The notes under the pieces: model-generated
Database searches by the model: none
What the model was told of the DNA's origin: nothing
The model's input: only the letters and a program-made list of their open reading frames with translations
Shown here: positions 1 to 64,000 of the stretch, piece after piece
Numbering within the stretch: the stretch's first letter is position 1
How the letters are laid out: every line of letters begins with the position of its first letter
Position numbers and translations under genes: made by a program
NCBI RefSeq assembly: GCF_000374445.1
Contig: NZ_KB894430.1
Coordinates: forward strand, 1 to 64,000
Length of the DNA stretch: 64,000 bases
Source: Actinokineospora enzanensis DSM 44649
Lineage (GTDB): Bacteria; Actinomycetota; Actinomycetes; Mycobacteriales; Pseudonocardiaceae
Direction of reading: 5' to 3'

Positions 1-90
1 CCCGAGGCCGAGCCGGAACCCGAGGCCGAGCCGGAACCCGAGGCCGAGCCGGAACCCGAGGCCGAGCCGGAACCCGAGGCCGAGCCGGAA
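1..90 (+). repeat. Five tandem copies of an 18-bp repeat
   Basis: Five perfect 18-bp units follow one another from the first base of the window. In the reading frame of the surrounding gene each unit encodes Pro-Glu-Ala-Glu-Pro-Glu, giving an acidic, extended Pro-Glu linker. The array probably continues to the left of the window. Such arrays are prone to change copy number by slippage. Confidence 0.95.
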
Positions 91-1281
91 CCCGACACGG
101 ACGAGCAAGCCGAGTTGGAGCTCGGGCTCGACGACGCCCCGAAGCCAGCGCAGGTACCACACGCGGACGCTGGCGAACTAGATCCGGTCAAGGAGTCGGC
201 AGCAGGTGTGGCTGTCGACCACGTCGCGCAACCGGTCGGGGCTGCGCCGGATGTCGACCCGATCGACCTGCTTGACGACGCGGTGGTTGAGGACGTCGAC
301 CAGCTCGAGGGTTGGGGCGGTGCGCGAGACAACCTCGACCAACTGGCCGACCTGTGGGCGGCCGAAGCCGACCTGGAGAGCGCACTCGGGCCTCCACAAG
401 CCGGTGGCGACGTCGCTGCCGCAGCGGAGGACGAGGTTCCCGCCGACGTCGCTCCCATCGTGGAGGCTGCTCAGGACGACGTCCTGCCGAGCAACGGGGA
501 ACTGTGGGCGGCACCCACCGCAGCAGAGCCGATCGACCCGGTCGCAGAGCAGTGGTCAGCCCTGGTCGCTCAGGCCGCTGAACTGGACTTCGTCGTGCAG
601 ACCCGCTACGCGGGCGCTTCCGGTGTCGATCTGCAAACGCGCACGATCCACATCGCGTTCGACCAGCCACCTCACACGCGGGTGGTCGACCTGGTGGGGA
701 AGCTCGTCGAGGTCGCGGTGCAGCGCACGCCAGTCGAGGCCATTCCGGCGGACCTGCTCCCCAGGCAACGCTCTGAGGAGGCGGCGCCGATCGCGCCGGA
801 GCCGGTGGCGAGCGAGTTCGATCTGCCGAGGGCGTCGACGAGGTCGGACGAGGGTTCCGAGTGGGTGCCGATGACGAACACCCCCCTCTACGAGCAGATG
901 CAGCGGGATCTCGGGCTGGCGGACCTGGTCGAACCGAACGGCCACGCCGCACCCGCAGACGGCGGAACAACGGAACGCGACACCCCGCTCTACGAGCAGT
1001 TGCGGCGGGATCTCGGGCTGGCGGATCTGCTGGAACCGAACGGCCAGGCGGCACCCGCCGATGGTGAAACACCGGAAGTGCGCACGTCAGCGCCGCCGGA
1101 AATGTCTGGTCAGCGGGATATACAAGATCGTGCGGGGGTCTCTGCGGAGGCTGCGGTCGAGACGCCGGCCCGCAAGGAACGCACCGGCCTGCCCGGTGCG
1201 CGCCCAGCGACCGCTGGGAGCGGGGTGGCCCGGCCGACCGGTGATCCGGTCGTGACGAGCCGCAGCAGGCACAACCGATGA
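1..1281 (+). CDS. C-terminal part of a large acidic, repeat-bearing protein (partial)
   Basis: The frame is open from base 1, so only the C-terminal 426 residues are seen. It opens with the PEAEPE linker, continues as an acidic Ala/Asp/Glu-rich stretch, then has a perhaps folded segment near residues 178-245 (around VVQTRYAGASGVDLQTRTI). Two adjacent 34-residue repeats starting TPLYEQ follow, and the end is basic. No catalytic motif is visible. The stop overlaps the region just before the next gene, and the downstream lipoprotein and cell-wall hydrolase suggest a transfer-apparatus operon. The function is unknown; the tail could belong to a large ATPase or structural transfer protein lying mostly outside the window. 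Confidence 0.7.
   Translation, partial: PEAEPEPEAEPEPEAEPEPEAEPEPEAEPEPDTDEQAELELGLDDAPKPAQVPHADAGELDPVKESAAGVAVDHVAQPVGAAPDVDPIDLLDDAVVEDVDQLEGWGGARDNLDQLADLWAAEADLESALGPPQAGGDVAAAAEDEVPADVAPIVEAAQDDVLPSNGELWAAPTAAEPIDPVAEQWSALVAQAAELDFVVQTRYAGASGVDLQTRTIHIAFDQPPHTRVVDLVGKLVEVAVQRTPVEAIPADLLPRQRSEEAAPIAPEPVASEFDLPRASTRSDEGSEWVPMTNTPLYEQMQRDLGLADLVEPNGHAAPADGGTTERDTPLYEQLRRDLGLADLLEPNGQAAPADGETPEVRTSAPPEMSGQRDIQDRAGVSAEAAVETPARKERTGLPGARPATAGSGVARPTGDPVVTSRSRHNR
880..1083 (+). repeat. Two in-frame 102-bp repeats (34 residues each)
   Basis: Bases 880-981 and 982-1083 encode two near-identical 34-residue units with the core TPLYEQ-x-x-RDLGLADL-x-EPNG-x-AAPADG. Differences are mostly single substitutions such as M/L, V/L and H/Q. 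The units read like a repeated short binding motif in a flexible tail. Confidence 0.85.
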
Positions 1282-1313
1282 GCATGTCGATGGAAACAAG
1301 GAGGAAAGACCAG

Positions 1314-1748
1314 ATGACGCAGTCGGAGGCGGGGGAGACCTCCCCGCGAGCCTCGCATGAGGCGTACGTCAAGAAGGTGGTCGCCGAACTGGTTGAGCGC
1401 GGCGTCGAGGTGACAGATCTGGAGATCATCTCCAGCGCGACGCGCCACGCGGCATTGCGGGTGGCCGAGGCCGAGCCGATGGGCACGCAGTGGGACTCCG
1501 CCGAGTGGATCCGGATGCGCTGGACCGAGCGGGACGGCTGGGCCTACCAGGTCCGCTATCACGGCGAGGACCAGCCGCGGGGCGCGGTCTACTTCGGCGT
1601 CTCGGCCGCGCCGACGCCGAGTGACGTGGCGGACTGGATGCGCATCTGCCTGGTCCACCCGGAGTTCACGCCCAGCCGCGAGGACGGCCCGTTCATCGAA
1701 CCGGACCTGGACTCGGTGTTGAAGACGTACGCGGCGACCGCCGGATAA
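1314..1748 (+). CDS. Small unknown protein, possibly DUF6292-like
   Basis: A 144-residue protein. The start at 1314 is chosen because AAGGAGG lies nine bases upstream; an ATG at 1278 overlaps the previous stop but has no such site. The N-terminal half is helical (HEAYVKKVVAELVERG), followed by a mixed alpha/beta region with a WTERDGWAYQVRY strand pair. This arrangement recalls actinobacterial DUF6292 proteins found on mobile elements, but the resemblance is by eye only. It sits between the large repeat protein and the lipoprotein, all in the same direction. Confidence 0.7.
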   Translation: MTQSEAGETSPRASHEAYVKKVVAELVERGVEVTDLEIISSATRHAALRVAEAEPMGTQWDSAEWIRMRWTERDGWAYQVRYHGEDQPRGAVYFGVSAAPTPSDVADWMRICLVHPEFTPSREDGPFIEPDLDSVLKTYAATAG

Positions 1749-1830
1749 CCGGATAACGAGCCGGTGCCGCAGCCGGGGGGCTCGGGCGCCGGATAACTGA
1801 TCACCACCATCTGATCGAGGGGGGACGATC

Positions 1831-2427
1831 GTGGGTGGCGCACGCCCAAAATCAGGGTCACCACATCACATTTTGTCGCTTTCGCGAGGTTCCAGCCTCG
1901 CGTTGATCGCGCTCGTCGCGTTGCTCGGCACCGCCTGCTCGCGCACGACGCCAGGCGGGCAGGGCACCGCATCGACGACGGCGCCCGGAGCCACGGGGAC
2001 GACCGGCGTCCAGCGCTCGACCGTCGTCGAGGTCTGCTCCCGGTTCACCGTCGCCGCGCTCAGTTCCGACACGACGACCGACCGCGGCCCGGCCGACGCA
2101 CGAAGCCGTGCGGCGCAGCAGTTCGGCACGCCCGAGCTGATCAACCAGCTCGGCGGTGAAGGCCGCGACCAGACCTGGCCGGTACTCGTCCAGCACAACG
2201 CCCGCGTGGTGGTCGACACCTCGGAGGTCCAGGACGACCCGCCGCCGGCGCGGGGCAACCAGGTGGGCGCGGCGGTGTCCGCGTCTCGGGTCGCCGTGGG
2301 CGCCGACGGCTGGCGGCAGGAGCTGCCCGGCACCATCGCCTACTGCTCGCTGGTCAACGAGGGCGCGGGCTGGCGGGTCGCCGCCGTCTCGTTCTCCGAC
2401 GCCACGTCGAGCGAAGCACCGCGATGA
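1831..2427 (+). CDS. Secreted lipoprotein, probably transfer-associated
   Basis: A 198-residue protein starting at GTG, with the purine-rich site GAGGGGGG upstream. Residues 20-36 form a hydrophobic signal (LALIALVALLGTAC) ending in a lipobox-like GTAC, so the mature protein should be lipidated at this Cys and face the outside. A Thr/Gly/Pro-rich linker follows, then a domain of about 140 residues with two further cysteines (VEVCSRF and IAYCSLV) that could pair. Its stop overlaps the start of the SLT/NlpC hydrolase by four bases, which implies translational coupling and a joint role at the cell wall. No family is recognised. Confidence 0.8.
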   Translation: MGGARPKSGSPHHILSLSRGSSLALIALVALLGTACSRTTPGGQGTASTTAPGATGTTGVQRSTVVEVCSRFTVAALSSDTTTDRGPADARSRAAQQFGTPELINQLGGEGRDQTWPVLVQHNARVVVDTSEVQDDPPPARGNQVGAAVSASRVAVGADGWRQELPGTIAYCSLVNEGAGWRVAAVSFSDATSSEAPR

Positions 2428-3491
2428 GCACCGGGAAGAAGGCCGGTCTCGTCCTCGCGTGTCTACCCGTCCTGCTGGTCATCGTCGTCCTGACGCTGGT
2501 CCTGGGCGGCGGCGGTGGCGGCGAGGCCGAGGCCCGGAGCTCGTTCAAGGGGCACGTGCTCGGCCAATTCGATCTCAACAAGGACGCGGTGCCCGGCTGG
2601 GCGGTCCAACCACTGCTCAACGCCGCGAAGACCTGCCCCGAGATCACCGCACCGATCCTCGCGGCGCAGATCGAGACCGAGTCGCACTGGAACCCCGACG
2701 CCTACAACGACGGCTCGAAAGCCACCGGGCTGTCGCAGTTCATCCCGTCCACGTGGGCGGCCTACGGGACAGACGGCGACGGAGACGGCAAGGCCGATCC
2801 ACGCAACCCGTTCGACGCGATCAAGTCCCAGGCCGTCTACATGTGCCACCTCGTCGACTTCGTGAAAAGCACCAAGGGGCTCAACGGGGAGATCGTCGAC
2901 TTGGCGTTGGCCAGCTACAACGCCGGACCGGGGAACGTGCAGAAATACGGCGGAATCCCGCCGTTTCCGGAGACAACGAACTACGTCACCAAAATCCGCA
3001 ATTTGGCAAATACCAAGTACGCCAACGTGACGAGCGTCCCGACGGCTTCGGGCCGTGCCGGGCCGATTATCCAAAAGGCCGCAGAACACGTGAACAAGAC
3101 GATGTACTCCTGGGGCGGCGGCACTCTCGACGGACCCAGCGGCGGCTCGTCTCCCGATGTCGGCGTGATCGGTTTCGATTGCAGCAGCCTCGTCCGCTAC
3201 TCCTACTACCAGGGAACGGGGCAAGCGATCACGTTGCCGCGCACGGCGGACGCACAGTACAACGCGACGAAGTCGCAGTCGATCGCGGTGGGCGATCTCC
3301 AGCCTGGCGATCTTCTGTTCTGGGGCAGGGGGACCATGCACCACGTCGCCCTCTATATCGGAAACGGACGCATGATCGAGGCTCCGGAGTCGGGCAAGAA
3401 AATCACCGAGACCAATATCCGGACGAACGGCGACTATGCGGGCGCGACCCGCGTGTTCGGCGGACCGCTTGATTCGGCAAAAAAGGCGTGA
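2424..3491 (+). CDS. Membrane-anchored SLT transglycosylase / NlpC-P60 peptidase
   Basis: A 355-residue bifunctional peptidoglycan hydrolase. Residues 8-28 form a transmembrane anchor. A lytic transglycosylase domain follows (about 60-200) with Glu86 in IETESHW, GLSQFIPSTW and ALASYNAGPG. The NlpC/P60 domain (about 215-350) has the catalytic Cys253 in GFDCSSLVRYS and the His pair in MHHVALYIG. This domain order is that of the conjugation hydrolases of Gram-positive elements (Tn916 Orf14 type), which open the wall for the type IV secretion channel. The neighbouring lipoprotein and downstream relaxase region agree with that role. Confidence 0.93.
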   Translation: MSTGKKAGLVLACLPVLLVIVVLTLVLGGGGGGEAEARSSFKGHVLGQFDLNKDAVPGWAVQPLLNAAKTCPEITAPILAAQIETESHWNPDAYNDGSKATGLSQFIPSTWAAYGTDGDGDGKADPRNPFDAIKSQAVYMCHLVDFVKSTKGLNGEIVDLALASYNAGPGNVQKYGGIPPFPETTNYVTKIRNLANTKYANVTSVPTASGRAGPIIQKAAEHVNKTMYSWGGGTLDGPSGGSSPDVGVIGFDCSSLVRYSYYQGTGQAITLPRTADAQYNATKSQSIAVGDLQPGDLLFWGRGTMHHVALYIGNGRMIEAPESGKKITETNIRTNGDYAGATRVFGGPLDSAKKA

Positions 3492-3538
3492 ACCCTTTCT
3501 TCGGTTCAACATCATACCCATACGAGGAGGAGTGAAAA

Positions 3539-4201
3539 ATGGCCAAATCAGGAACGCGGCGCCCACTGGTGACCTTTGCTGACATGGCGATGCCGGAGGA
3601 CCCGGCAGACCACCCAGGCGTCAACGACACGGATGAGGAGTACGCCCAGCGGATCGGCTGGATGCACGCGAGGCTGCTGGTCGACGAGATGATCACCGCG
3701 CACGTGACCGGCGCGGAGACGCCGTTCGACCTGGACAAGGCGGTCGCCGCGGTCGACCGGGCGGACACGCCGGACGCGGTGAACTACACGGCCGCCCTGT
3801 GTGAATCCCTGGGCAGGCAGTCGAGCGAGTTCCGCTCGGCCATCGAGATGTTCCGCAGTGGGCGTGACTGGCTGGAGATGGACCGCAAGGACTACCCGGC
3901 CTGGCTGGTCGACCACATGGCGCGCACGGACGGCGTGCTCGACGACGAGGCGATCTCCCTGGCTGATCGGATCCTCGGCCTGAGCCGTGCGATCGCTGAG
4001 CAGGCCGAGGTGACCTTGCCCCGGTGGCTCGCCGGTGAGGGCCGCTCGATACCCGGTGTCCAGCCTCGCTGGACACGCGCCCGGCCGGCCGACGGCGCAG
4101 CGACGTCGACGGTCGGCGGGCTGGGGCGGGCGGGAACAGCCGCCGCCCGGCACGCGTCGACGTCGGCACACCGGCCACGCAGCACCAGGTCCGCTGGCTG
4201 A
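3539..4201 (+). CDS. Unknown helical protein with basic tail
   Basis: A 220-residue protein with a strong site (ACGAGGAGGAG) before ATG 3539. Residues 30-165 are mostly helical and acidic, with no recognised motif. The last 50 residues are rich in Arg, Ser, Thr and Ala and are probably disordered. It follows the cell-wall hydrolase by 47 bases and likely belongs to the same transcript. Confidence 0.7.
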   Translation: MAKSGTRRPLVTFADMAMPEDPADHPGVNDTDEEYAQRIGWMHARLLVDEMITAHVTGAETPFDLDKAVAAVDRADTPDAVNYTAALCESLGRQSSEFRSAIEMFRSGRDWLEMDRKDYPAWLVDHMARTDGVLDDEAISLADRILGLSRAIAEQAEVTLPRWLAGEGRSIPGVQPRWTRARPADGAATSTVGGLGRAGTAAARHASTSAHRPRSTRSAG

Positions 4202-4280
4202 GGTGCTGGTCGTCCAGCCGAGCTGGACGACCAGCACCCTCTGCGGAACCTGCTGTACCCAAAGGAAAGGATCTCCGCCA

Positions 4281-4472
4281 ATGGGAGACACGACCACGAT
4301 CGCCGTCCCGGCAGACCCGCCGCGAGAACCGGGAGCCGTCTCGGTGCTGGCGTGCGGCGACTGGCTGGTGCCGGTACCGGCCGATTCCGAGCACGATGGC
4401 TGGATCTGCGTCCAGCCCGTCGGGCACCTGCCGACGCACGACCATCGGGCCGAGGACGACACGTCATGGTGA
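4281..4472 (+). CDS. Small unknown protein (63 aa)
   Basis: A 63-residue protein whose ATG follows AAAGGAAAGG by about ten bases. It is acidic and Pro/His-rich with two cysteines and ends shortly before paired hairpins. Nothing in it points to a function. It is the last gene of the rightward group. Confidence 0.5.
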   Translation: MGDTTTIAVPADPPREPGAVSVLACGDWLVPVPADSEHDGWICVQPVGHLPTHDHRAEDDTSW

Positions 4473-4505
4473 GCCCGGCCCGCAGGGTCACCTACAGCCG
4501 CCCCT

Positions 4506-4562
4506 CCGCCGCAGTGTCGGAGTGACGCTGCGGCGGGCAGCGCCTGGTCGAGGCCAGGCGCT
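4506..4562. terminator. Two adjacent hairpins between convergent genes
   Basis: Two nine-base-pair GC-rich hairpins (arms 4506-4514/4528-4536 and 4539-4547/4554-4562) lie between a rightward gene ending at 4472 and a leftward gene ending at 4565. There is no U tract, as is usual for actinobacterial terminators. They could work in both directions. Confidence 0.7.
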
Positions 4563-4564
4563 GC

Positions 4565-5815
4565 TCAGCGTGTCCTGGGTCGGGCCGCCGGGTCGGGCTG
4601 GGCGCCGCCCACGGTCGAGCGTTCCCCGGAGAGCATCCGGCTGATCGCCGACTCCTTCGGCTTTCGGTCGACCCCGACCAGCCGCTCCGCGTTCTGCTCG
4701 AGTTCCTCGCCGACGTCGTTCGCCGTGGCCACCGTCTCCGCTACTCCCAGGCGTCGATCGCCCACGGCCTTCTGGATCTCCTGCTGCGCCAGCCGCGCGT
4801 GCCGGGCCAATGCCGAGCGCGCCACAGTGGACACCGCGCGGCCGACGTCGCCGACCGGCTCGGTGCTCATGCTGCTCAGCTCCGCCGCGCCGAGCGCCAC
4901 CCGGTCCTCGGCCCGGTAGCCGTGGCGCGGATCTGCGGCGAGAACCTCGGCCTCCCACGCCACCAGGATCGGGTCGACGGGGCCCCGCTCAGCGACCGCC
5001 TGGATCGCCCGCCAGGTGTTCTCGTGTGCCTTGGACGCGGTGAAGTCCTCCGGCCGCAACCGTTGCAGTAGTCCGGACTCCTGCACCTGCGGATCGGCGA
5101 GCACCGCCTGGATCACTTGCCGCTCGGCGCGCTCGACGAGCCGGGGCGGTAGCGCGGCCGTCGGCACGACCACCGGCGCCTCAGCGGGGTTGGACTCGAT
5201 CCGGCTGGTGATGTCGCCGCGGGAGCGCCGGATCTGGACTGTCAGGTCGGACAGGTTTTCCATCATGGCCTCGCGGGTGCCCTGCAGGGCCGCGATGTCG
5301 CCCTCCGCCGCCGGTTCGGCCAGGGACGCCTGTTCCATGCGCACGCCCCATTGTTCGACCTGGCGGCGTACCGACATCTCCACGACCATCTGGCCGTACC
5401 GGTTGTACTGCGCGGGCCCGGCTCCCGCGCCGGCGATGTAGAGGTCGGGCATCAGCGTGCGGGTGACGCCGTAGGTCTCGGCGAACCGGTGGGACACCAG
5501 CGCGTCCTGGACGGCCAGCACGTTGCGCGTCATCGCCTGCTGCGTCGCCTCGTCCAGATCGGACAGTGCGGTGAACTCGGCGGCGATCGGCCGCAGCTCC
5601 CCGGCGGCGTGCAGGCCTTCGATGGTCGCGAAGACTCCTTGGTGCTGCGGGTCGACGAAGTCCTGCGCGGACAACCAGGTGCTCATCTCCGCGATGCGCT
5701 CCGGACGGCGCAGCAACGCGCCGAGAACCGCCCGCTCGGCCATCCACGTCGCCGTGCCCGTCGCGCTCTGCGTCCAAGCGGTGAGGTCCGGACCTGGGCG
5801 GTCCGGCGCGGTCAT
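4565..5815 (-). CDS. Protein with two DnaB-N-like segments, no helicase domain
   Basis: A 416-residue protein with two segments resembling the N-terminal domain of replicative DnaB helicases. The first is near residues 25-95 (ERAVLGALLRRPERI, LSAQDFVDPQHQGVF), the second near 225-300 (ERQVIQAVLADPQV, LRPEDFTASKAHENTWRAI). No Walker A or RecA-like motor domain is present. In DnaB this domain forms the ring collar and contacts primase, so the protein may interact with host DnaB or act as a scaffold; this is inference. Its ATG overlaps the preceding stop as ATGA. The 792-residue protein two genes upstream has the same arrangement. Confidence 0.75.
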   Translation of the reverse strand: MTAPDRPGPDLTAWTQSATGTATWMAERAVLGALLRRPERIAEMSTWLSAQDFVDPQHQGVFATIEGLHAAGELRPIAAEFTALSDLDEATQQAMTRNVLAVQDALVSHRFAETYGVTRTLMPDLYIAGAGAGPAQYNRYGQMVVEMSVRRQVEQWGVRMEQASLAEPAAEGDIAALQGTREAMMENLSDLTVQIRRSRGDITSRIESNPAEAPVVVPTAALPPRLVERAERQVIQAVLADPQVQESGLLQRLRPEDFTASKAHENTWRAIQAVAERGPVDPILVAWEAEVLAADPRHGYRAEDRVALGAAELSSMSTEPVGDVGRAVSTVARSALARHARLAQQEIQKAVGDRRLGVAETVATANDVGEELEQNAERLVGVDRKPKESAISRMLSGERSTVGGAQPDPAARPRTR

Positions 5816-6111
5816 GACGATCGCGCCGCGTCTGCCCTGGCGATCTCCGTGTCGGGGATGCGCATCGTGGCGTCCGCGTCGGCCCCGGCGATCTTCTCGT
5901 CGGCGATGCTCAGCGCCTGCTGGGCCGCGGTGAGCACCGCGGCCAGCGGATCGGGAGCGGGCTGGTAGCCCTCGGCGCCATCGAGCACGACGTACCAGAC
6001 GCCGTCCATGCGGGCGGCGGTCAACACCATACGGTCCGGACCCAGTTCGTGGGTCCACCGCTGAGCCCGGCCCGCGTCGATGTGCGCGGCCATTTCCTCA
6101 CGGCTGATCAT
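5812..6111 (-). CDS. Small unknown protein (99 aa)
   Basis: A small acidic protein. GGGGGG lies upstream of both an in-frame GTG (6114) and ATG (6111); either could start translation. The first half has a short alternating pattern (MVLTAARMDGVWYVVLDG) that looks like a beta hairpin, and the rest is helical and Ala-rich. It is coupled to the following DnaB-N-like gene by an ATGA overlap, so the two are probably made in fixed ratio. Confidence 0.65.
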   Translation of the reverse strand: MISREEMAAHIDAGRAQRWTHELGPDRMVLTAARMDGVWYVVLDGAEGYQPAPDPLAAVLTAAQQALSIADEKIAGADADATMRIPDTEIARADAARSS

Positions 6112-6143
6112 CACCGTGTCCCCCCATCGTTGGTCGTGCCTGT

Positions 6144-8522
6144 TCATCGGCTGCTGCTGTTTCGTGTGTGGGTCTGCTGGTGGGTGATCTCGCGATGCTG
6201 CTGGACAGCGGTTTTCGCGCGCTCGGCGAGCCCGCTGATGTTCTTCTTGACGTTGAACAGCGCCGACTCGACCGGCACTTCCGTGCCGGTGGACACTGCG
6301 GCGATCCCGTACTGGCTGTCCGTCTTCGCCCGCGCCAACGCCGAGGACACCAGCGTGCGCAGCGAGCGCGCGACCCGTTCCGGTTTGATCTCCGGCGGCT
6401 CCGCCATCTTCGTCAACGCGCGGTTGGTCAGCATCGGCTGGTGGGCGAAACTGCCCGCCCGGCTCTCCCGGTCCACCGCGACGTAGTTGACCGGCAGGCC
6501 GCGAGCCTGCAGATCCTTGATCGTCCGCCAGGTGTTGGCGTGCCGGCTGCTGGAGAAGTCCTCCGGGGCCAGGTTGAGGACCGCCTCCGGGATGTTCTCC
6601 ATCCGCCCGGCGTGCAGGGCGAGGTGGATGATGTGCCGCTCGGCACGATGTTGCAGCGGCGCGGTGATCGCGCGGAACCGCTCGGGCATCCGTATCCGGC
6701 CCGCCGCGGACTGGGAGACGGTTTCGTCGGCAACGCGCGGGACGGCGACGGCCACGGCATCCGGCCCGGTGTGCTTGACCGCCGCGACCAGCCGCTGGGC
6801 CATCGCGTCCACTTGCGACTCGATGAGCTCCAGGTTGCTCACCAGGGTCTGCGCGTTTCGTTCGCCGCGCTGGGGCCCGAGCATCTGGGCCGGCGCGACC
6901 AGCGGCGTCGCTCGCTTCATATTCATGCCCATGCCGCCCAGCTGGCGCCGGATCGAGTCCTCCAGCACCATGCGCCCGAGCCGCATCTGCGCGCCGGGGT
7001 CGTACACGCCGCGGTAGGGCACGCTCTCCGCCGGTGCCGCAGCGGTGATCTGGCCGATCAGGCGCGGGATGTCGAAGATCGTGTTCCTGCCGTACGGCGG
7101 CGGATCCGCGCGCAACGCGGTGAACAGCTTCAGGTAGTTCTCGTTCGCTGCCTCGAGTTGCCGCGCTTCGCTGGACATGTCGGCGACGTTGATGAGCGCG
7201 CCGTCGCGGTGCAGCCCGCGAATCGCCGTGTAGACCGCTCGCGTGTCCGGGGTGGAGAAGTCGCGGGCGCCCAGGAACTCCTCCAGGTCGGCCAGCGCCG
7301 CCGGCGTGTTCAGCAGACTGCCCAGCAGAGCGTGCTCAGGCATCAGCTCCGGGTTGTACCGGTAGGGCGTGGCCGTTTGCGGGTCAGCCTCCGCCGCGGC
7401 GTCCTCCTCGACCTCGCGTTGTTCCGGGTCCGTCTCTGCCTGTGGCTCGGGCGCAGCCTCGGCGCCGGACGGGGCGGGGGAGCCGTCCGGGGACGGTTGG
7501 CTCAACTCACGGAGGTCGATGGTTCCGAGTTGCACCAGCACGCGGGCCTGCGCGAACGCCTCCGGGTCACCAACGATCCGCTCGACGTCTGCGCCGATCG
7601 CGCGCAGTTGCGCCGACAAGGGCCGTCCCTGCTCGTAGCTGCCCAGGGCGCCCCGCTGGACATCGTCGTTGGGCAGCCGAGCGTCGAGCATGTCAGCGAT
7701 CTGCCCGACGCGGACGGCCACCTGCAACGGCGGCCGATCCAGGCCGGCCACCTGCTGGGCCAGCCTGTGCGCGGGGTACTCGAAGCCCGCCGCCATCAGC
7801 ACGCCGTCGACAACGGCCAGCCCGCCGAACACGTCGGCGGGAAGCTGGCTCGCTTCGGCGGACTGCAGCAGCTGTTGCACCGGGCGACGCAGGCCGCGAG
7901 GACTACGCAGGTGCTGGGCCTGCAGTTCCAGCGGGATGTCGGCGGCGGAGAGATTGGCCGGTGGCGGCTCGACCGCGGTGTTCATCGCCCGCAGCCGTTC
8001 GCCGAGCGCGTCGAACACCGCTACCGCGCCCGCGCGTTCCGGCGAGCCCGGATAGACCAGGTCGGGCACCGCGATTCCCTCGGCGGCAATACCGTCAGCC
8101 GCGGCGTCCAGGTGGACAGCGATCCGGGGCACCCCCGCATCGCGCAACATCCGGCCTGTCTCGTCGTCGACGCCGGCGCGGGCGCGACCTTCCGCCGCCA
8201 GCGCCCGCAGCGCGGTCGCCACCGGCTGCGTGTCGTCGCGGCTGAGCGCCTCTCGTACAAGCAGGGCGGCGTCCAGCTCCGCGCCGGTTGCCTGGATCTG
8301 GAACGCCCGCAGCAGGAGCTGCCGGGCCGAGTCGGCGCCCAGGACGGCGTCCGGTGCGTTTCCGGACGCGGACGGCTCGCTGGCGGACCGCTCGGCCGCA
8401 GGCGGACCGGGCGCCGTATCGCTGACCGGCGCGCTGGTCGCGGCGGCCAGTCGGTCGAACCCGTTGATGACCGGCTGGGCGGTCGGTTCTGTCGTGGTGA
8501 CGGCAGGATCGTCGTCGGCCAT
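6144..8522 (-). CDS. Large protein with two DnaB-N-like segments
   Basis: A 792-residue protein with GGGGGAAAGC before its ATG. The first 370 residues are Ala/Asp-rich helices without a known motif, followed by an acidic linker. Near residue 395 a DnaB-N-like segment begins (EHALLGSLLNTPAAL, LGARDFSTPDTRAVYTAI), and a second lies near 625-695 (AERHIIHLALHAGRM, LAPEDFSSSRHANTWRTI). The order and spacing match the 416-residue paralogue downstream. No ATPase motif is seen. Its place between the relaxase and the other paralogue suggests DNA processing during transfer or replication restart. Confidence 0.75.
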   Translation of the reverse strand: MADDDPAVTTTEPTAQPVINGFDRLAAATSAPVSDTAPGPPAAERSASEPSASGNAPDAVLGADSARQLLLRAFQIQATGAELDAALLVREALSRDDTQPVATALRALAAEGRARAGVDDETGRMLRDAGVPRIAVHLDAAADGIAAEGIAVPDLVYPGSPERAGAVAVFDALGERLRAMNTAVEPPPANLSAADIPLELQAQHLRSPRGLRRPVQQLLQSAEASQLPADVFGGLAVVDGVLMAAGFEYPAHRLAQQVAGLDRPPLQVAVRVGQIADMLDARLPNDDVQRGALGSYEQGRPLSAQLRAIGADVERIVGDPEAFAQARVLVQLGTIDLRELSQPSPDGSPAPSGAEAAPEPQAETDPEQREVEEDAAAEADPQTATPYRYNPELMPEHALLGSLLNTPAALADLEEFLGARDFSTPDTRAVYTAIRGLHRDGALINVADMSSEARQLEAANENYLKLFTALRADPPPYGRNTIFDIPRLIGQITAAAPAESVPYRGVYDPGAQMRLGRMVLEDSIRRQLGGMGMNMKRATPLVAPAQMLGPQRGERNAQTLVSNLELIESQVDAMAQRLVAAVKHTGPDAVAVAVPRVADETVSQSAAGRIRMPERFRAITAPLQHRAERHIIHLALHAGRMENIPEAVLNLAPEDFSSSRHANTWRTIKDLQARGLPVNYVAVDRESRAGSFAHQPMLTNRALTKMAEPPEIKPERVARSLRTLVSSALARAKTDSQYGIAAVSTGTEVPVESALFNVKKNISGLAERAKTAVQQHREITHQQTHTRNSSSR

Positions 8523-8597
8523 GCTTTCCCCCTGGTTGAAGTCGAGTGATGGACGGCCGCGCTCGCCCGCCCCCTGCGGACCGCGCGGCGGTGGTGA

Positions 8598-10247
8598 TCA
8601 GGTACGGCGGCGGATCGGGCCGGGCTGCGGCTGCACGGTCCGGCGAAGGACCTCCGGCCGGGTCCCGGCGACGGTGTTCGCGATGCCGCGCTGCGAGGCG
8701 GCCAGGCCACGCTCGCCCTGGGACGCGGCTTCGGCGTCGGCGTCTTCACGCCGTAGCGTGGCCGGGTCGTCGGGCACCGCCGCCTCGGCGGTGGCGACCG
8801 CCTCGTCGCCCTGGGCGCGGTTGCGCCACGCGGCGGCGTCGGCCTCGGGAAGTCCGTCCGGGTACAAGGCCTGCACCTTCTCGACGATCTTCGGGTCATC
8901 GGAGAACTTCTCGGCGATGAGCCGGTCGATATCGGGCGCGGTACGCCCGAGCATGATGTGCGCCTCCCGCCGATGGAACGTGTTGGCCGGATCGAGCTGG
9001 TCGACCCGATCGGCGAACTCCTGCAACGTGGCCGGATCGTTCGCGGGCTCGGCGACAGCGACCTCGGCCACTGCGACCTGCTCGGCCGGGGCAGCCTTCG
9101 CGTTCTGCTTGGCGCGTTCCTTCTTCGCCGCCTCGGTCGCCTTCTGCGCCAGTCCGGGGAACTTCGAGTTGAGGACGCCGTCGACCTCGTCGCCCCAGTG
9201 CCCGAACCCGACCTTCGCCTCCAGGCGGTCTGCGGGATTGCGGGCTTCCAGCCCCTTCGCCCACGCCACGGCGTCACGCGGGGACCGCACCTCGTTCAGC
9301 CGCGGCGGACGGCGGGCACGTTCCTCGGCGGCGGCAGGGGATGGGGCTGCCGCCCCGGTCCCGGCTGTCGCGCCGGCAGCGCCCGCCCCAGGCGCGGCGA
9401 CTATCCGGTCGTAGGTCGGCGAGGTGCGGGACTCCTTGATGGCCCAGTGCGCCAACGCCGGCGGGTTGATGACGTCGTCTCGCCAGTGCGGCACCGCCCG
9501 CACGAGCGCGGCCAGGCGCGCGGGGTCAGCACCGACGCGCAGCACCTCCTGGTTAGCCAGCTCGTGCAGCTCGCGCCAGGCGGTGTGATGCGGATGTGCC
9601 GGATCCTTGACGATGATCCGGTCAGCGAGGTCGGGCGACAGCTCGCCCCGCAACGCGGACTCCCAGTCGTTCTCGCTGAGCACCAGGGGAGCGGCGTGCC
9701 TGCCGAGCTGGGCGGCGGCACCAGGCTGCTGCGCGGCCTGCGGCGGCTCGACAAACTGGCCGTCGCCGCGGGCGGCGAGGTCGTGCAGCCTGCCGAGATC
9801 CTCGGCGGTGCCGTGCTCACGCAGGTGCCGCGCCATCGCCAGCGCATCCTCGGCGTCCCGGCACACCACCATCGCCGTCGCCGTGGCACCGCCGCCCTCG
9901 CCCCAGGTGTGAGCCTCGACGCCCCACTCGTCGGTCGGCTTTCCCTGCGCGTCGACCATCCGCGCGGTCCAGACGCTGACCGGCTCGTCGCCCTGTTGGG
10001 CAGCGAGCGCGGACGGCACACGGCGGTGCCATTCGAGTTGTTCGTCATCGCTCATCAGCCGGACCGGCGGATGCTGCCGGGTCTCGTGCTGGAGTGCGGC
10101 GTGCTCGTCGTCGGAGTGCGCCAGGCGCCCGTCGCGTTCGCGGCGGGCGCGGATCCTCGCCGCCAGCCCGCTGACCGCGTTGAGTGCCTGCGCCCATTGC
10201 CAGACCTCCTGCGAGGCCGGCAGTAGCGTTGGCGCGTCTTCGCTCAT
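8598..10247 (-). CDS. Large unknown protein of the transfer operon
   Basis: A 549-residue protein. Two ATGs are adjacent; the second is favoured because GGGGGG then stands five bases away, as in the next gene. The N-terminal third is helical, the middle holds an Ala/Gly/Pro linker (about 310-335), and the second half has another helical region and an Ala/Glu-rich tail. Segments such as VRSPRDAVAWAKGLEARN and FADRVDQLDPANTFHRRE are not assigned to a family. It precedes the DnaB-N-like gene by 75 bases and is likely co-transcribed. Confidence 0.7.
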   Translation of the reverse strand: MSEDAPTLLPASQEVWQWAQALNAVSGLAARIRARRERDGRLAHSDDEHAALQHETRQHPPVRLMSDDEQLEWHRRVPSALAAQQGDEPVSVWTARMVDAQGKPTDEWGVEAHTWGEGGGATATAMVVCRDAEDALAMARHLREHGTAEDLGRLHDLAARGDGQFVEPPQAAQQPGAAAQLGRHAAPLVLSENDWESALRGELSPDLADRIIVKDPAHPHHTAWRELHELANQEVLRVGADPARLAALVRAVPHWRDDVINPPALAHWAIKESRTSPTYDRIVAAPGAGAAGATAGTGAAAPSPAAAEERARRPPRLNEVRSPRDAVAWAKGLEARNPADRLEAKVGFGHWGDEVDGVLNSKFPGLAQKATEAAKKERAKQNAKAAPAEQVAVAEVAVAEPANDPATLQEFADRVDQLDPANTFHRREAHIMLGRTAPDIDRLIAEKFSDDPKIVEKVQALYPDGLPEADAAAWRNRAQGDEAVATAEAAVPDDPATLRREDADAEAASQGERGLAASQRGIANTVAGTRPEVLRRTVQPQPGPIRRRT

Positions 10248-10325
10248 CATTTCCCCCCGTATGCGCTGATGAGCGACCCGCACCCCCCGGCGCGGACAAC
10301 GTCGTTCCTCAGCGGCCTCCTTGTG

Positions 10326-10625
10326 CTACCTCACCGTCCATCCCCAGTAGTGGTTCACCGTGTCGATCGCGTAAGCACGCGGCTGGGCCGCGGCTCGTGG
10401 GCACGCAAGGACAGCGGTCGGCGGAGTACCAGGCGGGGTTCGGAGGCGCGAAACGGCCGGGAGCGTCACGCTCAGGCGAAGATCCGGGGCGCTGCCCCGT
10501 TCGCGGGCCGTGCGGGCGCGCGAGGGCATGGAGGGCGCGTTCGCGTCCTCACGGGCGTTACGCCGAATGGCGGTCACCCACTTAACCCCCTGTGCATCCT
10601 CACGATGCGTGACCAAACCGTTCAT
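10326..10625 (-). CDS. Possible short leader gene of the transfer operon
   Basis: A 99-residue reading frame whose ATG follows the strong site GGGGGAAGGGAC, the same style of site as the three genes downstream. The first 25 residues look like a normal protein, but the rest is Arg/Pro/Thr-rich and may be an out-of-frame reading, so the gene could be short, frameshifted or not real. A GGTTAGGCT element about 40 bases upstream of the start may be its promoter. The rest of 10248-10700 shows nothing else clear. Confidence 0.4.
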   Translation of the reverse strand: MNGLVTHREDAQGVKWVTAIRRNAREDANAPSMPSRARTARERGSAPDLRLSVTLPAVSRLRTPPGTPPTAVLACPRAAAQPRAYAIDTVNHYWGWTVR

Positions 10626-10700
10626 GTCCCTTCCCCCTGGGCACTCCGGTACTGGTCAGCCTAACCGGGAATCACTACATCGAGTAGCCGTTACGGTTAA

Positions 10701-11002
10701 TCAGTTTGGTTGATCTTCACTCCAATGGCCTGGACCAGGAGTTCGGACTACTACGAATGGGCACCCGAAGGGGCGTCCTTCCTGGGCGACTTCCACAGCC
10801 GTGGCGAACTCGTGCCAGACGATCAGCGAGTCCGGCACACGTGCCGCGGCGTCGGCCCGGTTGCCGCTTGCCACCGCGTACTCCTCGGCTACCCACCACG
10901 CCGAGTACCCAGGCACGCGGCACGCGTTCGGTGAACTCCTCCAGCAGGACGCCGGCCCGGTTCGGCCACCGAGGGGACCTGCCGGACGAGCTGGCCCGAC
11001 AT
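10701..11002 (-). pseudogene. Possible decayed gene read in three frames
   Basis: Protein-like sequence runs through this stretch but changes frame. From ATG 11002 it reads MSGQLVRQVPSVAEP, then in a second frame VLLEEFTERVPRAW, then in a third frame YSAWWVAEEYAVASGN and onward to a stop at 10701. The final 65 residues look like a genuine protein end. Two frameshifts would be needed to join the pieces, so this is called a remnant; the family is unknown. Confidence 0.3.
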
Positions 11003-11064
11003 CTTGGCTCTGACCTGCTCGCGCTGTGTCCTGTCCGCGTGAACCTGGTGGGTAGGCTGACTCG

Positions 11065-11478
11065 ATGCTGGATGACCGGAGTCTGCGAGTTCGCCGCAAT
11101 GCCTCCTCGGCCTGCGCTGTGATCGCGGTCGCGGCCTGGGTCTTGACGTTGCTCGTTCTGGCCCGTAATTCCACTGTGGCTAGCACGTTTCGGACCGAAT
11201 TTGGCGAGTTCGGGGTGACAGGGGCCACGGCAATCATCACGGCCTCGGTCCTCTTGCTGGTGGCTACGTTGGTGATCGGCTGGCGTGGCGCTCGAGCTCC
11301 ACGCGATCTCATCACGGTGTTCGTGGTTACCGACGTGGTAGTGATGATCCTGATCGGCGTACTTTCGCTGTCAGTGGTCACCTTCGAGACAGGTGCCGGG
11401 ATCATGCTGATTAGCGGCTGGCTGTTCGCGCTCCCGTCAATCGTCGAGTTGGTGCGGGCGCGCTTGTCGCGGCACTGA
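11065..11478 (+). CDS. Small integral membrane protein, four predicted segments
   Basis: A 137-residue protein with four hydrophobic segments at about 17-34, 49-70, 81-105 and 109-127. Charged residues flank the segments (VRRN at the start, RARLSRH at the end). Base composition is less GC-rich than its surroundings, which hints at a separate origin. No strong ribosome binding site is visible before ATG 11065. It converges with the relaxase gene. Function unknown. Confidence 0.6.
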   Translation: MLDDRSLRVRRNASSACAVIAVAAWVLTLLVLARNSTVASTFRTEFGEFGVTGATAIITASVLLLVATLVIGWRGARAPRDLITVFVVTDVVVMILIGVLSLSVVTFETGAGIMLISGWLFALPSIVELVRARLSRH

Positions 11479-11543
11479 GGTCCAGTACCGACATCGTCGG
11501 CGTCGGGCGAACTGGTGGCCCCACCTCGCCCGCCCGAGTGGAC

Positions 11544-13178
11544 TCAGCCAGGGCCCTTTCCACGACGCCGGGGCTGCTCATTCGGACCGGCGATGTCCCG
11601 ACGCACGACCGGGCGCTCGCGGCGGGCGCCACCGGCCGCCGGCGGCGTGACCGGCCTGGCGGCGGCAGGGCGTCGACCCGCGCCAGCGGGTTGGGCCAGA
11701 CCCGGCAACGCACCGGCCGCTCGGCGGGCGGCGTCGGCCTGATGGACGCGCCCGCGCATCTGCTGCCACGCGGCGATCTCCGCGACCAGGCCCGCCAGCG
11801 CCAGCAGGAGAGCGAGCCCGGCGAACTTCTCCTTACCGCGCCCGGACAGGGCGCCGACGGCCGCGATCCGCCGCGACGCCTGCCGCAAGTCACGCGCCAC
11901 CGGACCCATCTGCTCGGGCAACACGCGGTGCGGCGTGCGAGCCGCCCGGTCGTACCGCTCGGTGATCTCCGTCAGCGGCCCCGCCTCGCGGCCTTCTCGG
12001 CCGCGAGTCATCGCGGCCAGCACCTCGCCGGCGGCGTGCGCGATCCCGTCCACGTCCTCACCACCGTCGCGGACCTGAGCGGTGGCACGGTCGACGACGG
12101 CGGCGGCGTGCTCGAGTGCGCTCTGTCGATCGGCGCCGGAGGCCCGACCGTCCTCGGCCCGCGCGATCGGCTCGACCGCGGGCGTGCTCGCCCAGCGGGC
12201 CATCAGCTTCGGCCACGTCAGGTCGGACGCGAGTTTCGTGCCCGAGTAGGACACCGGCTTGCCGTCGGCGGTGACGTCGCCGGGAAGCGACACCGTGTAG
12301 CCGCGGATCACGCCGTCGGCGCCCGTCGTCGTCTTCGGGTTCAGTCCCTCCCTGCGCAGCTCGCGCAGGAACTCCTCGCCGCTGCTCGCGCTGGCCGCGC
12401 ACTGGGAAACCACCCGGCGAAGCTCCTCCCGCGCGGTGACGGCCCAGCCCTTCCGCTCGGCCTTGCCCTTCTCCCTGCGGGTCGGCACCTGTAGCGCGGT
12501 CTTGTCCGCACCGGCCGTGGCCACCAGCCCGAGCTCGCGCTCGATCTTGCGGCACTCCTCGCGCAGCTTCGGGTAGTCCCGGTACGGGTAGATCCGCTTG
12601 CCCGTGCGCTCGGACACCAGCGTCGCCATCAGGTGGATGTGGTCGTCCGCGTGGCGCACGGCGATCCACCGGGCGCCCGCCTGGTGGATGCCGGTGGCCT
12701 TCATCAGCCGTTCGGCGATCTGCTCCCACTGCTTGTCGGTCAGCGTCGGGTCGTCGGCGTGCAGCCGGACCGGGCAGTGCCAGACGTAGCCCTGACGCAG
12801 CACGACCGCCTTCTTCTTCTCGTCGTACTTGTAGTGCTTGACCCACGACGGGGCGTCCGGCGGCAGCGCGCCGCCGGCGCGCACGCGCTCCTCCCACTCC
12901 GGCGTGATCCCCGGCGGGTTGGACAGCGGAAGCCCCGCGTGCTCGGCCAACTCCTGCATCGTCTGGGTCAGCGGGGCGAGGTTGAAGTCGAACTCGCCGG
13001 GCTCGAGGATCTCGCCGTCCAGCTCGACCGCGGGCAGCTTGTCGGGGTGGTGCAGCCACGGAGCGCCGTCCCAGGAGCCGACCACGCGCGGGTTCTCGTG
13101 CTCCTCGAACTTGCCCGGCCCGAACAAATACTTGATCAGCCCGGCGGGCCGGTAGCCATGCACGACCTTCGCGATCAT
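11544..13178 (-). CDS. MOBP-type relaxase / mobilization nuclease
   Basis: A 544-residue relaxase that would nick oriT and pilot the transferred strand into the recipient. The N-terminal domain holds a candidate nicking Tyr (VVHGYRPAGLIKYL, residue 9) and the metal-binding histidine motif RHADDHIHL at about 175-183, the HxxxHxH-like signature of VirD2/MobA relaxases. A central region (250-350) reads as further DNA-binding structure, and a hydrophobic helix near 478-492 is followed by an Arg/Pro-rich tail. Its ATG overlaps the mobC stop as ATGA, the usual mobC-relaxase coupling. The oriT lies upstream. Confidence 0.9.
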   Translation of the reverse strand: MIAKVVHGYRPAGLIKYLFGPGKFEEHENPRVVGSWDGAPWLHHPDKLPAVELDGEILEPGEFDFNLAPLTQTMQELAEHAGLPLSNPPGITPEWEERVRAGGALPPDAPSWVKHYKYDEKKKAVVLRQGYVWHCPVRLHADDPTLTDKQWEQIAERLMKATGIHQAGARWIAVRHADDHIHLMATLVSERTGKRIYPYRDYPKLREECRKIERELGLVATAGADKTALQVPTRREKGKAERKGWAVTAREELRRVVSQCAASASSGEEFLRELRREGLNPKTTTGADGVIRGYTVSLPGDVTADGKPVSYSGTKLASDLTWPKLMARWASTPAVEPIARAEDGRASGADRQSALEHAAAVVDRATAQVRDGGEDVDGIAHAAGEVLAAMTRGREGREAGPLTEITERYDRAARTPHRVLPEQMGPVARDLRQASRRIAAVGALSGRGKEKFAGLALLLALAGLVAEIAAWQQMRGRVHQADAARRAAGALPGLAQPAGAGRRPAAARPVTPPAAGGARRERPVVRRDIAGPNEQPRRRGKGPG

Positions 13179-13618
13179 GGCAGCAGCTCCGTCCGGACCT
13201 TGGCCATCAGTTCGTCGGTCGCGAGCACCACGTTGCGCACCAGCCGCAGGACCGTGTCGGCCGCGACGGGGTTCTCGATCTCGCCGGTGGAGTTCGCCGC
13301 TTTGGCGACGTCGTTGAGGTTGCCGCCGATGTTGGTCAGCACCCGGCGGTTCTCCTGCAGCTCGGCGAACAGCGTGGTCACCGCGCCGGAGTCGAACAGC
13401 TCGCCGCGGTGCTGGCGCAGCGCGGCCTCGTACGCGGCCTTCTGGACGTAGGCCCCCGGCTTCAGCACCTCCTGGGCGGCGACCATCACGATCACGGCCC
13501 ACTCGTCGTCGGTGTACCTCATCAGCCCACGAGGGGTTCGCTTCCCCGACGTCGACTGGTCGCGATAGCCCGCCTTCGCCGAGAGCTCGTCCCCGAGCGC
13601 GCTCTCGTCGTCTGCCAC
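13175..13618 (-). CDS. mobC: MobC-like relaxosome accessory protein
   Basis: A 147-residue protein. GTG 13618 is chosen because GGAAGGGG lies just upstream, although the frame stays open further left. The core (RYTDDEWAVIVMVAAQEV, KPGAYVQKAAYEAAL, NLNDVAKAANSTGE) matches the MobC family, ribbon-helix-helix-like proteins that bind near nic and help melt oriT. It overlaps the relaxase gene and faces away from the oriT, as in many mobilization modules. Confidence 0.82.
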   Translation of the reverse strand: MADDESALGDELSAKAGYRDQSTSGKRTPRGLMRYTDDEWAVIVMVAAQEVLKPGAYVQKAAYEAALRQHRGELFDSGAVTTLFAELQENRRVLTNIGGNLNDVAKAANSTGEIENPVAADTVLRLVRNVVLATDELMAKVRTELLP

Positions 13619-13690
13619 CGCCGCCCCCTTCCCGTTTCCGGCCCGCCGGCCCGAGGCGTGCGTTTCAGGCTGCCCGCCAAGGGCAGACTG

Positions 13691-13745
13691 CCAGGCCACG
13701 CCGTGGCCTGGTGTCAAAGAGTTACTCTTTGACCTATCTTGCTCT
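13691..13745 (+). other. oriT: Candidate origin of transfer (oriT) with RP4-like nic site
   Basis: Two perfect inverted repeats stand side by side: CCAGGCCACG with CGTGGCCTGG (13691-13711, one-base spacer) and TCAAAGAG with CTCTTTGA (13714-13732, three-base spacer). Immediately after comes ACCTATCTTGC, which matches the RP4 nic region ACCTATCCTGC at ten of eleven bases. By analogy nicking would fall between 13741 and 13742 on this strand. The relaxosome genes begin about 75 bases away. Confidence 0.75.
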
Positions 13746-14012
13746 GCGGCAGGCGCGAAGTGGATCATGGTTTCGGCGGGTATCGGGCCGGGTCTACTGC
13801 GGCTTGGGACGCCGCAGACCGCCTCGTCCGAGTCGGGGTGAGCGGCCTGCGGCGGGCACGGGGTGCCGGGGCGGCTGACGCCGCGTGGACCGCCGTTCCT
13901 GGCGGGCTCTTCGGGCTGATCGGCCGCGACACGCGGGCGGAAATCGTTGGTGGCTGCCGCCGCGTTCGGCTACGGTGAGCACCAACCACACCAGGGTGAG
14001 CAGCCTTGGTCC

Positions 14013-14036
14013 GACGGCCCCGGCGACGGGGCCGTC
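14013..14036. terminator. GC-rich hairpin downstream of the small-gene array
   Basis: Nine-base arms GACGGCCCC and GGGGCCGTC flank the loop GGCGAC. It lies in 13746-14145, a stretch in which I see no convincing gene. Together with the next hairpin it probably ends leftward transcription from the array. Confidence 0.55.
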
Positions 14037-14075
14037 TCTCGTTTCCCGGCCGGCCCCGGCCACTGCCGCAGACGC

Positions 14076-14113
14076 GAACACCCCGCCGCGCCGGATGGCG
14101 GGGCGGGGTGTTC
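14076..14113. terminator. Terminator hairpin at the left end of the array
   Basis: Twelve-base perfect arms (GAACACCCCGCC and GGCGGGGTGTTC) separated by 14 bases, 33 bases beyond the stop of the last leftward gene. No U tract. Confidence 0.65.
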
Positions 14114-14145
14114 TGGACGTCTGCCGCGGGCGTTGCAGCCCGCCG

Positions 14146-14529
14146 TCAGGTGGAGCTGACCGCCTTGGCGATGGCCTCGACGGCCGCGTGCCCGAACAGC
14201 TTCATCAGGTCGCACTGGAAGCTCGCGTTCACCTGGTCCCACATCATGTGCAGGACCTCGGCCGCGCCCTCGTCGACCTCCGCGCGCTCCTGGCTCTCCT
14301 TCCAGATCAGGTTGTAGCCGTCTGTGTCGGGCCAGGTGAGCACTACCTGGCCGTCCGGGAGCTGGAAGTGCAGCACCGGGCCGCTGAGGTTCGGGAAGTA
14401 GTCCTCGTGCACGTAGCCGATCGCGATCAGCCGTCCGTCCTGGCCGGTGCCGAACCGGCGCACGGCGGACAGGTCGAGCTGCGCATCGACGGCGGGGACA
14501 ACGACCTGGGTGGTGACCATCTCGGTCAT
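14146..14529 (-). CDS. Unknown protein, last gene of the leader-RNA array
   Basis: A 127-residue protein with CTCGAAGGAG before its ATG. The first half is beta-rich (LIAIGYVHEDYFP, VLHFQLPDGQVVLTWPDTDG) and the second half helical (VLHMMWDQVNASFQCDLMKLFG). No family is recognised. It is separated from the gene upstream by a stem-loop rather than by a UGAC leader. Confidence 0.7.
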   Translation of the reverse strand: MTEMVTTQVVVPAVDAQLDLSAVRRFGTGQDGRLIAIGYVHEDYFPNLSGPVLHFQLPDGQVVLTWPDTDGYNLIWKESQERAEVDEGAAEVLHMMWDQVNASFQCDLMKLFGHAAVEAIAKAVSST

Positions 14530-14550
14530 GGATGAACTCCTTCGAGGAAT

Positions 14551-14584
14551 GACGGCCTCGGCGCCGTGTGGCGCCGGGGCCGTC
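14551..14584. terminator. Intercistronic hairpin without the UGAC loop
   Basis: Arms GACGGCC/GGCCGTC and an inner CGGCGCC/GGCGCCG stem form a long hairpin with a four-base loop (CACA on this strand... TGTG complement region). It lies between two leftward genes, just upstream of a Shine-Dalgarno sequence, in the position where other array genes carry the UGAC leader, but the loop and tail are not those of the family. It may simply terminate or shield the RNA. Confidence 0.55.
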
Positions 14585-14602
14585 GTCTGGCGGGGACGGT
14601 GA

Positions 14603-15010
14603 TCAGGCGGCGTGCTTGTCCGACGTGGGGTCGAAGTAGGCCGTCACGGCGTCCTCGCCGTCCTCGAAGCGGCGGCGCAGCAGGGTCAGCGCGTTCTCGT
14701 AGACGGCGTTGAGAGTGTTGCGGCTGAACCGCGTGGCGTCCTGCTCAGCGATGACCACCTTGTTCGCCAGCGCGCTGTAGTTGAGCATGTCGCTGACACT
14801 GCCGCCCTCGTCCTTCACGCGGCCGACGCGCAATTGGGCGTCGTAGCGCTTGACACTCTTCCAGTGGCTGACCATCAGGCGGGCTTGCGGCTGCCAGCCG
14901 TTCTCATCGGCCGGGCCGACGTTCCACGTCGCGGTGATCGTCCGGTCGGCCACGGTCTTCACGGGCTCGGCCGCCGGGGTGAACGTCTCGGTCGCGCTGT
15001 TCTCCGTCAC
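14603..15010 (-). CDS. Unknown 135-residue protein
   Basis: A GTG start follows GAGGAGAAATCT at good distance. The N-terminal 20 residues are flexible; the middle is predicted beta (TITATWNVGPADENGWQ, ARLMVSHWKSVKRYDAQLRV), and the end is helical (LNAVYENALTLLRRRFEDGED). No motif is recognised. It has its own promoter and a canonical UGAC leader (15028-15092). Confidence 0.7.
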   Translation of the reverse strand: MTENSATETFTPAAEPVKTVADRTITATWNVGPADENGWQPQARLMVSHWKSVKRYDAQLRVGRVKDEGGSVSDMLNYSALANKVVIAEQDATRFSRNTLNAVYENALTLLRRRFEDGEDAVTAYFDPTSDKHAA

Positions 15011-15027
15011 AGATTTCTCCTCGGTGT

Positions 15028-15092
15028 TGGTTTTCGATGCCGCCGGATATCCAGGGCGTCACCCCTGTTTCCGACATGAATAACGATACCTT
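15028..15092 (-). promoter_or_regulatory. UGAC-leader copy 1 with promoter
   Basis: Read leftward: the -10-like GGTATCGTT, then a hairpin with lower stem ATGTCG/CGGCAT (one U-G pair replaces the usual U-A), upper stem CAGGG/CCCTG and loop GTGACG, then the tail GCATCGAAAACCAA and the binding site GAGGAG. The upstream 25 bases are AT-rich. It precedes the gene starting at 15010. Confidence 0.85.
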
Positions 15093-15137
15093 ATTATTGA
15101 CACAGTGATTTGCGTTGGCGGTGTACTCGATCCAGGA

Positions 15138-15425
15138 TCAGCGCAGTTTCATCTTCGTTGTCAGCGCGTGGGCGTAGCCCATGCTGAACGCGACGGTCAC
15201 GCCCAGGAGGGCGGTCGCGACGATGGTGCTGACGACGACGGCGTCGTTCGCCGGTCCGGCGGGCACGAGCGCGATGAGCAGCAGGCCGAGTACCAGCGCG
15301 GCGGCCTGGACGGCCAGTACCCGCAGGCCGGAGCGACGCCAGCGCCTGGCTTCCTCGGCGATGTCCTCGCGCTTCAGCGTGACCGTGGCCGGCGGCTGGG
15401 TCGTGTCCTGGTCTTGGGTGTTCAT
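15138..15425 (-). CDS. Small membrane protein, two segments
   Basis: A 95-residue protein with a charged N-terminal helix (about 1-33) and two transmembrane segments at about 36-57 and 62-84, ending in a basic tail KMKLR. Its ATG overlaps the stop of the preceding gene as ATGA, so the two are translationally coupled. Function unknown. Confidence 0.7.
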   Translation of the reverse strand: MNTQDQDTTQPPATVTLKREDIAEEARRWRRSGLRVLAVQAAALVLGLLLIALVPAGPANDAVVVSTIVATALLGVTVAFSMGYAHALTTKMKLR

Positions 15426-15736
15426 CGCGCGTCCTCCCCCGTGACGCGCTGGGTGTGGAACTCCAGGGCTTCGCGGGCGTGGCCGCTGCCGTCCATCTCC
15501 CAGCTCGTGATCTCGATTGGCGGCTTCTCCTCTCCGATCACCGTAGCCTCGCCTGCGGCGAGCAGGGCGAGGGCGCGAGCGAGTACGGCCTGCTCCAGCG
15601 CGGTGAGGTCGTGCGGGTCGTGCACGACGTCGAGGTCGGCGTGGTCGACGGTGATGCGGTACAGCGTGCTCGTCGCCTTCTCCGCCAGGACTTGCCACTG
15701 GGTGCCGTCGGGTGTGGGGGCGAACGTGATGTTCAT
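15422..15736 (-). CDS. Unknown 104-residue protein coupled to a membrane protein
   Basis: A soluble protein with AAGGAGAAACGCGCCC before ATG 15736. It starts with beta-like segments (ITFAPTPDGTQWQVLAE, STLYRITVDHADLDVVHDP), followed by an Ala/Leu-rich helix and an acidic end. It overlaps the downstream membrane-protein gene by four bases. No family is recognised. No UGAC leader precedes it; 15737-15865 shows no clear signal. Confidence 0.65.
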   Translation of the reverse strand: MNITFAPTPDGTQWQVLAEKATSTLYRITVDHADLDVVHDPHDLTALEQAVLARALALLAAGEATVIGEEKPPIEITSWEMDGSGHAREALEFHTQRVTGEDAR

Positions 15737-15865
15737 GGGCGCGTTTCTCCTTGCCTCGTGAGGGTGGATCGGGGTTCTGGGTGATCGGCGTGCCGGGACG
15801 GCAGCGGCCCGGCCGGGGGCGGCGGTGCACGCCCCGGCTCGGTGAACTGCGGTGCTTTCCGGGGC

Positions 15866-16600
15866 TTAGTGGTCGGACTGCGCGTGGGCGCGGCTGGCGA
15901 GGTCGCGCTCCATCGCCCGGTCGAAGCGGCGCACGATCGCGGCGACGGCGGTGTCCAGGTCGGGGCAGTCAGCCTGCTGGAGAACGAGGTCGTGGATCTC
16001 GCCGTAGATGTTGCGCACGTGCCAGAGTGCGTTGATCGTGCCGTCGGTCGTGACCTCGACCAGGCCACGTTCCTCGCCGTTGATCACGACGGGGGTGCGG
16101 CGCGATCGCACGCGCGGGGCGTTCGCGATCGCCTCGCGGTAGGCCGTCGAGCCGAACCACAGGCGGTGGTCGTGCGCGGCCGGACCGTCGTAGTCGACGG
16201 TGCTGGCCGCGTCGACTACGGCCCACTCGGCGGGCGAGCTGGCCGGGACCTGCTCGTAGTAGAAGTTCAGCCTCGGGCGGTGGCGAAGGGTGGCGTGACC
16301 GCTGGCCGATCGCGCGTCGAAGCCGATGCCCGCCAGGGCGCCCAAGCCACCGAAGCCGCCGGTGCCGTACACCTTGTCCATGTAGTCGTTCACCGGCCTG
16401 CTCAGGGCGTTGCACGCCTCCTGAGTGCCGGGCGCCACCGGCTTGTCCAGGCTCACGAACAGGGCGGCCGGGTCATCGCGCAGCGGCGCCTCGGGCGTTC
16501 CCGACCGGAAGACCACGCGCACCGTGACCTGGTCGTCGGGCATCGGCTCGCGTTCGCCGGTCTCCGGCTTGGTCGAGGTGGGCAGCGTGCCGTCGAGCAT
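15866..16600 (-). CDS. Unknown 244-residue protein
   Basis: ATG 16600 follows AGGAGGAGACTC. After a flexible start the protein has a mixed fold with a glycine-rich turn (YGTGGFGGLGALAGIGFD, about 79-96) and strands such as RLNFYYEQVPA and TPVVINGEERGLVEV; the C-terminal 70 residues are helical. I cannot place it in a family. Its transcript should begin at leader copy 2. Confidence 0.7.
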   Translation of the reverse strand: MLDGTLPTSTKPETGEREPMPDDQVTVRVVFRSGTPEAPLRDDPAALFVSLDKPVAPGTQEACNALSRPVNDYMDKVYGTGGFGGLGALAGIGFDARSASGHATLRHRPRLNFYYEQVPASSPAEWAVVDAASTVDYDGPAAHDHRLWFGSTAYREAIANAPRVRSRRTPVVINGEERGLVEVTTDGTINALWHVRNIYGEIHDLVLQQADCPDLDTAVAAIVRRFDRAMERDLASRAHAQSDH

Positions 16601-16616
16601 GAGTCTCCTCCTGGGA

Positions 16617-16680
16617 ATTGGTTTTCGATGTCGCGGAATCCAGGGCGTCACCCCCGGTTCCGACATGACTAACTTTACCC
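16617..16680 (-). promoter_or_regulatory. UGAC-leader copy 2 with promoter
   Basis: Promoter GGTAAAGTTAG, then ATGTCG/CGACAT lower stem, upper stem CCGGG/CCTGG with a G-U pair where copy 1 has A-U, loop GTGACG, tail ACATCGAAAACCAA, then AGGAGG. The change within the upper stem keeps pairing. Confidence 0.9.
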
Positions 16681-16760
16681 TTCTTATTGGACGACGAATT
16701 GCGGGCCGACACCCGGTTGGCGTGGGTGTCGGCCCGTCGAGCGGAGCGGCGACCAGCGGG

Positions 16761-17297
16761 TTACTCGGCCTCCCTGCCGTCCTTGCTGTCCAGGCCCGCG
16801 ACGATCTCGCCGATCGCGGCCGGGATGCTGGAGTTCGGAATCGCGACGTCGAGGCGGTCGAGGTCGAGGTCGGTGAGCGGTCGGCCCGCCCAGGCTTCCA
16901 GTTGCTCGTGGGTGATCAGCGATGCGGCGTCCGCGTCGAGACGGTGCTGGGCGAGTTGGGCGGCGAGTTCCCAGATCCGGATCACCTGCGGTGCCTGGAG
17001 TTCGCCGGGACCGGCTTCGCTGAGGTGTTTCCAGGTGCCGAGAACCCACGCCGGGTCGCAGTGCACCAGGTCGCGGTAGGCGACGATGGCGTCGGCGACG
17101 TCGGCGGTGCCCACCACGCGGATCGCGGCCGGGTCGGCCGGGTCGGCGGGGTGCTGCGGGTCGCCGGGGAAGTAGGCAACGAGCCAGTTCCGCGCGGAGT
17201 GCAGGATCACCCCGCGTTCGGTGGTGAAGTGGACGGCGTGTGGCTGGGGCCGCCGGATCTCCAGGACTGTGCCGGGGCGGCGGGGGAGCAGGGGCAT
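16761..17297 (-). CDS. Unknown 178-residue protein
   Basis: ATG 17297 is preceded by AGGAGGAAACTCCC. The N-terminal part is beta-rich (GTVLEIRRPQPHAVHF, GVILHSARNWLVAYFPGD), the rest helical (VIRIWELAAQLAQHRLD, HEQLEAWAGRPLTDLDLD). No catalytic motif is visible. It follows the DpdA-like gene by 109 bases and carries an intercistronic UGAC leader. Confidence 0.7.
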   Translation of the reverse strand: MPLLPRRPGTVLEIRRPQPHAVHFTTERGVILHSARNWLVAYFPGDPQHPADPADPAAIRVVGTADVADAIVAYRDLVHCDPAWVLGTWKHLSEAGPGELQAPQVIRIWELAAQLAQHRLDADAASLITHEQLEAWAGRPLTDLDLDRLDVAIPNSSIPAAIGEIVAGLDSKDGREAE

Positions 17298-17315
17298 GGG
17301 AGTTTCCTCCTGGTG

Positions 17316-17363
17316 TTGGTCTTCGAGTGGTCCGGTTCCGGGTTGTCACTCCGGGCCGGCGGG
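17316..17363 (-). promoter_or_regulatory. UGAC-leader copy 3, intercistronic
   Basis: No promoter is seen. The hairpin has arms CCGG/CCGG around a loop containing AGTGACAA, an outer GGCC/GGACC pairing, and the tail CTCGAAGACCAA before AGGAGG. The stem sequence is unrelated to copies 1 and 2, but loop and tail are kept. Confidence 0.75.
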
Positions 17364-17406
17364 GCCGCCGCGCTCGTGGTGAGGGCGTGCGGGATCGGGG
17401 TGGCGG

Positions 17407-18156
17407 TCAGCCGAGAACGAGCTGGTAGCTGGTGGCCGACGCCTCGTGGAGTCCCCATTCGAGATGGGTGTCGCGGAACTTGTCGAAGCCGGTTCCGTCG
17501 ATGCTGTCGACGCATTCCAGGCCGAGCATGTAGCGAATCCGGCGGCGGGAGTTGACCCGGCCGCCGTGGATCCACAGGCCGCGGCGCTTGCCCTCGCGGC
17601 AGATGTCGGCCATCTCCGCGCTGAGCTTGTACTCGGTGCTGCCCGCCATGAACAAGCACGTCAGGTTGGGCCAGTCCCACGGGATGCCGACGTCCTCGGC
17701 GCCATCCTGGACGCAGTACGCGAGCGGCAGATGGGACACCAGCCCAGCCCAGTCGGCGAACCGGCGCAACGTGGCGCGGGCGTCGAACGGGACGTCGGGC
17801 ACCGTCATCCACAGCAGGTTCGGGTGCCAGGCGGGCAGCGGCTCGGGTGGCGTCTTGCCGATCGCGGCCCACGAGGCGGGCGGGATCGTGGCCAGCGGGG
17901 CGATCCGCTCGTAGGGGCGCAGGATCCGCCCGTACATGGCCTGCTCGATGTGGCCGATCTGGCGGATGAACGCCGTCTGGTCCCACTGGCAGAAGGCGTC
18001 GTTGTCAATGCCGGTCTTGAAGCCCGCGTCCAGGGTTTCGCGGAGCTTGCCGATGTGTCGGGGACGGGCGAGCCTGCCGAGATGGGTCGCACCGGCGCTG
18101 TACTGCTTTCGGCACCGTTGCAATGTGGGCAGGCCGCCGCCATTGAGGATAAGCAC
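17407..18156 (-). CDS. Possible TGT/DpdA-fold protein of phage type
   Basis: A 249-residue protein starting at GTG. It has a run of segments resembling phage queuine tRNA-ribosyltransferase-like proteins: WMTVPDVPFDARATLRRF, PLAYCVQDGAE, LFMAGSTEYKLS, HGGRVNSRRRI and DSIDGTGFDKF. In phages such proteins (DpdA) exchange guanine in DNA for 7-deazaguanine bases. No zinc-binding C-terminus is seen and no preQ0 synthesis genes are in the window, so base exchange is uncertain. Another SAM-independent barrel enzyme is possible. It stands under leader copy 4. Confidence 0.5.
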   Translation of the reverse strand: MLILNGGGLPTLQRCRKQYSAGATHLGRLARPRHIGKLRETLDAGFKTGIDNDAFCQWDQTAFIRQIGHIEQAMYGRILRPYERIAPLATIPPASWAAIGKTPPEPLPAWHPNLLWMTVPDVPFDARATLRRFADWAGLVSHLPLAYCVQDGAEDVGIPWDWPNLTCLFMAGSTEYKLSAEMADICREGKRRGLWIHGGRVNSRRRIRYMLGLECVDSIDGTGFDKFRDTHLEWGLHEASATSYQLVLG

Positions 18157-18183
18157 AATGACCGCCGGGAATTCCGTGGTTGG

Positions 18184-18246
18184 TTGGTTTTCGATGTCGC
18201 CGGATTCCAGGGCGTCACCCCTGTTTCCGACATGAATAAATATACC
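18184..18246 (-). promoter_or_regulatory. UGAC-leader copy 4 with promoter
   Basis: Promoter GGTATATTT, lower stem ATGTCGG/CCGGCGACAT, upper stem CAGGG/CCCTG, loop GTGACG, tail ATCGAAAACCAACCAA. The upstream 20 bases are AT-rich. Here the distance to the downstream start (18156) is larger and no strong Shine-Dalgarno sequence is seen. Confidence 0.9.
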
Positions 18247-18338
18247 GTATTTAGTGACCGCGAAATGCGGGCCGACACCCGGTTGCGGAATGGGTGTCGG
18301 CCCGCTGTCAGTGCGTTTTCAGCGCGGAAGCGCGGCGG

Positions 18339-19823
18339 TCAGCAGGTGCTTTCGATGTCCAGCTCGCTCTGCTCGATGTTCCGCGTGGCCTTGATGACGT
18401 AGTGGGTGTAGTGGCTCTCCAGCTCCCAGTTGCGCAGTTGCCTGACCGATTCCCGTGCCATCACGAGACGTCGTTCCTTCGCCTCGGCCGAGTCATCGCT
18501 GCCGTCCTGCGCCATGCTCTCGGCAAGGAGTCGCCGGGCCTCTGTCATCACCCGGTGCTTCTTGTCCTCGATGGCCCGTCGGGCTGCTTGCTGCTGCTGG
18601 TACTCGGCCTGTTCGGCCTCCAGGACCAAGTGGTAGTACTCGGGCAACGGGAGACCGCAGTGCGTGCACGGCCCGCTGCTGCTGAGGAAATGGCTGACGA
18701 AGTTCTCCACGTTCGGCGCACCGGGGCACCCGGCGGCCAGTGCCTCGGCCATCGCGTCGTCCGGATCGGCGGGGCGGCATTCGTCGCAGCGCCCGAGGGT
18801 GGTCGCGATCTCGCCGGTGATGCGGGCGTCGCATTCTCGGCAGAGCACCCCGGCCTGGTAGAGCGCGAGCCGGACGTCGAGCGCGGCCCCGTTGTTGCCC
18901 TGCTCGTTCTCGATCATCGAGCTGAAGTTGCCCATCTCGACGGTCCGCCCGACCCGCAGCCACTCCTGTTCGGTCAGCGTTCCGCCGCCGATCTCGTCGC
19001 GGACGTACCAGCTCGCGGCCGTCCACAGGTAGATCGGCAGGGCGTAGCGGGCGGCGAGCTGCTCGATCACGTCGGCCGCCTGCTCGTGCGTGACGGTCTC
19101 GCGGGACAGCAGCCGCAAGTCGGCCAGCGACGTCGGCAGGTCCGGCTGGGCAACGTCGAGCGCGGCGAACAGCGTCTCGCCGCGGGCGATGCTCTCCTCG
19201 TCGGCGAGCACCTCACGCACCCGCTCGGCGAGCCGTTTCTGGTCGGCCGTCAGCTCGTGGTGCAGGTCGGTCAGCCACGCCCGGATGTTCTCCATCGGCG
19301 TCTTCCCAGTGCGATCGGCGAGGATCGCCTGGACCGCGACAGCGTTCGCGTGGTCGAGCTCGGCAGCCACGGTCAGCAGCGCCCGCGCCCACCGGGTGGC
19401 CAGATCGGCGGTGAGCGTCCACTCGGCGGCCTCGGCGATGAGCGAGGCACCGAACGGCGCGGTGTATCGGAGCGCGAGCCCGTCTTCGAGGTCCCACGTG
19501 GTGCCGGTCGCGGTGCGGGTGTCGGGTGCCAGCAGGGTGGTGAGGAGGTGCTCGGGCAGTGGCTCGTCGAGGTCGAACTGGTGGACGTAGCCGAGCAGGT
19601 GGGCGGCGGCGATGCGGGCCGTGGTGCTGTCGTAGGTGACGGTCACGCGGGCGTCCGGCAGGCCGGCCAGCTCGATGACGGCGTGCTCGCCGTCGCGTGC
19701 CCAGCACACGCCGCGCTCGGTGAACTCGCCGTCGTCGCCGATGGCGTAGCGCGCCCACCGCAGTGGTTTCGGTTCGATCGCGACCGCGATCGACTCGACG
19801 TCGATGGCGTCGGTTGTGGTCAA
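18339..19823 (-). CDS. Large unknown protein with zinc-finger-like Cys pairs
   Basis: A 494-residue protein starting at TTG, six bases after GGAGGACCCACC. The N-terminal 130 residues are beta-rich, and helices follow to about 345. Near residues 330-355 CRECDA and GRCDEC form a likely zinc ribbon, and GPCTHCGLPL near 391 gives another Cys pair. A long charged helix follows (about 405-465). Zinc-dependent nucleic-acid or protein binding is plausible, but no family is recognised. It has leader copy 5. Confidence 0.7.
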   Translation of the reverse strand: MTTTDAIDVESIAVAIEPKPLRWARYAIGDDGEFTERGVCWARDGEHAVIELAGLPDARVTVTYDSTTARIAAAHLLGYVHQFDLDEPLPEHLLTTLLAPDTRTATGTTWDLEDGLALRYTAPFGASLIAEAAEWTLTADLATRWARALLTVAAELDHANAVAVQAILADRTGKTPMENIRAWLTDLHHELTADQKRLAERVREVLADEESIARGETLFAALDVAQPDLPTSLADLRLLSRETVTHEQAADVIEQLAARYALPIYLWTAASWYVRDEIGGGTLTEQEWLRVGRTVEMGNFSSMIENEQGNNGAALDVRLALYQAGVLCRECDARITGEIATTLGRCDECRPADPDDAMAEALAAGCPGAPNVENFVSHFLSSSGPCTHCGLPLPEYYHLVLEAEQAEYQQQQAARRAIEDKKHRVMTEARRLLAESMAQDGSDDSAEAKERRLVMARESVRQLRNWELESHYTHYVIKATRNIEQSELDIESTC

Positions 19824-19838
19824 GGTGGGTCCTCCGGG

Positions 19839-19888
19839 TTGGTTTTCGATGTGGCCGGGACCTGGGCGTCACCCCTGGTGCCGACCGG
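19839..19888 (-). promoter_or_regulatory. UGAC-leader copy 5, intercistronic
   Basis: Lower stem GGTCGG/CCGGCC, upper stem ACC-A-GGG/CCC-A-GGT, loop GTGACG and tail ACATCGAAAACCAA, followed by GGAGG. The lower stem differs from copies 1-4 at several positions yet all six bases still pair (one U-G). No promoter box is present. Confidence 0.85.
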
Positions 19889-19986
19889 AACGTGCGGACC
19901 GGTCCGCGTCCGGCGGACGTGGCCGGGAATGCGGCGGCCGGGCGCCGCGTGGATCTGCGGCGCCCGGCCGGTTGGTCATCGCGAGA

Positions 19987-20391
19987 TCAGACGTCCCGCA
20001 GGGCCTCGCCCTTGAACTCGGTGAAGACGAGCGGACCGATGGTGTCGGTGAGGTGGTGGAGGACGGCGGCCGTGGCGCGCACGGCGGAGGTCAGCCGTTC
20101 CCGCGCGATGGCGCACAGCGGCGGACGGGTGAACAGGCGTTCCTGGCTGCGGTGCAGCGCACCGGCGAGCATGGTCACGACGTCGTCCACGCGCGCCGCG
20201 CCGCTCTCGACGACGGACACCAGCTCCATCAGCTTGAACACGTCGAGTTCCTGCGTCATGAGCTCCGCCAGGTCGAACTCGAATACCAGGTAGCGGGTGT
20301 AGCGCGATTCCCGGCCGTACGAGTAGACGTACAGCGTCGGGATGGTGGTGGGACCGCCTACACCGCAGAAGTGGCCTTCGAACTGGGTCAT
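19987..20391 (-). CDS. Unknown 134-residue protein
   Basis: ATG 20391 follows GAGGAGAAATTGC. The first 50 residues contain aromatic beta-like segments (TLYVYSYGRESRYTRYLVFEF), and the rest is helical (LMTQELDVFKLMELVSVVE, RLTSAVRATAAVLHHLTD). It has no cysteine motif or known signature. It is the first gene after promoter-bearing leader copy 6. Confidence 0.7.
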   Translation of the reverse strand: MTQFEGHFCGVGGPTTIPTLYVYSYGRESRYTRYLVFEFDLAELMTQELDVFKLMELVSVVESGAARVDDVVTMLAGALHRSQERLFTRPPLCAIARERLTSAVRATAAVLHHLTDTIGPLVFTEFKGEALRDV

Positions 20392-20408
20392 GCAATTTCT
20401 CCTCGGAA

Positions 20409-20472
20409 TTGGTTTTCGATGTCGCCGGATCCCCAGGGCGTCACCCCTGTTTCCGACATAAGCAACTTTACC
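20409..20472 (-). promoter_or_regulatory. UGAC-leader copy 6 with promoter
   Basis: Promoter GGTAAAGTTGC, stem ATGTCGG/CCGGCGACAT, CAGGG/CCCTG, loop GTGACG, tail ATCGAAAACCAA, then GAGGAG. Confidence 0.9.
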
Positions 20473-20498
20473 GCAATTAATGGCACGTCTTTTGTCGT

Positions 20499-21488
20499 TC
20501 AGTCCTTGTGGTAGTCCCACTGGCAGTCCGGGTGCTCAGCCCAGAACCGCGTCTTCTCCTCGTCGTTCGAGGCGAAGATCAGGGTGTTGCAGGGGCCGCA
20601 CATCTCGACCGTCTTCCCCTGTGTGGCAAGCAGTTCCTCGATCTGCTCGGTGCGGTGTCCGGTGCCGAGCAGGTATTCGGCCTCGGGCGTGGTCGGGGCG
20701 CAGTGGCACAGCTCGCCGCACGTCTCGTCGGACAGGAAGCGGTGGTGCTCCTGGGGAAAGGGTTCGTCGACGTCGAAGAACGGGACGAAGTCGGCGAGCC
20801 GGGTCGGGAGTTCGGTGCAGTAACGGACCTGTCCTTCCGGGCTGTCGCCTTCCAGCCCTGGGTAGGTCCCTCCGCAGTCACGGCACCGGATCGGCGCATG
20901 GTTTCCGGCGGCGCTGGCCGCGTGCTGCTGCTCCAGGGCGTCGGCCGCGTGCTCGGCGCGGGCCAGGCTCTCGTCGTCCGCGTCCGGGCCCCCGGCCGCG
21001 TAGCCGAGCAGGGCGCGGCGCTCGTCCGGGGTGAGGCGGTCGCCGTCGCGGGCGAGGATCCGCAGCGCGGTCACCGTGCTCTCGTCGAGTTCGGCGATGA
21101 CGTCGTCGGGGTCCTCCTCGACCCACAGCCAGCCGGGTGCGAGCTGGTAGCGGCCGTGCTCGTCGGGCCGGATCACCTCGGGTCGGTAGCCGTCGGTGTG
21201 CTCGTAGGAGCCTTCGACGAGGACCAGCGCGTCGCCGTGCCACTCGGCGCGGGTGGCGTCCCGACTGTCTCCGCTGGTGGTGTTGAGCCAGATCGCGACC
21301 TGTTCGGCGACCTCCTTGCGGAACAGGGGCACGGCGGCGAAGTGGTCCTGTGCCAGGCGGGCCTTGCGGTCAAAGCTGGTGGCGTAGTGCCAGGGCGTAC
21401 CGAGCGTGGCGGGGTAGCGGGGTGCGTCGTCGAGGTGGACAAGCATCTCGCCGGGGCGGGTGATCGCGGGGTCGTGGGCGTCGTTCAT
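20499..21488 (-). CDS. Unknown protein with C-terminal Cys clusters
   Basis: A 329-residue acidic protein with CAGGAGAAAACACGCG before its ATG. The N-terminal 200 residues hold mixed segments such as WHGDALVLVEGSYEHTDGYRP and LAPGWLWVEEDPDD. The C-terminal third carries three cysteine groups (RCRDCGGTYPGLEG, CGELCHC and CGPCNTL) that could bind two zinc ions. Other array proteins (24859, 25882) have similar Cys motifs. Function unknown. Confidence 0.7.
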   Translation of the reverse strand: MNDAHDPAITRPGEMLVHLDDAPRYPATLGTPWHYATSFDRKARLAQDHFAAVPLFRKEVAEQVAIWLNTTSGDSRDATRAEWHGDALVLVEGSYEHTDGYRPEVIRPDEHGRYQLAPGWLWVEEDPDDVIAELDESTVTALRILARDGDRLTPDERRALLGYAAGGPDADDESLARAEHAADALEQQHAASAAGNHAPIRCRDCGGTYPGLEGDSPEGQVRYCTELPTRLADFVPFFDVDEPFPQEHHRFLSDETCGELCHCAPTTPEAEYLLGTGHRTEQIEELLATQGKTVEMCGPCNTLIFASNDEEKTRFWAEHPDCQWDYHKD

Positions 21489-21522
21489 CGCGTGTTTTCT
21501 CCTGGTGAGGGCAGGGTGGGGT

Positions 21523-21552
21523 GGCCGGGGCCGCTGTGGCGCGGCCCCGGCC
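21523..21552. terminator. Intercistronic hairpin, 12-bp perfect stem
   Basis: GGCCGGGGCCGC pairs perfectly with GCGGCCCCGGCC around a six-base loop. It lies 14 bases after the stop of one leftward gene and 35 bases before the start of the next. The loop lacks UGAC and the tail is not conserved. Confidence 0.6.
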
Positions 21553-21566
21553 GGGGGAGGGGTGGG

Positions 21567-21884
21567 TCAGTCGCAGGCGATGCCGAAGAACAGCCAGCCG
21601 GTGCGCGGTCCGCTGTCGGTGTCGGCGACCGGGATGGCGGCGGCGACGTCGCCGTAGTGGTCGCAGTACGGCTCGTCGAACCGGTCGAGCAGCCGGTTGG
21701 CCAGGGCCTTGGCGGCGGCGAGGGTCAAGGTGCCCTCGTGCACGACGGTGACCTTGTCCTTGGTGGCGATGGTGCCGCTGTCCTCGCGCCAGCCGACCTT
21801 GTGCGCGGCGGCCTGCCGGGCTTCCTGGAAGGCGGTGGCCAGTTCGGCGCCGGGCTGGTGGACCTCGAAGCTGATGCCGCCCAT
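21567..21884 (-). CDS. Unknown 105-residue protein
   Basis: Its ATG shares the A of the preceding gene's stop (TGATG), so translation is coupled. The protein is compact, with a helix (LATAFQEARQAAAHKVG), beta strands (TIATKDKVTVVHEGTLTL) and another helix (AAKALANRLLDRFD). Two cysteines are present. Function unknown. Confidence 0.65.
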   Translation of the reverse strand: MGGISFEVHQPGAELATAFQEARQAAAHKVGWREDSGTIATKDKVTVVHEGTLTLAAAKALANRLLDRFDEPYCDHYGDVAAAIPVADTDSGPRTGWLFFGIACD

Positions 21885-22939
21885 CAGGCAGCACCGCCCT
21901 TGGCTGCGTGGAGGACGGCGGTGAAGTCGGCCTCGGTGCGCACGGCGGTGTGCCGGTCGTGGTCGCGCAGCGCGGCGGTCGTCGCGAGCTGGTACACCCG
22001 GTCCAGTCGTGCGGCGGCGGCGGCCAGCGCGCTGGCGAGCCGGACCGCGCGGTCCTCGGTCAGCGGGTGGTCCTCCTGGGAGCGCAGCCACACGGTGAGC
22101 GGGGCGTGCCGCAGGTCGTGCAGGACGGCCAGGCCGTCGTCGACGTGCCAGGTGGTGACGATCCCGTCGGCGCGGTCGGGCTCGGGGTGGCGAACCTCCA
22201 GGGTGGGCAGCTCGTCCGTCTCGTCGTCCGCCGCGCCGGGGTAGGCGGCCACCTCGGTGGCCAGGTCGAGCACCATGTGGCGGTCGAGGGCGACGGCGTC
22301 GCCGACGTGCAGCCGGTAGCCGTCCCCGGTCCGCAGGGTGAGCAGCGCGTCCTTCGGTCCGGCGGCGCGCGGGTTGGTGCTGATCCACCGGTTGGCCACG
22401 ACGACGTCGCGGGGCTGGCCGTCACGCTCGGGGAGCTTGAGCGTGGTCTGCGGGGCGACCGGCCCGGCCTCGCGCAACGTCCGCACGGCCTCGTCGATCG
22501 CGGCGCGCTCGGCGGGGTCGGCGCCCAGCCGGACGACCGGGCCGATCGGTCCCCATCCGATCAGGCCGTCGTCGAACCACGGGGCGTGCATCAGGCGGCC
22601 ATGCCGCAACCAGTACGCGATCCCGTGGTCGAAGTTCACGACGAGCGGCTGGCCTCGCTCGGGCAGCAGGTACGGGCGGTGTGGCTCCTCGCCGCGTGCC
22701 CGGTCGAGCAGGCCCGGCACGACGAGCCTGACGGCCTCGGACCTGGCGATGGCCGGGGTCATCGGACGCGACTTCGACCAGGCGACCAGTCCGCAGTCCA
22801 GCACCGGCGCGAGCCAGGTCTGGCCGCCGACGCGCCAGAGGGCGGCGCTTTCGGCTGAGGTGTCGGCGGGCACGACCAGCAGCGGGTGCCCGGCCGGCGG
22901 AAGGTGGGGCAGCAGGTTTTCAGGGCGTGGCTGTTCCAC
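21884..22939 (-). CDS. Unknown 351-residue protein
   Basis: GTG 22939 follows GAGGAGGAAAACTCC. The protein alternates strands and helices throughout (PLLVVPADTSAESAALW, PLVVNFDHGIAYWLRHG, RDVVVANRWIST, DGYRLHVGDAVALDRHMV), and the last 60 residues are helical. No motif is recognised. It is coupled to the downstream 105-residue gene by a TGATG overlap and is led by copy 7. Confidence 0.7.
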   Translation of the reverse strand: MEQPRPENLLPHLPPAGHPLLVVPADTSAESAALWRVGGQTWLAPVLDCGLVAWSKSRPMTPAIARSEAVRLVVPGLLDRARGEEPHRPYLLPERGQPLVVNFDHGIAYWLRHGRLMHAPWFDDGLIGWGPIGPVVRLGADPAERAAIDEAVRTLREAGPVAPQTTLKLPERDGQPRDVVVANRWISTNPRAAGPKDALLTLRTGDGYRLHVGDAVALDRHMVLDLATEVAAYPGAADDETDELPTLEVRHPEPDRADGIVTTWHVDDGLAVLHDLRHAPLTVWLRSQEDHPLTEDRAVRLASALAAAAARLDRVYQLATTAALRDHDRHTAVRTEADFTAVLHAAKGGAA

Positions 22940-22955
22940 GGAGTTTTCCTCCTCG

Positions 22956-23022
22956 GTTGGTTTTCGATTTCGCCGGAATCCCCAGGGCGTCACCCCCGTT
23001 TCCGACATCACTAACTATACCT
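22956..23022 (-). promoter_or_regulatory. UGAC-leader copy 7 with promoter
   Basis: Promoter GGTATAGTTAG with an AT-rich upstream stretch. The lower stem GATGTCG/CGAAATC has one mismatch, the upper stem CGGGG/CCCTG keeps pairing through a G-U, the loop has GTGACG, and the tail is ATCGAAAACCAA. It points left; the opposite-strand gene at 23108 starts 86 bases away. Confidence 0.85.
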
Positions 23023-23107
23023 TATTTATTGTGTCGCTCCTGGTGAACAGCGGTCGGTTGTGCGCGGACGCGCCCCACGCTTCGAGCGTTCGACCTACCA
23101 TCGGGGT

Positions 23108-23539
23108 ATGGGGGAAAAACAGATACGAACGAAAGCCGAAAAGGCGGGGGCCGACGCGCTCCGGCCGCAATTCGATGCTCTGGGCGACCTGGCGGTCGCC
23201 GCCGAGGCGGCGGGCCAGGCCGACGCATTGCGCGCGGCGGCGAAGGCCAGGGCACAGAAGATCCTCGACGACGCGGAGATCGAGGTCGTGCGGCGCTTCG
23301 ACCGGTGGCGTGCGGCGTGGCAGAAGGCGCGGAAGGCGGGGTGGTCGGTCGAACGGCTGCGGGCCGCGCCGATCAAGCAGCAGCAGCCGCCCGCCGCGAC
23401 GAAGGCGAAGAAGCCCGCGACGACGCCTGCCGCCACGACCTCGGGCGGGACCACGTCCGGCTCCGAGCTGGGTAATGCCGGGGCCGAGCAGGCGACCGGA
23501 ACCGAGGTGCCGGTCCCGCCGCTGGCGCACTCGGCCTGA
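23108..23539 (+). CDS. Small helical protein, only rightward gene inside the array
   Basis: A 143-residue protein whose first 90 residues form charged helices (ALGDLAVAAEAAGQADALRA, ARAQKILDDAEIEVVRRF), followed by a Lys/Gln patch and a Thr/Gly/Ala-rich flexible tail. A TACCAT box lies eight bases before the ATG, so the message may be leaderless. It is the sole gene here transcribed against the array. It could be a small regulator; this is only a guess from size and charge. Confidence 0.65.
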   Translation: MGEKQIRTKAEKAGADALRPQFDALGDLAVAAEAAGQADALRAAAKARAQKILDDAEIEVVRRFDRWRAAWQKARKAGWSVERLRAAPIKQQQPPAATKAKKPATTPAATTSGGTTSGSELGNAGAEQATGTEVPVPPLAHSA

Positions 23540-23547
23540 CGAACGCG

Positions 23548-23586
23548 CACCGCGCCCGGCCCCTGCTGCGGGGTCCGGGCGCGGTG
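23548..23586. terminator. Bidirectional terminator between convergent genes
   Basis: CACCGCGCCCGG pairs with CCGGGCGCGGTG, with an inner CCCC/GGGG extension. It lies between a rightward stop at 23539 and a leftward stop at 23626. Confidence 0.75.
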
Positions 23587-23625
23587 GTGGCGGTCGGTGC
23601 CGCCGGTCTCCGAGCTGGGTACAGG

Positions 23626-24726
23626 TCAGTCGCTGGGGAGCACGCGGTGCTGCTCGCGGCCGACCTCGTTGTCGTGCCCGCGATGACCGCCGTCGTCGAT
23701 GTCCTCCTCTTCACGACGGCGGGCATCCCGACGCCACTGCGCCCACTGCTCTCGCCCCAGGTCGGACTTGGCGACGAGGACGAAGTCGTCCGCGTCCCTG
23801 CAGTCGTAGACCTGCACGGTGGTCGGTTCCAGCATCCCTGCGGCCTGGTATTCGTCGAGATGTTCGACCGCTGCCCTCCACCAGGAGGGCTTTTCGGATC
23901 CGACGAGCGTCCAGCACCGCGGCGACGGCAACGACGGCGACCACGCCACCAACTGCTCGCCGACCAGAACCATGGTGTCGGCGCGTCGTTTCGTCACCTC
24001 GAAGTTGGTCTCGGCTCCTCCGTGCTGCTGTTCGAGCTGTGGCGGCGTGACGTCGGCGAGGAACGTGTGGTGCTGTTCGGCGAAGGTGCCGTCGGCGCGG
24101 TGGCCGCGCACGACCACGTGGACTGGCCTGTCGATGTGCTCCTCGGCGTCGACATGGACGTGGAAATCGCCGGCGGGCGTGTCCTTCACCGTCGTGCTCG
24201 TTCCGAAAGCGTCGACCACGTACGGCTCGGTGCCGTCGGTGTCGGGGTCCTCCGCGAGTGCGCGGAGCGTCGCGCGCCCGACCTGTTCGGCGACCGGAAC
24301 CATCGTCGTCCCAAGCGGAAGCGCGCTCAGCTCGAAGCGCTCACCGTGGTTGCGGCGGGCGCGGAAAAAGGTCTCGATCATCTCGGTGACCTCGACTGGT
24401 GGCTCGGCCGGGACGCGGTTTCCAGCGGCCACGGCCGTTGCCCACCGTCCTCGGACGTCGGCGGCCAGGCTGGCCAGGGCCTCGTCCTTGGTCAGGTGCA
24501 GTTCGCGGAAATGCGCCGGGCCGTCCCACCAATCGAGCTGCCACACCTCGGCCGGGTCGTCGACGACCTTCAGCGGCCCGTCCGGGCCGAACACGGCCCG
24601 TGCGGCTTCCTTCAGCGGCTCCACTCCGTCGAGCGAGTCCGCCGCGCTGCCGTAGAGGTGGGCCAGGATCGTCTTGTAGGTCTCGACCTTCGGGACTGCC
24701 CAGCGGTCGAAGATGTCGTGGGCCAT
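23626..24726 (-). CDS. Unknown 366-residue protein
   Basis: ATG 24726 follows AGAAGGAGCCGACGAC. The protein is acidic and mixed in structure, with segments such as WQLDWWDGPAHFRELHLTKD, VEVTEMIETFFRARRNHG and DFHVHVDAEEHIDRPVHVVV. The C-terminus is highly charged (RRDARRREEEDIDDGG) and probably disordered. No domain is recognised. It is preceded by a 19-bp hairpin rather than a UGAC leader. Confidence 0.7.
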   Translation of the reverse strand: MAHDIFDRWAVPKVETYKTILAHLYGSAADSLDGVEPLKEAARAVFGPDGPLKVVDDPAEVWQLDWWDGPAHFRELHLTKDEALASLAADVRGRWATAVAAGNRVPAEPPVEVTEMIETFFRARRNHGERFELSALPLGTTMVPVAEQVGRATLRALAEDPDTDGTEPYVVDAFGTSTTVKDTPAGDFHVHVDAEEHIDRPVHVVVRGHRADGTFAEQHHTFLADVTPPQLEQQHGGAETNFEVTKRRADTMVLVGEQLVAWSPSLPSPRCWTLVGSEKPSWWRAAVEHLDEYQAAGMLEPTTVQVYDCRDADDFVLVAKSDLGREQWAQWRRDARRREEEDIDDGGHRGHDNEVGREQHRVLPSD

Positions 24727-24814
24727 GTCGTCGGCTCCTTCTCGTGGTCGATCGGGCGGAGGCGGGCGGCCGGGCGGCAGCCCGCATCGAGGGCCTTCAG
24801 CGGTTCGGGTGCTC

Positions 24815-24855
24815 GGTCCGCTCGCGCCCGGCCATCGGCCGGGCGCGAGCGGACC
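24815..24855. terminator. Intercistronic hairpin, 19-bp perfect stem
   Basis: Arms 24815-24833 and 24837-24855 pair perfectly over 19 bases around a three-base spacer, the strongest hairpin in the array. It begins directly after the stop of the gene ending at 24859. Confidence 0.75.
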
Positions 24856-24858
24856 GGG

Positions 24859-25290
24859 CTATCCGGCGGCCGGGTGGATACCGGCGGTGAACCGGCGGGC
24901 CAGCAGGTCCTCGATCTGGCCGATGACCTCCATCCGTCCGGCCAGTTCGGCGTCGACGTCGAACACGCCGACCTCGATCACCTCGGGGCGCTTGGACGAG
25001 AACCGGACGCCGTACTGGTAGGCGTGCTCCTCCATGCCGGGGCACCGGGTGAGGTCGAACTGGTTGCAGTAGGCGCAGGTCTGGCCTTCACCGGGCACGC
25101 GCAGGGTCGGGTCGCCGAGCCAGATCACCTTGTGCGGCCGGGCGGTGTGCTCCGGGTCGCTCTGGGGCCGCTGGACACTCAGCGCCCACACCTTCCGGGT
25201 GGCCACCGGGGGAATCGGGTGGTCCACGATCGCCATCTCCGCCTCGGGGGACAGCACGACGGTCATTTCAGCCACGACCTCGAAAAGCAT
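24859..25290 (-). CDS. Unknown protein with CxxC-CPG-H motif
   Basis: A 143-residue protein starting at ATG 25290 after AGGAGTAGCA. The N-terminal half is beta-rich, and a cysteine motif near residues 73-90 reads CAYCNQFDLTRCPGMEEH. A very similar arrangement (CPFC...CPGLRSH) occurs in the protein encoded at 25882-26838, so the two may share a metal-binding module. Helices complete the C-terminus. Function unknown. Confidence 0.7.
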   Translation of the reverse strand: MLFEVVAEMTVVLSPEAEMAIVDHPIPPVATRKVWALSVQRPQSDPEHTARPHKVIWLGDPTLRVPGEGQTCAYCNQFDLTRCPGMEEHAYQYGVRFSSKRPEVIEVGVFDVDAELAGRMEVIGQIEDLLARRFTAGIHPAAG

Positions 25291-25305
25291 TGCTACTCCT
25301 AGGAA

Positions 25306-25369
25306 TTGGTCTTCGATTTCGCCGGAATCCCAGGGCGTCACCCCTGTTTCCGACATGACTAACTATACC
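25306..25369 (-). promoter_or_regulatory. UGAC-leader copy 8 with promoter
   Basis: Promoter GGTATAGTTAG, lower stem ATGTCG/CGAAAT with one mismatch, upper stem CAGGG/CCCTG, loop GTGACG, tail ATCGAAGACCAA, then AGGAG. Confidence 0.88.
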
Positions 25370-25391
25370 TGATTGTCGAACTTGTGTTTTG

Positions 25392-25793
25392 TCAGAAAGG
25401 AATGCTGGTCGTGTAGCAGTCAAGGATGTGCGTGAGGTCGCGAGCGACGGTGTCGACGACGTGACCGGTGATCTGCTCGATGAGCTGGCTGGTCAGCCTC
25501 CACAGCTCGTCGAATACGTCGTGCACTGCGTCCGGCTCGCCCGGCCGGTTGACCAGCTCGGCCAGCTCCTCGATCTCCATGCCGTCGTCCTGGCCGGTAC
25601 GGCACGCGGTCCAGGTGTCCATCTCGGACATCAGGGTCACCCGGTCACCGCTGTGGAGCGTGACGGTGACGCGCGGGCCTCCGTCGGCGAAACCGATGCC
25701 GCTGACGCGGCCGAAGCCGTCCAGCGCCAAGGACGTCTCGAACTCCAGTCGGACGTCGCCAGGGGGAACGGTGAGCAGTGTTCCGACGCGCAT
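25392..25793 (-). CDS. Unknown 133-residue protein
   Basis: ATG 25793 follows AAGGAGAAACACC. The first 60 residues are beta-rich (GDVRLEFETSLALDGFGRVS, VTVTLHSGDRVTLMSEMD) and the rest helical (VHDVFDELWRLTSQLIEQIT). No family is recognised. It lies 88 bases after the gene ending at 25882, with a hairpin and a partly similar tail (GAAAACCCAACC) between them. Confidence 0.65.
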   Translation of the reverse strand: MRVGTLLTVPPGDVRLEFETSLALDGFGRVSGIGFADGGPRVTVTLHSGDRVTLMSEMDTWTACRTGQDDGMEIEELAELVNRPGEPDAVHDVFDELWRLTSQLIEQITGHVVDTVARDLTHILDCYTTSIPF

Positions 25794-25841
25794 GGTGTTT
25801 CTCCTTGCTGTGGTTGGGTTTTCAGGTCGCGCCGAGGGTGG

Positions 25842-25867
25842 CGTGGACCGGGTACCTCCGGCCCACG
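25842..25867 (-). promoter_or_regulatory. Intercistronic hairpin with a diverged tail
   Basis: On the RNA CGUGGGCCGG pairs with CCGGUCCACG (one G-U) around AGGUAC. The following sequence CCTGAAAACCCAACC resembles the conserved tail of the UGAC leaders, but the loop has no UGAC. It may be a decayed family member or an unrelated terminator. Confidence 0.4.
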
Positions 25868-25881
25868 CCGCTCGGGCGGGA

Positions 25882-26838
25882 TCAGGTGATGTCCAGCGCG
25901 CCGCGCCAGACCATGTGCGCGAGAGGGCGGATCGCGTCGTCGAGCGCCTGGGCGGCCTCGGCGTTGCCGGTCGGGGTGTCGGCGGGCACCGGGAACGCGC
26001 CGAAGATGGCGGTCACGGGAGCACCGCGGTACTGGTTGCGGACCTCCCACATGTGCGAGCGCAGGCCGGGGCAGACGACGGAGCCGAGCGAGCAGAACGG
26101 GCAGGGCTGGTCGGCGGGCGTCTCGCGGCCGACGAAACACACCACGGCGTCCGGAGCGAAGACGGGCATGATCGCGACCACCCAATCCAGGCGGTCACCC
26201 TCCCTGGCGAGTTCGGGCACCTGGTTGCGCAGCGTCCACGCGATCGTGCGGACGTCGCCGAGGACGCGCATCGACCACTGGGTGGCGTCCACGCGCTGGA
26301 CCAGGACGCGGCGGTCGTCGTCGGGGTCGAGGCCGGCGAAGATGCGGCCGAACTTCGTGTCGATCACCACGGCGTAGACCGGGGACGATCCGAGGTGCAC
26401 GCGGGCGGACACGCCCAGCTCGGTCAGGGCGGCGACCAGGGCTTCGGCATCGAGGCGGCGAACTTCGGCGAGCGTGCGCGCGGCGTCGTCCTCGCCCTCG
26501 GTCTGGGCTTGCCGGTACAGCTTGCCCGCGCGCATCTGCAGCTCGTCTAGCACGTCGACGCGGCAGCGGCAGTTCGCTCGGTCTGGGCTCGCGCTGTCCT
26601 TGCCGCTGCCGCTGCAGCGCGGGCAGTGGCGCACGGCGTATGCACCGGGCTCGACCGGCACCAGGTCCTCGTGGCCGGGGGCGGGGTTGGGCTCGCCGTG
26701 GGTGCAGAACGAGCCGCACGCCTCGCCCGGCTCGGCCGAGCACGCCGGGTCGTAGCAGGGCAGCTCGACTTGGGGAATCCCGGCGTCGAACGTCGTCGGG
26801 TGGAAGCGTTCGGGCACGACGCCGTCAGGGATGTTCAT
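25882..26838 (-). CDS. Unknown protein with several zinc-binding Cys motifs
   Basis: A 318-residue protein with CAGGAGAACCGCG before its ATG. The N-terminal region is cysteine-rich (CYDPACSAEPGEACGSFC, then HCPRCSGSGKD and NCRCRVD), the middle is alpha/beta, and CPFCSLGSVVCPGLRSH near residue 240 repeats the motif of the 24859 protein. Two or more zinc sites are likely. Function unknown. It is led by copy 9. Confidence 0.7.
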   Translation of the reverse strand: MNIPDGVVPERFHPTTFDAGIPQVELPCYDPACSAEPGEACGSFCTHGEPNPAPGHEDLVPVEPGAYAVRHCPRCSGSGKDSASPDRANCRCRVDVLDELQMRAGKLYRQAQTEGEDDAARTLAEVRRLDAEALVAALTELGVSARVHLGSSPVYAVVIDTKFGRIFAGLDPDDDRRVLVQRVDATQWSMRVLGDVRTIAWTLRNQVPELAREGDRLDWVVAIMPVFAPDAVVCFVGRETPADQPCPFCSLGSVVCPGLRSHMWEVRNQYRGAPVTAIFGAFPVPADTPTGNAEAAQALDDAIRPLAHMVWRGALDIT

Positions 26839-26855
26839 CGCGGTTCTCCTGGGAA

Positions 26856-26919
26856 TTGGTCTTCGATGTCGCCGGAATCCCAGGGCGTCACCCCTGTTTC
26901 CGACATCACTAACTATACC
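26856..26919 (-). promoter_or_regulatory. UGAC-leader copy 9 with promoter
   Basis: Promoter GGTATAGTTAG, stem ATGTCGG/CCGGCGACAT, CAGGG/CCCTG, loop GTGACG, tail ATCGAAGACCAA, then CAGGAG. The canonical form of the family. Between it and 27057 I see only AT-rich sequence and the end of the upstream operon. Confidence 0.92.
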
Positions 26920-27057
26920 TAAAACGATAGGGCAGATTTTCGCCTCTGTTCGATACCCAATCCAAAGACACAGGTCACCTTGCCTTTCGTGACGATTAGG
27001 CATATGTCTAATCGTCGCTTCTGTGTGGCCTGCCAGGGCCGATGCGGGGCGAGTCGG

Positions 27058-28269
27058 TCAGAACAGCGCGGCGGTGTGCAGCTTGGTCCAGCGCTGCTCG
27101 AACCCGGCCTTCTTCTTGTTGTGGACGCCGTGGGGCACGAGGGCCCACATCCACTCGATGGCGGGGTAGCGGATCTGGTCGTCGTCCGCGCGCTTGTGCC
27201 GCCAGGCGCGGGTGATGCCGTAGGCGTCGGTCTCGACCGTGACGCCGTCGAGGGCGCGCAGCCAGTCCCGCATCTCCTTCCGGCCGCCGGTCGCGGCGAC
27301 GGCGACGCTGCGCCAGGAGTCGCCCTTGAGCGTCTCGTCGCCGTCCTTGGGCATGAAGAACCGGCGGACCTCCAGCACGTCCCAGACCTCGGTGCGGTCG
27401 ATGCGCGAGCTGGCCAGCGCGAGCGCGTCGTCGAGCTGGTGGTCCCGCGCGAGGTCGACGGCGGTCTTGCCGACGCCGAAGGCCCCGATCCTGGGATTCA
27501 AGGCCAGCGCGGTGTACTCGAGTTCGATCGCGTACGCGGCGGCGTCGGGCTGGTCGCGCCACCGGGCGACGAGTTCGTCCCGGCTTCCCGCCGTCGCGCC
27601 GGTGAACGGGCAGAACGTGCAGCAGGAACGCGAGAACGGCTCGCCGAAGATCCCCAGCAGGTAGGTCGCGCAGTCCTGGCGATCCCAGTTCCACTGCTCC
27701 AGCAACGGGTAGGACGGCTGGCAGGGCACGGCCTTGCCCTTGGCCTCCTTCTCGCGGCGGGCCTCGGTGTCGCGCTTGGCGCGGCGGCCTTCCTCGGCGG
27801 CGAAGCCCACGACGTGGGTGTAACCGGGCTCCATGTTGTCGGCCACCCACCAGTCGAGCACGTCCCCCTTCGCGCGCTCAGAGCACCAGCGCCGTCCATT
27901 CCGGACGCTGGGCAGCGTCCCGGCCGCGCGCATCTCGTCCGAGAGCCGCCACGGGCCGCGCATGTGCATCCGCCGTGGCGAGCAGGTGTCGCTGAGCACG
28001 ACGTAGCCGTGTTTCCTCTCCTGGCCGGCGCGGCAGAGCTGGACGTAGCGAATGCGGTGTCGCCGCATCAGCGTGAGCACGTGGCGTTCCATCAGCTCGC
28101 GCGTGCGGTCGTGCTCCTCGCCGGTCATCGCGGTTATCACGACCAGGTCGCCGAGGTCGAAGTCCCGGCTGGCCGGGTTGAGGATCCAGTGCGCCAGAAG
28201 GGAAACAGAGTCGATGCCCATGCCGAGCGAGAGGACGACCCGGCGGCGGGGCTGCGAAGTGGCGGTCAC
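27058..28269 (-). CDS. PAPS reductase-like protein of phage type
   Basis: A 403-residue protein. GTG 28269 overlaps the stop of the Mom-like gene as GTGA. Near residue 13 it has LSLGMGIDSVSLL, a variant of the SGGxDS pyrophosphate-binding loop, and later a Cys-rich region SCCTFCPFTGAT that could hold a metal or Fe-S cluster. The family includes PAPS reductases, DndC of DNA phosphorothioation and several phage proteins. Coupling to a Mom-like modification enzyme suggests a role in making a modified base or backbone, but no Dnd partners are seen. Substrate unknown. Confidence 0.75.
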   Translation of the reverse strand: MTATSQPRRRVVLSLGMGIDSVSLLAHWILNPASRDFDLGDLVVITAMTGEEHDRTRELMERHVLTLMRRHRIRYVQLCRAGQERKHGYVVLSDTCSPRRMHMRGPWRLSDEMRAAGTLPSVRNGRRWCSERAKGDVLDWWVADNMEPGYTHVVGFAAEEGRRAKRDTEARREKEAKGKAVPCQPSYPLLEQWNWDRQDCATYLLGIFGEPFSRSCCTFCPFTGATAGSRDELVARWRDQPDAAAYAIELEYTALALNPRIGAFGVGKTAVDLARDHQLDDALALASSRIDRTEVWDVLEVRRFFMPKDGDETLKGDSWRSVAVAATGGRKEMRDWLRALDGVTVETDAYGITRAWRHKRADDDQIRYPAIEWMWALVPHGVHNKKKAGFEQRWTKLHTAALF

Positions 28270-29147
28270 CGGAGCACCCCGTCCAGGCCGGGCAGGAACA
28301 GCGTCGGCTTCGGGTAGCGGCGGGCGGCCAGGCCGATCACGGTGCGGGTGCGCTCGCCGCGGGTACGGCCGATCCGGACGGCGTACTTGTGGTTGCCCTC
28401 GTGCCAGCGGCGGGTGATCCCGCAGGCACGCCTGGCGCGCTCGATCCACTGGCCGGGGTCGAGGTCGGTGGTCAGCGGCGGCGCACCGCGCCCGACCAGC
28501 CGGGCAACGACGCCGTGGCCACCGACTTCGCCGTTCGCGACCTTGGAGATCGAGCGGCGGTTCCACTCGGTGCCGTCCGGGAAGTAGTCCTTCCAGCTCG
28601 GTCGGGTCTGCCCGAGGTAGTCCATGTTCAGGCCCTGGTAGGCGACGCCGTAGTGGCCGCGTTTGACCTGCACGAGCTGGCCGTCCGGGCCGGGCTGCCA
28701 GAACTCGCTCGGGTCGGAGAACGCGATCACGCCCCGGATGCCGTGCTCGGCCGCGAGACGGAGCGCGCGAGTGGCGAACCACGACTCGCCGTTGGCGGGC
28801 ACCGAGTCCCGCAGGACCATCCGGTTCAGGTCCAGGGATTCCTCGTAGGGAACGAGCTGGGGGAACGGGTTGGTCAGCGCGTTGGGGTGCGAGCCGTTGC
28901 CCAGGGAGATCACGCCGACCAGCTCGGTGGTCTGCTCGGCCTGGGTGTCGAACAGGCCGAACTGGAAGCGGGTCTGCGGGAAGACGCCGGTGTAGTGGTG
29001 CGCGGTCACGAACGTCTTGCCGGTCGCCTTGGGGATTTCGGCGACCGCGTAGCGGCCGGGGTCGAACCCGTCTTCTCCGGCGGGCCGGTACAGGGCGGAC
29101 TTCTCGCGCCAGCGCTGGGTGCGGGTCGGTGCGGCGGGTGCGGGCAT
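28266..29147 (-). CDS. Mom-like DNA-modification acyltransferase
   Basis: A 293-residue protein. After ATG 29147 a core resembling phage Mom proteins runs from about residue 40 to 165: TAHHYTGVFPQ, ELVGVISLGNG, LNRMVLRDSVPANGESWFAT and GVIAFSDPSEFW. Mu Mom is a GNAT-fold enzyme that converts adenine in DNA to a carbamoylmethyl form and so blocks restriction. The extra C-terminal 100 residues include HKYAVRIGRTRGERT and may bind DNA. It is coupled to the PAPS-reductase-like gene, and leader copy 10 lies upstream. Confidence 0.8.
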   Translation of the reverse strand: MPAPAAPTRTQRWREKSALYRPAGEDGFDPGRYAVAEIPKATGKTFVTAHHYTGVFPQTRFQFGLFDTQAEQTTELVGVISLGNGSHPNALTNPFPQLVPYEESLDLNRMVLRDSVPANGESWFATRALRLAAEHGIRGVIAFSDPSEFWQPGPDGQLVQVKRGHYGVAYQGLNMDYLGQTRPSWKDYFPDGTEWNRRSISKVANGEVGGHGVVARLVGRGAPPLTTDLDPGQWIERARRACGITRRWHEGNHKYAVRIGRTRGERTRTVIGLAARRYPKPTLFLPGLDGVLR

Positions 29148-29162
29148 GGCGGATTCCTCTGG

Positions 29163-29213
29163 GTTGGTCTTCGATGTGGCCCGTACCTGGGCGTCACTCC
29201 TGGTCCGGGCCGA
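29163..29213 (-). promoter_or_regulatory. UGAC-leader copy 10, intercistronic
   Basis: Lower stem GGCCCG/CGGGCC replaces the usual ATGTCG/CGACAT entirely while pairing perfectly. An upper CC/GG stem, loop region AGTGACGCC and tail ACATCGAAGACCAA follow, then AGAGGA. No promoter box. Confidence 0.85.
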
Positions 29214-29224
29214 TGGCCGGTGAC

Positions 29225-29253
29225 GGTGCGGGAGCCGGGCCGGCTCCCGCACC
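29225..29253. terminator. Intercistronic hairpin, 12-bp stem
   Basis: GGTGCGGGAGCC pairs with GGCTCCCGCACC. It lies just after the GP88-like gene (stop at 29267) and directly upstream of leader copy 10, so it may end that transcript or form a double hairpin with the leader. Confidence 0.6.
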
Positions 29254-29266
29254 GGTCGCTGGGGGT

Positions 29267-30055
29267 TCAGGCGCCCGTGGCGTCCCGGCGGGCCACGCGT
29301 TCGGCGCGGCGCGCGTCCTCCTCGGCCTGCCATTCGCTGAAGCGGCGGCCGTCCAGCCGCTTGGTGAAGTGCCGGATGTTGTTGGCCGACATGCCGACGG
29401 GGGACGGTCCGAGAACCGCGAGCCGGTCGTCGCCGAGCTGGGAATGCCATCCGGCCTCGGTGATGGCCTCCTCGGTGGGGAAGACGTCGGCGACGCGCTC
29501 GGTCTGCGGGTCGATCAGCGCGTCGTGCTTTCCGCCGAGGGAGAAGCACCAGTGGAAGTTCGCGGGCGGGTCCGGCAGAACGATCCGGCGGAATCGCACT
29601 ACCTCTTTGGTGTAACAATAGAAATTGAGGGTCGGATGGGCGCGCATTACGCGCATCCAAGCCAATGTATACTCGTCCGAGAAAAAATCGCCTGCGTCGT
29701 GTACGCGAATCCATTTTCCAGCGAATTTGCGCGCGCCGAGCTCGGCGATCATGGCCTTTTCCCAGCCGTTCAGGTCGTCGAGGACGAACCGCAGGTTGGC
29801 CTCGTGTTTGCGCTTGACGTTCTTGAACCGGTACGCGCCCGCAAGGGCGTAACAAACGTTGTGGCAAATGCCTGCCGAGGGGCATGTGTTATAGGTGGTT
29901 CCGTCCTCGAAGCGGCCTGCCCACGCGGGAATCGTCCAGTTCCACACGTCAATTTTTCGCAACTGACCGTTCTGGGACAGCAAGTACACCGGGCGGTCGT
30001 CATCCTGGGGGATCAATAGCCCAGGGATTTGCTCTTGACGAGATTCCTCGCTCAC
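29267..30055 (-). CDS. GP88-like phage protein
   Basis: A 262-residue protein starting at GTG. The segment near residues 55-75 (TCPSAGICHNVCYALAGAYR) is the hallmark of the GP88 family of phage and plasmid proteins, whose function is not established. Other conserved pieces are GKWIRVHDAGDFFSDEY and PTLNFYCYTKEVVRF. The Cys motif could bind a metal or an Fe-S cluster. Part of the gene (about 29590-29760) is clearly lower in GC than its neighbours, which suggests recent acquisition. It follows leader copy 11. Confidence 0.78.
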   Translation of the reverse strand: MSEESRQEQIPGLLIPQDDDRPVYLLSQNGQLRKIDVWNWTIPAWAGRFEDGTTYNTCPSAGICHNVCYALAGAYRFKNVKRKHEANLRFVLDDLNGWEKAMIAELGARKFAGKWIRVHDAGDFFSDEYTLAWMRVMRAHPTLNFYCYTKEVVRFRRIVLPDPPANFHWCFSLGGKHDALIDPQTERVADVFPTEEAITEAGWHSQLGDDRLAVLGPSPVGMSANNIRHFTKRLDGRRFSEWQAEEDARRAERVARRDATGA

Positions 30056-30105
30056 GGGAAAGCCTTTCCGGGAGACGGATCGTGTTCAATCCGCCGCGAC
30101 TGCGG

Positions 30106-30169
30106 TTGGTTTTCGATGTCGCCGGACTCCAGGGCGTCACCCCTGTTTCCGACACTTTTAACTATACCC
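30106..30169 (-). promoter_or_regulatory. UGAC-leader copy 11 with promoter
   Basis: Promoter GGTATAGTTAA, lower stem GTGTCGG/CCGGCGACAT with a G-U closing pair, CAGGG/CCCTG, loop GTGACG, tail ATCGAAAACCAA. The start of the hairpin is GTG instead of ATG. Confidence 0.9.
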
Positions 30170-30270
30170 AAAAGACTGTTTCTCGTTTTGTGGCAATGAC
30201 TTCGCGGAATGCCTGTGATATGGCGCTGCCCCGGCCGGTCGTGCGAGGCCGGGGCAGCGCGGGGGCGTGG

Positions 30271-30840
30271 TCAGCAGCCGAGCCAGGCGCACCAGGTGGC
30301 GCTGACCGTCTTGAGCATCTGCGGGTAGTCGATGGAGGTCACGCGCTCCTGGGCGCCGGTCTCCATGTCGTCGGGCCAGAACCGTGCGGGGACGTGCTGC
30401 GGCGCAGTGATCCGCATGAGGGCGATGGTGCCCTCGATCCCCGTGGCGTCCGGCGTGGCCGCGGGCATGGGCTCGATGTCGAGGTCGATGCGCAGCGGCA
30501 CGTCCGGCACATCCGCGCCGAAGTGGGCGTTACGCAGCGGGTCGTCGGCCAGCAGTCCGGCCAGGGCCGTGACCGTCTCGACGCCGATCACGGCGAAGTC
30601 GACCGAGGTGTCGATCAGGCCGCTGCGGCGCTGGTGCGCTCGTGGCTGCCAGGTCGGGACGGTCGGGCTGGCGAAGACGATCCGGCCGCCGGCGGGCTGG
30701 GTGTGCTCGAACCAGTGGGCCGCCATCCTGATCAGGATCGGCGGCCATCCGCCGATGCGGACGGTCGCGCCCGCGCTGTCCAGGCCGAGTGTGGTGATCA
30801 GGGCGTCGAGGTCGGCGTGGCCGTACTCGGTGCGGGGCAT
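30271..30840 (-). CDS. Unknown 189-residue protein
   Basis: ATG 30840 follows GGAAGGAACACC. It looks like an alpha/beta protein, with strands such as ATVRIGGWPPILIRMA, GRIVFASPTVPTW and VDFAVIGVETVTALAG, and a C-terminal CAWLGC pair. No family is recognised. It carries an intercistronic leader with an eight-base perfect lower stem (copy 12). Confidence 0.68.
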   Translation of the reverse strand: MPRTEYGHADLDALITTLGLDSAGATVRIGGWPPILIRMAAHWFEHTQPAGGRIVFASPTVPTWQPRAHQRRSGLIDTSVDFAVIGVETVTALAGLLADDPLRNAHFGADVPDVPLRIDLDIEPMPAATPDATGIEGTIALMRITAPQHVPARFWPDDMETGAQERVTSIDYPQMLKTVSATWCAWLGC

Positions 30841-30855
30841 GGTGTTCCTTCCTTG

Positions 30856-30906
30856 CTGGTCTTCGATGTGGCCGGGCCTCCGGGTGTCATTCCGGTGCCC
30901 GGCCGG
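30856..30906 (-). promoter_or_regulatory. UGAC-leader copy 12, intercistronic
   Basis: Lower stem GGCCGGGC/GCCCGGCC, upper stem CCGG/CCGG, loop AATGACAC and tail ACATCGAAGACCAG before AAGGAAGG. The loop flanks differ (A-UGAC-A instead of G-UGAC-G), showing that UGAC itself is the fixed part. Confidence 0.85.
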
Positions 30907-30964
30907 GAAAGCGGGGGACTCCCGGCGGCGGTTTGCCGGTCGGGGTTCGCACGCGGCGCGGTGT

Positions 30965-31171
30965 TCAGGCGGCCGGTTGGATGTCGGCGATCTCGGTCAG
31001 CCAGCAGCCGTCGTTCTCGCCGCCGTCGACGAGGAGGCGGACCGTGCCGTACTCGGTGATCTGCAGGCCGTGGCAGTAGCGGACGTGGCCGCTGACCAGG
31101 GTGACGATCGCCTCGCGGTCGCCGAAGTGGGCGATGGTCTCGCGGACGGCCACGTCGGGCATTGCGCGCAT
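30965..31171 (-). CDS. Small unknown protein (68 aa)
   Basis: A 68-residue protein with AGAGGAAGAACCACC before ATG 31171. Predicted strands EAIVTLVSGHVRYCHGLQIT and TVRLLVDGGENDGCWLTEI suggest a small beta fold with two cysteines. Function unknown. Confidence 0.6.
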   Translation of the reverse strand: MRAMPDVAVRETIAHFGDREAIVTLVSGHVRYCHGLQITEYGTVRLLVDGGENDGCWLTEIADIQPAA

Positions 31172-31213
31172 GGTGGTTCTTCCTCTGGGCGGGGTTGGCT
31201 GGTGCGGGCTGCG

Positions 31214-31250
31214 TCTTGGGGGACGGGGCTTGTCGCCCCGTCCCCCAAGA
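31214..31250. terminator. Intercistronic hairpin, 16-bp perfect stem
   Basis: TCTTGGGGGACGGGGC pairs with GCCCCGTCCCCCAAGA around five bases. It starts five bases after the stop at 31256 and probably separates the upstream gene from the 68-residue gene. Confidence 0.7.
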
Positions 31251-31255
31251 TCGGC

Positions 31256-31840
31256 TCACCACCGGATCGGCAGGGCCTCGCAGGCGCGCAGGTAGGCGTG
31301 GGCGGCGGCCAGCAGGTCGCCGGTGAACGCGTCGGCGACTTCGTCCATCGTCAGGCCGGTGCCCTCCAGGTCATGGGCGTACAGCAGCCAGGACATGTTC
31401 AGGTCGGTCTGCACGCCGAAGCGGCGGCCGGTCTCGTAGCACTCGATGACGCCGTGCGCGAGGCCGTGGATGCTGCCGATGCCGATCTGCCATTCCTCGG
31501 CGTCGATCGTCCAGTGGAAGCCGCTCGCCTCGTGGATCTGGTCGATCGCGTGCCCCAGGGTGGTGGGGACGTACTCCCAGTCCGCCGCGTCGGTGACCGC
31601 CGTGACCTTGCCGGTCACCAGTCCCTCGGCGTAGATCCGGGCGGTCTGCTGCGGCGCGGCCAGCCATCCGTCGATCTGGCGGGCGATCACGAGCTCGATC
31701 GGCGCGAGCGTGGGGGCCGGTTCGGGCTCGGTGGCCTGGCCGTTGCGCCGGGCGTGCCGGTTGAACAGTCGATAGTCGACGTAGGAGATGAGGAACGCGC
31801 CGATCAGGACGGCCGCGATCCACACAATGGTGGAGGGCAT
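31256..31840 (-). CDS. Membrane-anchored unknown protein
   Basis: A 194-residue protein with one N-terminal transmembrane segment (about 4-23) followed by a basic patch (RHARRN), placing the rest in the cytoplasm by the positive-inside rule. The soluble part is mixed (ELVIARQIDGWLAAPQQTAR, GFHWTIDAEEWQIGIGSIHG, helical C-terminus). No family is recognised. It has leader copy 13 with its own promoter. Confidence 0.7.
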   Translation of the reverse strand: MPSTIVWIAAVLIGAFLISYVDYRLFNRHARRNGQATEPEPAPTLAPIELVIARQIDGWLAAPQQTARIYAEGLVTGKVTAVTDAADWEYVPTTLGHAIDQIHEASGFHWTIDAEEWQIGIGSIHGLAHGVIECYETGRRFGVQTDLNMSWLLYAHDLEGTGLTMDEVADAFTGDLLAAAHAYLRACEALPIRW

Positions 31841-31859
31841 AGAGGTCTCCCGTGTTGGA

Positions 31860-31923
31860 TTGGTTTTCGATTTCGCCGGACTCCCAGGGCGTCACTCCTG
31901 TTTCCGACATGACTAACTATACC
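31860..31923 (-). promoter_or_regulatory. UGAC-leader copy 13 with promoter
   Basis: Promoter GGTATAGTTAG, lower stem ATGTCG/CGAAAT with one mismatch, upper stem CAGG/CCTG in CAGGAGTGACGCCCTG, tail ATCGAAAACCAA. Confidence 0.88.
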
Positions 31924-32010
31924 GTTCTAAAACATTCCTGTTTTGCCGCAAAGAATGCGCGAGGCCGCTGCCCCGGCCGTGGTTCGGCGGGGCAGCGGCG
32001 GGGTTCGCGT

Positions 32011-33117
32011 TCAGCAGGCGGTGCAGGACAGGCAGCCCGGCGGCACGGTGGTGAAGTCGGTGGAGGCGCGGAGCCTGACCGGCTCGGCGAGCTGGGCCCG
32101 GACGGCGGCTTCGAGCGCGGCGAACTCCGGGCCGTCCTCGGCCAGGACCACGCCGGGTTCCGGGCCGCCGGGCTCCTCGGCGAGCTCGAGGATCCGGCTC
32201 ATCGGCATCGTGAGCTTGAAGGCGTGGTCGATGGCGTGCTCGACCTCGGCGTAGAGCGCGGCCAGCCTGGGGCGGCGGCGCACGGCGAGGATCAGGTCGG
32301 CCTTGTTGCTCATGATGCAGATCGAGCAGCTCAGTCGGGACATGCCGCCCCAGTCGCGGGCGCCGGGCTCGCTGTCGTACGCCCAGTGGTGGGCCAGGCC
32401 GCTGCCGTCGACGATCGCGTGCACGTCGGCCGTGCCGAGGTGGTGCACGGGCAGGTACTCGTCCTGCTGCCGGTGCGCGTTGGCGTAGCCGACGCTGTAG
32501 GTCGGACGGGTCGCCCTCTTCGTGCTCTCCTCGGCGCGCACGCCGGTGACGTTGAGGATTCTGACCGGGCGGCCGAGCTGGCGGCGGTGGTGGCGAACGA
32601 GCGGGGTCAGCGCGGCCCGGATCTTGTCCACTTTGGAATCGCTTGTGCACCATCGCCTTGCTGCGTCAGGGAACTTGCGCCACATCGCGGCCTGTTCGAG
32701 CAGGCTCTGGGCGCGTCGGGTGCCGTCGGGATCGGTGACGACGCGGTGGGTCTCGATGTGCCGGTCGGCCGGGATGCCGTAGTGCAGAGCGGTCTGGGCG
32801 ACCAGCTCGCGGTTGCTCGGGTAGTCCTGGCCGTGGTGGTGGACCGATGGCCACTCCATCAGGCCCATGTCCGCGTGCACGGTGAACAGCCGGTCGAACA
32901 CACCGGCCCGGCGGGCCTGGTCGGTGAGCCGGTCGAGCATGGCGTGGGCGTCCTTGCCGGACAGGCCCGCCACGATCAGGTCGTAGGCGGCCAGGTCGGG
33001 CTCGGGCCCGCTGGTGACCGTGCCCGGCACCGGGTGCTCTTCGGCGCGGTCGGTGGTCACGGCGTGCCGGACGGTGTCGAGGCCGATGAAGGCCAGTTGG
33101 GCCGGTGCGGACGGCAT
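32011..33117 (-). CDS. Second PAPS reductase-like protein
   Basis: A 368-residue protein with AGAGGACACC before ATG 33117. VAGLSGKDAHAML (about 49-61) is the phosphate-binding loop of the PAPS-reductase/DndC family. VTGVRAEES (about 190-200) resembles the following substrate-loop motif, and SCSICIMSNKAD with the terminal CLSCTAC gives metal- or Fe-S-binding cysteines. It differs clearly from the protein encoded at 27058, so the element carries two enzymes of this fold. Phage members are thought to act on nucleotides or DNA, but the reaction is unknown. Confidence 0.78.
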   Translation of the reverse strand: MPSAPAQLAFIGLDTVRHAVTTDRAEEHPVPGTVTSGPEPDLAAYDLIVAGLSGKDAHAMLDRLTDQARRAGVFDRLFTVHADMGLMEWPSVHHHGQDYPSNRELVAQTALHYGIPADRHIETHRVVTDPDGTRRAQSLLEQAAMWRKFPDAARRWCTSDSKVDKIRAALTPLVRHHRRQLGRPVRILNVTGVRAEESTKRATRPTYSVGYANAHRQQDEYLPVHHLGTADVHAIVDGSGLAHHWAYDSEPGARDWGGMSRLSCSICIMSNKADLILAVRRRPRLAALYAEVEHAIDHAFKLTMPMSRILELAEEPGGPEPGVVLAEDGPEFAALEAAVRAQLAEPVRLRASTDFTTVPPGCLSCTAC

Positions 33118-33131
33118 GGTGTCCTCTCGGG

Positions 33132-33184
33132 ATTGGTCTTCGATGGCGCTGGTCGGCGGGGTGTCAGGCCCGCCGACCAGCGCG
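33132..33184 (-). promoter_or_regulatory. UGAC-leader copy 14, intercistronic, long stem
   Basis: A long perfect stem (GCGCTGGTCGGCGGG with CCCGCCGACCAGCGC) closes a loop with CTGACAC. The tail CATCGAAGACCAA and AGAGGA follow. The stem shares no sequence with the canonical copies, which is strong evidence for selection on pairing. Confidence 0.88.
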
Positions 33185-33197
33185 GGGGCGGGGGAGT

Positions 33198-33542
33198 TCA
33201 GAGCCGGGTGCCTTGCTCGGCGATGTCGCGCAGCAGCGCGGTCAGCGCGATCTCGCCGTGCGCGTCGAGCAGGACGGCCAGCTGGGCGTGGACACCCTGG
33301 TTGTTGATCCGGCTCGCCCGGTCGTCGGCGGCGTCGTGCAGCTCGTCGAACGCGGCGAGGAAGTCCAACTCGGGCCGCGCGCCGGTGTTGACCTGCTCGG
33401 AAGCGTCGGCGTTGAGCGTGTCGTACACCAGCTCGTCGAGGTGGTCGACGTCGGTGAGGCCGAGCTGTCCGACCAGCTCTTCGAGCCGGTCCAGGGCGGC
33501 GTCGGTCTCGGTCTCGGCCGCGGCGGTGTCGGTGATGGTCAT
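33198..33542 (-). CDS. Small acidic helical protein
   Basis: A 114-residue protein, strongly acidic and almost entirely helical (ALDRLEELVGQLGLTDVDHL, ARPELDFLAAFDELHDAADD). A weak site GGAG lies nine bases before ATG 33542. It is followed by the PAPS-reductase-like gene in the reverse order of transcription, that is, it is upstream-adjacent to it. No family is recognised. Confidence 0.6.
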   Translation of the reverse strand: MTITDTAAAETETDAALDRLEELVGQLGLTDVDHLDELVYDTLNADASEQVNTGARPELDFLAAFDELHDAADDRASRINNQGVHAQLAVLLDAHGEIALTALLRDIAEQGTRL

Positions 33543-33580
33543 GGTGGTCAGCTCCGTGGAGGTGGGTCGGTGGGCGGGGA

Positions 33581-34108
33581 TCAGGCGACGGTGAGCGTCA
33601 AGCCGAGCTGGACGGCCAGCGGCCGGAGCCGGGTGAGGGCGCGCTCGGCCAGCGGTTCGGTCTGCTGCTGGCCGGGGGCGGGCAGCTCGATGCGGAAGAC
33701 GTCGGTGTCGCTGTGGTCTTCGCGCTCGAAGGACTCCCAGCCGCACCCGTCCGGGGTCAGGTGGTCGAGCGCGGAGAACAGTTCGCTCTCGGCTGCGGCG
33801 TGCACCGCGTGCCAGCCGCCGTCGACGTCGGGCAGCTCCGGGGTGGGGCCGTCCTCGTCGTTCCACAGCTCGCGGCCATCGGCGTCGCGAATGGACACCA
33901 GATCGACGTCGCCGCTGCCGTGTTCTTCGTGGTAGTACCAGGCGGTGGTATCGACGAGGATGCTCGCGGCGGCCGGGAACGCCAGGCGCAGCATCCGGCC
34001 GGCGGAGGCCACGCGCAGCGCGGCCAGCCGCCCGGCGAACACCTCGGCCAGCAGGCTGGCGGCCTGGATCTCGGCCTCGTCCTGGGTGTCGTGCAGGGTC
34101 GTGCTCAT
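33581..34108 (-). CDS. Unknown 175-residue protein
   Basis: ATG 34108 follows AAGGAGTTCCGCC. A helical N-terminus is followed by beta segments (MLRLAFPAAASILVDTTAWY, VDLVSIRDADGRELWND) and an acidic middle; the C-terminus is helical with a final strand. No motif is recognised. It lies just downstream of the cytosine methyltransferase gene and may be co-transcribed with it. Confidence 0.65.
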   Translation of the reverse strand: MSTTLHDTQDEAEIQAASLLAEVFAGRLAALRVASAGRMLRLAFPAAASILVDTTAWYYHEEHGSGDVDLVSIRDADGRELWNDEDGPTPELPDVDGGWHAVHAAAESELFSALDHLTPDGCGWESFEREDHSDTDVFRIELPAPGQQQTEPLAERALTRLRPLAVQLGLTLTVA

Positions 34109-34141
34109 GGCGGAACTCCTTGGGAAGTAACGGGTTGGGGT

Positions 34142-34177
34142 GCTGCTGGCGGGCGGGGCAAGTCGCCCGCCAGCAGC
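34142..34177. terminator. Intercistronic hairpin, 14-bp perfect stem
   Basis: GCTGCTGGCGGGCG pairs with CGCCCGCCAGCAGC around eight bases, starting 14 bases beyond the methyltransferase stop. Confidence 0.7.
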
Positions 34178-34190
34178 GGTGAGGGGCGGC

Positions 34191-35879
34191 TCAGGCCGCG
34201 AAGGGGAGCTCGTCGTACTCCAGCGGCGGGTAGCCGAGTGATTCCGCGATCCGGGCGAGCAGCCACTCGGCGGCCGGGGGAGTCACCGCGTTTCCGAGTT
34301 GCTTGACGCGCTCGCGGCGGGTGCCCAGCAGCGTGTAGCCGTCGTTGAAGGCCATCGCGGCGCGGATCTCGTCGGGCTCCAACATGCGGAACGTGGACTC
34401 GGCCAGCGCGGGCGGGAGGTCGCCCCGGTCCTCCAGTTCGCCGGAGGCCGAGACGCCGAACCGGGCGAAGTCGAGGTTGGCCGTCCAGCCGACCAGCGAC
34501 TGGTGCCCGGCGGTGGTGATGGTGCGGGCGGGCTCGGTGACCGGGGTGCACATCATGCCGTCGCGGGCCGGGCCCCTGGTCCCGTTGTTGCGGACCAGCA
34601 TGTGGTGGTTGCCGGACGCGGTGACCGTGGAGATCGGCTCGGTGATCGGGCGGACCTTCTTCTTGCAGCCGCCGCCGCGCAGTTCGGCGATGAACGCGAT
34701 GCCGAACCGGTCGTGGCTGGTCACCGTGCGCAGGGGCTGGCTGGCCGGGTCGGCCTTGGTCTCGCTGCCGTAGTACGCGGTGATCAGCGCGGAGTCCGGC
34801 GGGCGGAGCAGGCCGGTCTCGGCGCGGGTGGTCTGGGTGCGCAGCGGCTCGTTGGTCGAGCGGGCCTGCTTCCCCTCACGGCCCTCGCACGGCACGATCA
34901 GGCCGCCGGGCGGGACGGCCAGGCCCTCGGTCTCGCGGGTGGTGCGGGTCCGCATCGGCAGGCTCACCGGCGTGGTGTCCTCGTTCCAGCCGCCTCCGGC
35001 CGGGACGAGCTGCGGCACGGCGTACTTCTTGAGCCCGGCGGTGATGCGGGCCAGGGTCGCGGGCTGCAGCGGCTTCTTGCGGTCGCCGATGCGCTGGCCG
35101 GGCAGCGACCAGTCGATCGCGGAGGCGGCCGGAGCGGCGAACGGCTCGACCTCGGCGTTGCGGCAGGTCGCGCTCGGGCACCGGTAGGTGTACTGGGCGC
35201 GGTAGCGGCCCCACCGGTCCGACGGCCACGACTTGCCCGGCTTCTTGAACACCTGCATGGCCCGCACAACCACGTCGCATTTCGCGCAGTAGGCGGCCGG
35301 GCGCAATTCCAGGTCCGGAGCCTTGTTCGCCCTCTTCCAGAAAACGACGTAAACACGGTCGCGAGACTGCGGGGCACGAAGGGTTTTCGCGGTTGGGAAG
35401 TGCATGGAATTGGCGTAGACGATTTTGAAGTCGTAGCCCTCGTTCACCATGCTCAACAGCCAGTCGTCGAAGTCCGTCCAGAACAGGACGTCCACGACGT
35501 TTTCCACCACGACGGCCTGATACTGGTGCACCTTCGTGAAGGTGACGACGTCCCACATGGTCGCCCGCGACCGCACGACAGCCTCGTCGGGCAGAGTCTC
35601 GCCGAACAGGTCCGGCTGCGTGTGGCGCTTGATTCCCTTGGCCTGACTGTGGTTCGTGCACTCCGGGCTGAACCAGCCGAGGTCGGTCTTGGGGAAGTAA
35701 CGCGGGTCCACCGTGGACAGGTCGGTCACGGAGTGGTCCGCGTGCGGGAAGTTCGCGGCGTGACTCTGGACCGCGAGATCCCAGTGGTTAATGGCGTGGA
35801 TGAGCTGAATTCCGGGAACTGCTTCTGCACCTTGGGCGCTGCCGCCCGCGCCACAGAAATGGTCGATGAGTGTAAGCAT
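34191..35879 (-). CDS. C5-cytosine DNA methyltransferase
   Basis: A 562-residue enzyme that should transfer a methyl group from SAM to C5 of cytosine in DNA. Motif I is DHFCGAGGSAQG (6-17). Motif IV reads GWFSPECTNHS with the catalytic Cys74, where most enzymes have a PCQ triplet. Motif VI is VVENVVD (Glu126), motif VIII QSRDRVYVVF and motif X KQLGNAVTPPAAEWL. The target region carries a zinc-ribbon-like insert (YCAKCD, CPSATC). No restriction enzyme is adjacent, so it probably protects the element or adds an epigenetic mark. It stands under leader copy 15. Confidence 0.9.
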   Translation of the reverse strand: MLTLIDHFCGAGGSAQGAEAVPGIQLIHAINHWDLAVQSHAANFPHADHSVTDLSTVDPRYFPKTDLGWFSPECTNHSQAKGIKRHTQPDLFGETLPDEAVVRSRATMWDVVTFTKVHQYQAVVVENVVDVLFWTDFDDWLLSMVNEGYDFKIVYANSMHFPTAKTLRAPQSRDRVYVVFWKRANKAPDLELRPAAYCAKCDVVVRAMQVFKKPGKSWPSDRWGRYRAQYTYRCPSATCRNAEVEPFAAPAASAIDWSLPGQRIGDRKKPLQPATLARITAGLKKYAVPQLVPAGGGWNEDTTPVSLPMRTRTTRETEGLAVPPGGLIVPCEGREGKQARSTNEPLRTQTTRAETGLLRPPDSALITAYYGSETKADPASQPLRTVTSHDRFGIAFIAELRGGGCKKKVRPITEPISTVTASGNHHMLVRNNGTRGPARDGMMCTPVTEPARTITTAGHQSLVGWTANLDFARFGVSASGELEDRGDLPPALAESTFRMLEPDEIRAAMAFNDGYTLLGTRRERVKQLGNAVTPPAAEWLLARIAESLGYPPLEYDELPFAA

Positions 35880-35902
35880 GGATGATCCCTCGTGCGTGAG
35901 AA

Positions 35903-35965
35903 TTGGCTTTCGATTGGGCCGGTTCCCAGGGCGTCACCCCTGTTTCCGACACCAGCAACGTTACC
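35903..35965 (-). promoter_or_regulatory. UGAC-leader copy 15 with promoter
   Basis: Promoter GGTAACGTTGC, lower stem TGTCGG/CCGGCCCA with one mismatch, upper stem CAGGG/CCCTG, loop GTGACG, tail AATCGAAAGCCAA, then CGAGGGA. Tail differs by one base (AAAGCCAA). Confidence 0.85.
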
Positions 35966-36042
35966 GTATTCAGGCACACGAGTTTTTTCGCTAAGAGACG
36001 CTTAGAACGCGCCTCCGGCGATGTGCGGGTATTGCGGTCGGG

Positions 36043-36738
36043 CTATTTCTCGGTGATGCGGATGGCGATCCCGGAGTACTTCTTCAGCCCGGCGAGCTTG
36101 CGGACGTCGGCCATGAAGGCGTCCCACGTCTCCAGGCCGGGGCCGATCGGCTGGGCGAAGGTGGCCACGAGCTCCAACTCCGGCTCGCGCAGGAAGTGCC
36201 GCGCGGTCGCGACGCTCACGTCCGCCTTCCTTGCCAATTCGGTGGGCCCCACGGTCTGGCCGGGCGGCAGCGAGGCAACGACCTCCCTCATCCGCTTCCG
36301 GGCCACGCCCCAGCGTCGCGGCTCGCCGCTTCCGGCGCCACGCCCTGCCGGGACGGCGAACTCGTCGAGTGTGCTGCGCTGCCAGTGGTTGACCCCGAAC
36401 GGCTTGTCGTCGGAGGGCGGGATCCGCAGCGACTTCACGCGGTCGCGGAACTCCGGCAGCGAGATGTCCAGGTAGGCCGCCGCGTCCCGCTCGGTGAGCA
36501 GGTCCTCGGGGTGGTCCTTGGTCGGCAACGTCGGCACGCTCTCGCCGGACGCCCACGCCGTGGCCTGCTCCTCGTCGTAGAGGAACGTCCTGGGCAGCGT
36601 CTTCTCCTCCGGCGTCTCGCCGAGCGGGTCGAGGTTGATGGCCGGCGGATGGCTCGGCTCGGTCCACGGCGCTTTCCTGCCGGGGTTCAGGGCGGCGACG
36701 CCCTTGCGGTCCAGTGCGTGGCGGCCGTGGCGGATCAT
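36043..36738 (-). CDS. DNA-binding protein with two HTH-like segments
   Basis: A 231-residue protein. LLTERDAAAYLDISLPEFRD (about 79-98) resembles an excisionase or MerR-type helix-turn-helix, and VGPTELARKADVSVATARHF (about 162-181) a winged helix. Basic residues surround both. It is the most upstream gene of the leader array, is itself under a UGAC leader, and is therefore a candidate regulator of the array or of excision. Which it controls cannot be told from sequence. Confidence 0.65.
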   Translation of the reverse strand: MIRHGRHALDRKGVAALNPGRKAPWTEPSHPPAINLDPLGETPEEKTLPRTFLYDEEQATAWASGESVPTLPTKDHPEDLLTERDAAAYLDISLPEFRDRVKSLRIPPSDDKPFGVNHWQRSTLDEFAVPAGRGAGSGEPRRWGVARKRMREVVASLPPGQTVGPTELARKADVSVATARHFLREPELELVATFAQPIGPGLETWDAFMADVRKLAGLKKYSGIAIRITEK

Positions 36739-36757
36739 GACGGAACCCTCTCCGGTG

Positions 36758-36815
36758 GCGGTCTTCGATCGCCCGCAGGGTTGTCATCCCCTATGGGGTA
36801 GAAGCAACTATACCG
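36758..36815 (-). promoter_or_regulatory. UGAC-leader copy 16 with promoter, diverged hairpin
   Basis: Promoter GGTATAGTTGC is canonical. The hairpin differs: AGGG/CCCT around GATGACAA, with a possible outer CCC/GGG pairing, and the tail GATCGAAGACC. It leads the HTH gene and may therefore respond differently from the others. Confidence 0.78.
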
Positions 36816-36891
36816 CACACGTTAGGCGGATTCGGTTCTGCCCGCGCCGGCGATAGACTGAGCGCGATCAGTTCACAGGGATTCCCTCGGA

Positions 36892-36994
36892 ACTGGTTTT
36901 CGATGAGTGTGGAGCGCCGCAAGATCGGCCTGTCAAGCCAGCCGCTCCGGCGGAGCCGCACCTGGGTGCGGCGATCCCACGCGCTCCACACTCG
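36892..36994 (-). promoter_or_regulatory. Orphan UGAC-leader copy 17, enlarged
   Basis: A 13-base perfect lower stem (GAGTGTGGAGCGC with GCGCTCCACACTC) closes about 75 bases with further hairpins, one of them GGCT-TGACA-GGCC. The tail TCATCGAAAACCAG and the site GAGGGA follow, but the next start codon (GTG 36876) reads only two codons before TGA. No gene follows for 130 bases until copy 16. It may be a relic or a regulatory RNA in its own right. Confidence 0.7.
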
Positions 36995-37007
36995 CAAAAT
37001 CTCCTGG

Positions 37008-37607
37008 TCAGCCCGCCAGCGCGGCGGCGTGCAACGCGGGCACGGCCGCCGGGGCGCTCGGCCCGAAGCGGTAGTGCGCGATCACCGCGGCACACCACGG
37101 AGCCAGCTCGCCGGACAGGCGCAGCGGCTCGGCCTGCAGGAACGACAGCACCAGCGCGGCGCCGTCCAGGCGCAGGTCGGCGATCGTGTCGTAGTTGAAG
37201 TTCAGCCACGTCGGCCCGGTGTCCGTGGCGACCTCGCACCACAGCCGCCGGGTGGTCACGACGACGCGCAGCAGCGGCGTCGGCCGCCACTGCGGCGCGG
37301 CCTCACGCCGGACACGGCGACGGCGGCGTCCGCGCTGGAACAGCGAGCCGAGCACGTACCCGGTCACGAACGGCTGCGAGCCCACGACCAGCGAGGACCC
37401 GGTGCCGCCGTAGACGACCTGGGCGGAGGCGTAGCGCGCGAAGGTCATCCCGCCGGGGATGACGGCGACCGCGTACTCGCCCGGCTCGGGCACCAGGGCA
37501 GGGGTCGGCGCGTCCACCTGCGTGAGGCGGCCGTTCGCCAGCAGGTGGGCGTGCGTCGACACCGCCTGAGCCCAGGCGTCAGTGCTGGACGTGTTGTGAA
37601 GCGCCAC
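37008..37607 (-). CDS. Unknown protein with possible PH/GRAM-like domain
   Basis: A 199-residue protein. GTG 37607 is chosen because AAGGGAG lies seven bases upstream. Residues 35-85 are beta-rich (EPGEYAVAVIPGGMTFARYA), a very basic patch (RGRRRRRVRRE) follows, and the C-terminal half reads LLRVVVTTRRLWCEV, WLNFNYDTIADLRL, resembling the strands of GRAM/PH-type domains. The assignment is by pattern only. It lies outside the leader array but just upstream of copy 17. Confidence 0.6.
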   Translation of the reverse strand: MALHNTSSTDAWAQAVSTHAHLLANGRLTQVDAPTPALVPEPGEYAVAVIPGGMTFARYASAQVVYGGTGSSLVVGSQPFVTGYVLGSLFQRGRRRRRVRREAAPQWRPTPLLRVVVTTRRLWCEVATDTGPTWLNFNYDTIADLRLDGAALVLSFLQAEPLRLSGELAPWCAAVIAHYRFGPSAPAAVPALHAAALAG

Positions 37608-37806
37608 CGCGGTCTCCCTTCCCCGGCGTACTGGAACCGGAGAAGTCACCGTACCGGGAGGTCCCGACACGACGCCGCAGGTTTCGCGGACTGGCCGGGC
37701 GGCCCGGCGTTGCTCAGATTCTGGGTGGCCGGTCGCTGCGCGGCAGCATTTCCCGACGACGCGATCGTGATCGCGCCACTATGGAACCGATCATGAGTCC
37801 CCCCGG

Positions 37807-37837
37807 ACGTCGATTCTCGACGTTCCCCCGAACGTCG
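37807..37837. promoter_or_regulatory. Operator-like inverted repeat with a third half-site
   Basis: ACGTCGA and TCGACGT form a perfect seven-base inverted repeat with a three-base spacer (37807-37823), and a third copy AACGTCG stands at 37831-37837. It lies between the gene ending at 37858 and the gene starting at 37607, probably as a regulator binding site for the latter. Confidence 0.45.
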
Positions 37838-37857
37838 TAATGACAGGCTACGCGTTT

Positions 37858-38700
37858 TCAGGCGGCCGTGTCGGGAGCGCGGCGCCGCCGACGGCGGCGG
37901 CGAGGCTGGTCCGGCTGGTCCGGCATGGTGAACCGTTTGCGGTGGAGGTCGATCAGCTCGCGGCCCCGGTCGAGGGCGGCGTGCAAGGTGAGGTCGTTCG
38001 CCAGGTCGCCGCGGTGAGCCAGGCGGGCGACGAATCGCCATGTCACGGCGAGCTGGTTGAGGAACAGCCGGTCCAGCGCGGCGGGTGCCTGGCAGCGGTC
38101 GAGGTCGCCGCGCAGGTCGTCCAGGTCGTCGGCGATGAGTTCGGCCAGGTCGTCGGCCGCCTCGGCGAGCACGGTCGCGCGCTCGAGGATGGTGGCGGCG
38201 ACGGTGCGCAGGGCGGTGTCGATCTCGGGCCGGACGAGCCAGTCCAGCTCGGCCTGCAGCAGCTTGGCCTTGCGGTCCTCGAATTGCTTGCGGGCTCGGT
38301 AGATGGCCTCGTCCTTCGGCAGGCCGGCGACACCGAGTTCGAGGCGGCGGAGGTAGGAGTGCACGCTCTTGCGAACGGCGTGCTCGTCGTCGGGATTGAC
38401 GAACCCGAGGATCGGGGCGAGGTCGACGAGGGTCATCCCGGCCTTGCGAGCGCCGGACAGCACGCCGAGCCGGACGCGGTCCTCATGTGCTCGGACGAAG
38501 TCGAGGATCGTCACGGCATCGGCGGCCTCGGCCTGCACCTGGTCGGTGTCGGTGACCGGGTTGCGCCAGACGTGATGGGCGATGCCGAGCAGGTCATCGG
38601 GGTCGGGCAGCCGGTCGTCGCCCTGGCGCTGGGTCCAGATCCGGGTGGCGGCGGCCTGCGCTTGTGCCCAGGTCGGTACCTCGCGGTGCGGGCGTCCCAT
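37858..38700 (-). CDS. Unknown helical protein with basic C-terminus
   Basis: A 280-residue, almost wholly helical protein. The middle region (about 115-200) is a long charged helix pair, and the C-terminus has an eight-residue Arg run (QPRRRRRRRRAPD) suited to nucleic acid binding. It starts nine bases after the stop of the small gene at 38710, so the two form an operon. No family is recognised. Confidence 0.7.
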   Translation of the reverse strand: MGRPHREVPTWAQAQAAATRIWTQRQGDDRLPDPDDLLGIAHHVWRNPVTDTDQVQAEAADAVTILDFVRAHEDRVRLGVLSGARKAGMTLVDLAPILGFVNPDDEHAVRKSVHSYLRRLELGVAGLPKDEAIYRARKQFEDRKAKLLQAELDWLVRPEIDTALRTVAATILERATVLAEAADDLAELIADDLDDLRGDLDRCQAPAALDRLFLNQLAVTWRFVARLAHRGDLANDLTLHAALDRGRELIDLHRKRFTMPDQPDQPRRRRRRRRAPDTAA

Positions 38701-38709
38701 ACTCGAGCC

Positions 38710-38931
38710 CTACGCCTTCAGTGGCGGCCAGTCGACCCGGCCTTCGGAGTCGAGCAGCAACAGGTCGTACCTGCTGTGCTCCTGCAGAGTGCGCAGCACG
38801 GCAGTCAGCGGGACGTCCTTGCTCGCCAGCGGAGGGCACTTGGCGAGGTGGAGCGGAAACATCGCGGTGGCCACCGTCTTGTCGACTCCGCCCGGCGCGG
38901 TCGAGCTGATGGTGAGGTTGACGGGATCCAC
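38710..38931 (-). CDS. Short protein with ParA-like fragments
   Basis: A 73-residue protein starting at GTG 38931 after GAAGGAG. NLTISSTAPGGVDKTVATAM resembles the ParA Walker A segment (KGGVGKT) but lacks the key glycine and first lysine, and the end RYDLLLLDSEGRVDW resembles the Walker B region. The space between the two is far shorter than in ParA. It may be a shrunken or decayed ParA relative, or the likeness is chance. Confidence 0.45.
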   Translation of the reverse strand: MDPVNLTISSTAPGGVDKTVATAMFPLHLAKCPPLASKDVPLTAVLRTLQEHSRYDLLLLDSEGRVDWPPLKA

Positions 38932-39057
38932 GGCCCTGCTCCTTCGACTGCTCGGCGTGGGGGACACGGTATCGGTCCGGGCCGACAGGACGCCGTCCCT
39001 CGCCCGCCACCAGTCAATCCCCGACGAAACAACCCCCGTCTGGTTAGGTCTATGGAC

Positions 39058-39768
39058 ATGACGACCCGCTACGTCGAGGCGCCAACCCGATTCCGCCCCA
39101 CGGCCGACGATCCACCGGCAGTGCTGCTGCTCGGCGGAATCAGCGACTGTCCCGATTGGCAGGCCACGGCACGCGGGCAACTGGCCGACGAAACCTGCGT
39201 CGTCATCAACCCACGCCGGTCCGAGTTCGATGTCGCTGACCCCGAAGGCGAGCAGTCGCAGGTGCGGTGGGAACGCGAGCACCGGGACCTCGCCGAGCCG
39301 ATGGTGGTGCTGTTCTGGTTTCCGGCAAGCCCGACGTTGCACCAGCCGATCGCGCTGCTGGAACTCGGCGCGGAACTCGCAAAACCGCCGCGCAAAGACC
39401 GGCTTGTGGTCATCGGCGCTGATCCCGGCTACCTCCGCCACGCCAACCTCGTCGCGCAGTGCTCCCCGGACCACACGGTTCATCAGACCTTGCACGACAC
39501 GATCGACGCCGCGCGTCGCGCGCTGCGCAAGCTGGGGAAGCGCCAGAGGCGGACGTTCTCCCGCAGGGTCACCTACAAACTCGCAATCTGGGACAACCAC
39601 ACCAACCTGCCCCGGACGGTGACCGCCCACAGCTCGCGCGAAGAGAAGGCCACGATCCAAGGACTCCAGCACGGCACGCACCTCTTTACGATCCGGACCA
39701 GCGTGTGCAGGATCGGACGATTTCGGATCCGACGCCGTACCTGCTACGGCTCACCACCCACGAAATAA
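39058..39768 (+). CDS. Nucleoside 2-deoxyribosyltransferase-like protein
   Basis: A 236-residue protein. The first 165 residues match the 2-deoxyribosyltransferase-like family: VLLLGGISDCPDWQ (22-35), CVVINPRR, QVRWEREHRDLAEPMVVLFW and PIALLELGAEL, which holds the expected catalytic Glu. Such enzymes move deoxyribose between bases or hydrolyse nucleotides. The last 70 residues are basic and unlike the family. TTAGGT lies nine bases before ATG 39058, so the message may be leaderless; an ATG at 39052 is an alternative. Confidence 0.83.
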   Translation: MTTRYVEAPTRFRPTADDPPAVLLLGGISDCPDWQATARGQLADETCVVINPRRSEFDVADPEGEQSQVRWEREHRDLAEPMVVLFWFPASPTLHQPIALLELGAELAKPPRKDRLVVIGADPGYLRHANLVAQCSPDHTVHQTLHDTIDAARRALRKLGKRQRRTFSRRVTYKLAIWDNHTNLPRTVTAHSSREEKATIQGLQHGTHLFTIRTSVCRIGRFRIRRRTCYGSPPTK

Positions 39769-39846
39769 GCCCAGCACTCAACACGCCGTGCTGGCCGGTC
39801 GCGGTCTCAAGCCAGGTGAGGCGTTGTGCCGCTACGGTGGCAAGCG

Positions 39847-40668
39847 ATGACGTCCCCAGTGCATTCCCTCGTCAAGCCCGGCCCGGATGACCACGCACGA
39901 CTGCTCGGGCTGATCGGCGACGACGATCTCGCCCGTGGCCGCCGCCCGGTGGCCGAGCTGGACGATCGTGAGGCACGGCGGTACATCGTGAACTGGGCGG
40001 ACGAGATCTACAACGCCGGCGGGTTCGGGCCGCTGCTTCGCCGCCGCCACCCGAATGCGGGCACCGGCTACGAGTCGTTCGACTCGACGCTGACCCGCCA
40101 CGCGGACGCGGGTTTCCACGAGATCAGCCGCTGGAACATCACCCGCCACCACAACGGGAGCAGCTCCACTGACGAGCCGTGTGTGCTGCTGCTCCAGCGC
40201 GAACTCGGCATCCTCGCCCGCGTCGAAAGCTCGCATCGACCGGGGGAGGAGGTCCGGGGCACGAACAGGATCACGTGGTACTTCAACGCGCTGCTCACCG
40301 ACACGGATGTGTTCACGGCGGTCACTGGGAAGCGTCTGCCCCGTATCTCCGATCGCTACGAGGCGGTGGTTGGCGAGCATCTGGTCGCCAACATGCCGGA
40401 CGCGACCGGCTTCTTCGCAGATGAGGTTGCGTTCGGCGACGCTGGGATCGCAGAGCGGATCACGGTGCTGCGTGCCTCGTGCGCGTTCATCACCCCGTGG
40501 CGACAGCCCGCCGTACGCGACCTTGGCGGCTCACAGCGACGACCCGGAACCGCCACGCTCGCCGAGATCGACGCGGACAGCGTGGCCGGAAGAACCCACA
40601 CCCTCCAGGTTCTCGCCGATCTACCGGACGAGGTTCACCATTTCCTTGGCGCCATTACCGGTCGATAG
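39847..40668 (+). CDS. Unknown 273-residue protein
   Basis: ATG 39847 follows a TACGGT box by 12 bases without a clear ribosome binding site, suggesting a leaderless or short-leader message like its left neighbour. The protein is mixed, with segments such as DREARRYIVNWADEIYNAGG, EPCVLLLQRELGILARVES and GTNRITWYFNALLTDTDVF. No family is recognised. Confidence 0.65.
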   Translation: MTSPVHSLVKPGPDDHARLLGLIGDDDLARGRRPVAELDDREARRYIVNWADEIYNAGGFGPLLRRRHPNAGTGYESFDSTLTRHADAGFHEISRWNITRHHNGSSSTDEPCVLLLQRELGILARVESSHRPGEEVRGTNRITWYFNALLTDTDVFTAVTGKRLPRISDRYEAVVGEHLVANMPDATGFFADEVAFGDAGIAERITVLRASCAFITPWRQPAVRDLGGSQRRPGTATLAEIDADSVAGRTHTLQVLADLPDEVHHFLGAITGR

Positions 40669-40769
40669 GCCCGAGGCCATCAGCTCGGTGAGGTTGCGGG
40701 ATTCGCGACGTGCCGCAGGGCACGCTCGCTGCGACCAGCCGGTATGAGCACCCGACGGAGTACAGCGCG

Positions 40770-41297
40770 ATGATCAAGCACGCAACGGCGTCCACCTTTC
40801 TGTTCCATCGGTTTCCGACCGAGTGGCGTCTCGGCCTGATCGTGCATCCCCGGTTGGGCAGGCACATGGTCGTCGGTGGGCATGTCGAGCCTGACGAGAC
40901 GCCAGCGGCGGCGGCCGAACGTGAGGCGGTCGAGGAATCCGGTCGAAAGGTGCTGCTCGTGCCTGGCCCGGCGCTGGGCCTGCCGGACGGGTATCCGCAT
41001 CGGCAGGTGCCGGCGCCGTGGTGGATCACCGAGATCGACGTTCCGGCCGACAATCATCTGGGCGAGCCACACGTTCACGTCGACCATCAGTACGTGGGGG
41101 TTGCCGAGTCGCCGCATCAGGTCAGCGAGCCCGCGCACCCGTTCGCCTGGGTAGCCGAGCACGAACTCGACAGCCTGCTGATGTTCGAGGACACGAGGCT
41201 GTTGGCGCGGTCGCTCTTCCCACACGTCACTGCTATCGCCGCATCGGACGGTGGCGCGCAGCTGCTTCGGATGCTGGCTGGGACCAGCCTGTCCTGA
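40770..41297 (+). CDS. NUDIX hydrolase
   Basis: A 175-residue protein with the NUDIX box at about 32-54: G in GGHVEPDETP, then AEREAVEESG, fitting GX5EX7REUXEEXGU. These enzymes hydrolyse nucleoside diphosphates linked to another group. CGGAG stands nine bases before ATG 40770; a longer form from GTG 40710 is possible. The region after the box is His-rich (HQVPAPWW, EPHVHVDHQY reading PHVHVDHQYVG). Substrate unknown. It converges with a second NUDIX gene 28 bases away. Confidence 0.85.
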   Translation: MIKHATASTFLFHRFPTEWRLGLIVHPRLGRHMVVGGHVEPDETPAAAAEREAVEESGRKVLLVPGPALGLPDGYPHRQVPAPWWITEIDVPADNHLGEPHVHVDHQYVGVAESPHQVSEPAHPFAWVAEHELDSLLMFEDTRLLARSLFPHVTAIAASDGGAQLLRMLAGTSLS

Positions 41298-41324
41298 CCA
41301 GGTGTGAGAGCGACGCGGTCCGGG

Positions 41325-41789
41325 TCAGCGACCGGCCAGGGCTGGCACGGCAGGGTGCGGCCAGCCCTGCAGACCGAACGACTCGCCGCGGCGGTAGAGC
41401 TCGACCCCGGCGTGCGTGTACGGCACGGTGTTGTCCGGGAGCTGGCCGAGAGGGAACCACCGGATCTGTGAGCACTTGTGCGGCTCGGCGTTGCGGGGTT
41501 CTCCGCGCCATTGGCGCGCGTAAAAGAAAAACCCCACGCGAGCGTGACCTTCGGGATTGAGGTAGTGCACGGTCGTGACCATGTCGAGGTCGTCGCGGTC
41601 CAGCTCGACGTCGATTTCCTCGCGGGCTTCGCGGATGATGGCGGCGACCATGTCTTCGCCCTGTTCGAGCTTGCCGGAGGGAAGGTTCCAGTCGCCATCG
41701 GCGTAGCCGGTGTCGAAGCGCTGGGCGAGCAGGACGTGCCCGTCGCGGACCAGGAGGAGCATGACGTCAACAAAGCTGGTGTACGGCAC
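41325..41789 (-). CDS. NUDIX hydrolase, last gene of the radical SAM operon
   Basis: A 154-residue NUDIX protein with the box SGKLEQGEDMVAAII followed by REAREEID (about 38-61); the final conserved Gly of the box is Asp. Segment NLPSGKLEQGE precedes the helix as usual. It follows the P-loop kinase by 44 bases in the same direction. A role in removing a nucleotide made or used by the operon is plausible but not shown. Confidence 0.85.
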   Translation of the reverse strand: MPYTSFVDVMLLLVRDGHVLLAQRFDTGYADGDWNLPSGKLEQGEDMVAAIIREAREEIDVELDRDDLDMVTTVHYLNPEGHARVGFFFYARQWRGEPRNAEPHKCSQIRWFPLGQLPDNTVPYTHAGVELYRRGESFGLQGWPHPAVPALAGR

Positions 41790-41833
41790 GTCGTGGTCAT
41801 CCTGTGCTGGTCGGCGGCGTGGAAGGCCACAGG

Positions 41834-42442
41834 TTATCCGGCGAGGACCAGACCGGCGTCGGCGACCCGCCGGGTGATCCAGTCGACACGCTGTTCGGTC
41901 TCGAGTCCAGCCGGGACGTCGAGGATGGGCACGCCGAGCCGGTCGTAGAGCTCGCGCAGCGTGGTGGCGGCCTTGTCCTGCAGGCCGGAGACCTTGGCGC
42001 GGAAGCCGTCGGTGGGTTGGTCGTAGTGGTCGTGGGTGAAGAAAACGAGGTCGTAGGTGGGCGCCCAGGCTCGGCAGAAGTGCTCCATCGCGTCGAGCAC
42101 CGCGGCGTCGAGGCTGCCGGGCGCGACGTCGAGCAGCATCCGGGCGTAGGCGAGCACGTTGACGATCGTCTTGTCGGCGATGAGGAGCTGGTGGTGGCGT
42201 GCGGTGCGCAGGTGGAACTGCAGGTGGGCGGCGAACACGTCGACTTCGGCGGCGAGGTCGAAGGTGCCGCGCCCGTGGATGACGATCTCCTCCATGAATG
42301 GGCTGGTCCGAGCTGGCTCGCCCATCGCGGCGACGTTGACGCCCTGGCGCCGGTAGGTGGCGGTCAGGGCGTGGATGAGGGTGGTCTTGCCGGAGGCGTG
42401 CGTGCCGTCGATGGCGATGGTCTGGCAGTCGCGGATCGTCAC
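41834..42442 (-). CDS. P-loop nucleotide kinase-like protein
   Basis: A 202-residue protein with Walker A GTHASGKT (13-20) in AIDGTHASGKTTLIHAL, and a likely Walker B or substrate segment YDLVFFTHDHYDQP (about 133-146). The fold resembles thymidylate kinase or NadR-type kinases. LLIADKTIVNVLAYARM suggests a DK-type substrate-binding motif as in deoxynucleoside kinases. It starts ten bases after the preceding nuclease-fold gene. The substrate is unknown. Confidence 0.78.
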   Translation of the reverse strand: MTIRDCQTIAIDGTHASGKTTLIHALTATYRRQGVNVAAMGEPARTSPFMEEIVIHGRGTFDLAAEVDVFAAHLQFHLRTARHHQLLIADKTIVNVLAYARMLLDVAPGSLDAAVLDAMEHFCRAWAPTYDLVFFTHDHYDQPTDGFRAKVSGLQDKAATTLRELYDRLGVPILDVPAGLETEQRVDWITRRVADAGLVLAG

Positions 42443-42452
42443 GGAGTCCCTT

Positions 42453-43223
42453 TCACAGCAGGTCGGTGAAGGTCGGATGGGCGAGCCATGCGAAGGAGTC
42501 GTCGAGCTGGTCGGCCAGCAGCCGGTTGACGTTGAGGGTGCCGCTCCAGCCGGCGCGGCCGGTGGCGCGGAAGGCGACCAGGGCGGTGGACAGGCTGTGG
42601 CGCAGGTTGAGCACGCTGACGCGTTCGCGGGCTTCGACGGAGCCCTGGTCGAGGTAGGCGCGGTGCAGCGCGGTCATGGACTTGGTGCGCAGCTCGGGCT
42701 GGGTGACGTCGAGCCGTAGCTCCGTGCAGACGTCGACCAGGCGGCGGGACTTGCAGGCCAGCACGTGGTCGGTGTCGTAGCGGGTGTCGATGACGCGGCG
42801 CTCGACTAGGTCGCCGTCCCGGCGGCTCCGCCAGGCCTGGCGGGCGCTGGCGACGTCCTCCAGGGGCGCGGCGCTCGCGTTGGCCAGGACGCCGAGGTCG
42901 CTGGTGAACTGGTGGCCGGTGACGTGGTCGGCGGCAGCGAACGCGGTGCTCACCGCCTTGTTGGCTGCGGCCAACAAGGCGGGGATCTCGTCCGGGTTCT
43001 CGATGTAGACGCTGGTGTAGGAGAAGGGCAGCTCGGTCAGGTCGACGGAGTCGCCGCTGCGGGGCAGCGCGGCGTAGACCACGGAGTAGCAGAACGGCTT
43101 GTTGCCGTTCTTGATCCGGTAGTTCTTGGTCCACTCGACGTCGATGGATGCCCAGAGCGTCGTCCCGGCGGTGCGGCGGGGTGCCCGGCCGTTCTTGCCG
43201 GGGATGTTCGTGGTGATGATCAT
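42453..43223 (-). CDS. Exonuclease-fold (DnaQ/RNase H-like) protein
   Basis: A 256-residue protein with CGAAGGAGCGGAC before its ATG. LWASIDVEWTKNY (about 23-35) resembles the DxE motif of 3'-5' exonucleases, VTGHQFTSDLGVLA the second motif with Asp, and RVIDTRYDTDHVL a further acidic segment. The canonical final HxxxD is not clear, so activity is uncertain. The neighbour 43291-44022 is a diverged copy, with the same order of GHxxxxDL, VIDT and a helical C-terminus (SLSTALVAFRATGRAGW). Confidence 0.6.
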   Translation of the reverse strand: MIITTNIPGKNGRAPRRTAGTTLWASIDVEWTKNYRIKNGNKPFCYSVVYAALPRSGDSVDLTELPFSYTSVYIENPDEIPALLAAANKAVSTAFAAADHVTGHQFTSDLGVLANASAAPLEDVASARQAWRSRRDGDLVERRVIDTRYDTDHVLACKSRRLVDVCTELRLDVTQPELRTKSMTALHRAYLDQGSVEARERVSVLNLRHSLSTALVAFRATGRAGWSGTLNVNRLLADQLDDSFAWLAHPTFTDLL

Positions 43224-43290
43224 GTCCGCTCCTTCGGGATGTCGGGGTGGTGGCCCGGTCCATCTTGGTGCCGGGCCACCACCGTGTGGG

Positions 43291-44022
43291 TCAGGGGGCG
43301 AGCGCGTCGGTCGGCTTCTCGGCGAGATGGTCGAGCTGGTCGAGGTGGTCCCAGGCCGCGTCGGCGACGAGGTCGTCGAGGTCGACCGGGCTGGTCCAGT
43401 CGTATCGGCCGGCGGCGCGGGCCGCGACGAGGGCGATCGCCAGCGTGCGGACGATGGCCTGTCGCACGGTCACTGCCAGCGAGGCGCCCTCGGGCGGGGC
43501 GAGCGTGGCGGCCTTGAGTGCGGCGTGCTCGCACACCGCGGCCAGGTCGGTCACCGCCGGTTCGCCGATGTCGTGCGCGGTGTCGATCACCTTGGCGGTC
43601 CCGCGTTCCTTGGCCTGACGTGCGGTCCACTGCTGGCGGACGCTGTCCACTCCGGGAAGCCGACGGTCAACGCCGAACGCCGTGAGCGCGGCGAGATCGG
43701 CGGCGACGTCGTGGCCGGCGAGGACCTTGGCGTGGCGTCGGCTGGCCACGAGGATCTCGTCGAACCGTTCGGGCAGGATGGCGGGGCTGTCGTCCGGTTC
43801 GCTGGTCAGCACCTCGAACCCGAAGTTGAGGCTCTGGCCGTCCAGCGACAAGGTGCGGGTGGAGTCGGTGTAGAGGTAGATCACGCAGGCCCACTCGGGG
43901 CGCCGCACGTACCCGGTCAGACCGACCGCGACGGCGGCCATCATCGGCCGCTCCGGAGCGAACGGGCGCTGGGTGGCGCCGTACGGCTCGATCGGCCAAT
44001 GCAGGTTGGTGGTCCTACGCAT
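43291..44022 (-). CDS. Diverged exonuclease-fold paralogue
   Basis: A 243-residue protein. ATG 44022 is chosen because GCGAGG lies eight bases upstream and this start falls inside the end of the radical SAM gene. Segments VLAGHDVAADLAALTAFG, KVIDTAHDIGEP and LAIALVAARAAGRYDW match the order of the neighbouring exonuclease-fold protein, but the first DxE motif is not evident (WACVIYLYTDS). It may be an inactive partner of the downstream protein. Confidence 0.6.
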   Translation of the reverse strand: MRRTTNLHWPIEPYGATQRPFAPERPMMAAVAVGLTGYVRRPEWACVIYLYTDSTRTLSLDGQSLNFGFEVLTSEPDDSPAILPERFDEILVASRRHAKVLAGHDVAADLAALTAFGVDRRLPGVDSVRQQWTARQAKERGTAKVIDTAHDIGEPAVTDLAAVCEHAALKAATLAPPEGASLAVTVRQAIVRTLAIALVAARAAGRYDWTSPVDLDDLVADAAWDHLDQLDHLAEKPTDALAP

Positions 44023-45004
44023 GACTGCCACCTCGCTGGGTGGCGAGGATGCTGGTGCCCAGGTACTTCGCGACGTGGTTGCGCTTGAACCGGTAACGCT
44101 GCCAGATCTCGGTGATCGGCTCCTCGAGCACGTTGCCCAGCGGCTCGAACAAGTTCTTCGCGTCGTACACCGGCCAGGCGCTGGCCTGGCCGGTCGGCTC
44201 GATGCAGATCATGTGGCCTTCGGTGGACTCGTTCCACGTGGTCAGCCGGAGGGCAGGCTGCCAGCCGAACGTGGCAGCCAGGCTGGTCAGCTCGCCGAAC
44301 TTGACCTCGGCTTCGGCCTCGGTGATGAACTCGCTCTCCTGCAGTTTGAGCGCGTTCCCCTTGCGCAGCGGCATGATGAGCTTGAGCTTGCCCGCGTCGA
44401 TCGCGTCGGCGATCTGATAGAGGTAGGGCAGGCCGTGCAGGCCCGAGCGCAGCGCCACGCAGGACAGCGACAGCGGGAGCCCGTGCTCCTGGAACGCACG
44501 GATCCCGGTCATGATCTTGTCCCAGTCTCCGCGCAGTCGTGCGGTGATCGCACGCGGGCCGTCGAGACCGACGTTGACGTAGGCGATCTTGCCGACCATG
44601 CGCTCAGCCCACTGCGCGCCCCTGGTCGCGTTGGTCGGGATCCCGAGGATGAAGTCGGGGGCGTACATGTCGACGACGTCGCCGAAGTCCCGGCGCAGCA
44701 AGGGTTCACCGCCGGAGAGGAACACTCGTTGCACGCCCGCGAGGTTCGCGCGCATGGTGTCGAGCTGGTCCAGGGTGGGGTCGGGCAGTTGCAGCGTCTC
44801 CGAGCAGAAGTTGCAGTCGAAGTCGCACCTCTTGGTGATCTGCTGGATGACCGAGAGCGGGGCGTTGATCTGCTCGGCGAGCTCGTCGACGGACGTCTCG
44901 CCGTTGAGCCGGAAGTGGTGTCCTTCGGTGAAGATCACCGGCCCGGACTGTGCCTGAACCAGCGGTGCGGGGGCGGGCATGGTGGGCATACCGAGGTTGG
45001 TCAC
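44015..45004 (-). CDS. Radical SAM enzyme
   Basis: A 329-residue protein starting at GTG. ITKRCDFDCNFCSE supplies Cys60, Cys64 and Cys67 of the CxxxCxxC cluster motif, FLSGGEPLLRRD is the SAM-binding GGE motif, and IPTNATRGA and VNVGLDGP complete the barrel signature. Two C-terminal segments (HMICIEPTGQASAWPVYDAK, LGNVLEEPITEIW) resemble the end of SPASM-type enzymes, but the cysteines expected of SPASM are missing. Substrate unknown. It heads the enzyme part of a long operon with nuclease-fold, kinase and NUDIX genes. Confidence 0.9.
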   Translation of the reverse strand: MTNLGMPTMPAPAPLVQAQSGPVIFTEGHHFRLNGETSVDELAEQINAPLSVIQQITKRCDFDCNFCSETLQLPDPTLDQLDTMRANLAGVQRVFLSGGEPLLRRDFGDVVDMYAPDFILGIPTNATRGAQWAERMVGKIAYVNVGLDGPRAITARLRGDWDKIMTGIRAFQEHGLPLSLSCVALRSGLHGLPYLYQIADAIDAGKLKLIMPLRKGNALKLQESEFITEAEAEVKFGELTSLAATFGWQPALRLTTWNESTEGHMICIEPTGQASAWPVYDAKNLFEPLGNVLEEPITEIWQRYRFKRNHVAKYLGTSILATQRGGSHA

Positions 45005-45077
45005 GATGGAACCCTTTCCTGTTCTACCTTGGGACAGAACAACATCAGCCCGTCCACAGTGGACGGACTGCTGGCTG

Positions 45078-45380
45078 TTACACCTCGCCTTCCGGGCCCA
45101 ACACGACGCCGTCGTCGATCTCGACGAGCTCGTATCCCTCGGGCACCGCGAACGCGGTCAACCAGTCCTGTGCCTCCCGGCCGCCGCGGGCGAGCTGCTC
45201 CTCGACGTCCGGGGAGGGTGCGCTCCGAGCGCGGCCTGCGGCGGCGAGCTCGGCGTTGCCGTAATAGTTGTTGACCCAGCCGTGCTCGGTCGCCAGCTCG
45301 ATCAGGCGGATGTTCACGCCGCGCGTCGTGTTCGCGCGCACCAGCACGCCGGCGGTGTTCAGCAGGGTGGCTTGGCCCAT
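45078..45380 (-). CDS. Small unknown protein upstream of the radical SAM gene
   Basis: A 100-residue protein with AGAAGGAGAACGTCGT before ATG 45380. An N-terminal amphipathic region (VLVRANTTRGVNIRLIELA) is followed by an Asn/Tyr patch (GWVNNYYGNAELAAA) and an acidic C-terminus. A small gene directly before a radical SAM gene can be a modified peptide precursor, but this one has no Cys-rich or Gly-rich core, so that role is only a possibility. Confidence 0.65.
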   Translation of the reverse strand: MGQATLLNTAGVLVRANTTRGVNIRLIELATEHGWVNNYYGNAELAAAGRARSAPSPDVEEQLARGGREAQDWLTAFAVPEGYELVEIDDGVVLGPEGEV

Positions 45381-45399
45381 ACGACGTTCTCCTTCTCTG

Positions 45400-45798
45400 T
45401 CAAGGCAAGTTGTTCGGCGGCGGGGGACTGGCCGGTCTGGGCGGCCGGGAAATCGTGACGATCTTCGTGCGGTACCTGGCCTCGTTGAGCGCCTGCGCGA
45501 ACGCGGTCACGTAGGCGCCGAGGACGGCAGCGTCCTGCGCGTCGACGTCATTGAGTCCGGGCAGGTGAGCCTCGGTGAGAAGGAGGTAGACCTGGCTGCT
45601 GTCATCGCGTGCCGCGCGGCCGTCGCAGATCAGCCAGACCGCAAGCCGGGGATCCTGGATGATCAGCCGAGGGAGTTTGCCCTGGACGCGCTGGTGAGCT
45701 GGCTTCTTGCCTCGCTCCTCGGCGGTGATCACCGCGGCACGTAACGCGGCCGTCTCGGCGATGGGCACGACGTCGCGCGGCTCTGGTCGTTGAGCCAT
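45400..45798 (-). CDS. Unknown 132-residue protein
   Basis: Its ATG shares a base with the preceding stop (TGATG). The protein is alpha/beta in pattern, with RLIIQDPRLAVWLICDGRAA and SSQVYLLLTEAHLPGL, a helix (VLGAYVTAFAQALNEARY), and a Pro-rich end. Function unknown. It belongs to the 47340-41325 operon. Confidence 0.65.
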   Translation of the reverse strand: MAQRPEPRDVVPIAETAALRAAVITAEERGKKPAHQRVQGKLPRLIIQDPRLAVWLICDGRAARDDSSQVYLLLTEAHLPGLNDVDAQDAAVLGAYVTAFAQALNEARYRTKIVTISRPPRPASPPPPNNLP

Positions 45799-46343
45799 CA
45801 CGCGGTCACGGAGGTGGATCGCGACCTGGCGAAGTGCGAGTGCCCCGGTAGCTCGGGGAGTTCGAGGATCGCTTCGACGACCTCAGTGAACAGGCCGACC
45901 TTGGTCCATCGCACCTGCCGCAGCCGCTCACGCGCGGCGTCGTCGAGCGCGTGCTGTTCGTCCTCTTTCAGGGTCTGCTGGTCGTCGCCGTCGAGTTCCG
46001 CGTCGTCCGGCATGAACGCGGACAGGTCGTCGGAGCTGGGCACGGTGAAGAGGTCGTCGGGACGGAACGCGTCGACGGGCACCCGGTAGGCGAACGAGCC
46101 GTCCCAGGACGCGAGGACGACCCAGGTCACGCCCTTCCAGAACCGCTGGAACATGCGAGCAGGTCGGTCACGATCCATCGCGGGATCGGTCACCAGCCGG
46201 TCGGACTGGGTGTATCCGGCGCGGCGAAGGCGCTCGACAGCACGGCGCACGGCGGTGGCGCCTTCGGCTGTCTCTAGCGCGCCCCACGGGTCGTCGAGGG
46301 CGAGGGCCTTGATCTTGCTGCGTTCCGTGGTCGGTTCCGGCAT
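45798..46343 (-). CDS. Unknown 181-residue protein
   Basis: ATG 46343 follows GGGGAAG. A basic helical region (AVRRAVERLRRAGYTQSDRL) precedes strands (GVTWVVLASWDGSFAYRVPV) and an acidic helical part (DDQQTLKEDEQHALDDAARE). No family is recognised. Its stop is coupled to the next gene. Confidence 0.65.
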   Translation of the reverse strand: MPEPTTERSKIKALALDDPWGALETAEGATAVRRAVERLRRAGYTQSDRLVTDPAMDRDRPARMFQRFWKGVTWVVLASWDGSFAYRVPVDAFRPDDLFTVPSSDDLSAFMPDDAELDGDDQQTLKEDEQHALDDAARERLRQVRWTKVGLFTEVVEAILELPELPGHSHFARSRSTSVTA

Positions 46344-46397
46344 GGTTCTGGCTTCCCCGGTGGTTGTTATGGCTGGCAAGCTGGCGAACCGCCTCAG

Positions 46398-46811
46398 CTA
46401 GGTCTTGTCGCGGCCCTCGAAGAACCACTCCGGCGCTTGCTGAGCGGGTTTGCCTTGGTGCTGGTTGTCGGGAACTGGTTCGGCAGGGTTCTGGCCGGTC
46501 GGCTGATGCAGGTGCTCCGAAAGATCCATCGCGTACTTCAGGGCCTCGCCCACCGGCAGGAACTCCTCCCAGACCACGTTGTGGTCAAAGGGAAAGTCCG
46601 GGTTGTAGCTGGCCACGCAGTGCAGCAAGAGTGACGGCGCGTTGAAGCTCAACGTCACGACGTCGACGTAGCGCTCGCCTTCCTCGGTGTAGATCAGCGA
46701 GAGCTGGACGGCTCGGACCTTGTGAAGGATCGGGTTCGGCCTGACCTGCCAGCCGGCGCTCAGCAGCCAGCGGACACCGGACCTGACTTCGTCTTCGGCG
46801 GGCATGGTCAT
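46398..46811 (-). CDS. Unknown 137-residue protein
   Basis: ATG 46811 overlaps the stop of the small membrane protein (ATGA). It looks like an alpha/beta protein: a helix (EVRSGVRWLLSAGWQVRPNP), strands (AVQLSLIYTEEGERYVDVVT, SLLLHCVASYNPDFP) and a final polar tail rich in Gln and Pro. No family is recognised. Confidence 0.65.
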   Translation of the reverse strand: MTMPAEDEVRSGVRWLLSAGWQVRPNPILHKVRAVQLSLIYTEEGERYVDVVTLSFNAPSLLLHCVASYNPDFPFDHNVVWEEFLPVGEALKYAMDLSEHLHQPTGQNPAEPVPDNQHQGKPAQQAPEWFFEGRDKT

Positions 46812-46951
46812 GCTGCCGCCTTTTGCTGCCGGGCCTCGGCCACGGCGGCGTCCCTGGCGTCCTGCCGGATGCGCGTGGCCCAGTAGATCAACCGGGCGAA
46901 GAAGATGAGCGCGGCAATGATCACGAACACGACCACCATCGGAGAAGTCAC
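46808..46951 (-). CDS. Single-pass small membrane protein (47 aa)
   Basis: GTG 46951 overlaps the preceding stop as GTGA. Residues 5-23 (MVVVFVIIAALIFFARLIYW) form one transmembrane helix, followed by a basic, Ala-rich cytoplasmic tail. Its stop in turn overlaps the next start. Tight coupling on both sides supports a real gene despite its size. Confidence 0.7.
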   Translation of the reverse strand: MTSPMVVVFVIIAALIFFARLIYWATRIRQDARDAAVAEARQQKAAA

Positions 46952-47340
46952 CGCCCTGCCATGACACGGAGCGCTGACCGCACGCTGGGCACCGCGGGGG
47001 ATTCGATCTGCTGGTGCGGCAACGTCAAGCAGAACTCGACAGTCGCCTCCAGGTCGGGCATCGCGCACGCTGAGCGGCGCTCGTTGCGGCCGCGCCAGCC
47101 GGAGTCCGTGTTGAGATCAGCGGTGGCGCCGCACGCGCAGAACGACGTGCCGCCCGCCGGGAACTGGCTGAGCCAGCCGTCCGACCTGCGCTCCCACCAC
47201 AAGGCGATGGTCTGCGCGCGGCAACGATGCAGGACCCACGGCAGAGAAGCGGCGTACCAGGGCACGCCGTCGAGATGCTTGACGACTGGATCGGCGGGAG
47301 TACCAGCGTGGACGCCTTCGCGTTGCCAACGACCGGACAT
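46948..47340 (-). CDS. Unknown 130-residue protein, first gene of the operon
   Basis: ATG 47340 follows GAGGCGGTTGAGAC. The protein has AQTIALWWERRSDGWLSQFP and TSFCACGATADLNTD, with a Cys pair that might bind a metal, and a later helix. It opens the leftward operon that reaches 41325 and faces the XRE regulator gene across a 400-bp divergent region. Confidence 0.65.
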   Translation of the reverse strand: MSGRWQREGVHAGTPADPVVKHLDGVPWYAASLPWVLHRCRAQTIALWWERRSDGWLSQFPAGGTSFCACGATADLNTDSGWRGRNERRSACAMPDLEATVEFCLTLPHQQIESPAVPSVRSALRVMAGR

Positions 47341-47394
47341 GTCTCAACCGCCTCTTCCCGACCTTGGTGGTTCCCAGCGAGGCCCTGGGGGCGT

Positions 47395-47425
47395 GATCGA
47401 GCCAGGTCGGGGGTCCGGCTCGATC
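47395..47425. promoter_or_regulatory. Inverted repeat in the divergent region 47341-47741
   Basis: GATCGAGCC and GGCTCGATC form a perfect nine-base inverted repeat separated by 13 bases, 55 bases upstream of the first gene of the leftward operon. It could be the binding site of the divergently encoded XRE protein. The rest of the 400-bp region holds promoter-like AT patches near 47590-47610 but no gene. Confidence 0.45.
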
Positions 47426-47741
47426 TCCTAGAGCCCCGCTGGGGGCTTGAGGCCGGCCGGGCGGTGTGGTGGCGGTTCCCGCGGGGGGTCCGGATTACCG
47501 CGTTAGCCCACGTCACAGGGACGCCAGGGGGGAGGAGCGTCCTCTGCTCCGCCCGGCCGGTTGCGGCTCTCCCGAACCGCGTCCTTACCATAGACCGAAA
47601 ACTTAAGATGAAGTGTAGCCCGTATGGGTGGCGTACCTGATGGTGTGACGCACGGACTTGCGACACTGTGTGTGTAGACGCTGGTGAAGGTGCTGTAGTA
47701 AGCCCCGACTTCAGCGACGAGAACACGGGAAGCGAGGCAGG

Positions 47742-48620
47742 ATGCCAGAGCAACGAGAAGACCCCAAGGCGCTGCGCTGGCTCATCGGCTCCGAGCTGCT
47801 CAACGCGCGGAACAAAGCCGGGGCCACCCAGGCGCAGGCGAGCAAAGCCGCAGGGTGCAGCCACGTAACGGTCAGCAACATGGAGTCAGGTTCGACAGCC
47901 CAGGAGCCTGCGCGCATCACGAAACTGATGAAGTTCTACAAGTGCGACCAGTCCGACATCGACCGTCTGGCTCGTCTCGCTGGTAGCTACGCAGGCAAGG
48001 GCGCCTGGTGGGCCGACTTCAAGGACGTCGTCGAAGACTGGTTCGCCACCTTCGTCGGCCTCGAGGGCCTGGCGAACGCCGAGTTCGTGTGGGAGCCGAT
48101 GGTCATTCCGGGGATGCTGCAGATTCCCGCCTACCACGAAGCCCTGCTCGACAACCATCTTCGGTTCTCGCCGGCCGAGGTGCCGAACGTAGTCAGCTTG
48201 CGCCGCGCCCGCCAGGAGCGCTTGCGATCGTCCGAGAATCCGCTCGACTTCACCACGTTCATCGAGCCGCGAACCCTGGACCGCCTCGTCGGAGGCCCGC
48301 AGGTCATGCGACAGCAGCTCGAAGCCCTGCGAGAATGGAACAAGCTGCCGAACGTGCACCTCTACGTCCCATCCGAGGAGATCGCCGTTCACGACGGCCT
48401 CGACGGGGAGTTCACGCTGTTGGACTTCGCGGTGGCGCAGAGTATCGGCTACATCGAGTTCCAGGATGGAGCCCGCTACATCCAGGACCAAGATCGAGTC
48501 AGGACATACGATCTGGCCCGGAAGCGGATGTGCAAAGCCGTGGCGCAGGACCACGACGAGGCACGCCGCCTGGCCGAAGAGGCGATCGCCTCACGTCTCG
48601 ACCGCCTCGCGGCAGCTTGA
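47742..48620 (+). CDS. XRE-family regulator with DUF5753 domain
   Basis: A 292-residue regulator. The N-terminal helix-turn-helix (about 14-70) includes ARNKAGATQAQASKAAGCSH and VTVSNMESG. The rest is the DUF5753 domain of actinobacterial XRE proteins, recognised by FVWEPMVIPGMLQIPAYHEA, RRARQERL, LREWNKLPNVHLYV and IEFQDGARYIQDQDRV. Members such as WhiJ act with a DUF397 partner encoded next door, as here, and control development or defence-like operons. It likely regulates itself and the leftward operon. Confidence 0.92.
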   Translation: MPEQREDPKALRWLIGSELLNARNKAGATQAQASKAAGCSHVTVSNMESGSTAQEPARITKLMKFYKCDQSDIDRLARLAGSYAGKGAWWADFKDVVEDWFATFVGLEGLANAEFVWEPMVIPGMLQIPAYHEALLDNHLRFSPAEVPNVVSLRRARQERLRSSENPLDFTTFIEPRTLDRLVGGPQVMRQQLEALREWNKLPNVHLYVPSEEIAVHDGLDGEFTLLDFAVAQSIGYIEFQDGARYIQDQDRVRTYDLARKRMCKAVAQDHDEARRLAEEAIASRLDRLAAA

Positions 48621-48640
48621 AGTTGAAGGAGGACAACAAC

Positions 48641-49042
48641 ATGCCCGGATCTAAGGAGCTCGTCTTCAGGGCCAGCTCCTACTCAAACGGCGGTGGCGGG
48701 TGTGTAGAACCCGCGCCGCATTCCAGGGGGGTGACTGTGCGTGACAGCAAGGACCCCGAGGGGCCGCGTCTGGAGTTCACCCACGATCAGTGGGCCAACT
48801 TCCTTCACGAGGTCAACAACGGACTGGCTTGCTCCAACGGTGCTGTCACGATTAGTACCGAGGAGCTCGCTCTGGTATATCGCGGCGAGCTGAAGCACAC
48901 CTGCTGGCACCTGCACGCTGTGAACTCCGAAGTCACGCTGCATTTCACCGAGGGCGAGCGCGTCGCGTTCCTCGCCGGTGCTCGCGGCGGCGAGTTCAAC
49001 TTCACCGAGTCCCCGGCTCTCGCTGCTGCTGCTGCGAGCTAA
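48641..49042 (+). CDS. DUF397-domain partner of the XRE regulator
   Basis: A 133-residue protein with GAAGGAGGACAACAAC before ATG 48641. LVFRASSYSNGGGGCVE and VTVRDSKDPEGPRLEFTHDQ (about 8-50) are the DUF397 signature; WANFLHEVNNG ends the domain. The C-terminal half is extra to the usual 60-70 residue family. DUF397 proteins bind the upstream XRE/DUF5753 protein and relieve or modify its repression. Confidence 0.9.
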   Translation: MPGSKELVFRASSYSNGGGGCVEPAPHSRGVTVRDSKDPEGPRLEFTHDQWANFLHEVNNGLACSNGAVTISTEELALVYRGELKHTCWHLHAVNSEVTLHFTEGERVAFLAGARGGEFNFTESPALAAAAAS

Positions 49043-49075
49043 TCCCCTGGCTCCCCACCACTGGTCCTGATCAAC

Positions 49076-49108
49076 AAGGGCCGCCCGCAACTCCTGCGGG
49101 CGGCCCTT
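49076..49108 (+). terminator. Intrinsic terminator after the DUF397 gene
   Basis: AAGGGCCGCCCGC pairs perfectly with GCGGGCGGCCCTT over 13 bases, with a seven-base loop and the T-rich AATCGTTCTTTG after it. It may also serve the leftward gene ending at 49137. Confidence 0.85.
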
Positions 49109-49136
49109 AATCGTTCTTTGACTGACGTAGTTGCGG

Positions 49137-49499
49137 TCAGCGGTCACTGCTCGGATGTCTGGGCCCCCACTGCTCAGCAAGGTCTTCAAGGGCGGAGTGC
49201 ATGTCGGCCGTCAGGCCGGCCCGGTCATCGCTGATGCTCTCGGCCGTGATGACGACCGTGCCACGCCACGGGTAGTTGGGGTCGTAGCCGATGGCGCCGA
49301 GGACGTGGGCGGCCAGCGGGTTAGGTGGCATCGCCGCGGTGAAGGTGTCGTTGAACCAGGCCCGCAGGCGTCCCATGCCCTGGCTGGCCTTGTCGGGGAT
49401 GTGCCCGACGATGGCGCTCTGGAGCTCGTCGGCCGTGGTGGTGTGGAAGGTTAGGCCGTCCTGCGGATGCAGCACGGCGAACTCGACGTCGGCTGTCAT
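49137..49499 (-). CDS. Small unknown protein, possibly DUF3846-like
   Basis: A 120-residue protein. ADELQSAIVGHIPDKASQG, LRAWFND and PPNPLAAHVLG follow the layout of DUF3846-type proteins of actinobacterial mobile elements; the match is by eye. The same order (LHKAIVGHVAAV, LRWWFAP, PPNPLADAVLE) occurs in the protein at 51363-52151, so the two share a domain. Function unknown. Confidence 0.65.
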   Translation of the reverse strand: MTADVEFAVLHPQDGLTFHTTTADELQSAIVGHIPDKASQGMGRLRAWFNDTFTAAMPPNPLAAHVLGAIGYDPNYPWRGTVVITAESISDDRAGLTADMHSALEDLAEQWGPRHPSSDR

Positions 49500-49552
49500 G
49501 CTTATTCTCCCTGTTCAGAGGCATTAGGAATCTGCTTCACAATGCTTTGGCG

Positions 49553-50827
49553 CTAGGACTGCCCGCGGTCCTCGTCGTCGTCCTCCGGCGGTTCCTCCTC
49601 GGCCGACACGATCTGGGTGAGCTGGGTCCGCAGCGAGGTGATGTCGCTGCCCCGGTCGGCCGTGGCGAGCGCCGTGAGCAGCCGTGTGCGCAGCCTGGTC
49701 AGGTCGTCAGCAGCGGTTCGGTTGCGCTCGGCGGCGGCCGTCGCCTGCTCGGCTCGGGTGGTGAGCCGGGCAACCTGGCCGGTCAGGTCGGTGATTTGGC
49801 TGTTCAGCCCGGTGATCGTGTCGGCGGTCTCGCGCTCGGTCTCGCGGCGTTGGCGCTCGAACTCCGTCTGCTGGTCGTCCAGCTTGGCGTCGAACTCGGT
49901 GCGCTGTTCCTGCAGCTTGGCGTCGGCCTCGGTGCGTGCGTCGTTGAGCGCGTTCTCGCACTCGGTGCGTTGTCGATCGAGTTGCCCGCGCAAGTCGTCC
50001 GTGGCGGTGGTGAGCTGCTGTACGCGCGAGGTGAGTTCGCCATTGGCGCCGGTCAGCTCGCCGATCCGGGTGGCCTGCTCGGAGATCGTGGTGTTCGCCG
50101 TCGCCAGCGAGTCGGTGGCCTCCTTGGCGGTTTGAAGAGCGGCTCCTGCGCGGGTGTTGGCCTCCTTCTCCCGGTCCTCCGCTTCCCTCTTCGCTGTCTT
50201 GGCCTCGTCGCGTTCGACGAGCGCCGCGCCCTCGTTGCGCCGGGCTTCGGCGGCGTCGTCGACGGCCTCCTGCTTGGCGGCGAGTGCGTCGTTGCGGGCG
50301 ATGGTGGCGGCCTGGGTTTCCTGACGGGCCAGGTCGGCGTCAGCGACGGCCTGCTCGGCGCGAGCGAGCGCCTCGACGACTTCGCCGGCCAGGCGCCCGT
50401 CGAGCTGGGTGAGGTCGCCGCGCACGGGGTCGAGCACGGCGAACAGGGCGTCGAGGGCGGTGCGCAGGGCGTCGAGGTTGCGGGCCTGGGCGTCGACGTC
50501 GAGGTGGGACAGCGGGCCGGTGCCGCCGTAGACGGCCAGCCACAGGTCGTGGGCGTCGTCGAGGCGGGCGCAGGTGACGCCCTTGCCGCGGTGGTCCTGG
50601 CCCCAGACGTGCTCGCAGTGCCTCGGGCGCGGGCCTCCGCCCCTGCTGGCCGGTTTGCGCGGGTAGCGCTGGCAGAACTCGCACAGCTCCGGGTCGGCGA
50701 GCCGTTCGCGCCTTTCGTCACCGCGACGCAAGGCCGGAGGGGTGGGAGGCCGCTCGGCCAGCGCGTTCGCGTCGCTCTCAGCTGCCTCACCAGGGGAAAC
50801 AGCCGGGTCGCGCTCATCCTCTGTCAT
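49553..50827 (-). CDS. KfrA-like coiled-coil plasmid protein with zinc motif
   Basis: A 424-residue protein. Residues 48-85 carry CEFCQRYP, HCEHVWG and VTC, a likely zinc site. From about 115 to 410 it is one long coiled coil with heptad-like Glu/Ala/Arg/Thr repeats (ARQETQAATIARNDALAAKQ, EFERQRRETERETADTITGL). The shape is that of KfrA proteins, plasmid-encoded DNA-binding coiled coils that help partition and repress their own gene. The N-terminus here is a zinc motif instead of the usual KfrA HTH. Palindromes directly upstream fit autoregulation. Confidence 0.7.
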   Translation of the reverse strand: MTEDERDPAVSPGEAAESDANALAERPPTPPALRRGDERRERLADPELCEFCQRYPRKPASRGGGPRPRHCEHVWGQDHRGKGVTCARLDDAHDLWLAVYGGTGPLSHLDVDAQARNLDALRTALDALFAVLDPVRGDLTQLDGRLAGEVVEALARAEQAVADADLARQETQAATIARNDALAAKQEAVDDAAEARRNEGAALVERDEAKTAKREAEDREKEANTRAGAALQTAKEATDSLATANTTISEQATRIGELTGANGELTSRVQQLTTATDDLRGQLDRQRTECENALNDARTEADAKLQEQRTEFDAKLDDQQTEFERQRRETERETADTITGLNSQITDLTGQVARLTTRAEQATAAAERNRTAADDLTRLRTRLLTALATADRGSDITSLRTQLTQIVSAEEEPPEDDDEDRGQS

Positions 50828-50849
50828 GATCGAGATTCTACACGACTAA

Positions 50850-50886
50850 GTTAGAAAACTCTAACTGGTAGTCTTAGTTAGCTAAC
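50850..50886. promoter_or_regulatory. Two GTTAG/CTAAC operator palindromes
   Basis: GTTAGA-AAAC-TCTAAC (50850-50865) and GTTAGCTAAC (50877-50886) share the half-sites GTTAG and CTAAC. They begin 23 bases before the start of the KfrA-like gene in an AT-rich patch that should contain its promoter. Confidence 0.65.
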
Positions 50887-50910
50887 CTTGACTAGACAAG
50901 GAGTCATGTT

Positions 50911-50932
50911 TTCGATAACCTGTGTTATCGAA
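50911..50932. promoter_or_regulatory. Perfect 9-bp inverted repeat, operator or site-specific binding site
   Basis: TTCGATAAC and GTTATCGAA form a perfect palindrome with the spacer CTGT. It is 78 bases before the rightward operon starting at 51010 and 84 before the KfrA-like gene. It could be an operator for the rightward operon or a centromere-like site. Confidence 0.6.
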
Positions 50933-51009
50933 TACAAGTAGATCTTTGTGCGTCGTGTGCGGCCCGAGCGCGGTCGTGGTGCCCGGCGCGGACTGGGGAG
51001 GCGGGGCCT

Positions 51010-51366
51010 GTGGAGACGACCGGGATGACAGCGGACGAGCTGCTCGGCGGGTGGGCGGCCGAGCGAGCGCGGCGCGAGCAGGCCAACCAGCAGCTCGTCG
51101 CGATGACCGCGCCGGCGGCGTACCGCGAGGGGGACTACGTGACCTTCGTGCTGGTCGCGAACGTCACGGCGACGGTCCGGATCGTCGAGATCGACGACGA
51201 CGGTGGGACCAGCTACGCCTTCAGCAACGGGCAGATCGGGGCGTACCGCGATCACCGGGTACTGACGCTCTGGCGGGTAGCTACCCCTGACGAGGTCGAG
51301 CTGTTCGAGGCGCACGCCGTCGACCAGCTCGGCGAGCGGGTCGCATTGCCGGTGGGCGCGCGATGA
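51010..51366 (+). CDS. Unknown 118-residue protein
   Basis: GTG 51010 stands eight bases after GGGGAGG; ATG 51025 is an alternative. An N-terminal charged helix (LGGWAAERARREQANQQLVA) is followed by strands (YVTFVLVANVTATVRIVEID) and a helical end. Its stop overlaps the next start by four bases. First gene of the rightward operon. Confidence 0.7.
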   Translation: METTGMTADELLGGWAAERARREQANQQLVAMTAPAAYREGDYVTFVLVANVTATVRIVEIDDDGGTSYAFSNGQIGAYRDHRVLTLWRVATPDEVELFEAHAVDQLGERVALPVGAR

Positions 51367-52151
51367 GCAGCACCGAGAACGGCAGGCGCGACGAGTTTCA
51401 GCCGCCAGCGGCGTCGGACCGGTTCCGCAAGTGGTGCGCGAGGCACTACGCGCGGTCGTCCGGACAGCAGTGGCGCGTCATCTCCTGGATGTGCTGGACG
51501 GTGGTCGCGGTCGCTATTGGGGTCGGGCCGATGGCCCTCCTGCTGCTGGCCGATCTCCCAATCTTCGGGGTCGTCTGGTTCGCCGTGGCCGTGCTCGCGG
51601 TGGCCTGGGTGGCTCCGGCCACCCTGGACTGGATCGAGGCGGCGATCCCTGGACCCGTCCGCCGTGATGAATACGCGCTCCTGCTGCCTGACCACGCGGA
51701 GTTCCGGTCGGTGCCGACCACGCGTCTGCACAAGGCGATCGTGGGGCACGTCGCCGCCGTCCACCATGCCGACGGCGGCTCGCTGCGTTGGTGGTTCGCC
51801 CCCGACCCCGACGACACGCAGCCACCCAACCCGCTCGCGGACGCGGTGCTCGAACGGTTCGTTCAGCGCAGTTGGGACCGTGTCGGCGAGGGCTCCCCGG
51901 TGGGCGGGTTCCGTGGCCCGGTGGTCGTGACTCTCCGGCCGGGCCTATACGGCAATCTGGGCCTTAGCCGCGCCGCGCGGGAAGCCCTCGACACCCTCGT
52001 GGCGGTGTACATGACCGGCGAACTGCCGCCGGGGGCCTTGACCCGTGAGGAGATGCTCGCCCAGCTGATCAACGGTCTCACTGCCGCCGCGGAGCGGGTC
52101 GGTCAGAGCACCATCGACACAAGCTCACCGAAGAGGGGTGACCAGCGATGA
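51363..52151 (+). CDS. Membrane protein with the 49137-type domain
   Basis: A 262-residue protein. After a basic N-terminus it has two transmembrane segments at about 43-62 and 67-88. The cytoplasmic part from about 105 onward contains LHKAIVGHVAAV, LRWWFAP and PPNPLADAVLE, shared with the small protein at 49137-49499, followed by GPVVVTLRPGLYGNLGLSRA. Coupled at both ends by ATGA-type overlaps. Function unknown. Confidence 0.7.
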   Translation: MSSTENGRRDEFQPPAASDRFRKWCARHYARSSGQQWRVISWMCWTVVAVAIGVGPMALLLLADLPIFGVVWFAVAVLAVAWVAPATLDWIEAAIPGPVRRDEYALLLPDHAEFRSVPTTRLHKAIVGHVAAVHHADGGSLRWWFAPDPDDTQPPNPLADAVLERFVQRSWDRVGEGSPVGGFRGPVVVTLRPGLYGNLGLSRAAREALDTLVAVYMTGELPPGALTREEMLAQLINGLTAAAERVGQSTIDTSSPKRGDQR

Positions 52152-53011
52152 CCCATGACCACTCGACCGACGACACCGCGGAGACGACCGACCTGCTGGA
52201 GCGGGCGCGTGAGTTGGTTCGGGCCCGCGCCGCACAGCTGGGTACGTCCGTACCCGGCGCAGACGACCGGAAGATCGTGGTGCTGGTCGACGAGGCCAGC
52301 CAATTCCTCGGCGACGCGGCGGCCACCAGGGACGGGACGAGCATGGCCGAGCTGATGCGCCGGCACCTCCACGAGATGCGTGACCCGCGCGCCGCCGTCT
52401 ACGAGAACTGCCCCGTCTGCGGTATGACGCCGCGCTGGTACGACGGCAGTCAGTTCGGCTGTTCCTGCTGTTCGGCGACGTCGTCGAGTTTCGTGGGCAG
52501 ACTGCTGCCGATGTCCGCCGAGCATCTGCGCGAGGCTGTCGAGCTGGCCGTCGCCCACGACCGCGAGGACGTCGCGACTGCGCTGCGCGCAAGTGCGCAG
52601 GTCTTCGCTGGCACCCTGCGGCTCCGGTTCGAGCCCGCCGACAGTTCCAGGGCCGAGATCCAGGCCGACGCCCAGGTGCACGTGTGGCAACCCGGCCCTG
52701 GCGTGTACTTCGTGGTGGTCCGGAGCCAGGCCGCCGCAGCCGACTGCGCCGAGACCGGCTGGGCCGACGAGAACATCGCGATCACCCACTACGACCTCAC
52801 CGGCCCGCAACCGGTGCGCCGCGTCGGCGCCGCCGTCTCGGCCGCGGCCGGGGTGCCCGAATCCGTGGCCGACGAGCTGGAGGCGTTCCACCGCACGCTT
52901 GCGGACGCGACGACGGCCTGGGTGGGCGGCGTGCGCGAGCTGCGCGAGCTCGACGCGCCGCTGCTGCCCGCGCAGCGCGGCTGGCCCAAGCCCCGGAACC
53001 CCGTGTCCTGA
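52148..53011 (+). CDS. Unknown protein with Cys-rich centre
   Basis: A 287-residue protein coupled to the preceding gene. Residues 30-70 read like a helical region; CPVCGM and CSCCSAT (about 88-105) form a likely zinc knuckle. A middle strand region (AQVHVWQPGPGVYFVVVRSQ) and a helical end follow. No family is recognised. Confidence 0.68.
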   Translation: MTHDHSTDDTAETTDLLERARELVRARAAQLGTSVPGADDRKIVVLVDEASQFLGDAAATRDGTSMAELMRRHLHEMRDPRAAVYENCPVCGMTPRWYDGSQFGCSCCSATSSSFVGRLLPMSAEHLREAVELAVAHDREDVATALRASAQVFAGTLRLRFEPADSSRAEIQADAQVHVWQPGPGVYFVVVRSQAAAADCAETGWADENIAITHYDLTGPQPVRRVGAAVSAAAGVPESVADELEAFHRTLADATTAWVGGVRELRELDAPLLPAQRGWPKPRNPVS

Positions 53012-53073
53012 ACAGCAAGACCCAGCCGAACCGTCCTTGATCGACCACGAAGACTGAGGGAGTTGACCGCAGC

Positions 53074-53523
53074 ATGAGCAGCACGCCGACCGAGACCATC
53101 GCCTCGTTCGCCCACGAGGGCATCACCTACGAACTGGACCACCTCGGGATCGCGCAACCCGAGCAGTGGGGGCAGGTGGCGATCTATGCCGACGGCGACA
53201 TGGTCGGCGAGGTGGTGGTGGAGTTCCCCGCCGCGTCCCACGCCGAGACCAAGTACCCGGCGCTGCCGGACGCCGCCGTGCTCGCGGAGCTGGCGTGCCA
53301 CGAGCTGGCCATCGACGCCGGTGCGCCGGATCAGATGACCCTGCGGTTGGACAACCGTCCGGTCATGGCGGCCTGGTGCGGCGGACATGCCCCGGACGAT
53401 CCCGGCAGCGACGTCCTGCTTGTCGACGTTCCGGACGCCGGGCGGGCGGTGATCGTGCTTGGGCAGACCGTCGAGCGCACCGAGACCGGCTTCCGCAAGG
53501 TCGACGCCCGAACCGCGATCTGA
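53074..53523 (+). CDS. Unknown 149-residue protein
   Basis: GAGGGAG lies 13 bases before ATG 53074. The protein is rich in strands (SFAHEGITYELDHLGIAQ, GQVAIYADGDMVGEVVVEF, DVLLVDVPDAGRAVIVLGQ) with an acidic composition. No motif is recognised. Same direction and close spacing as its neighbours. Confidence 0.65.
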   Translation: MSSTPTETIASFAHEGITYELDHLGIAQPEQWGQVAIYADGDMVGEVVVEFPAASHAETKYPALPDAAVLAELACHELAIDAGAPDQMTLRLDNRPVMAAWCGGHAPDDPGSDVLLVDVPDAGRAVIVLGQTVERTETGFRKVDARTAI

Positions 53524-53587
53524 GCGGCGGATTACGTGCAAGGTGTCATCTCGACACAAACCTCCAGTGGCTAAAGGAGAACGGCAG

Positions 53588-53947
53588 ATGAACTCAGTGA
53601 CGGACGACCGACTCGCACGGATCGCCCAGTTCGAGACCAAGCTTCACCAGGCGATCGACACGCTCTCGGCGGTCATCGAGGACCCGGAGTTGAGCGACTA
53701 CCAGCCGCGGCGCACAGCGCTGCTGGACGCGCTGAACTGGCTGGAGATGGAGGCAACCTGCGGTGACTGCATCGAGGGCCGCTGTCACTGGGGCGGTGAG
53801 AAGTCGCGTGCGTCCATCGCCGCGGCGGAGGCCGGCCGCGAGTACGTCGAGCCAGGGGTGGGGCGGTGTGGCTGCGGTCGGCACGAGATCAGCGTGCAGG
53901 CACGGCAGCGCCGAGCGCGGCTGCGCGCGGCCGGGATCCTGTCATAG
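53588..53947 (+). CDS. Small protein with zinc-like Cys/His motifs
   Basis: A 119-residue protein with AAAGGAGAACGGCAG before its ATG. The first 55 residues are helical. CGDCIEGRCHWGGE (about 58-71) and CGCGRHE (about 97-103) could bind one zinc together. A basic helical tail (RQRRARLRAAG) follows. Nucleic acid binding is possible but unproven. Confidence 0.68.
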   Translation: MNSVTDDRLARIAQFETKLHQAIDTLSAVIEDPELSDYQPRRTALLDALNWLEMEATCGDCIEGRCHWGGEKSRASIAAAEAGREYVEPGVGRCGCGRHEISVQARQRRARLRAAGILS

Positions 53948-54040
53948 CCACCCCTGTGCCCGAGGTCGCATCGGCATCGGCGTGACCAGGGCCGACGACC
54001 TTCTTCACCACGAGCATTGACCAGGAAGGACTTCACCACC

Positions 54041-54958
54041 GTGACCGAGGACGAGGCGGCCCGCCGACGCGCCTATCAGGAGCTGTACGAACGGCACCGC
54101 CAGAGTCAGCTCGCCCGGATCTCGACCGGCGGTTTCACGTACATCCACGACCGCGCCGACCCGCAGGCGCAGCTCGCCCGCCGGATTGGCGCCGCGCTGG
54201 TCGAGGCCGGGTTCACCCTCTACGACCGGGTCGCGGAGGACCCGCTCGGCGGAGCGATGATCATGCCGCGCACCGATCCCGAGGGCGGGGTGTACGTGGG
54301 CTGGACTATCCCCGACGAGCTCAGCAACGACTCCAGCAGGCCGGCGCTGCGCGCCCACATCACCAGGACGATGAACCAGGCCGTCCACGACGTCCTGGAG
54401 GCCTACGGCTTCGACGTCGGCGAACACCATCACCCTCTGCTGGTCACGTTGGGCCCGGATCCCGAGCGTGCCCTGGAGGAAGAGCTCGACGAGTTCGGTG
54501 AGCACGTGGTTGAGCTGTGCAACCAGGTTCGTCCCGGCGGTCACATCCCCACCGAGTGGCCCGAAGCCGACCAGATTGCCGTGGCGCTCGTGCTCCTGCA
54601 GCACTGGCACATCCAGGAGATGAACCGCACGCCCCGCGACGCGGCCCGCGAGCTGTTCGACGGGCAGGAAGTCAACCCGATGGCCTGGATCGAGTCGATG
54701 CGAACCGCGCTCGGGCTGCCCACGCGGGACCTGTGGTCCGCCGACTCGAGGCTGCCGATCACGGCGCTGCGCGTCCGGGCGGAGGGTCTGGTCGACTTCG
54801 AGCCGACCGACGAGGAACTCGCCGCGGTGTGGTCCGACGAGGAGTTCGCGGCCGAAGCCACGATCTTCGGCTGGGACGACGCGAAGGTCCTCGACCGGCT
54901 GCGCACCCACCTCACCACCCTGGGGTCGCTGCGGGCGCTCGGACCCGACGACCAGTAA
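54041..54958 (+). CDS. Unknown 305-residue acidic protein
   Basis: GTG 54041 follows GGAAGGA by ten bases; a TTG at 54017 is less likely. The N-terminal helix (RRRAYQELYERHRQSQLARI) leads to an alpha/beta region (GGAMIMPRTDPEGGVYVGWT) and a mainly helical second half. No family is recognised. It lies directly before the integrase gene. Confidence 0.65.
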   Translation: MTEDEAARRRAYQELYERHRQSQLARISTGGFTYIHDRADPQAQLARRIGAALVEAGFTLYDRVAEDPLGGAMIMPRTDPEGGVYVGWTIPDELSNDSSRPALRAHITRTMNQAVHDVLEAYGFDVGEHHHPLLVTLGPDPERALEEELDEFGEHVVELCNQVRPGGHIPTEWPEADQIAVALVLLQHWHIQEMNRTPRDAARELFDGQEVNPMAWIESMRTALGLPTRDLWSADSRLPITALRVRAEGLVDFEPTDEELAAVWSDEEFAAEATIFGWDDAKVLDRLRTHLTTLGSLRALGPDDQ

Positions 54959-55031
54959 CCCGGACCGACGTAGCCGGCGAAGTCCCCGACGTCCATCGCG
55001 AACGAGCACACCAGCCCAGAGGAGGAAGAAC

Positions 55032-56306
55032 GTGAGCTCCAGCCTCGTGCTGGCCGAACCGGCGTTCGTGCAGGAGTACCCGGAACTGCAGAACACCGGC
55101 GTGCCGGACTGGCTGCCGTTCGCGATGGAGCAGACCGTGAAGTGGCTGACCCTGAGCTACGAGGGCAGCCACCGCAACGGCGGCAGCGAGAACACCACCA
55201 AGAACTACGCGATCGACCTGGGTGTGCCGCGCGCGATGCAGACCTGGCGCGAGCCGGTCACCGGCAAACGCGGGCGCCGTTCACCCGGCCCGCGGCCCCA
55301 GGCGTTCCTGCGCTGGTGCGCGGCCTTCGACGTCAACCCGTTCACCGACGTCGACGTCGACCTCGCCCACGCGTGGACGCGGTACGGCCGGTTCTGCGGT
55401 GACGCGGACACCACGCTGCACCGCCGTGTCGGCGCGATCAGCGCCTGGTACTCGGCCATGCGCCGCCGCGAGCACACCACGATCGTGTTCGCCGACCTGA
55501 TCACCAGGCAGGACCGTGAAAATCTCGGCATCACCGCCGTTCCGGCCTCGCCGACGGTGGCCGCGCCGCTGGCCGTGGTGCAGGCGGTGCAGGTCGCCGC
55601 ACTACTGGACCCCTCGCCCCTGCGGACCCGCAACCGCGTGATCGCCGAGCTGCTGCCCGGCACCGGCCTGCGCGCGGCTGAGCTGTGCAACCTGGACCTC
55701 GACGACCTGCACCGCTCCGGACCTGGTGGCGTCCCCGCGCTCTACGTGCGCGGCAAGGGCGGCAAGTACCGCTGGGTCGCGCTCGACGACCACGAGATCG
55801 CGCTCATCGACGACTACCTGCCCGACCGGGTTCCCCCGGACACCGGCACCGACGTCACCCTCGCCGGACAGGTCGGCACCCGGCCCGCCGTGGCCCAGCC
55901 GCTGCTCACCTCGAGCACCGGACGGCGACTCTCGACGCAGGCGATCACCTACGTCCTCAACCGGCTCGGCCGCCTGCTCGACCCCGCCTCCGATCACCCC
56001 ATCGTCGCCGAGGCCGCGCTCGTCCTGGCCGACGCCGGGCGGCTGCACCCGCACCAGCTCCGGCACGCCCACGCCCAGGAGGCCGACGACGCCGGCGCCT
56101 CGCTCAACCGGATCCGGCTGCAGCTCGGTCACGCCTCGCTGGCCACGACACAGCTCTACCTCGACAACGGCACCAACCTGCGCAAGTCCACCTCCGTGGT
56201 GGTCTCCCGGCTCATCCGCCAAGGCGTCGACCTCAGCACGCTTCCCACCGACGGCATCCGGCTGCGCGCCCTCCCCGAACTCGAGGACGAAGCGGAGCGC
56301 TCCTGA
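55032..56306 (+). CDS. Tyrosine recombinase / integrase
   Basis: A 424-residue phage-type integrase starting at GTG after GGAGGAAGAAC. The N-terminal half (about 30-170) includes a SAM-like DNA-binding domain. The catalytic domain shows Arg214 in TGLRAAELCNLDL, Lys245 in RGKGGKYRW, HQLRH (His341-Arg344), LGHAS (His367) and the nucleophile Tyr376 in TTQLYLDNG. It could integrate the element or resolve multimers. No tRNA gene or clear attachment core was found next to it in this window. Confidence 0.92.
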   Translation: MSSSLVLAEPAFVQEYPELQNTGVPDWLPFAMEQTVKWLTLSYEGSHRNGGSENTTKNYAIDLGVPRAMQTWREPVTGKRGRRSPGPRPQAFLRWCAAFDVNPFTDVDVDLAHAWTRYGRFCGDADTTLHRRVGAISAWYSAMRRREHTTIVFADLITRQDRENLGITAVPASPTVAAPLAVVQAVQVAALLDPSPLRTRNRVIAELLPGTGLRAAELCNLDLDDLHRSGPGGVPALYVRGKGGKYRWVALDDHEIALIDDYLPDRVPPDTGTDVTLAGQVGTRPAVAQPLLTSSTGRRLSTQAITYVLNRLGRLLDPASDHPIVAEAALVLADAGRLHPHQLRHAHAQEADDAGASLNRIRLQLGHASLATTQLYLDNGTNLRKSTSVVVSRLIRQGVDLSTLPTDGIRLRALPELEDEAERS

Positions 56307-56322
56307 CAGTGGGTGCGCGGGC

Positions 56323-56547
56323 TCAGTCGTCGTGGCGGCGGCCGAATTCCACTCGGTCAACGAGCAGGACGACACCCGACCCAAGGACGACAACGGGCAG
56401 CACGGTGAGGAAGTCACGAACCCAGTCACCGCCGGGGAACACCGAGACGACGGTCGTGATCACCAAGCACAGCAGAAGCTCACTCGCGGCCAGCGCGCCG
56501 AAGAAATAACGGGAACGCAGTTGGCGGCCACCCCTGCGCCCAGCCAT
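56323..56547 (-). CDS. Small two-segment membrane protein
   Basis: A 74-residue protein whose ATG 56547 stands six bases after TTGAGG. A basic N-terminus (MAGRRGGRQLRSRY) is followed by transmembrane segments at about 16-37 and 45-63. It converges with the integrase gene, and is divergent from the HTH gene at 56710. Function unknown. Confidence 0.6.
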   Translation of the reverse strand: MAGRRGGRQLRSRYFFGALAASELLLCLVITTVVSVFPGGDWVRDFLTVLPVVVLGSGVVLLVDRVEFGRRHDD

Positions 56548-56709
56548 AGCCAGCCTCAACATACCCCGAACAGCGGTACACACTCCATGATCACAAGTGT
56601 ATTCGATGGCGTCGGGTATGCCGACCCTGTCTTGTTTCCCCGAGCCCCACGACCGTATTGGCGCAGGTAGTACCATTGTGAATCTGAATCGCAATGAGTG
56701 GAGGGCGAC

Positions 56710-57948
56710 GTGGCGAAGGGCAAGGGCCCCGCGATGCGGAAGCTGGCGCAACTCGTCGCGAGACGTGTCCAGATCCGCGTGGACGCCGACTACTCCACGG
56801 AGGGCCGCAGCACGAAGTGGCACCTGACGTGGGACAACGGCCCGACGGCGGACGTCATGCGCCGGCATGTCCGGGCGGTGGCCACGTCGGTGCCCGGCCT
56901 GGACGTAGCCGAGGTCGGCTACCGCCGCGACTACAGCGATCGGCACGTGGTCGCGGCGTGGCTTCGCCGGGCAGAACGCGACGATCGGGTCGACGGCGGC
57001 CGGTGGGCGGCCGAGGGCTACTTCCAGGAGACCGGCTTTCCCGCCGACATCGCCGGCGACGACCCGCTGTGGGAACTGGTGGACTACGCCTTCGCCCTCT
57101 GCGGCGGACCGGATGCCTACGCCGAACGCGTCATCGAGCACGTGGCGAAGATCGGCCTGCGTGGGCTGCGCCTGGAGCAGTGGCTCGACCAGCCCGACGA
57201 TCTCGATTCCGACAGCGTGCGGCGCCGGGTAGCTCCGCTGCTGGATGCCTCGGGGCTGTCGGAACGCACCCGACGAAACCTTCACGCGGTCGCGGCGGAC
57301 ATCGTGCGGGATCTCGCGGGCAACGGTCCGCGCCACGCCGATCCTCGGGTGCGCGTGCTGGTCGCCGAAGCCGCCCGCGCCGCGCTGACGCAACCTGTTG
57401 ACGACGAGCAGCGGCGGCAGGCACTGGAATGCGTCGCGGACGGCACACCGCTCTACAAGCTGAGCTCCCGGATCGGGAAGTCGGAGTCCACACTGGTCAA
57501 ACGCTGGAACCCGGCCGACTTCAACCGAGACCTCGCTCCGCTGGCCTGGCTCCAACAGCACGAAGAACGGTGGGCGCAGGCCTGCACCGACGCCGTCGCC
57601 GAGGTGCGGGCGAACCGCGAGCTGGCCGAGGGCCGCGACATCTGGCTGCTGCTGTCGTCGCTGGAACGAGCGGCTCAGGACAGCGGTGCCGGATGGCAGC
57701 GGCTGATGGAAACACCGCAGACGGCACGGAAGCTGCTGGTCGCGGTGCCGGAGACGTTCTCTCGGATACGCCAGGACCGGCTGACGTACCGCACGCTGGG
57801 CGGCGAACCCGAGGACGGCGAGCTGGCCGCCGGGCCGGCGCTGCACCGGCTGGCCGACATGCTGGCGCAGTACGACACGGCGCCGCCTCCTCGGCGCCGT
57901 GGTGGTGCACACCCTGGACGTTCACCACGGTCCGCTGCCTCCGACTGA
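56710..57948 (+). CDS. Unknown protein with an HTH segment
   Basis: A 412-residue protein. GTG 56710 is chosen because GGAGG lies five bases upstream; a GTG at 56698 is in frame. Near residue 245-265 the sequence GTPLYKLSSRIGKSESTLVK reads as a helix-turn-helix. The N-terminal 130 residues are alpha/beta, and helices follow. It stands before the TOPRIM-like gene, an arrangement that may represent a replication or repair module. No family is recognised. Confidence 0.68.
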   Translation: MAKGKGPAMRKLAQLVARRVQIRVDADYSTEGRSTKWHLTWDNGPTADVMRRHVRAVATSVPGLDVAEVGYRRDYSDRHVVAAWLRRAERDDRVDGGRWAAEGYFQETGFPADIAGDDPLWELVDYAFALCGGPDAYAERVIEHVAKIGLRGLRLEQWLDQPDDLDSDSVRRRVAPLLDASGLSERTRRNLHAVAADIVRDLAGNGPRHADPRVRVLVAEAARAALTQPVDDEQRRQALECVADGTPLYKLSSRIGKSESTLVKRWNPADFNRDLAPLAWLQQHEERWAQACTDAVAEVRANRELAEGRDIWLLLSSLERAAQDSGAGWQRLMETPQTARKLLVAVPETFSRIRQDRLTYRTLGGEPEDGELAAGPALHRLADMLAQYDTAPPPRRRGGAHPGRSPRSAASD

Positions 57949-58012
57949 GTTCCACGTACTCGTCCGGTCCTCGAGGGGGTTGTGCTGAGGATCGGCCGGC
58001 GGACGATGGGGA

Positions 58013-58840
58013 CATGTCCCCACTGCGGTGGAGCGAGGTCGTGGACGCCGCTCGGCAGGTTGTCGAGGGCTATGCGCACGCAGTCACGTTGCGGCAGGTG
58101 TTCTACCGGCTCGCGTCGACCGGCACTCTGCCGCTGACCGCGACGGCGTACAAGAAGCTCTCGGCGCACCTGGCCGAACAACGCCGCCGCGGAGCGTTCC
58201 CGGACCTACTGGACTCCGGCCGGAAAGTGCACCTCGACCCCATTTTCAGTGATCCCGGCGAGCTGCTGGCATCGGTCCCGAGCTGGTATCGGCGCGACCG
58301 CACCACCGGACAGGACACCGCGCTGTACGTCGCGGTGGAGAAGGACACGCTGCGCCTGCAGGTGCCCGACTGGCTCGACGACTTCGGCGTGCCGGTGCTG
58401 GTGGTGCGCGGCTATGGCAGCCAGTCCTACGCCGACGTCGTCACCCGCCGCGTCGCCACCGACCCACGCCCCGCGTGCTGCTCTACCTCGGGGACCTCGA
58501 CGCCTCCGGCGAGGACATCGAACGAGACTGGGTAGCGCGCACCGGTTGCTGGACCCACGTCCACCGACTCGCCGTCACCGTCGAACAGGCCACAGACCTC
58601 CCGGCCGCCGACGGCAAGGCGAGTGACCCGCGATGGCCAGCATTTGCCCTCCGGCACGGCCTGGATCCGACCCGACCGGTCCAGTGGGAGGTCGAGGCGA
58701 TCGACCCGGCCACGCTGCGCGGCCTCCTGCTCGACACCGTCGACGGTTACGTCGACGCCGAGCAACTCGGCGCGGTCATCGCCGAGGAACGCGAGCAACG
58801 CGCACAGCTCGCGGCATTCCTACGCACCTGGCACCAGTGA
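58013..58840 (+). pseudogene. TOPRIM/Topo6A-like gene split by a frameshift
   Basis: Two overlapping frames together give one protein of about 275 residues. From ATG 58013 the first frame reads TLRQVFYRLASTGTLP, FPDLLDSGRKVHLDP, ALYVAVEKDTLRLQV and VLVVRGYGSQSYADVV. At a run of four C (58469-58472) the reading moves by one base to LLYLGDLDASGEDIERDW and onward to 58840. The combined order is that of TOPRIM-containing proteins of actinophages and plasmids, with the acidic DxD in GDLDASGED. A lost C, a sequencing error or programmed -1 slippage are all possible. Confidence 0.75.
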
Positions 58841-58938
58841 CACCCGTCAAATCGCTGACCAGCGACAACATTCGGAGCTTGCCAAGCCGTCGTGGCCTGA
58901 CTGCGGCGTGCAGCACCTCCAACAGCCGTTCACGCCGG

Positions 58939-59649
58939 TTACTGAAGGAGCGCCTGCAGAAACTCGTTCCACGCCTCGGTCGCGTTGAGTTCGAGCGCGC
59001 GGCCCGCCATGTGCAGGAACGCTGCGGTGACCAGCACGTCAAGCACGTCGGCGGCGGCGACGATCTCGGCGGCGGCCTGGTTGGTCGGCGACGTGCTGAG
59101 GGGCGGCTGCTCCGGGTTGTCGGGGATCATCTGCGCCTGGTCGTAGGCGTCCCCGGCGTTCGTCAGTTCCTCGTCGGCGAGCTTCCACAGGTCGAGCGAG
59201 TACTTGTCTCCGAGCATTCCCGCGACTTCTGCTCGGGTCTCGGGTGCGTCAGGCAGGTACCGGTGCTGGGTGGTGGCCAGCCACTGGGCGCTGAGGGTGA
59301 GGATGTCGCGCAATCCGTTGGGGGACAGTTCTTTCCACGCGTTGAGGTCGGCGTCGGTGGCGAGCTTCCGTGCGGTGCTATCCAGCGACAGGTCCGCGCC
59401 GCCGCCCTCGTCCGGCGGGGTTTCCGCGAGCTGCGTGGCGATCCGGCGGGCCAGGTAGACATCGGCGGCTTCGATCAACTGCTGGCGGTAGTTGATGAGC
59501 GCGTTCACCGCGCCGAGGGTGTGCGCGGCCTTGCGCATCTCGGGTGGAAGGCCGCCCAGGTCGGCGACATCGACCACGTGCACCCCGTCGTGGCCTGCTG
59601 CGACCTGCCGGATCAGCGCGGTCAGGTCGAAGTCGTCCGGATCGGGCAC
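58939..59649 (-). CDS. Unknown 236-residue helical protein
   Basis: GTG 59649 is preferred because AAGGGAGCTGAC lies directly upstream; ATG 59685 is in frame. The protein is helical and acidic, with segments such as HTLGAVNALINYRQQLIEAA and DADLNAWKELSPNGLRDILT. It is the last gene of a leftward operon. No family is recognised. Confidence 0.65.
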   Translation of the reverse strand: MPDPDDFDLTALIRQVAAGHDGVHVVDVADLGGLPPEMRKAAHTLGAVNALINYRQQLIEAADVYLARRIATQLAETPPDEGGGADLSLDSTARKLATDADLNAWKELSPNGLRDILTLSAQWLATTQHRYLPDAPETRAEVAGMLGDKYSLDLWKLADEELTNAGDAYDQAQMIPDNPEQPPLSTSPTNQAAAEIVAAADVLDVLVTAAFLHMAGRALELNATEAWNEFLQALLQ

Positions 59650-59764
59650 GTCAGCTCCCTTGAAGTGGTGACACGGCGTGTCCATCCTGGCAGCCGGGCG
59701 CGATCACGGGTCCGCGCGGTCGCTTCCGGGAGGAAGTCCTTCTCACCGGATCTGGCGGACGTGC

Positions 59765-60070
59765 TCAGGGTGTGGGCGGGTTCTGGGACAGGATGATCTC
59801 CAGCGCGCCGGGGTACTGGGCCAGCAGGGGATCGAGCTGGTTGAGCAGCGAGCCGAAGGCGGCCATCGCGGCGTCTCGGCCTCCGGGGAGCGCGTCGTGT
59901 CGCAGGGTGTACTGCACGGCGGCGACCAGGATCATCGCGCTGAACGGGCCCATTTCGACGGTGACCCGCGAACCCGCAAGTTCGTCGTCGAGCATGTTCT
60001 GCAGTACCGCGACGGTCGGGTCTGGCTCGCCAGGATCGGGGGCCGACCGGGATACGGGAGAAAGGGGCAA
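59765..60070 (-). CDS. Small unknown protein (101 aa)
   Basis: Starts at TTG 60070 after AAGGGCTCA. A Pro-rich N-terminus is followed by a helical region (FSAMILVAAVQYTLRHDALP, AAMAAFGSLLNQLDPLLAQY). Function unknown; same direction as neighbours. Confidence 0.55.
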   Translation of the reverse strand: MPLSPVSRSAPDPGEPDPTVAVLQNMLDDELAGSRVTVEMGPFSAMILVAAVQYTLRHDALPGGRDAAMAAFGSLLNQLDPLLAQYPGALEIILSQNPPTP

Positions 60071-60158
60071 TGAGCCCTTGAACCCGCAGGTCAGCGAGTT
60101 AGCAGTCGACGCCGGCGGTCGCCACCGAAGACGTCCTGCTGGAAGTTTGGTCGCCGGA

Positions 60159-60527
60159 TCAACCGGCTGAGGTCCCGATGTCGTCGAGTAGCCCGACCAT
60201 GGCCACCATCACCTCCACGACCGCCACCGCCAGCTCCGGCATCACGCCCAGCTCGGCCAGGGTGGGCAGCGGTGTCAGCGGGCCGGCATCAGGACCGGCC
60301 AGCCCAAAGCCTTCGACCACGATGGCGTCGCGCACCAGGGCCGGGGTCAACTCGGCTGCCGCGAACCCGGCATCGGCGAGCGCGGCCAGGATGCCGACGA
60401 GCCCGGCCCGCACCGGGACCGCCAATTCCTCGTCCATCCCGTAGCCGGCGGTCCACCGCTCGACCAGCACCTGCACGGCCGCCGGCCCCCACCGGTCACC
60501 GCGCGCGTCAGCACCACGCACAACCAT
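60159..60527 (-). CDS. Small unknown helical protein
   Basis: A 122-residue protein, Ala/Val/Leu-rich and helical (VQVLVERWTAGYGMDEELAV, VRAGLVGILAALADAGFAAA, ELAVAVVEVMVAMVGLLDDI). GGGGGG abuts ATG 60527, so the true start may be slightly downstream. Function unknown. Confidence 0.5.
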   Translation of the reverse strand: MVVRGADARGDRWGPAAVQVLVERWTAGYGMDEELAVPVRAGLVGILAALADAGFAAAELTPALVRDAIVVEGFGLAGPDAGPLTPLPTLAELGVMPELAVAVVEVMVAMVGLLDDIGTSAG

Positions 60528-60626
60528 CCCCCCGAAACCTGGACAGAACAGACACCGACAGCTCTGTCGGCACCGTCGGACCCGGCGTTACACCGTTCGT
60601 GTGATGGACGTCCAGTTCATGGCTGG

Positions 60627-61073
60627 TCAGAGGTGGTCGTTGTTCTCGCCGCAGGGGCCGAAGAACCGGCACTCGATGAGGTCGCGGGGGTTGAGCGCGC
60701 GGGCGTGGGGTTCCAGCCGGTCCAGGACAGCGGCGACACCCTCGAGGTCGAGCTTGTCGTCCTGGCCGGGGACGCGGTGTTCCCGTTCGGTGTGCTCGTC
60801 GCAGCCCAGGTAATTGCCGGCGGAGCCGATGACCACGCCGCCCTCGTCATCGAGGTCGAGTCGACAGGTCAGGTGGTACGGGGTGACGTCACTGACCACG
60901 TGCATGGTGACGCCGCCGAAGCTGTCGGGGTAGCACCACCGCGCCTCGGGGTCCACGGGGTAGCCGTTCTCGCGGCAGATGAGTTCATCCAGCGTCCAGC
61001 CGCGTGTGGTGAGCAAGTCGTGCACAGCGGTCAACTGCTCGACGCTGACGCTGGGGCCGTACAGGATTCCCAT
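60627..61073 (-). CDS. Unknown 148-residue protein
   Basis: CAGGAGCACGCG precedes ATG 61073. The first 35 residues are helical (VEQLTAVHDLLTTRGWTLDE), then strands (GVTMHVVSDVTPYHLTCRLD, GGVVIGSAGNYLGCDEHTE). A Cys pair ends the protein (ECRFFGPCGEN). Function unknown. Confidence 0.68.
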   Translation of the reverse strand: MGILYGPSVSVEQLTAVHDLLTTRGWTLDELICRENGYPVDPEARWCYPDSFGGVTMHVVSDVTPYHLTCRLDLDDEGGVVIGSAGNYLGCDEHTEREHRVPGQDDKLDLEGVAAVLDRLEPHARALNPRDLIECRFFGPCGENNDHL

Positions 61074-61099
61074 CGCGTGCTCCTGGTGAGATCGATCGG

Positions 61100-61588
61100 T
61101 CACCGGCTGGTGGCCGCGCCCGAGGCCGCCGCCTTCACGTGTGCCTTCCACACCCCGTCGCGGACCTGGCGGGGCACCCGGACCTCCACCGCGTGCGGCT
61201 CGGCCTTGTTCGCCTTCAAGTACATTCCGTGGGTCTGCGGCGTGGTGCGAGCCTGCTCCAGCCCGTAGGGAGGCTGGTGGGGGCCGGCCCAGTCGGACAC
61301 GGCGCGATGGTTCCACACCGTCACGCGGAACCACAGTTCCTCCCAGTCGTAGATCTCGTCGCCGTGCAGCGCGGCGAACCGACGCCCCAGCACCGCGGCC
61401 GCCAACTCCTCCGCGTTGCGAGCGAACTCCATCCCGCCGGACTCCCGGCTGCCGTGGACCGGGTGCAGTTCTTGCCACCAGTCCGCGCCGTCGTCACTGG
61501 TCTCCACCAGCCACGTGTACTCGGTGCCGGGATCGACGAACTCGTCATTGTCTGCCACCGCGCCATTCTGGTCGACTCGGATGTCCAT
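61100..61588 (-). CDS. Unknown 162-residue protein
   Basis: No clear ribosome binding site precedes ATG 61588. It contains TYTWLVETSDDGADWWQEL-like aromatic strands (read EYTWLVETSDDGADWWQELH), a helix (FARNAEELAAAVLGRRFAAL) and FRVTVWNHRAVSDW; the C-terminus is basic. Function unknown. Confidence 0.65.
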   Translation of the reverse strand: MDIRVDQNGAVADNDEFVDPGTEYTWLVETSDDGADWWQELHPVHGSRESGGMEFARNAEELAAAVLGRRFAALHGDEIYDWEELWFRVTVWNHRAVSDWAGPHQPPYGLEQARTTPQTHGMYLKANKAEPHAVEVRVPRQVRDGVWKAHVKAAASGAATSR

Positions 61589-61638
61589 TAGGGACTGACA
61601 GGGCCGCCGGGAGCGCCCGCACGAGTGGGTGATCCGGC

Positions 61639-62373
61639 TCAGTCGCAGTCGCGGGTGAACAGCCGTTCCTGGCCGGCGGGCCAGATCCGGAAGTCCATTC
61701 CGAACGGCACGCTCAGGTCGATCTCGCTGTGGTGGTCCAGCACGGTGAACCCGGCCCGCTGGTAGAACCGGTCCAAGCCCGCGGTGTCGGGCATGGCGCC
61801 GTAGAGGGTCTGGAAGCCGCAGTGGGCGTAGACCTGGCGGGCGCGTTTGAGCAGCGAGCCACCGATGTTGGCGCCACGGGCGTGCTCGAACACCGCAAGG
61901 GCCTTCACCCGCGTCAGCGCGACACCGACCAGCATCCACAGCTTCTGGATCTGCTGGATCGTGGCGTGCTCGCGGTGCATCTGGTCCACGATCCCCTCCA
62001 CCAGCGTGACCGGCGGATAGGCCACCAGGCCGCCGACGACACCGTGGTCGCGGTGCTCGGCGACCAGGGCCAGCCCGGCGTCGAGGTAGGCGGCCAGCGG
62101 GTTGGCCTTGTCGTGGAGCAGCCGCGAGTAGCGCTGGCCGATGGCCTTATGGCAGGCGGTGTGGTCACCGCGCAGGCCGGCGCGCAACGCCGTGCCGAAG
62201 ACCTCGCTGGTGATGGCGTCGCGGATCGGGCCCTCGAACGGGGCGCCGGCCAACCGGGAGACCTCCGCGAGCGCCTCGAGGTCGGCGGCGCGGGCCTGGC
62301 GTACCCGGACTCGGGGTGCTGCCGGCCATCCGGTAACCAGCTTGTTCTCGGTGATCGCCTTGTCCGAGGCCAT
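61639..62373 (-). CDS. GNAT-family N-acetyltransferase
   Basis: A 244-residue protein. The segment ALTRVKALAVFEHARGANIG and GGSLLKRARQVY (about 152-185) is the acetyl-CoA-binding part of the GNAT fold, and GLDRFYQRAGFTVLDHH (about 202-218) the final strand-helix-strand. VVGGLVAYPPVTLVEG is the expected central strand pair. Its ATG shares a base with the preceding stop. The acceptor is unknown; antibiotic, nucleotide or protein acetylation are all possible. Confidence 0.8.
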   Translation of the reverse strand: MASDKAITENKLVTGWPAAPRVRVRQARAADLEALAEVSRLAGAPFEGPIRDAITSEVFGTALRAGLRGDHTACHKAIGQRYSRLLHDKANPLAAYLDAGLALVAEHRDHGVVGGLVAYPPVTLVEGIVDQMHREHATIQQIQKLWMLVGVALTRVKALAVFEHARGANIGGSLLKRARQVYAHCGFQTLYGAMPDTAGLDRFYQRAGFTVLDHHSEIDLSVPFGMDFRIWPAGQERLFTRDCD

Positions 62374-63047
62374 CAGACGGTGTCCTTGCCCCCGGCGGCG
62401 GCCGAGGACTCGAGCACGGCGTCGACCCACTGGACGAACTTCAGTGCCGAGCCGTCGAAGTGGGCGCGGATGCGGTCGTTGATCGCGCGGATCTCGTGAC
62501 CGGGCTTGAAGTCGCGGTCGCCCGACTCCCCGCAGCCGCATCCACAGGGCCGCAACAGGAACTGCTGTTCCTCGGGTAGGTCGCAGTAGGCGACCGGGTT
62601 GTGGGAGTTGGTGTCGGCCGGGTCGGGGCGACCGAGGTAGGCGTCGCGCACCGGGTGTCCCTTGGTCAGCACCTCGCCGTCGAGGGCGACCCGGTCGCCG
62701 TGGACGGTCAGGTTGGTGATCTCCCCGACCGCGAGTACCACCCCCGCGCCGACGATCACCGCGAACCGTTGCCGGCTGGCTTTGTCGGTGCGCATCCGCC
62801 ACACCCCCCGACCGGCTTGCCACGCCTCGGACTCGGTCATCCGGGGGAAGCAGCCGATGTAGCCGCGGCCGAGGGGGTCGTCCTGCACAGTCTGGTAGTC
62901 GCCGAGCTTGAGCCGTACCGCCACCGCGAGCCTCCACCTTGTCGAGTCGGCCACCGTCTCGCACAAGGGGAGCACCGCGAAGCGGGTACACGGAATATCC
63001 GTGCCTCCATCGTGTGACCACCTGGCCATGGCGACGCCCATACTCAT
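62373..63047 (-). CDS. Unknown protein with Cys-Gly-Cys motif
   Basis: A 224-residue protein; ATG 63047, ATG 63041 and GTG 63071 are possible starts, none with a clear ribosome binding site, so the message may be leaderless. Strands (RFAVIVGAGVVLAVGEITNL, LTVHGDRVALDGEVLTKG) precede a cysteine cluster (LRPCGCGCGESGD, about 167-179) and a helical end. It heads the leftward operon to 58939. Confidence 0.65.
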   Translation of the reverse strand: MSMGVAMARWSHDGGTDIPCTRFAVLPLCETVADSTRWRLAVAVRLKLGDYQTVQDDPLGRGYIGCFPRMTESEAWQAGRGVWRMRTDKASRQRFAVIVGAGVVLAVGEITNLTVHGDRVALDGEVLTKGHPVRDAYLGRPDPADTNSHNPVAYCDLPEEQQFLLRPCGCGCGESGDRDFKPGHEIRAINDRIRAHFDGSALKFVQWVDAVLESSAAAGGKDTV

Positions 63048-63078
63048 GAGGTCGGGGCGAGGGGCCGTCACCCGCTGT

Positions 63079-63116
63079 TGATCTTGTTGGGAATCGACCG
63101 ATTCTCAACAAGATCA
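63079..63116. repeat. 38-bp near-perfect inverted repeat
   Basis: TGATCTTGTTG and CAACAAGATCA flank an inner GAATCG/CGATTC pair; across 18-base arms only one position (G opposite T) is not Watson-Crick. It lies between two divergent genes, 145 bases before the serine recombinase, so it is not a simple terminator. It could be a recombinase binding site, an operator or a transposon-related end. Confidence 0.75.
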
Positions 63117-63260
63117 TCTACTGCCTTCGGAGTGGTGAATTTCGCCCGGTTTGGTGTCCGGAAATCGTGTCGAGAAGTCGCGTGTCGAACAACTCCGACC
63201 GAGGCCCTTTTCCGTACACTCGGGCCCCATGATGGCACCTTGTGTGCACGACCGACGACG

Positions 63261-64000
63261 ATGAGCAACCTGCCGGAGTGGGTCGCGCTCGACGGTGACC
63301 CGCTCGACGCGATCGGCGGCGGCGACCGGATCGGCTACGCCCGAGTATCCACCGTCGGGCAACTGCTGCGCCGGCAAACCGACGCCCTGGCCGCCGCCGG
63401 CTGCCGGCGGGTGTTCCGCGAGAAGCTCTCCGGGCGCACCGCCGAGCGACCCGAGTTGCGGGAGTGCCTGGAGTTCCTCCAACCCGGCGACACCTTGGTG
63501 GTCACCGAGCTGTCTCGGCTGGGCCGCTCGCTGCACGACCTGCTCGCCATCGTCGCCAGCCTGCGCAAGCGCGGCATCGGGTTCACCTCGCTGCACGAGA
63601 ACCTCGACACCACCACACCCGGCGGCCGGCTGGTCTTCCACGTGTTCGCCGCCCTGGCCGAGTTCATCCGCGAGCTGATCGTGGAGGGCACCCACGAGGG
63701 CCTGGCCGCCGCCCGCGCCAACGGCGTCCGCCTGGGCCGGCCCCCGGCGATGACCCCGGAGCAGGTGCGGCACGCCCGCGACCTGCTGACCAACCCCGAC
63801 AACACCATCGGCTCCATCGCCGAACTGCTCGGGGTGTCCCGGTCCACGATCTACAAGTACGTGCCCGACCTGGCCGAGGTCCGTGCCCAGCTCAAGCCCG
63901 CACCGGTGGCGGCCGCGCTGACCACCACCGGCACGATCGCGGTGATCGAACCGCTGACCGAGGCTACCGTCCCGATCACCGCCACGACCTGTCCCGGCCC
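63261..64000 (+). CDS. Serine recombinase / resolvase (partial at window end)
   Basis: The frame is open to the end of the window. RIGYARVSTVGQ contains the catalytic Ser30, followed by LRRQTDAL, SRLGRSLHDLL with the conserved Arg pair, and GGRLVFHVFAALAEF. A C-terminal helix-turn-helix SIAELLGVSRSTIYKYV (about 191-207) ends the resolvase proper. About 40 further residues, rich in Thr, Ala and Pro, continue beyond the window. No ribosome binding site is seen before ATG 63261. It is typical of Tn3-type resolvases; the transposase would be expected to the right. Confidence 0.92.
   Translation, partial: MSNLPEWVALDGDPLDAIGGGDRIGYARVSTVGQLLRRQTDALAAAGCRRVFREKLSGRTAERPELRECLEFLQPGDTLVVTELSRLGRSLHDLLAIVASLRKRGIGFTSLHENLDTTTPGGRLVFHVFAALAEFIRELIVEGTHEGLAAARANGVRLGRPPAMTPEQVRHARDLLTNPDNTIGSIAELLGVSRSTIYKYVPDLAEVRAQLKPAPVAAALTTTGTIAVIEPLTEATVPITATTCPG

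Follow-up and report, generated by a model that had tools for sequence, protein, structure and literature searches.

A radical SAM, exonuclease-fold, kinase and NUDIX cassette carried as cargo by actinobacterial phages

A densely packed gene cluster of Actinokineospora enzanensis DSM 44649, in which a radical SAM enzyme (rSAM) lies beside two related exonuclease-fold proteins (A and B), a kinase, a NUDIX hydrolase and six small proteins, raises the question of which of these genes belong together and what they might do for their carrier. In the window analysed here, 64,000 nucleotides of contig NZ_KB894430.1, the cluster comprises 11 open reading frames (ORFs) between positions 41325 and 47340, all on the minus strand and either overlapping or at most 73 bases apart, facing a divergent XRE-DUF5753/DUF397 pair on the plus strand (Table 1). 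This arrangement agrees with a sequence-only reading of the locus, which had reported eleven tightly packed genes under a divergent XRE/DUF397 pair and had recognised the radical SAM, kinase and NUDIX enzymes, all now supported by Pfam. Genes for a Mom-family protein and a C5 methylase are present in the window as well.

Table 1. Features of the cluster and its divergent neighbours, in window coordinates.
Feature	Coordinates	Strand	Evidence
g1, NUDIX hydrolase	41325..41789	-	PF00293 3.3e-20; NUDIX box intact; EPHKC segment conserved
g2, P-loop nucleoside/nucleotide kinase, AAA_28, thymidylate-kinase-like	41834..42442	-	PF13521 1.1e-12
g3, exonuclease-fold protein A (predicted)	42453..43223	-	structure model; residue table
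g4, exonuclease-fold protein B (predicted)	43291..44022	-	homology to A; DxE lost
g5, radical SAM enzyme (rSAM)	44015..45004	-	PF04055 5.1e-14; CxxxCxxC at residues 60-67
g6, 100 aa, no family	45078..45380	-	
g7, 132 aa, no family	45400..45798	-	
g8, 181 aa, no family	45798..46343	-	
g9, 137 aa, no family	46398..46811	-	
g10, 43 aa, single membrane span (read by eye)	46808..46939	-	
g11, 130-aa ORF, coding score weak	46948..47340	-	
HTH (XRE)-DUF5753 regulator, divergent	47742..48620	+	PF19054 1.6e-40, PF13560 9.9e-10
DUF397 protein	48641..49042	+	PF04149 2.4e-19

Comparison with other genomes, the survey that the sequence-only reading had named as its own refutation test, divided the proposed eleven-gene unit in two: g1–g5 are conserved together elsewhere, whereas g6–g11 lack counterparts at the 20 other module loci compared, which rules out the eleven genes as a unit. 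None of the latter six genes clustered with a gene of the 20 other loci of one comparison, none gave a tblastn match (E ≤ 0.01) at 20 other module loci, and g6, g8 and g9 had no match in 72,556 plasmid records. A lone trace of g8, a 50-residue match (E = 0.004, smaller database) in L020 and away from the module, was absent from the later tblastn of 20 module loci. The coding score of g11 is 10.9, against 19.6–150 for the other ten ORFs, and co-transcription of g6–g11 with g1–g5 is putative. The order rSAM-B-A-kinase-NUDIX, by contrast, recurs at 10 loci: the window, three other actinobacteria, phage Gilgamesh and five viral (IMG/VR) contigs. All five genes are under purifying selection, with dN/dS of 0.15–0.38 across four close pairs (0.38 for B against Actinophytocola). 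Preservation of the order across four bacterial genomes and six phage records or contigs, at such dN/dS values, shows that the grouping is not a product of chance; we read g5-g4-g3-g2-g1 as a self-contained cassette that actinobacterial temperate phages and a plasmid-like element carry as cargo.

The module is rare, and its composition varies. In a class-wide draw of 394 genomes, the exonuclease-fold family occurred in 10, every one of which also carries rSAM, and the rSAM profile matched 12; in a family search it matched 5 of 390, among them a divergent branch (G023) and a fragment (G079). Absences in these searches are not proof, since scoring in each genome was confined to the top 5 or 6 candidates of a first look. 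In G306 a 141-residue fragment of A type occurs without an rSAM match in the family search, G682 has only a divergent rSAM and G502 only an rSAM fragment. Nine further genomes hold the module without A, two loci have kinase, rSAM and A only, and L022 and L131 show no NUDIX gene in the flanks examined. At L128 other genes intervene between kinase and NUDIX, at L126 the kinase match spans 160 residues, yet the called ORF is split, and L122 and L123 are nearly identical. The tree of A and B rows includes 7 of 9 f32 loci; L154 and L162 are absent from it as well. Seven of the eight f32 loci compared (all but L127, in which the anchor could not be located) align in the DNA preceding the rSAM gene, a stretch unexplained by any Rfam family; Rfam had no matches in the window or in 8 other loci. 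Across 21 loci, the non-module clusters of widest occurrence comprise two sets of regulators, at 6 and 5 loci, and a SAM methyltransferase, at 5; no exporter is among them. The plasmid collection held no rSAM relative at E ≤ 1e-12, and window positions 45010–50830, searched against it as DNA, gave just two short unrelated matches.

In Gilgamesh-like phages the module occupies a variable cargo slot, which in Gilgamesh lies between integrase/HTH genes and the portal gene. Nine of 16 loci from a portal search hold other genes in the slot, and two further ones have no match to rSAM, A, B or kinase. The alternatives include a lanthipeptide-type (L148) and a SAV_5884-type graspetide cluster (L150), as well as a second nucleotide cassette at L143 (and, by eye, L151) that encodes thymidylate-synthase-like and NDK-like proteins, a CxxxCxxC protein, RNase_T, AAA_28 and an aldo-keto reductase. 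We considered and rejected the L143 cassette as a variant of the module: in single-sequence hhalign comparisons its CxxxCxxC protein and exonuclease reached probabilities of only 5% and 0.5%, against 95% for the kinase, the sole recognisable relative, so the two cassettes are analogous. Gilgamesh is a temperate-type phage with a known sequence and was isolated on Streptomyces lividans; apart from its own record, no phage record held a DNA relative of the flanks of its module.

The kinase scores 49 bits against a cut-off of 27 for AAA_28 and matches a PHROG thymidylate kinase family (8.1e-16); thymidylate kinases account for 14 of its 21 PDB profile matches (best 1.6e-4), the top three being RecA P-loop matches, and it falls below the thymidylate kinase cut-offs of PF02223 (18.9 vs 27 bits) and TIGR00041 (18.0 vs 83.25 bits). 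The NUDIX domain reaches 72.9 bits against a gathering score of 21.1, and the NUDIX box residues do not vary in any of the 11 aligned rows; its best PDB match is a MutT/NUDIX protein (9.5e-18), followed by a geranyl diphosphate hydrolase (3.3e-15).

The CxxxCxxC motif of the radical SAM enzyme is invariant in all 9 aligned rows, and the C-terminus is SPASM-like (Pfam SPASM only 0.091), with the auxiliary-cluster cysteines apparently missing when the alignment is read by eye. In VIA-align, the structure model (pLDDT 79.6) matched a CTP-bound viperin-like enzyme best (Z 22.7, rmsd 2.6, 253 residues), ahead of SkfB (Z 21.4), SuiB (21.1), PqqE (20.2) and BlsE (17.7); Foldseek ranked SkfB first and viperin second, and SkfB and PqqE score highest by sequence. 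A viperin-like fold is thus not specific, because other SPASM-type enzymes reach Z 20–21. Viperins convert NTPs to their ddh forms. The name viperin was rejected for g5 even though VIA-align favours it: the viperin family NF038283 gives 27 bits, over residues 56–157 only, against a curated cut-off of 180, and sequence alignments with viperins stop between residues 104 and 150, covering the SAM core alone. A search with NF038283 found no match in 256 genomes of the phylum or in 14 control genomes, which makes it uninformative. Distant relatives of g5 (~30% identity) have as neighbours a TMK-like kinase and HhH-GPD-like and MazG-like proteins, the latter two calls both below Pfam cut-offs.

A and B, which have no Pfam, NCBIfam or PHROGs match, are related to each other. 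The model of A (pLDDT 91.2) resembles DNA polymerase alpha (Z 15.6, rmsd 3.2, 187 residues) and archaeal PolB (Z ~14), predicting the exonuclease domain fold of family-B DNA polymerases, and B is predicted by homology to share it. The sequence-only description of two related DnaQ-fold proteins, one apparently without DxE, fits this result: DxE is present in 10 of 10 A rows and in 0 of 15 B rows. A keeps D28, E30 and D109, and B keeps H104, W131, D146 and T147 (g3 numbering). At the best placing of the third motif, read without superposition, all 10 A rows carry threonine (T213), and the fourth acid of the catalytic set is thus apparently missing from A. Because of this, the loss of DxE from B and the nine genomes that keep B only, the label 'nuclease' is doubtful for the pair.

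Within one family, 3 of 9 genomes have FxLD methyltransferase genes no more than 10 kb from the module, against 0.14 expected, a figure that counts related genomes as independent and uses a distance set after the positions were seen. Section 14 of a review (PMC12360287) places intracellular anti-phage lanthipeptides in actinomycete defence islands. PADLOC (2023 library) gave partial matches only, PDC-S07 to the NUDIX protein (1.7e-15) and pVip to the SAM core (1.1e-9), with two matches above E 0.02. Our literature search found no described counterpart of the five-gene module, and passages of PMC12924846, PMC13118837 and PMC7159879 have no bearing on it.

From the observed carriage and linkage, together with two predicted folds, we infer a candidate substrate, product, set of enzyme roles and antiphage effect. 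As the likeliest reading, at somewhat less than even confidence, we propose that the five genes make a modified nucleotide as a chemical anti-phage defence. The rSAM would make a radical-modified nucleotide (or nucleoside), which the kinase would phosphorylate to its active form; the NUDIX enzyme would hydrolyse the product triphosphate, keeping dose and self-harm low. The A/B pair may bind either the 3′ ends of nucleic acids or the modified nucleotide, with A perhaps trimming ends that bear it and B serving as a catalytically inactive partner or sensor. The polymerase of an incoming phage would be poisoned by the product, the resident element thereby shielding both its host and itself — a viperin-like logic built from other parts.

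Several observations point to this proposal: the order at 10 loci and the strict rSAM linkage (10/10), the viperin-like rSAM model, the TMK-like kinase and the MutT-like NUDIX, the distant rSAM relatives again found with kinase, pyrophosphohydrolase-like and DNA-glycosylase-like parts, and the variable phage slot, nearby FxLD genes and anti-phage lanthipeptides of actinomycete defence islands. Against it count the near tie of viperin with SkfB, SuiB and PqqE, the low NF038283 score, the partial PADLOC matches, the lack of NUDIX in the flanks examined of L022 and L131 and of A at nine loci, and a geranyl diphosphate hydrolase as second-best NUDIX match. The earlier description of a nucleotide-modifying and nucleotide-cleaving set is compatible with the kinase and NUDIX proteins, with one of two fold groups closest to the rSAM and with the modelled polymerase-exonuclease fold; its cleaving half suffers from the doubt over 'nuclease'. 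The accompanying suggestion of an undescribed antiphage or small-molecule system draws support solely from context, namely phage and plasmid-like carriage, a slot shared with RiPP clusters and the FxLD neighbours.

Two rivals, each improbable in our estimate, keep the nucleotide chemistry and change its purpose. In one, the cassette is a prophage- or plasmid-borne mini biosynthetic cluster for a diffusible nucleoside-type natural product used in bacterial competition, the NUDIX and exonuclease-fold proteins providing self-resistance. RiPP clusters among the alternative cargo of the slot and rSAM enzymes such as BlsE in nucleoside antibiotic pathways speak for it, but across the 21 loci no additional gene and no widespread exporter travels with the module, and kinase and NUDIX point to phosphorylated forms and hence to intracellular nucleotides. 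The other, likewise a minor candidate, is upkeep of the DNA or nucleotide pool of the element itself by repair, sanitation or base modification, the rSAM acting on a base or nucleotide alongside the kinase, MutT-like clean-up and end binding by the exonuclease-fold pair. The enzyme set itself, the HhH-GPD-like and MazG-like partners of distant rSAM relatives and the Mom-family and C5 methylase genes of the window would suit it; yet the module is rare in genomes, and Gilgamesh-like phages do without it.

Less likely again is a RiPP-type system in which the rSAM modifies a peptide and the other enzymes are unrelated passengers. SkfB, SuiB and PqqE rank among its top sequence and structure matches; against this, the four partners are conserved in order and no cross-lineage short ORF (≥18 codons, E ≤ 0.001) emerged from the 1-kb flanks of 18 loci, a search that could miss a precursor that is short and diverged or lies farther away. 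Three flank matches did cross lineages: one is the beginning of the rSAM gene, one a NUDIX and the third a frame-shifted match. A lysogen trait outside defence, regulatory or metabolic, for instance a nucleotide that signals in the choice between lysis and lysogeny, would suit the module's position beside integrase/HTH genes in Gilgamesh and the XRE/DUF397 pairs found nearby in the window and L135; interchangeable slot content and carriage on a plasmid-like element speak against it, and we rate it very improbable.

Returning to the proposed nucleotide defence, a fuller version, which we regard as possible at a somewhat lower level of confidence, is an as yet undescribed chemical immune system, carried by phages and plasmids, in which a non-viperin rSAM would make the analogue, the kinase would activate it, the NUDIX (MazG-like in the divergent branch) would disarm it and the half-dead pair would screen 3′ ends; the slot would then be a rotating small-molecule arsenal, including RiPP cassettes and an independently assembled nucleotide cassette. 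If the proposed nucleotide defence is right, bacteria would have a second way of using radical SAM enzymes for nucleotide-based antiviral chemistry, one equipped with enzymes for activation and detoxification. The proposal is directly testable, because the module is already present in a sequenced phage as Gilgamesh genes 39–43, and the swappable small-molecule cassettes readable in Gilgamesh-like slots would then offer a direct way to further intracellular anti-phage natural products. Even with a different product, the biology of a mobile enzyme set this strictly linked, and including a half-dead polymerase-exonuclease-fold pair, calls for explanation.

Among known systems, prokaryotic viperins (pVips) share the radical SAM enzyme type and, by model, the top structural match of g5, and PADLOC even has a model for 'viperins associated with kinases'; the cassette differs in adding NUDIX and exonuclease-fold partners and in its 27 bits against 180. 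SkfB, SuiB and PqqE share the fold (Z 20–21), SkfB leading in Foldseek and, with PqqE, by sequence, whereas g5 appears to lack their auxiliary-cluster cysteines and has no shared peptide gene found beside it. The family-B polymerase exonuclease domains of DNA polymerase alpha and archaeal PolB match in fold (Z ~14–15.6 over 168–197 residues) and in the D-x-E and second-motif Asp of A; A and B are instead free-standing, A apparently without the fourth acid and B without DxE. Biosynthetic gene clusters on prophages and intracellular lanthipeptides against phages, both from Actinomycetota (PMC10023795; section 14 of PMC12360287), resemble the module in the kind of carrier, in the slot shared in Gilgamesh-like phages and in the FxLD genes that 3 of 9 genomes have no more than 10 kb from it, and differ from it in that lanthipeptide and graspetide enzymes and a precursor were not found with the module, which carries nucleotide-type enzymes in their place.

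The sequence-only reading had described an eleven-gene array, and eleven open reading frames are indeed present, with HTH-DUF5753 and DUF397 genes divergent from them (see table). Of the ten ORFs scanned (all but g10), only g5, g2 and g1 matched a usable family in Pfam and NCBIfam; PHROGs recognised g1 and g2 and matched g5 weakly. Of the proposed eleven-gene unit, five genes hold up: g1-g5, encoding the radical SAM enzyme (rSAM), exonuclease-fold proteins B and A, a kinase and a NUDIX protein, keep their order at 10 loci, while g6-g11 found no match at 20 other module loci and, in a separate clustering, no cluster in common with any of the 20 other loci compared there.

Features of the window locus, its contig and compared loci (L numbers), including cargo slots of Gilgamesh-like phages
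Feature	Position	Strand	Content
Eleven-ORF array	window 41325-47340	(-)	
g11	first in reading order	(-)	coding score weak, 10.9
g10	second in reading order	(-)	43 aa; one membrane span, by eye
g9, g8, g7, g6	after g10, before g5	(-)	
g5, g4, g3, g2, g1	after g6, in this order	(-)	radical SAM; exonuclease-fold (B); exonuclease-fold (A); P-loop kinase; NUDIX
Mom-family protein	window 28266-29147		PF25680 4.3e-20
C5 DNA methylase	window 34191-35879		
Second NUDIX gene	window 40710-41297		convergent with g1; PF00293 1.5e-6
Large ORF, then NUDIX-like ORF	L182 (window's contig) 3620-5847		large ORF ribonucleotide reductase-like by eye
Two tandem Exo_endo_phos proteins	L135 (70-kb viral contig) 5965-7835		directly before module
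L143 slot	3211-8966		thymidylate-synthase-like, NDK-like, CxxxCxxC protein, RNase_T exonuclease, AAA_28 kinase, aldo-keto reductase, small protein
L151 slot	2420-8190		like the L143 set, by eye
L150 slot			ATP-grasp RiPP (graspetide) set: TIGR04186 precursor, TIGR04187 maturase, PCMT
L148 slot			lanthipeptide-type: lanthipeptide-dehydratase-C/PCMT fusion, ABC transporter, MazG-like protein, methyltransferase-NUDIX protein
L147 slot			D-Ala-D-Ala-ligase-like and Mur-ligase-C proteins, C39-like peptidase
L145 slot (L146, L155 alike by eye)			TauD-like oxygenase, glycosyltransferase

Purifying selection acts on the module, a mobile set of five genes that is conserved as a unit. A scan of genome contigs with an rSAM alignment recovered relatives of full length from four sources: Actinophytocola xinjiangensis (76%), Mangrovihabitans endophyticus (66%), Kitasatospora sp. 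GAS204B (63%) and a Propionicimonas MAG (49%). In the first three, the rSAM, B, A, kinase and NUDIX genes are ordered and oriented as in the window. Streptomyces phage Gilgamesh, which accounts for both rSAM matches among 50,697 phage records, has all five as its genes 39-43 (rSAM 59%), and so do five IMG/VR contigs (L135, L136, L137, L154 and L162), completing the 10 loci. The Exo_endo_phos proteins of L135 have a relative upstream in L154. Shorter versions exist: L022 and L131 hold kinase, rSAM and A only, with a MazG-like ORF adjoining A in L131, and in one bacterial family, f32, rSAM-B-kinase-NUDIX stands at nine loci with B alone and no A (L122-L130, L122 and L123 being near-identical), the kinase ORF being split in L126 and other genes preceding NUDIX in L128. 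In seven of these loci (L122, L124, L125, L126, L128, L129 and L130) the DNA is conserved over approximately 350 bases leading up to the aligned rSAM segment and on into the rSAM gene, with matches in all frames; it is possibly a promoter or leader RNA, and an Rfam scan of L124, L125, L130 and L123, the near-twin of L122, gave no match.

Linkage was examined in two genome draws, in which only the best few candidates per genome were scored. Across 394 genomes of the class, the window's own included, the rSAM profile A1 found 12 and the exonuclease-fold profile A3 found 10, all among those 12 and in the same places; the two remaining genomes hold a divergent rSAM relative (G682) and an rSAM fragment (G502). 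In the family-level draw of 390 genomes, rSAM occurred in five: the window's own, G080, G307, G023 with a divergent copy and G079 with a fragment. A-type proteins occurred in four, one of which, G306, has a fragment and no rSAM match. The A profile found solely the B gene beside rSAM in nine of ten f32 genomes and nothing in G502. All five genes, B included, gave dN/dS of 0.15-0.38 in four close pairs; for the distant pair of window and Mangrovihabitans it was 0.33-0.69, highest in B, at dS 0.78-1.16.

The window's 115,910-base contig encodes a relaxase (56% to one of an Amycolatopsis plasmid), an integrase, a resolvase, two DnaB N-terminal-domain proteins and what looks by eye like a ParA-like protein, so that a plasmid or an integrative element is the most likely carrier; the two ends of the contig have no exact overlap of 20-399 bases in common. 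With the Mom-family and C5 methylase genes this element also encodes DNA modification functions, and NUDIX-like ORFs lie downstream of the module in L135 and L021 as well.

In phages, the module is cargo of a slot that RiPP cassettes also occupy. Integrase/HTH genes and the portal gene flank it in Gilgamesh, whose portal query found 16 IMG/VR loci. Two (L154 and L158, the contig of L137) carry the module and nine (L143, L145-L148, L150, L151, L155 and L156) carry other genes in its place; in two (L152 and L153) neither rSAM, A, B nor kinase was matched over the 4-6 kb covered, L153 having a 41% NUDIX, and the tally leaves out L144, L149 and L157. Five distinct phages thus have the module in this slot: L154 (portal side only in view), L158/L137, Gilgamesh, L136 and L162. 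The table gives the contents of the alternative slots in L143, L145-L148, L150, L151 and L155. The Gilgamesh-like prophage contigs L145, L146, L147, L148, L150 and L155 hold interchangeable biosynthetic-looking cassettes ahead of the portal gene, at positions from ~2 kb to ~9 kb.

Folds were predicted for two module proteins. The AlphaFold2 model of A (mean pLDDT 91.2) is closest to exonuclease domains of family-B DNA polymerases, with DNA polymerase alpha, whose own exonuclease is dead, on top (Z 15.6, rmsd 3.2, 187 residues). A keeps D28, E30 and D109 in 10/10 rows, with Thr 213 apparently at the fourth acid position in all ten, as placed by reading the residue pattern. B keeps H104, W131, D146 and T147 in 15/15 rows and lacks D28 in every one, bearing out the earlier suggestion that one of the pair has no DxE. 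On this pattern a simple nuclease role is not assured, and nine loci make do with B. The midpoint-rooted tree has an A and a B clade with matching inner groups (phages plus Kitasatospora, support 0.98 and 0.94; window plus Actinophytocola, 1.0 and 1.0; some other nodes weak, 0.43-0.64), as would be expected from one duplication followed by joint travel.

The rSAM CxxxCxxC is invariant in 9/9 rows, and by eye the C-terminal part resembles a SPASM/twitch domain without its cysteines. The model (pLDDT 79.6) aligned best in VIA-align with viperin-like enzymes bound to CTP or UTP (Z 22.7, rmsd 2.6, 253 residues), closely followed by SkfB (21.4), SuiB (21.1) and PqqE (20.2); Foldseek ranked SkfB first and viperin second. 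As SkfB and PqqE lead by sequence profile and the curated viperin model scored 27 bits against the 180 needed, we do not class the enzyme as a viperin. That it modifies a peptide is one of three main rivals to the preferred reading given below.

The kinase is nearest, weakly, to thymidylate kinases, and the NUDIX protein is MutT-like, a geranyl diphosphate hydrolase being its next-best match of solved structure. A distant rSAM branch (~30% identity; L016, L017 and L121, the last placed by clustering only, plus an rSAM fragment in L018) is accompanied by a TMK-like kinase and an HhH-GPD-like protein in the first three and a MazG-like protein in all four, the HhH-GPD and MazG calls being below Pfam cut-offs. 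Each of the two branches has thus retained a kinase together with a putative pyrophosphohydrolase and a fold that acts on DNA.

Searches of the open-licence literature listed no paper on the module. In our preferred reading, rSAM would perform radical chemistry on a nucleotide, the kinase would activate the modified nucleotide, NUDIX would dispose of the product and the A/B pair may bind 3′ ends or nucleotides, with an antiphage effect as the putative outcome. The other two main rivals are a secreted nucleoside product and upkeep of the DNA or nucleotide pool of the element itself.

In f32, the LANTHIPEPTIDE neighbours include FxLD lanthipeptide methyltransferase genes, which are no more than 10 kb from the module in three of nine genomes (expectation 0.14, given 40 of these genes over ~65 Mb; Poisson P 4e-4, a statistic that treats related genomes as independent, uses distances picked after positions were known and is affected by short contigs hiding neighbours) and within 20 kb in four; the precursor itself is visible in two of the three. 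A review places actinomycetotal lanthipeptide clusters in defence islands and credits intracellular lanthipeptides with protecting Streptomyces from phages (PMC12360287). A survey of actinobacterial prophages describes small clusters, of which several in Streptomyces are class I lanthipeptide clusters; it names none that encodes a known antiphage molecule (PMC10023795).

Within the slot itself, the L143 set, whose CxxxCxxC protein has no family in Pfam or NCBIfam, repeats the module's logic as a second nucleotide-type cassette. The kinases of the two cassettes are related, whereas the CxxxCxxC protein and exonuclease have no recognisable relationship to those of the module.
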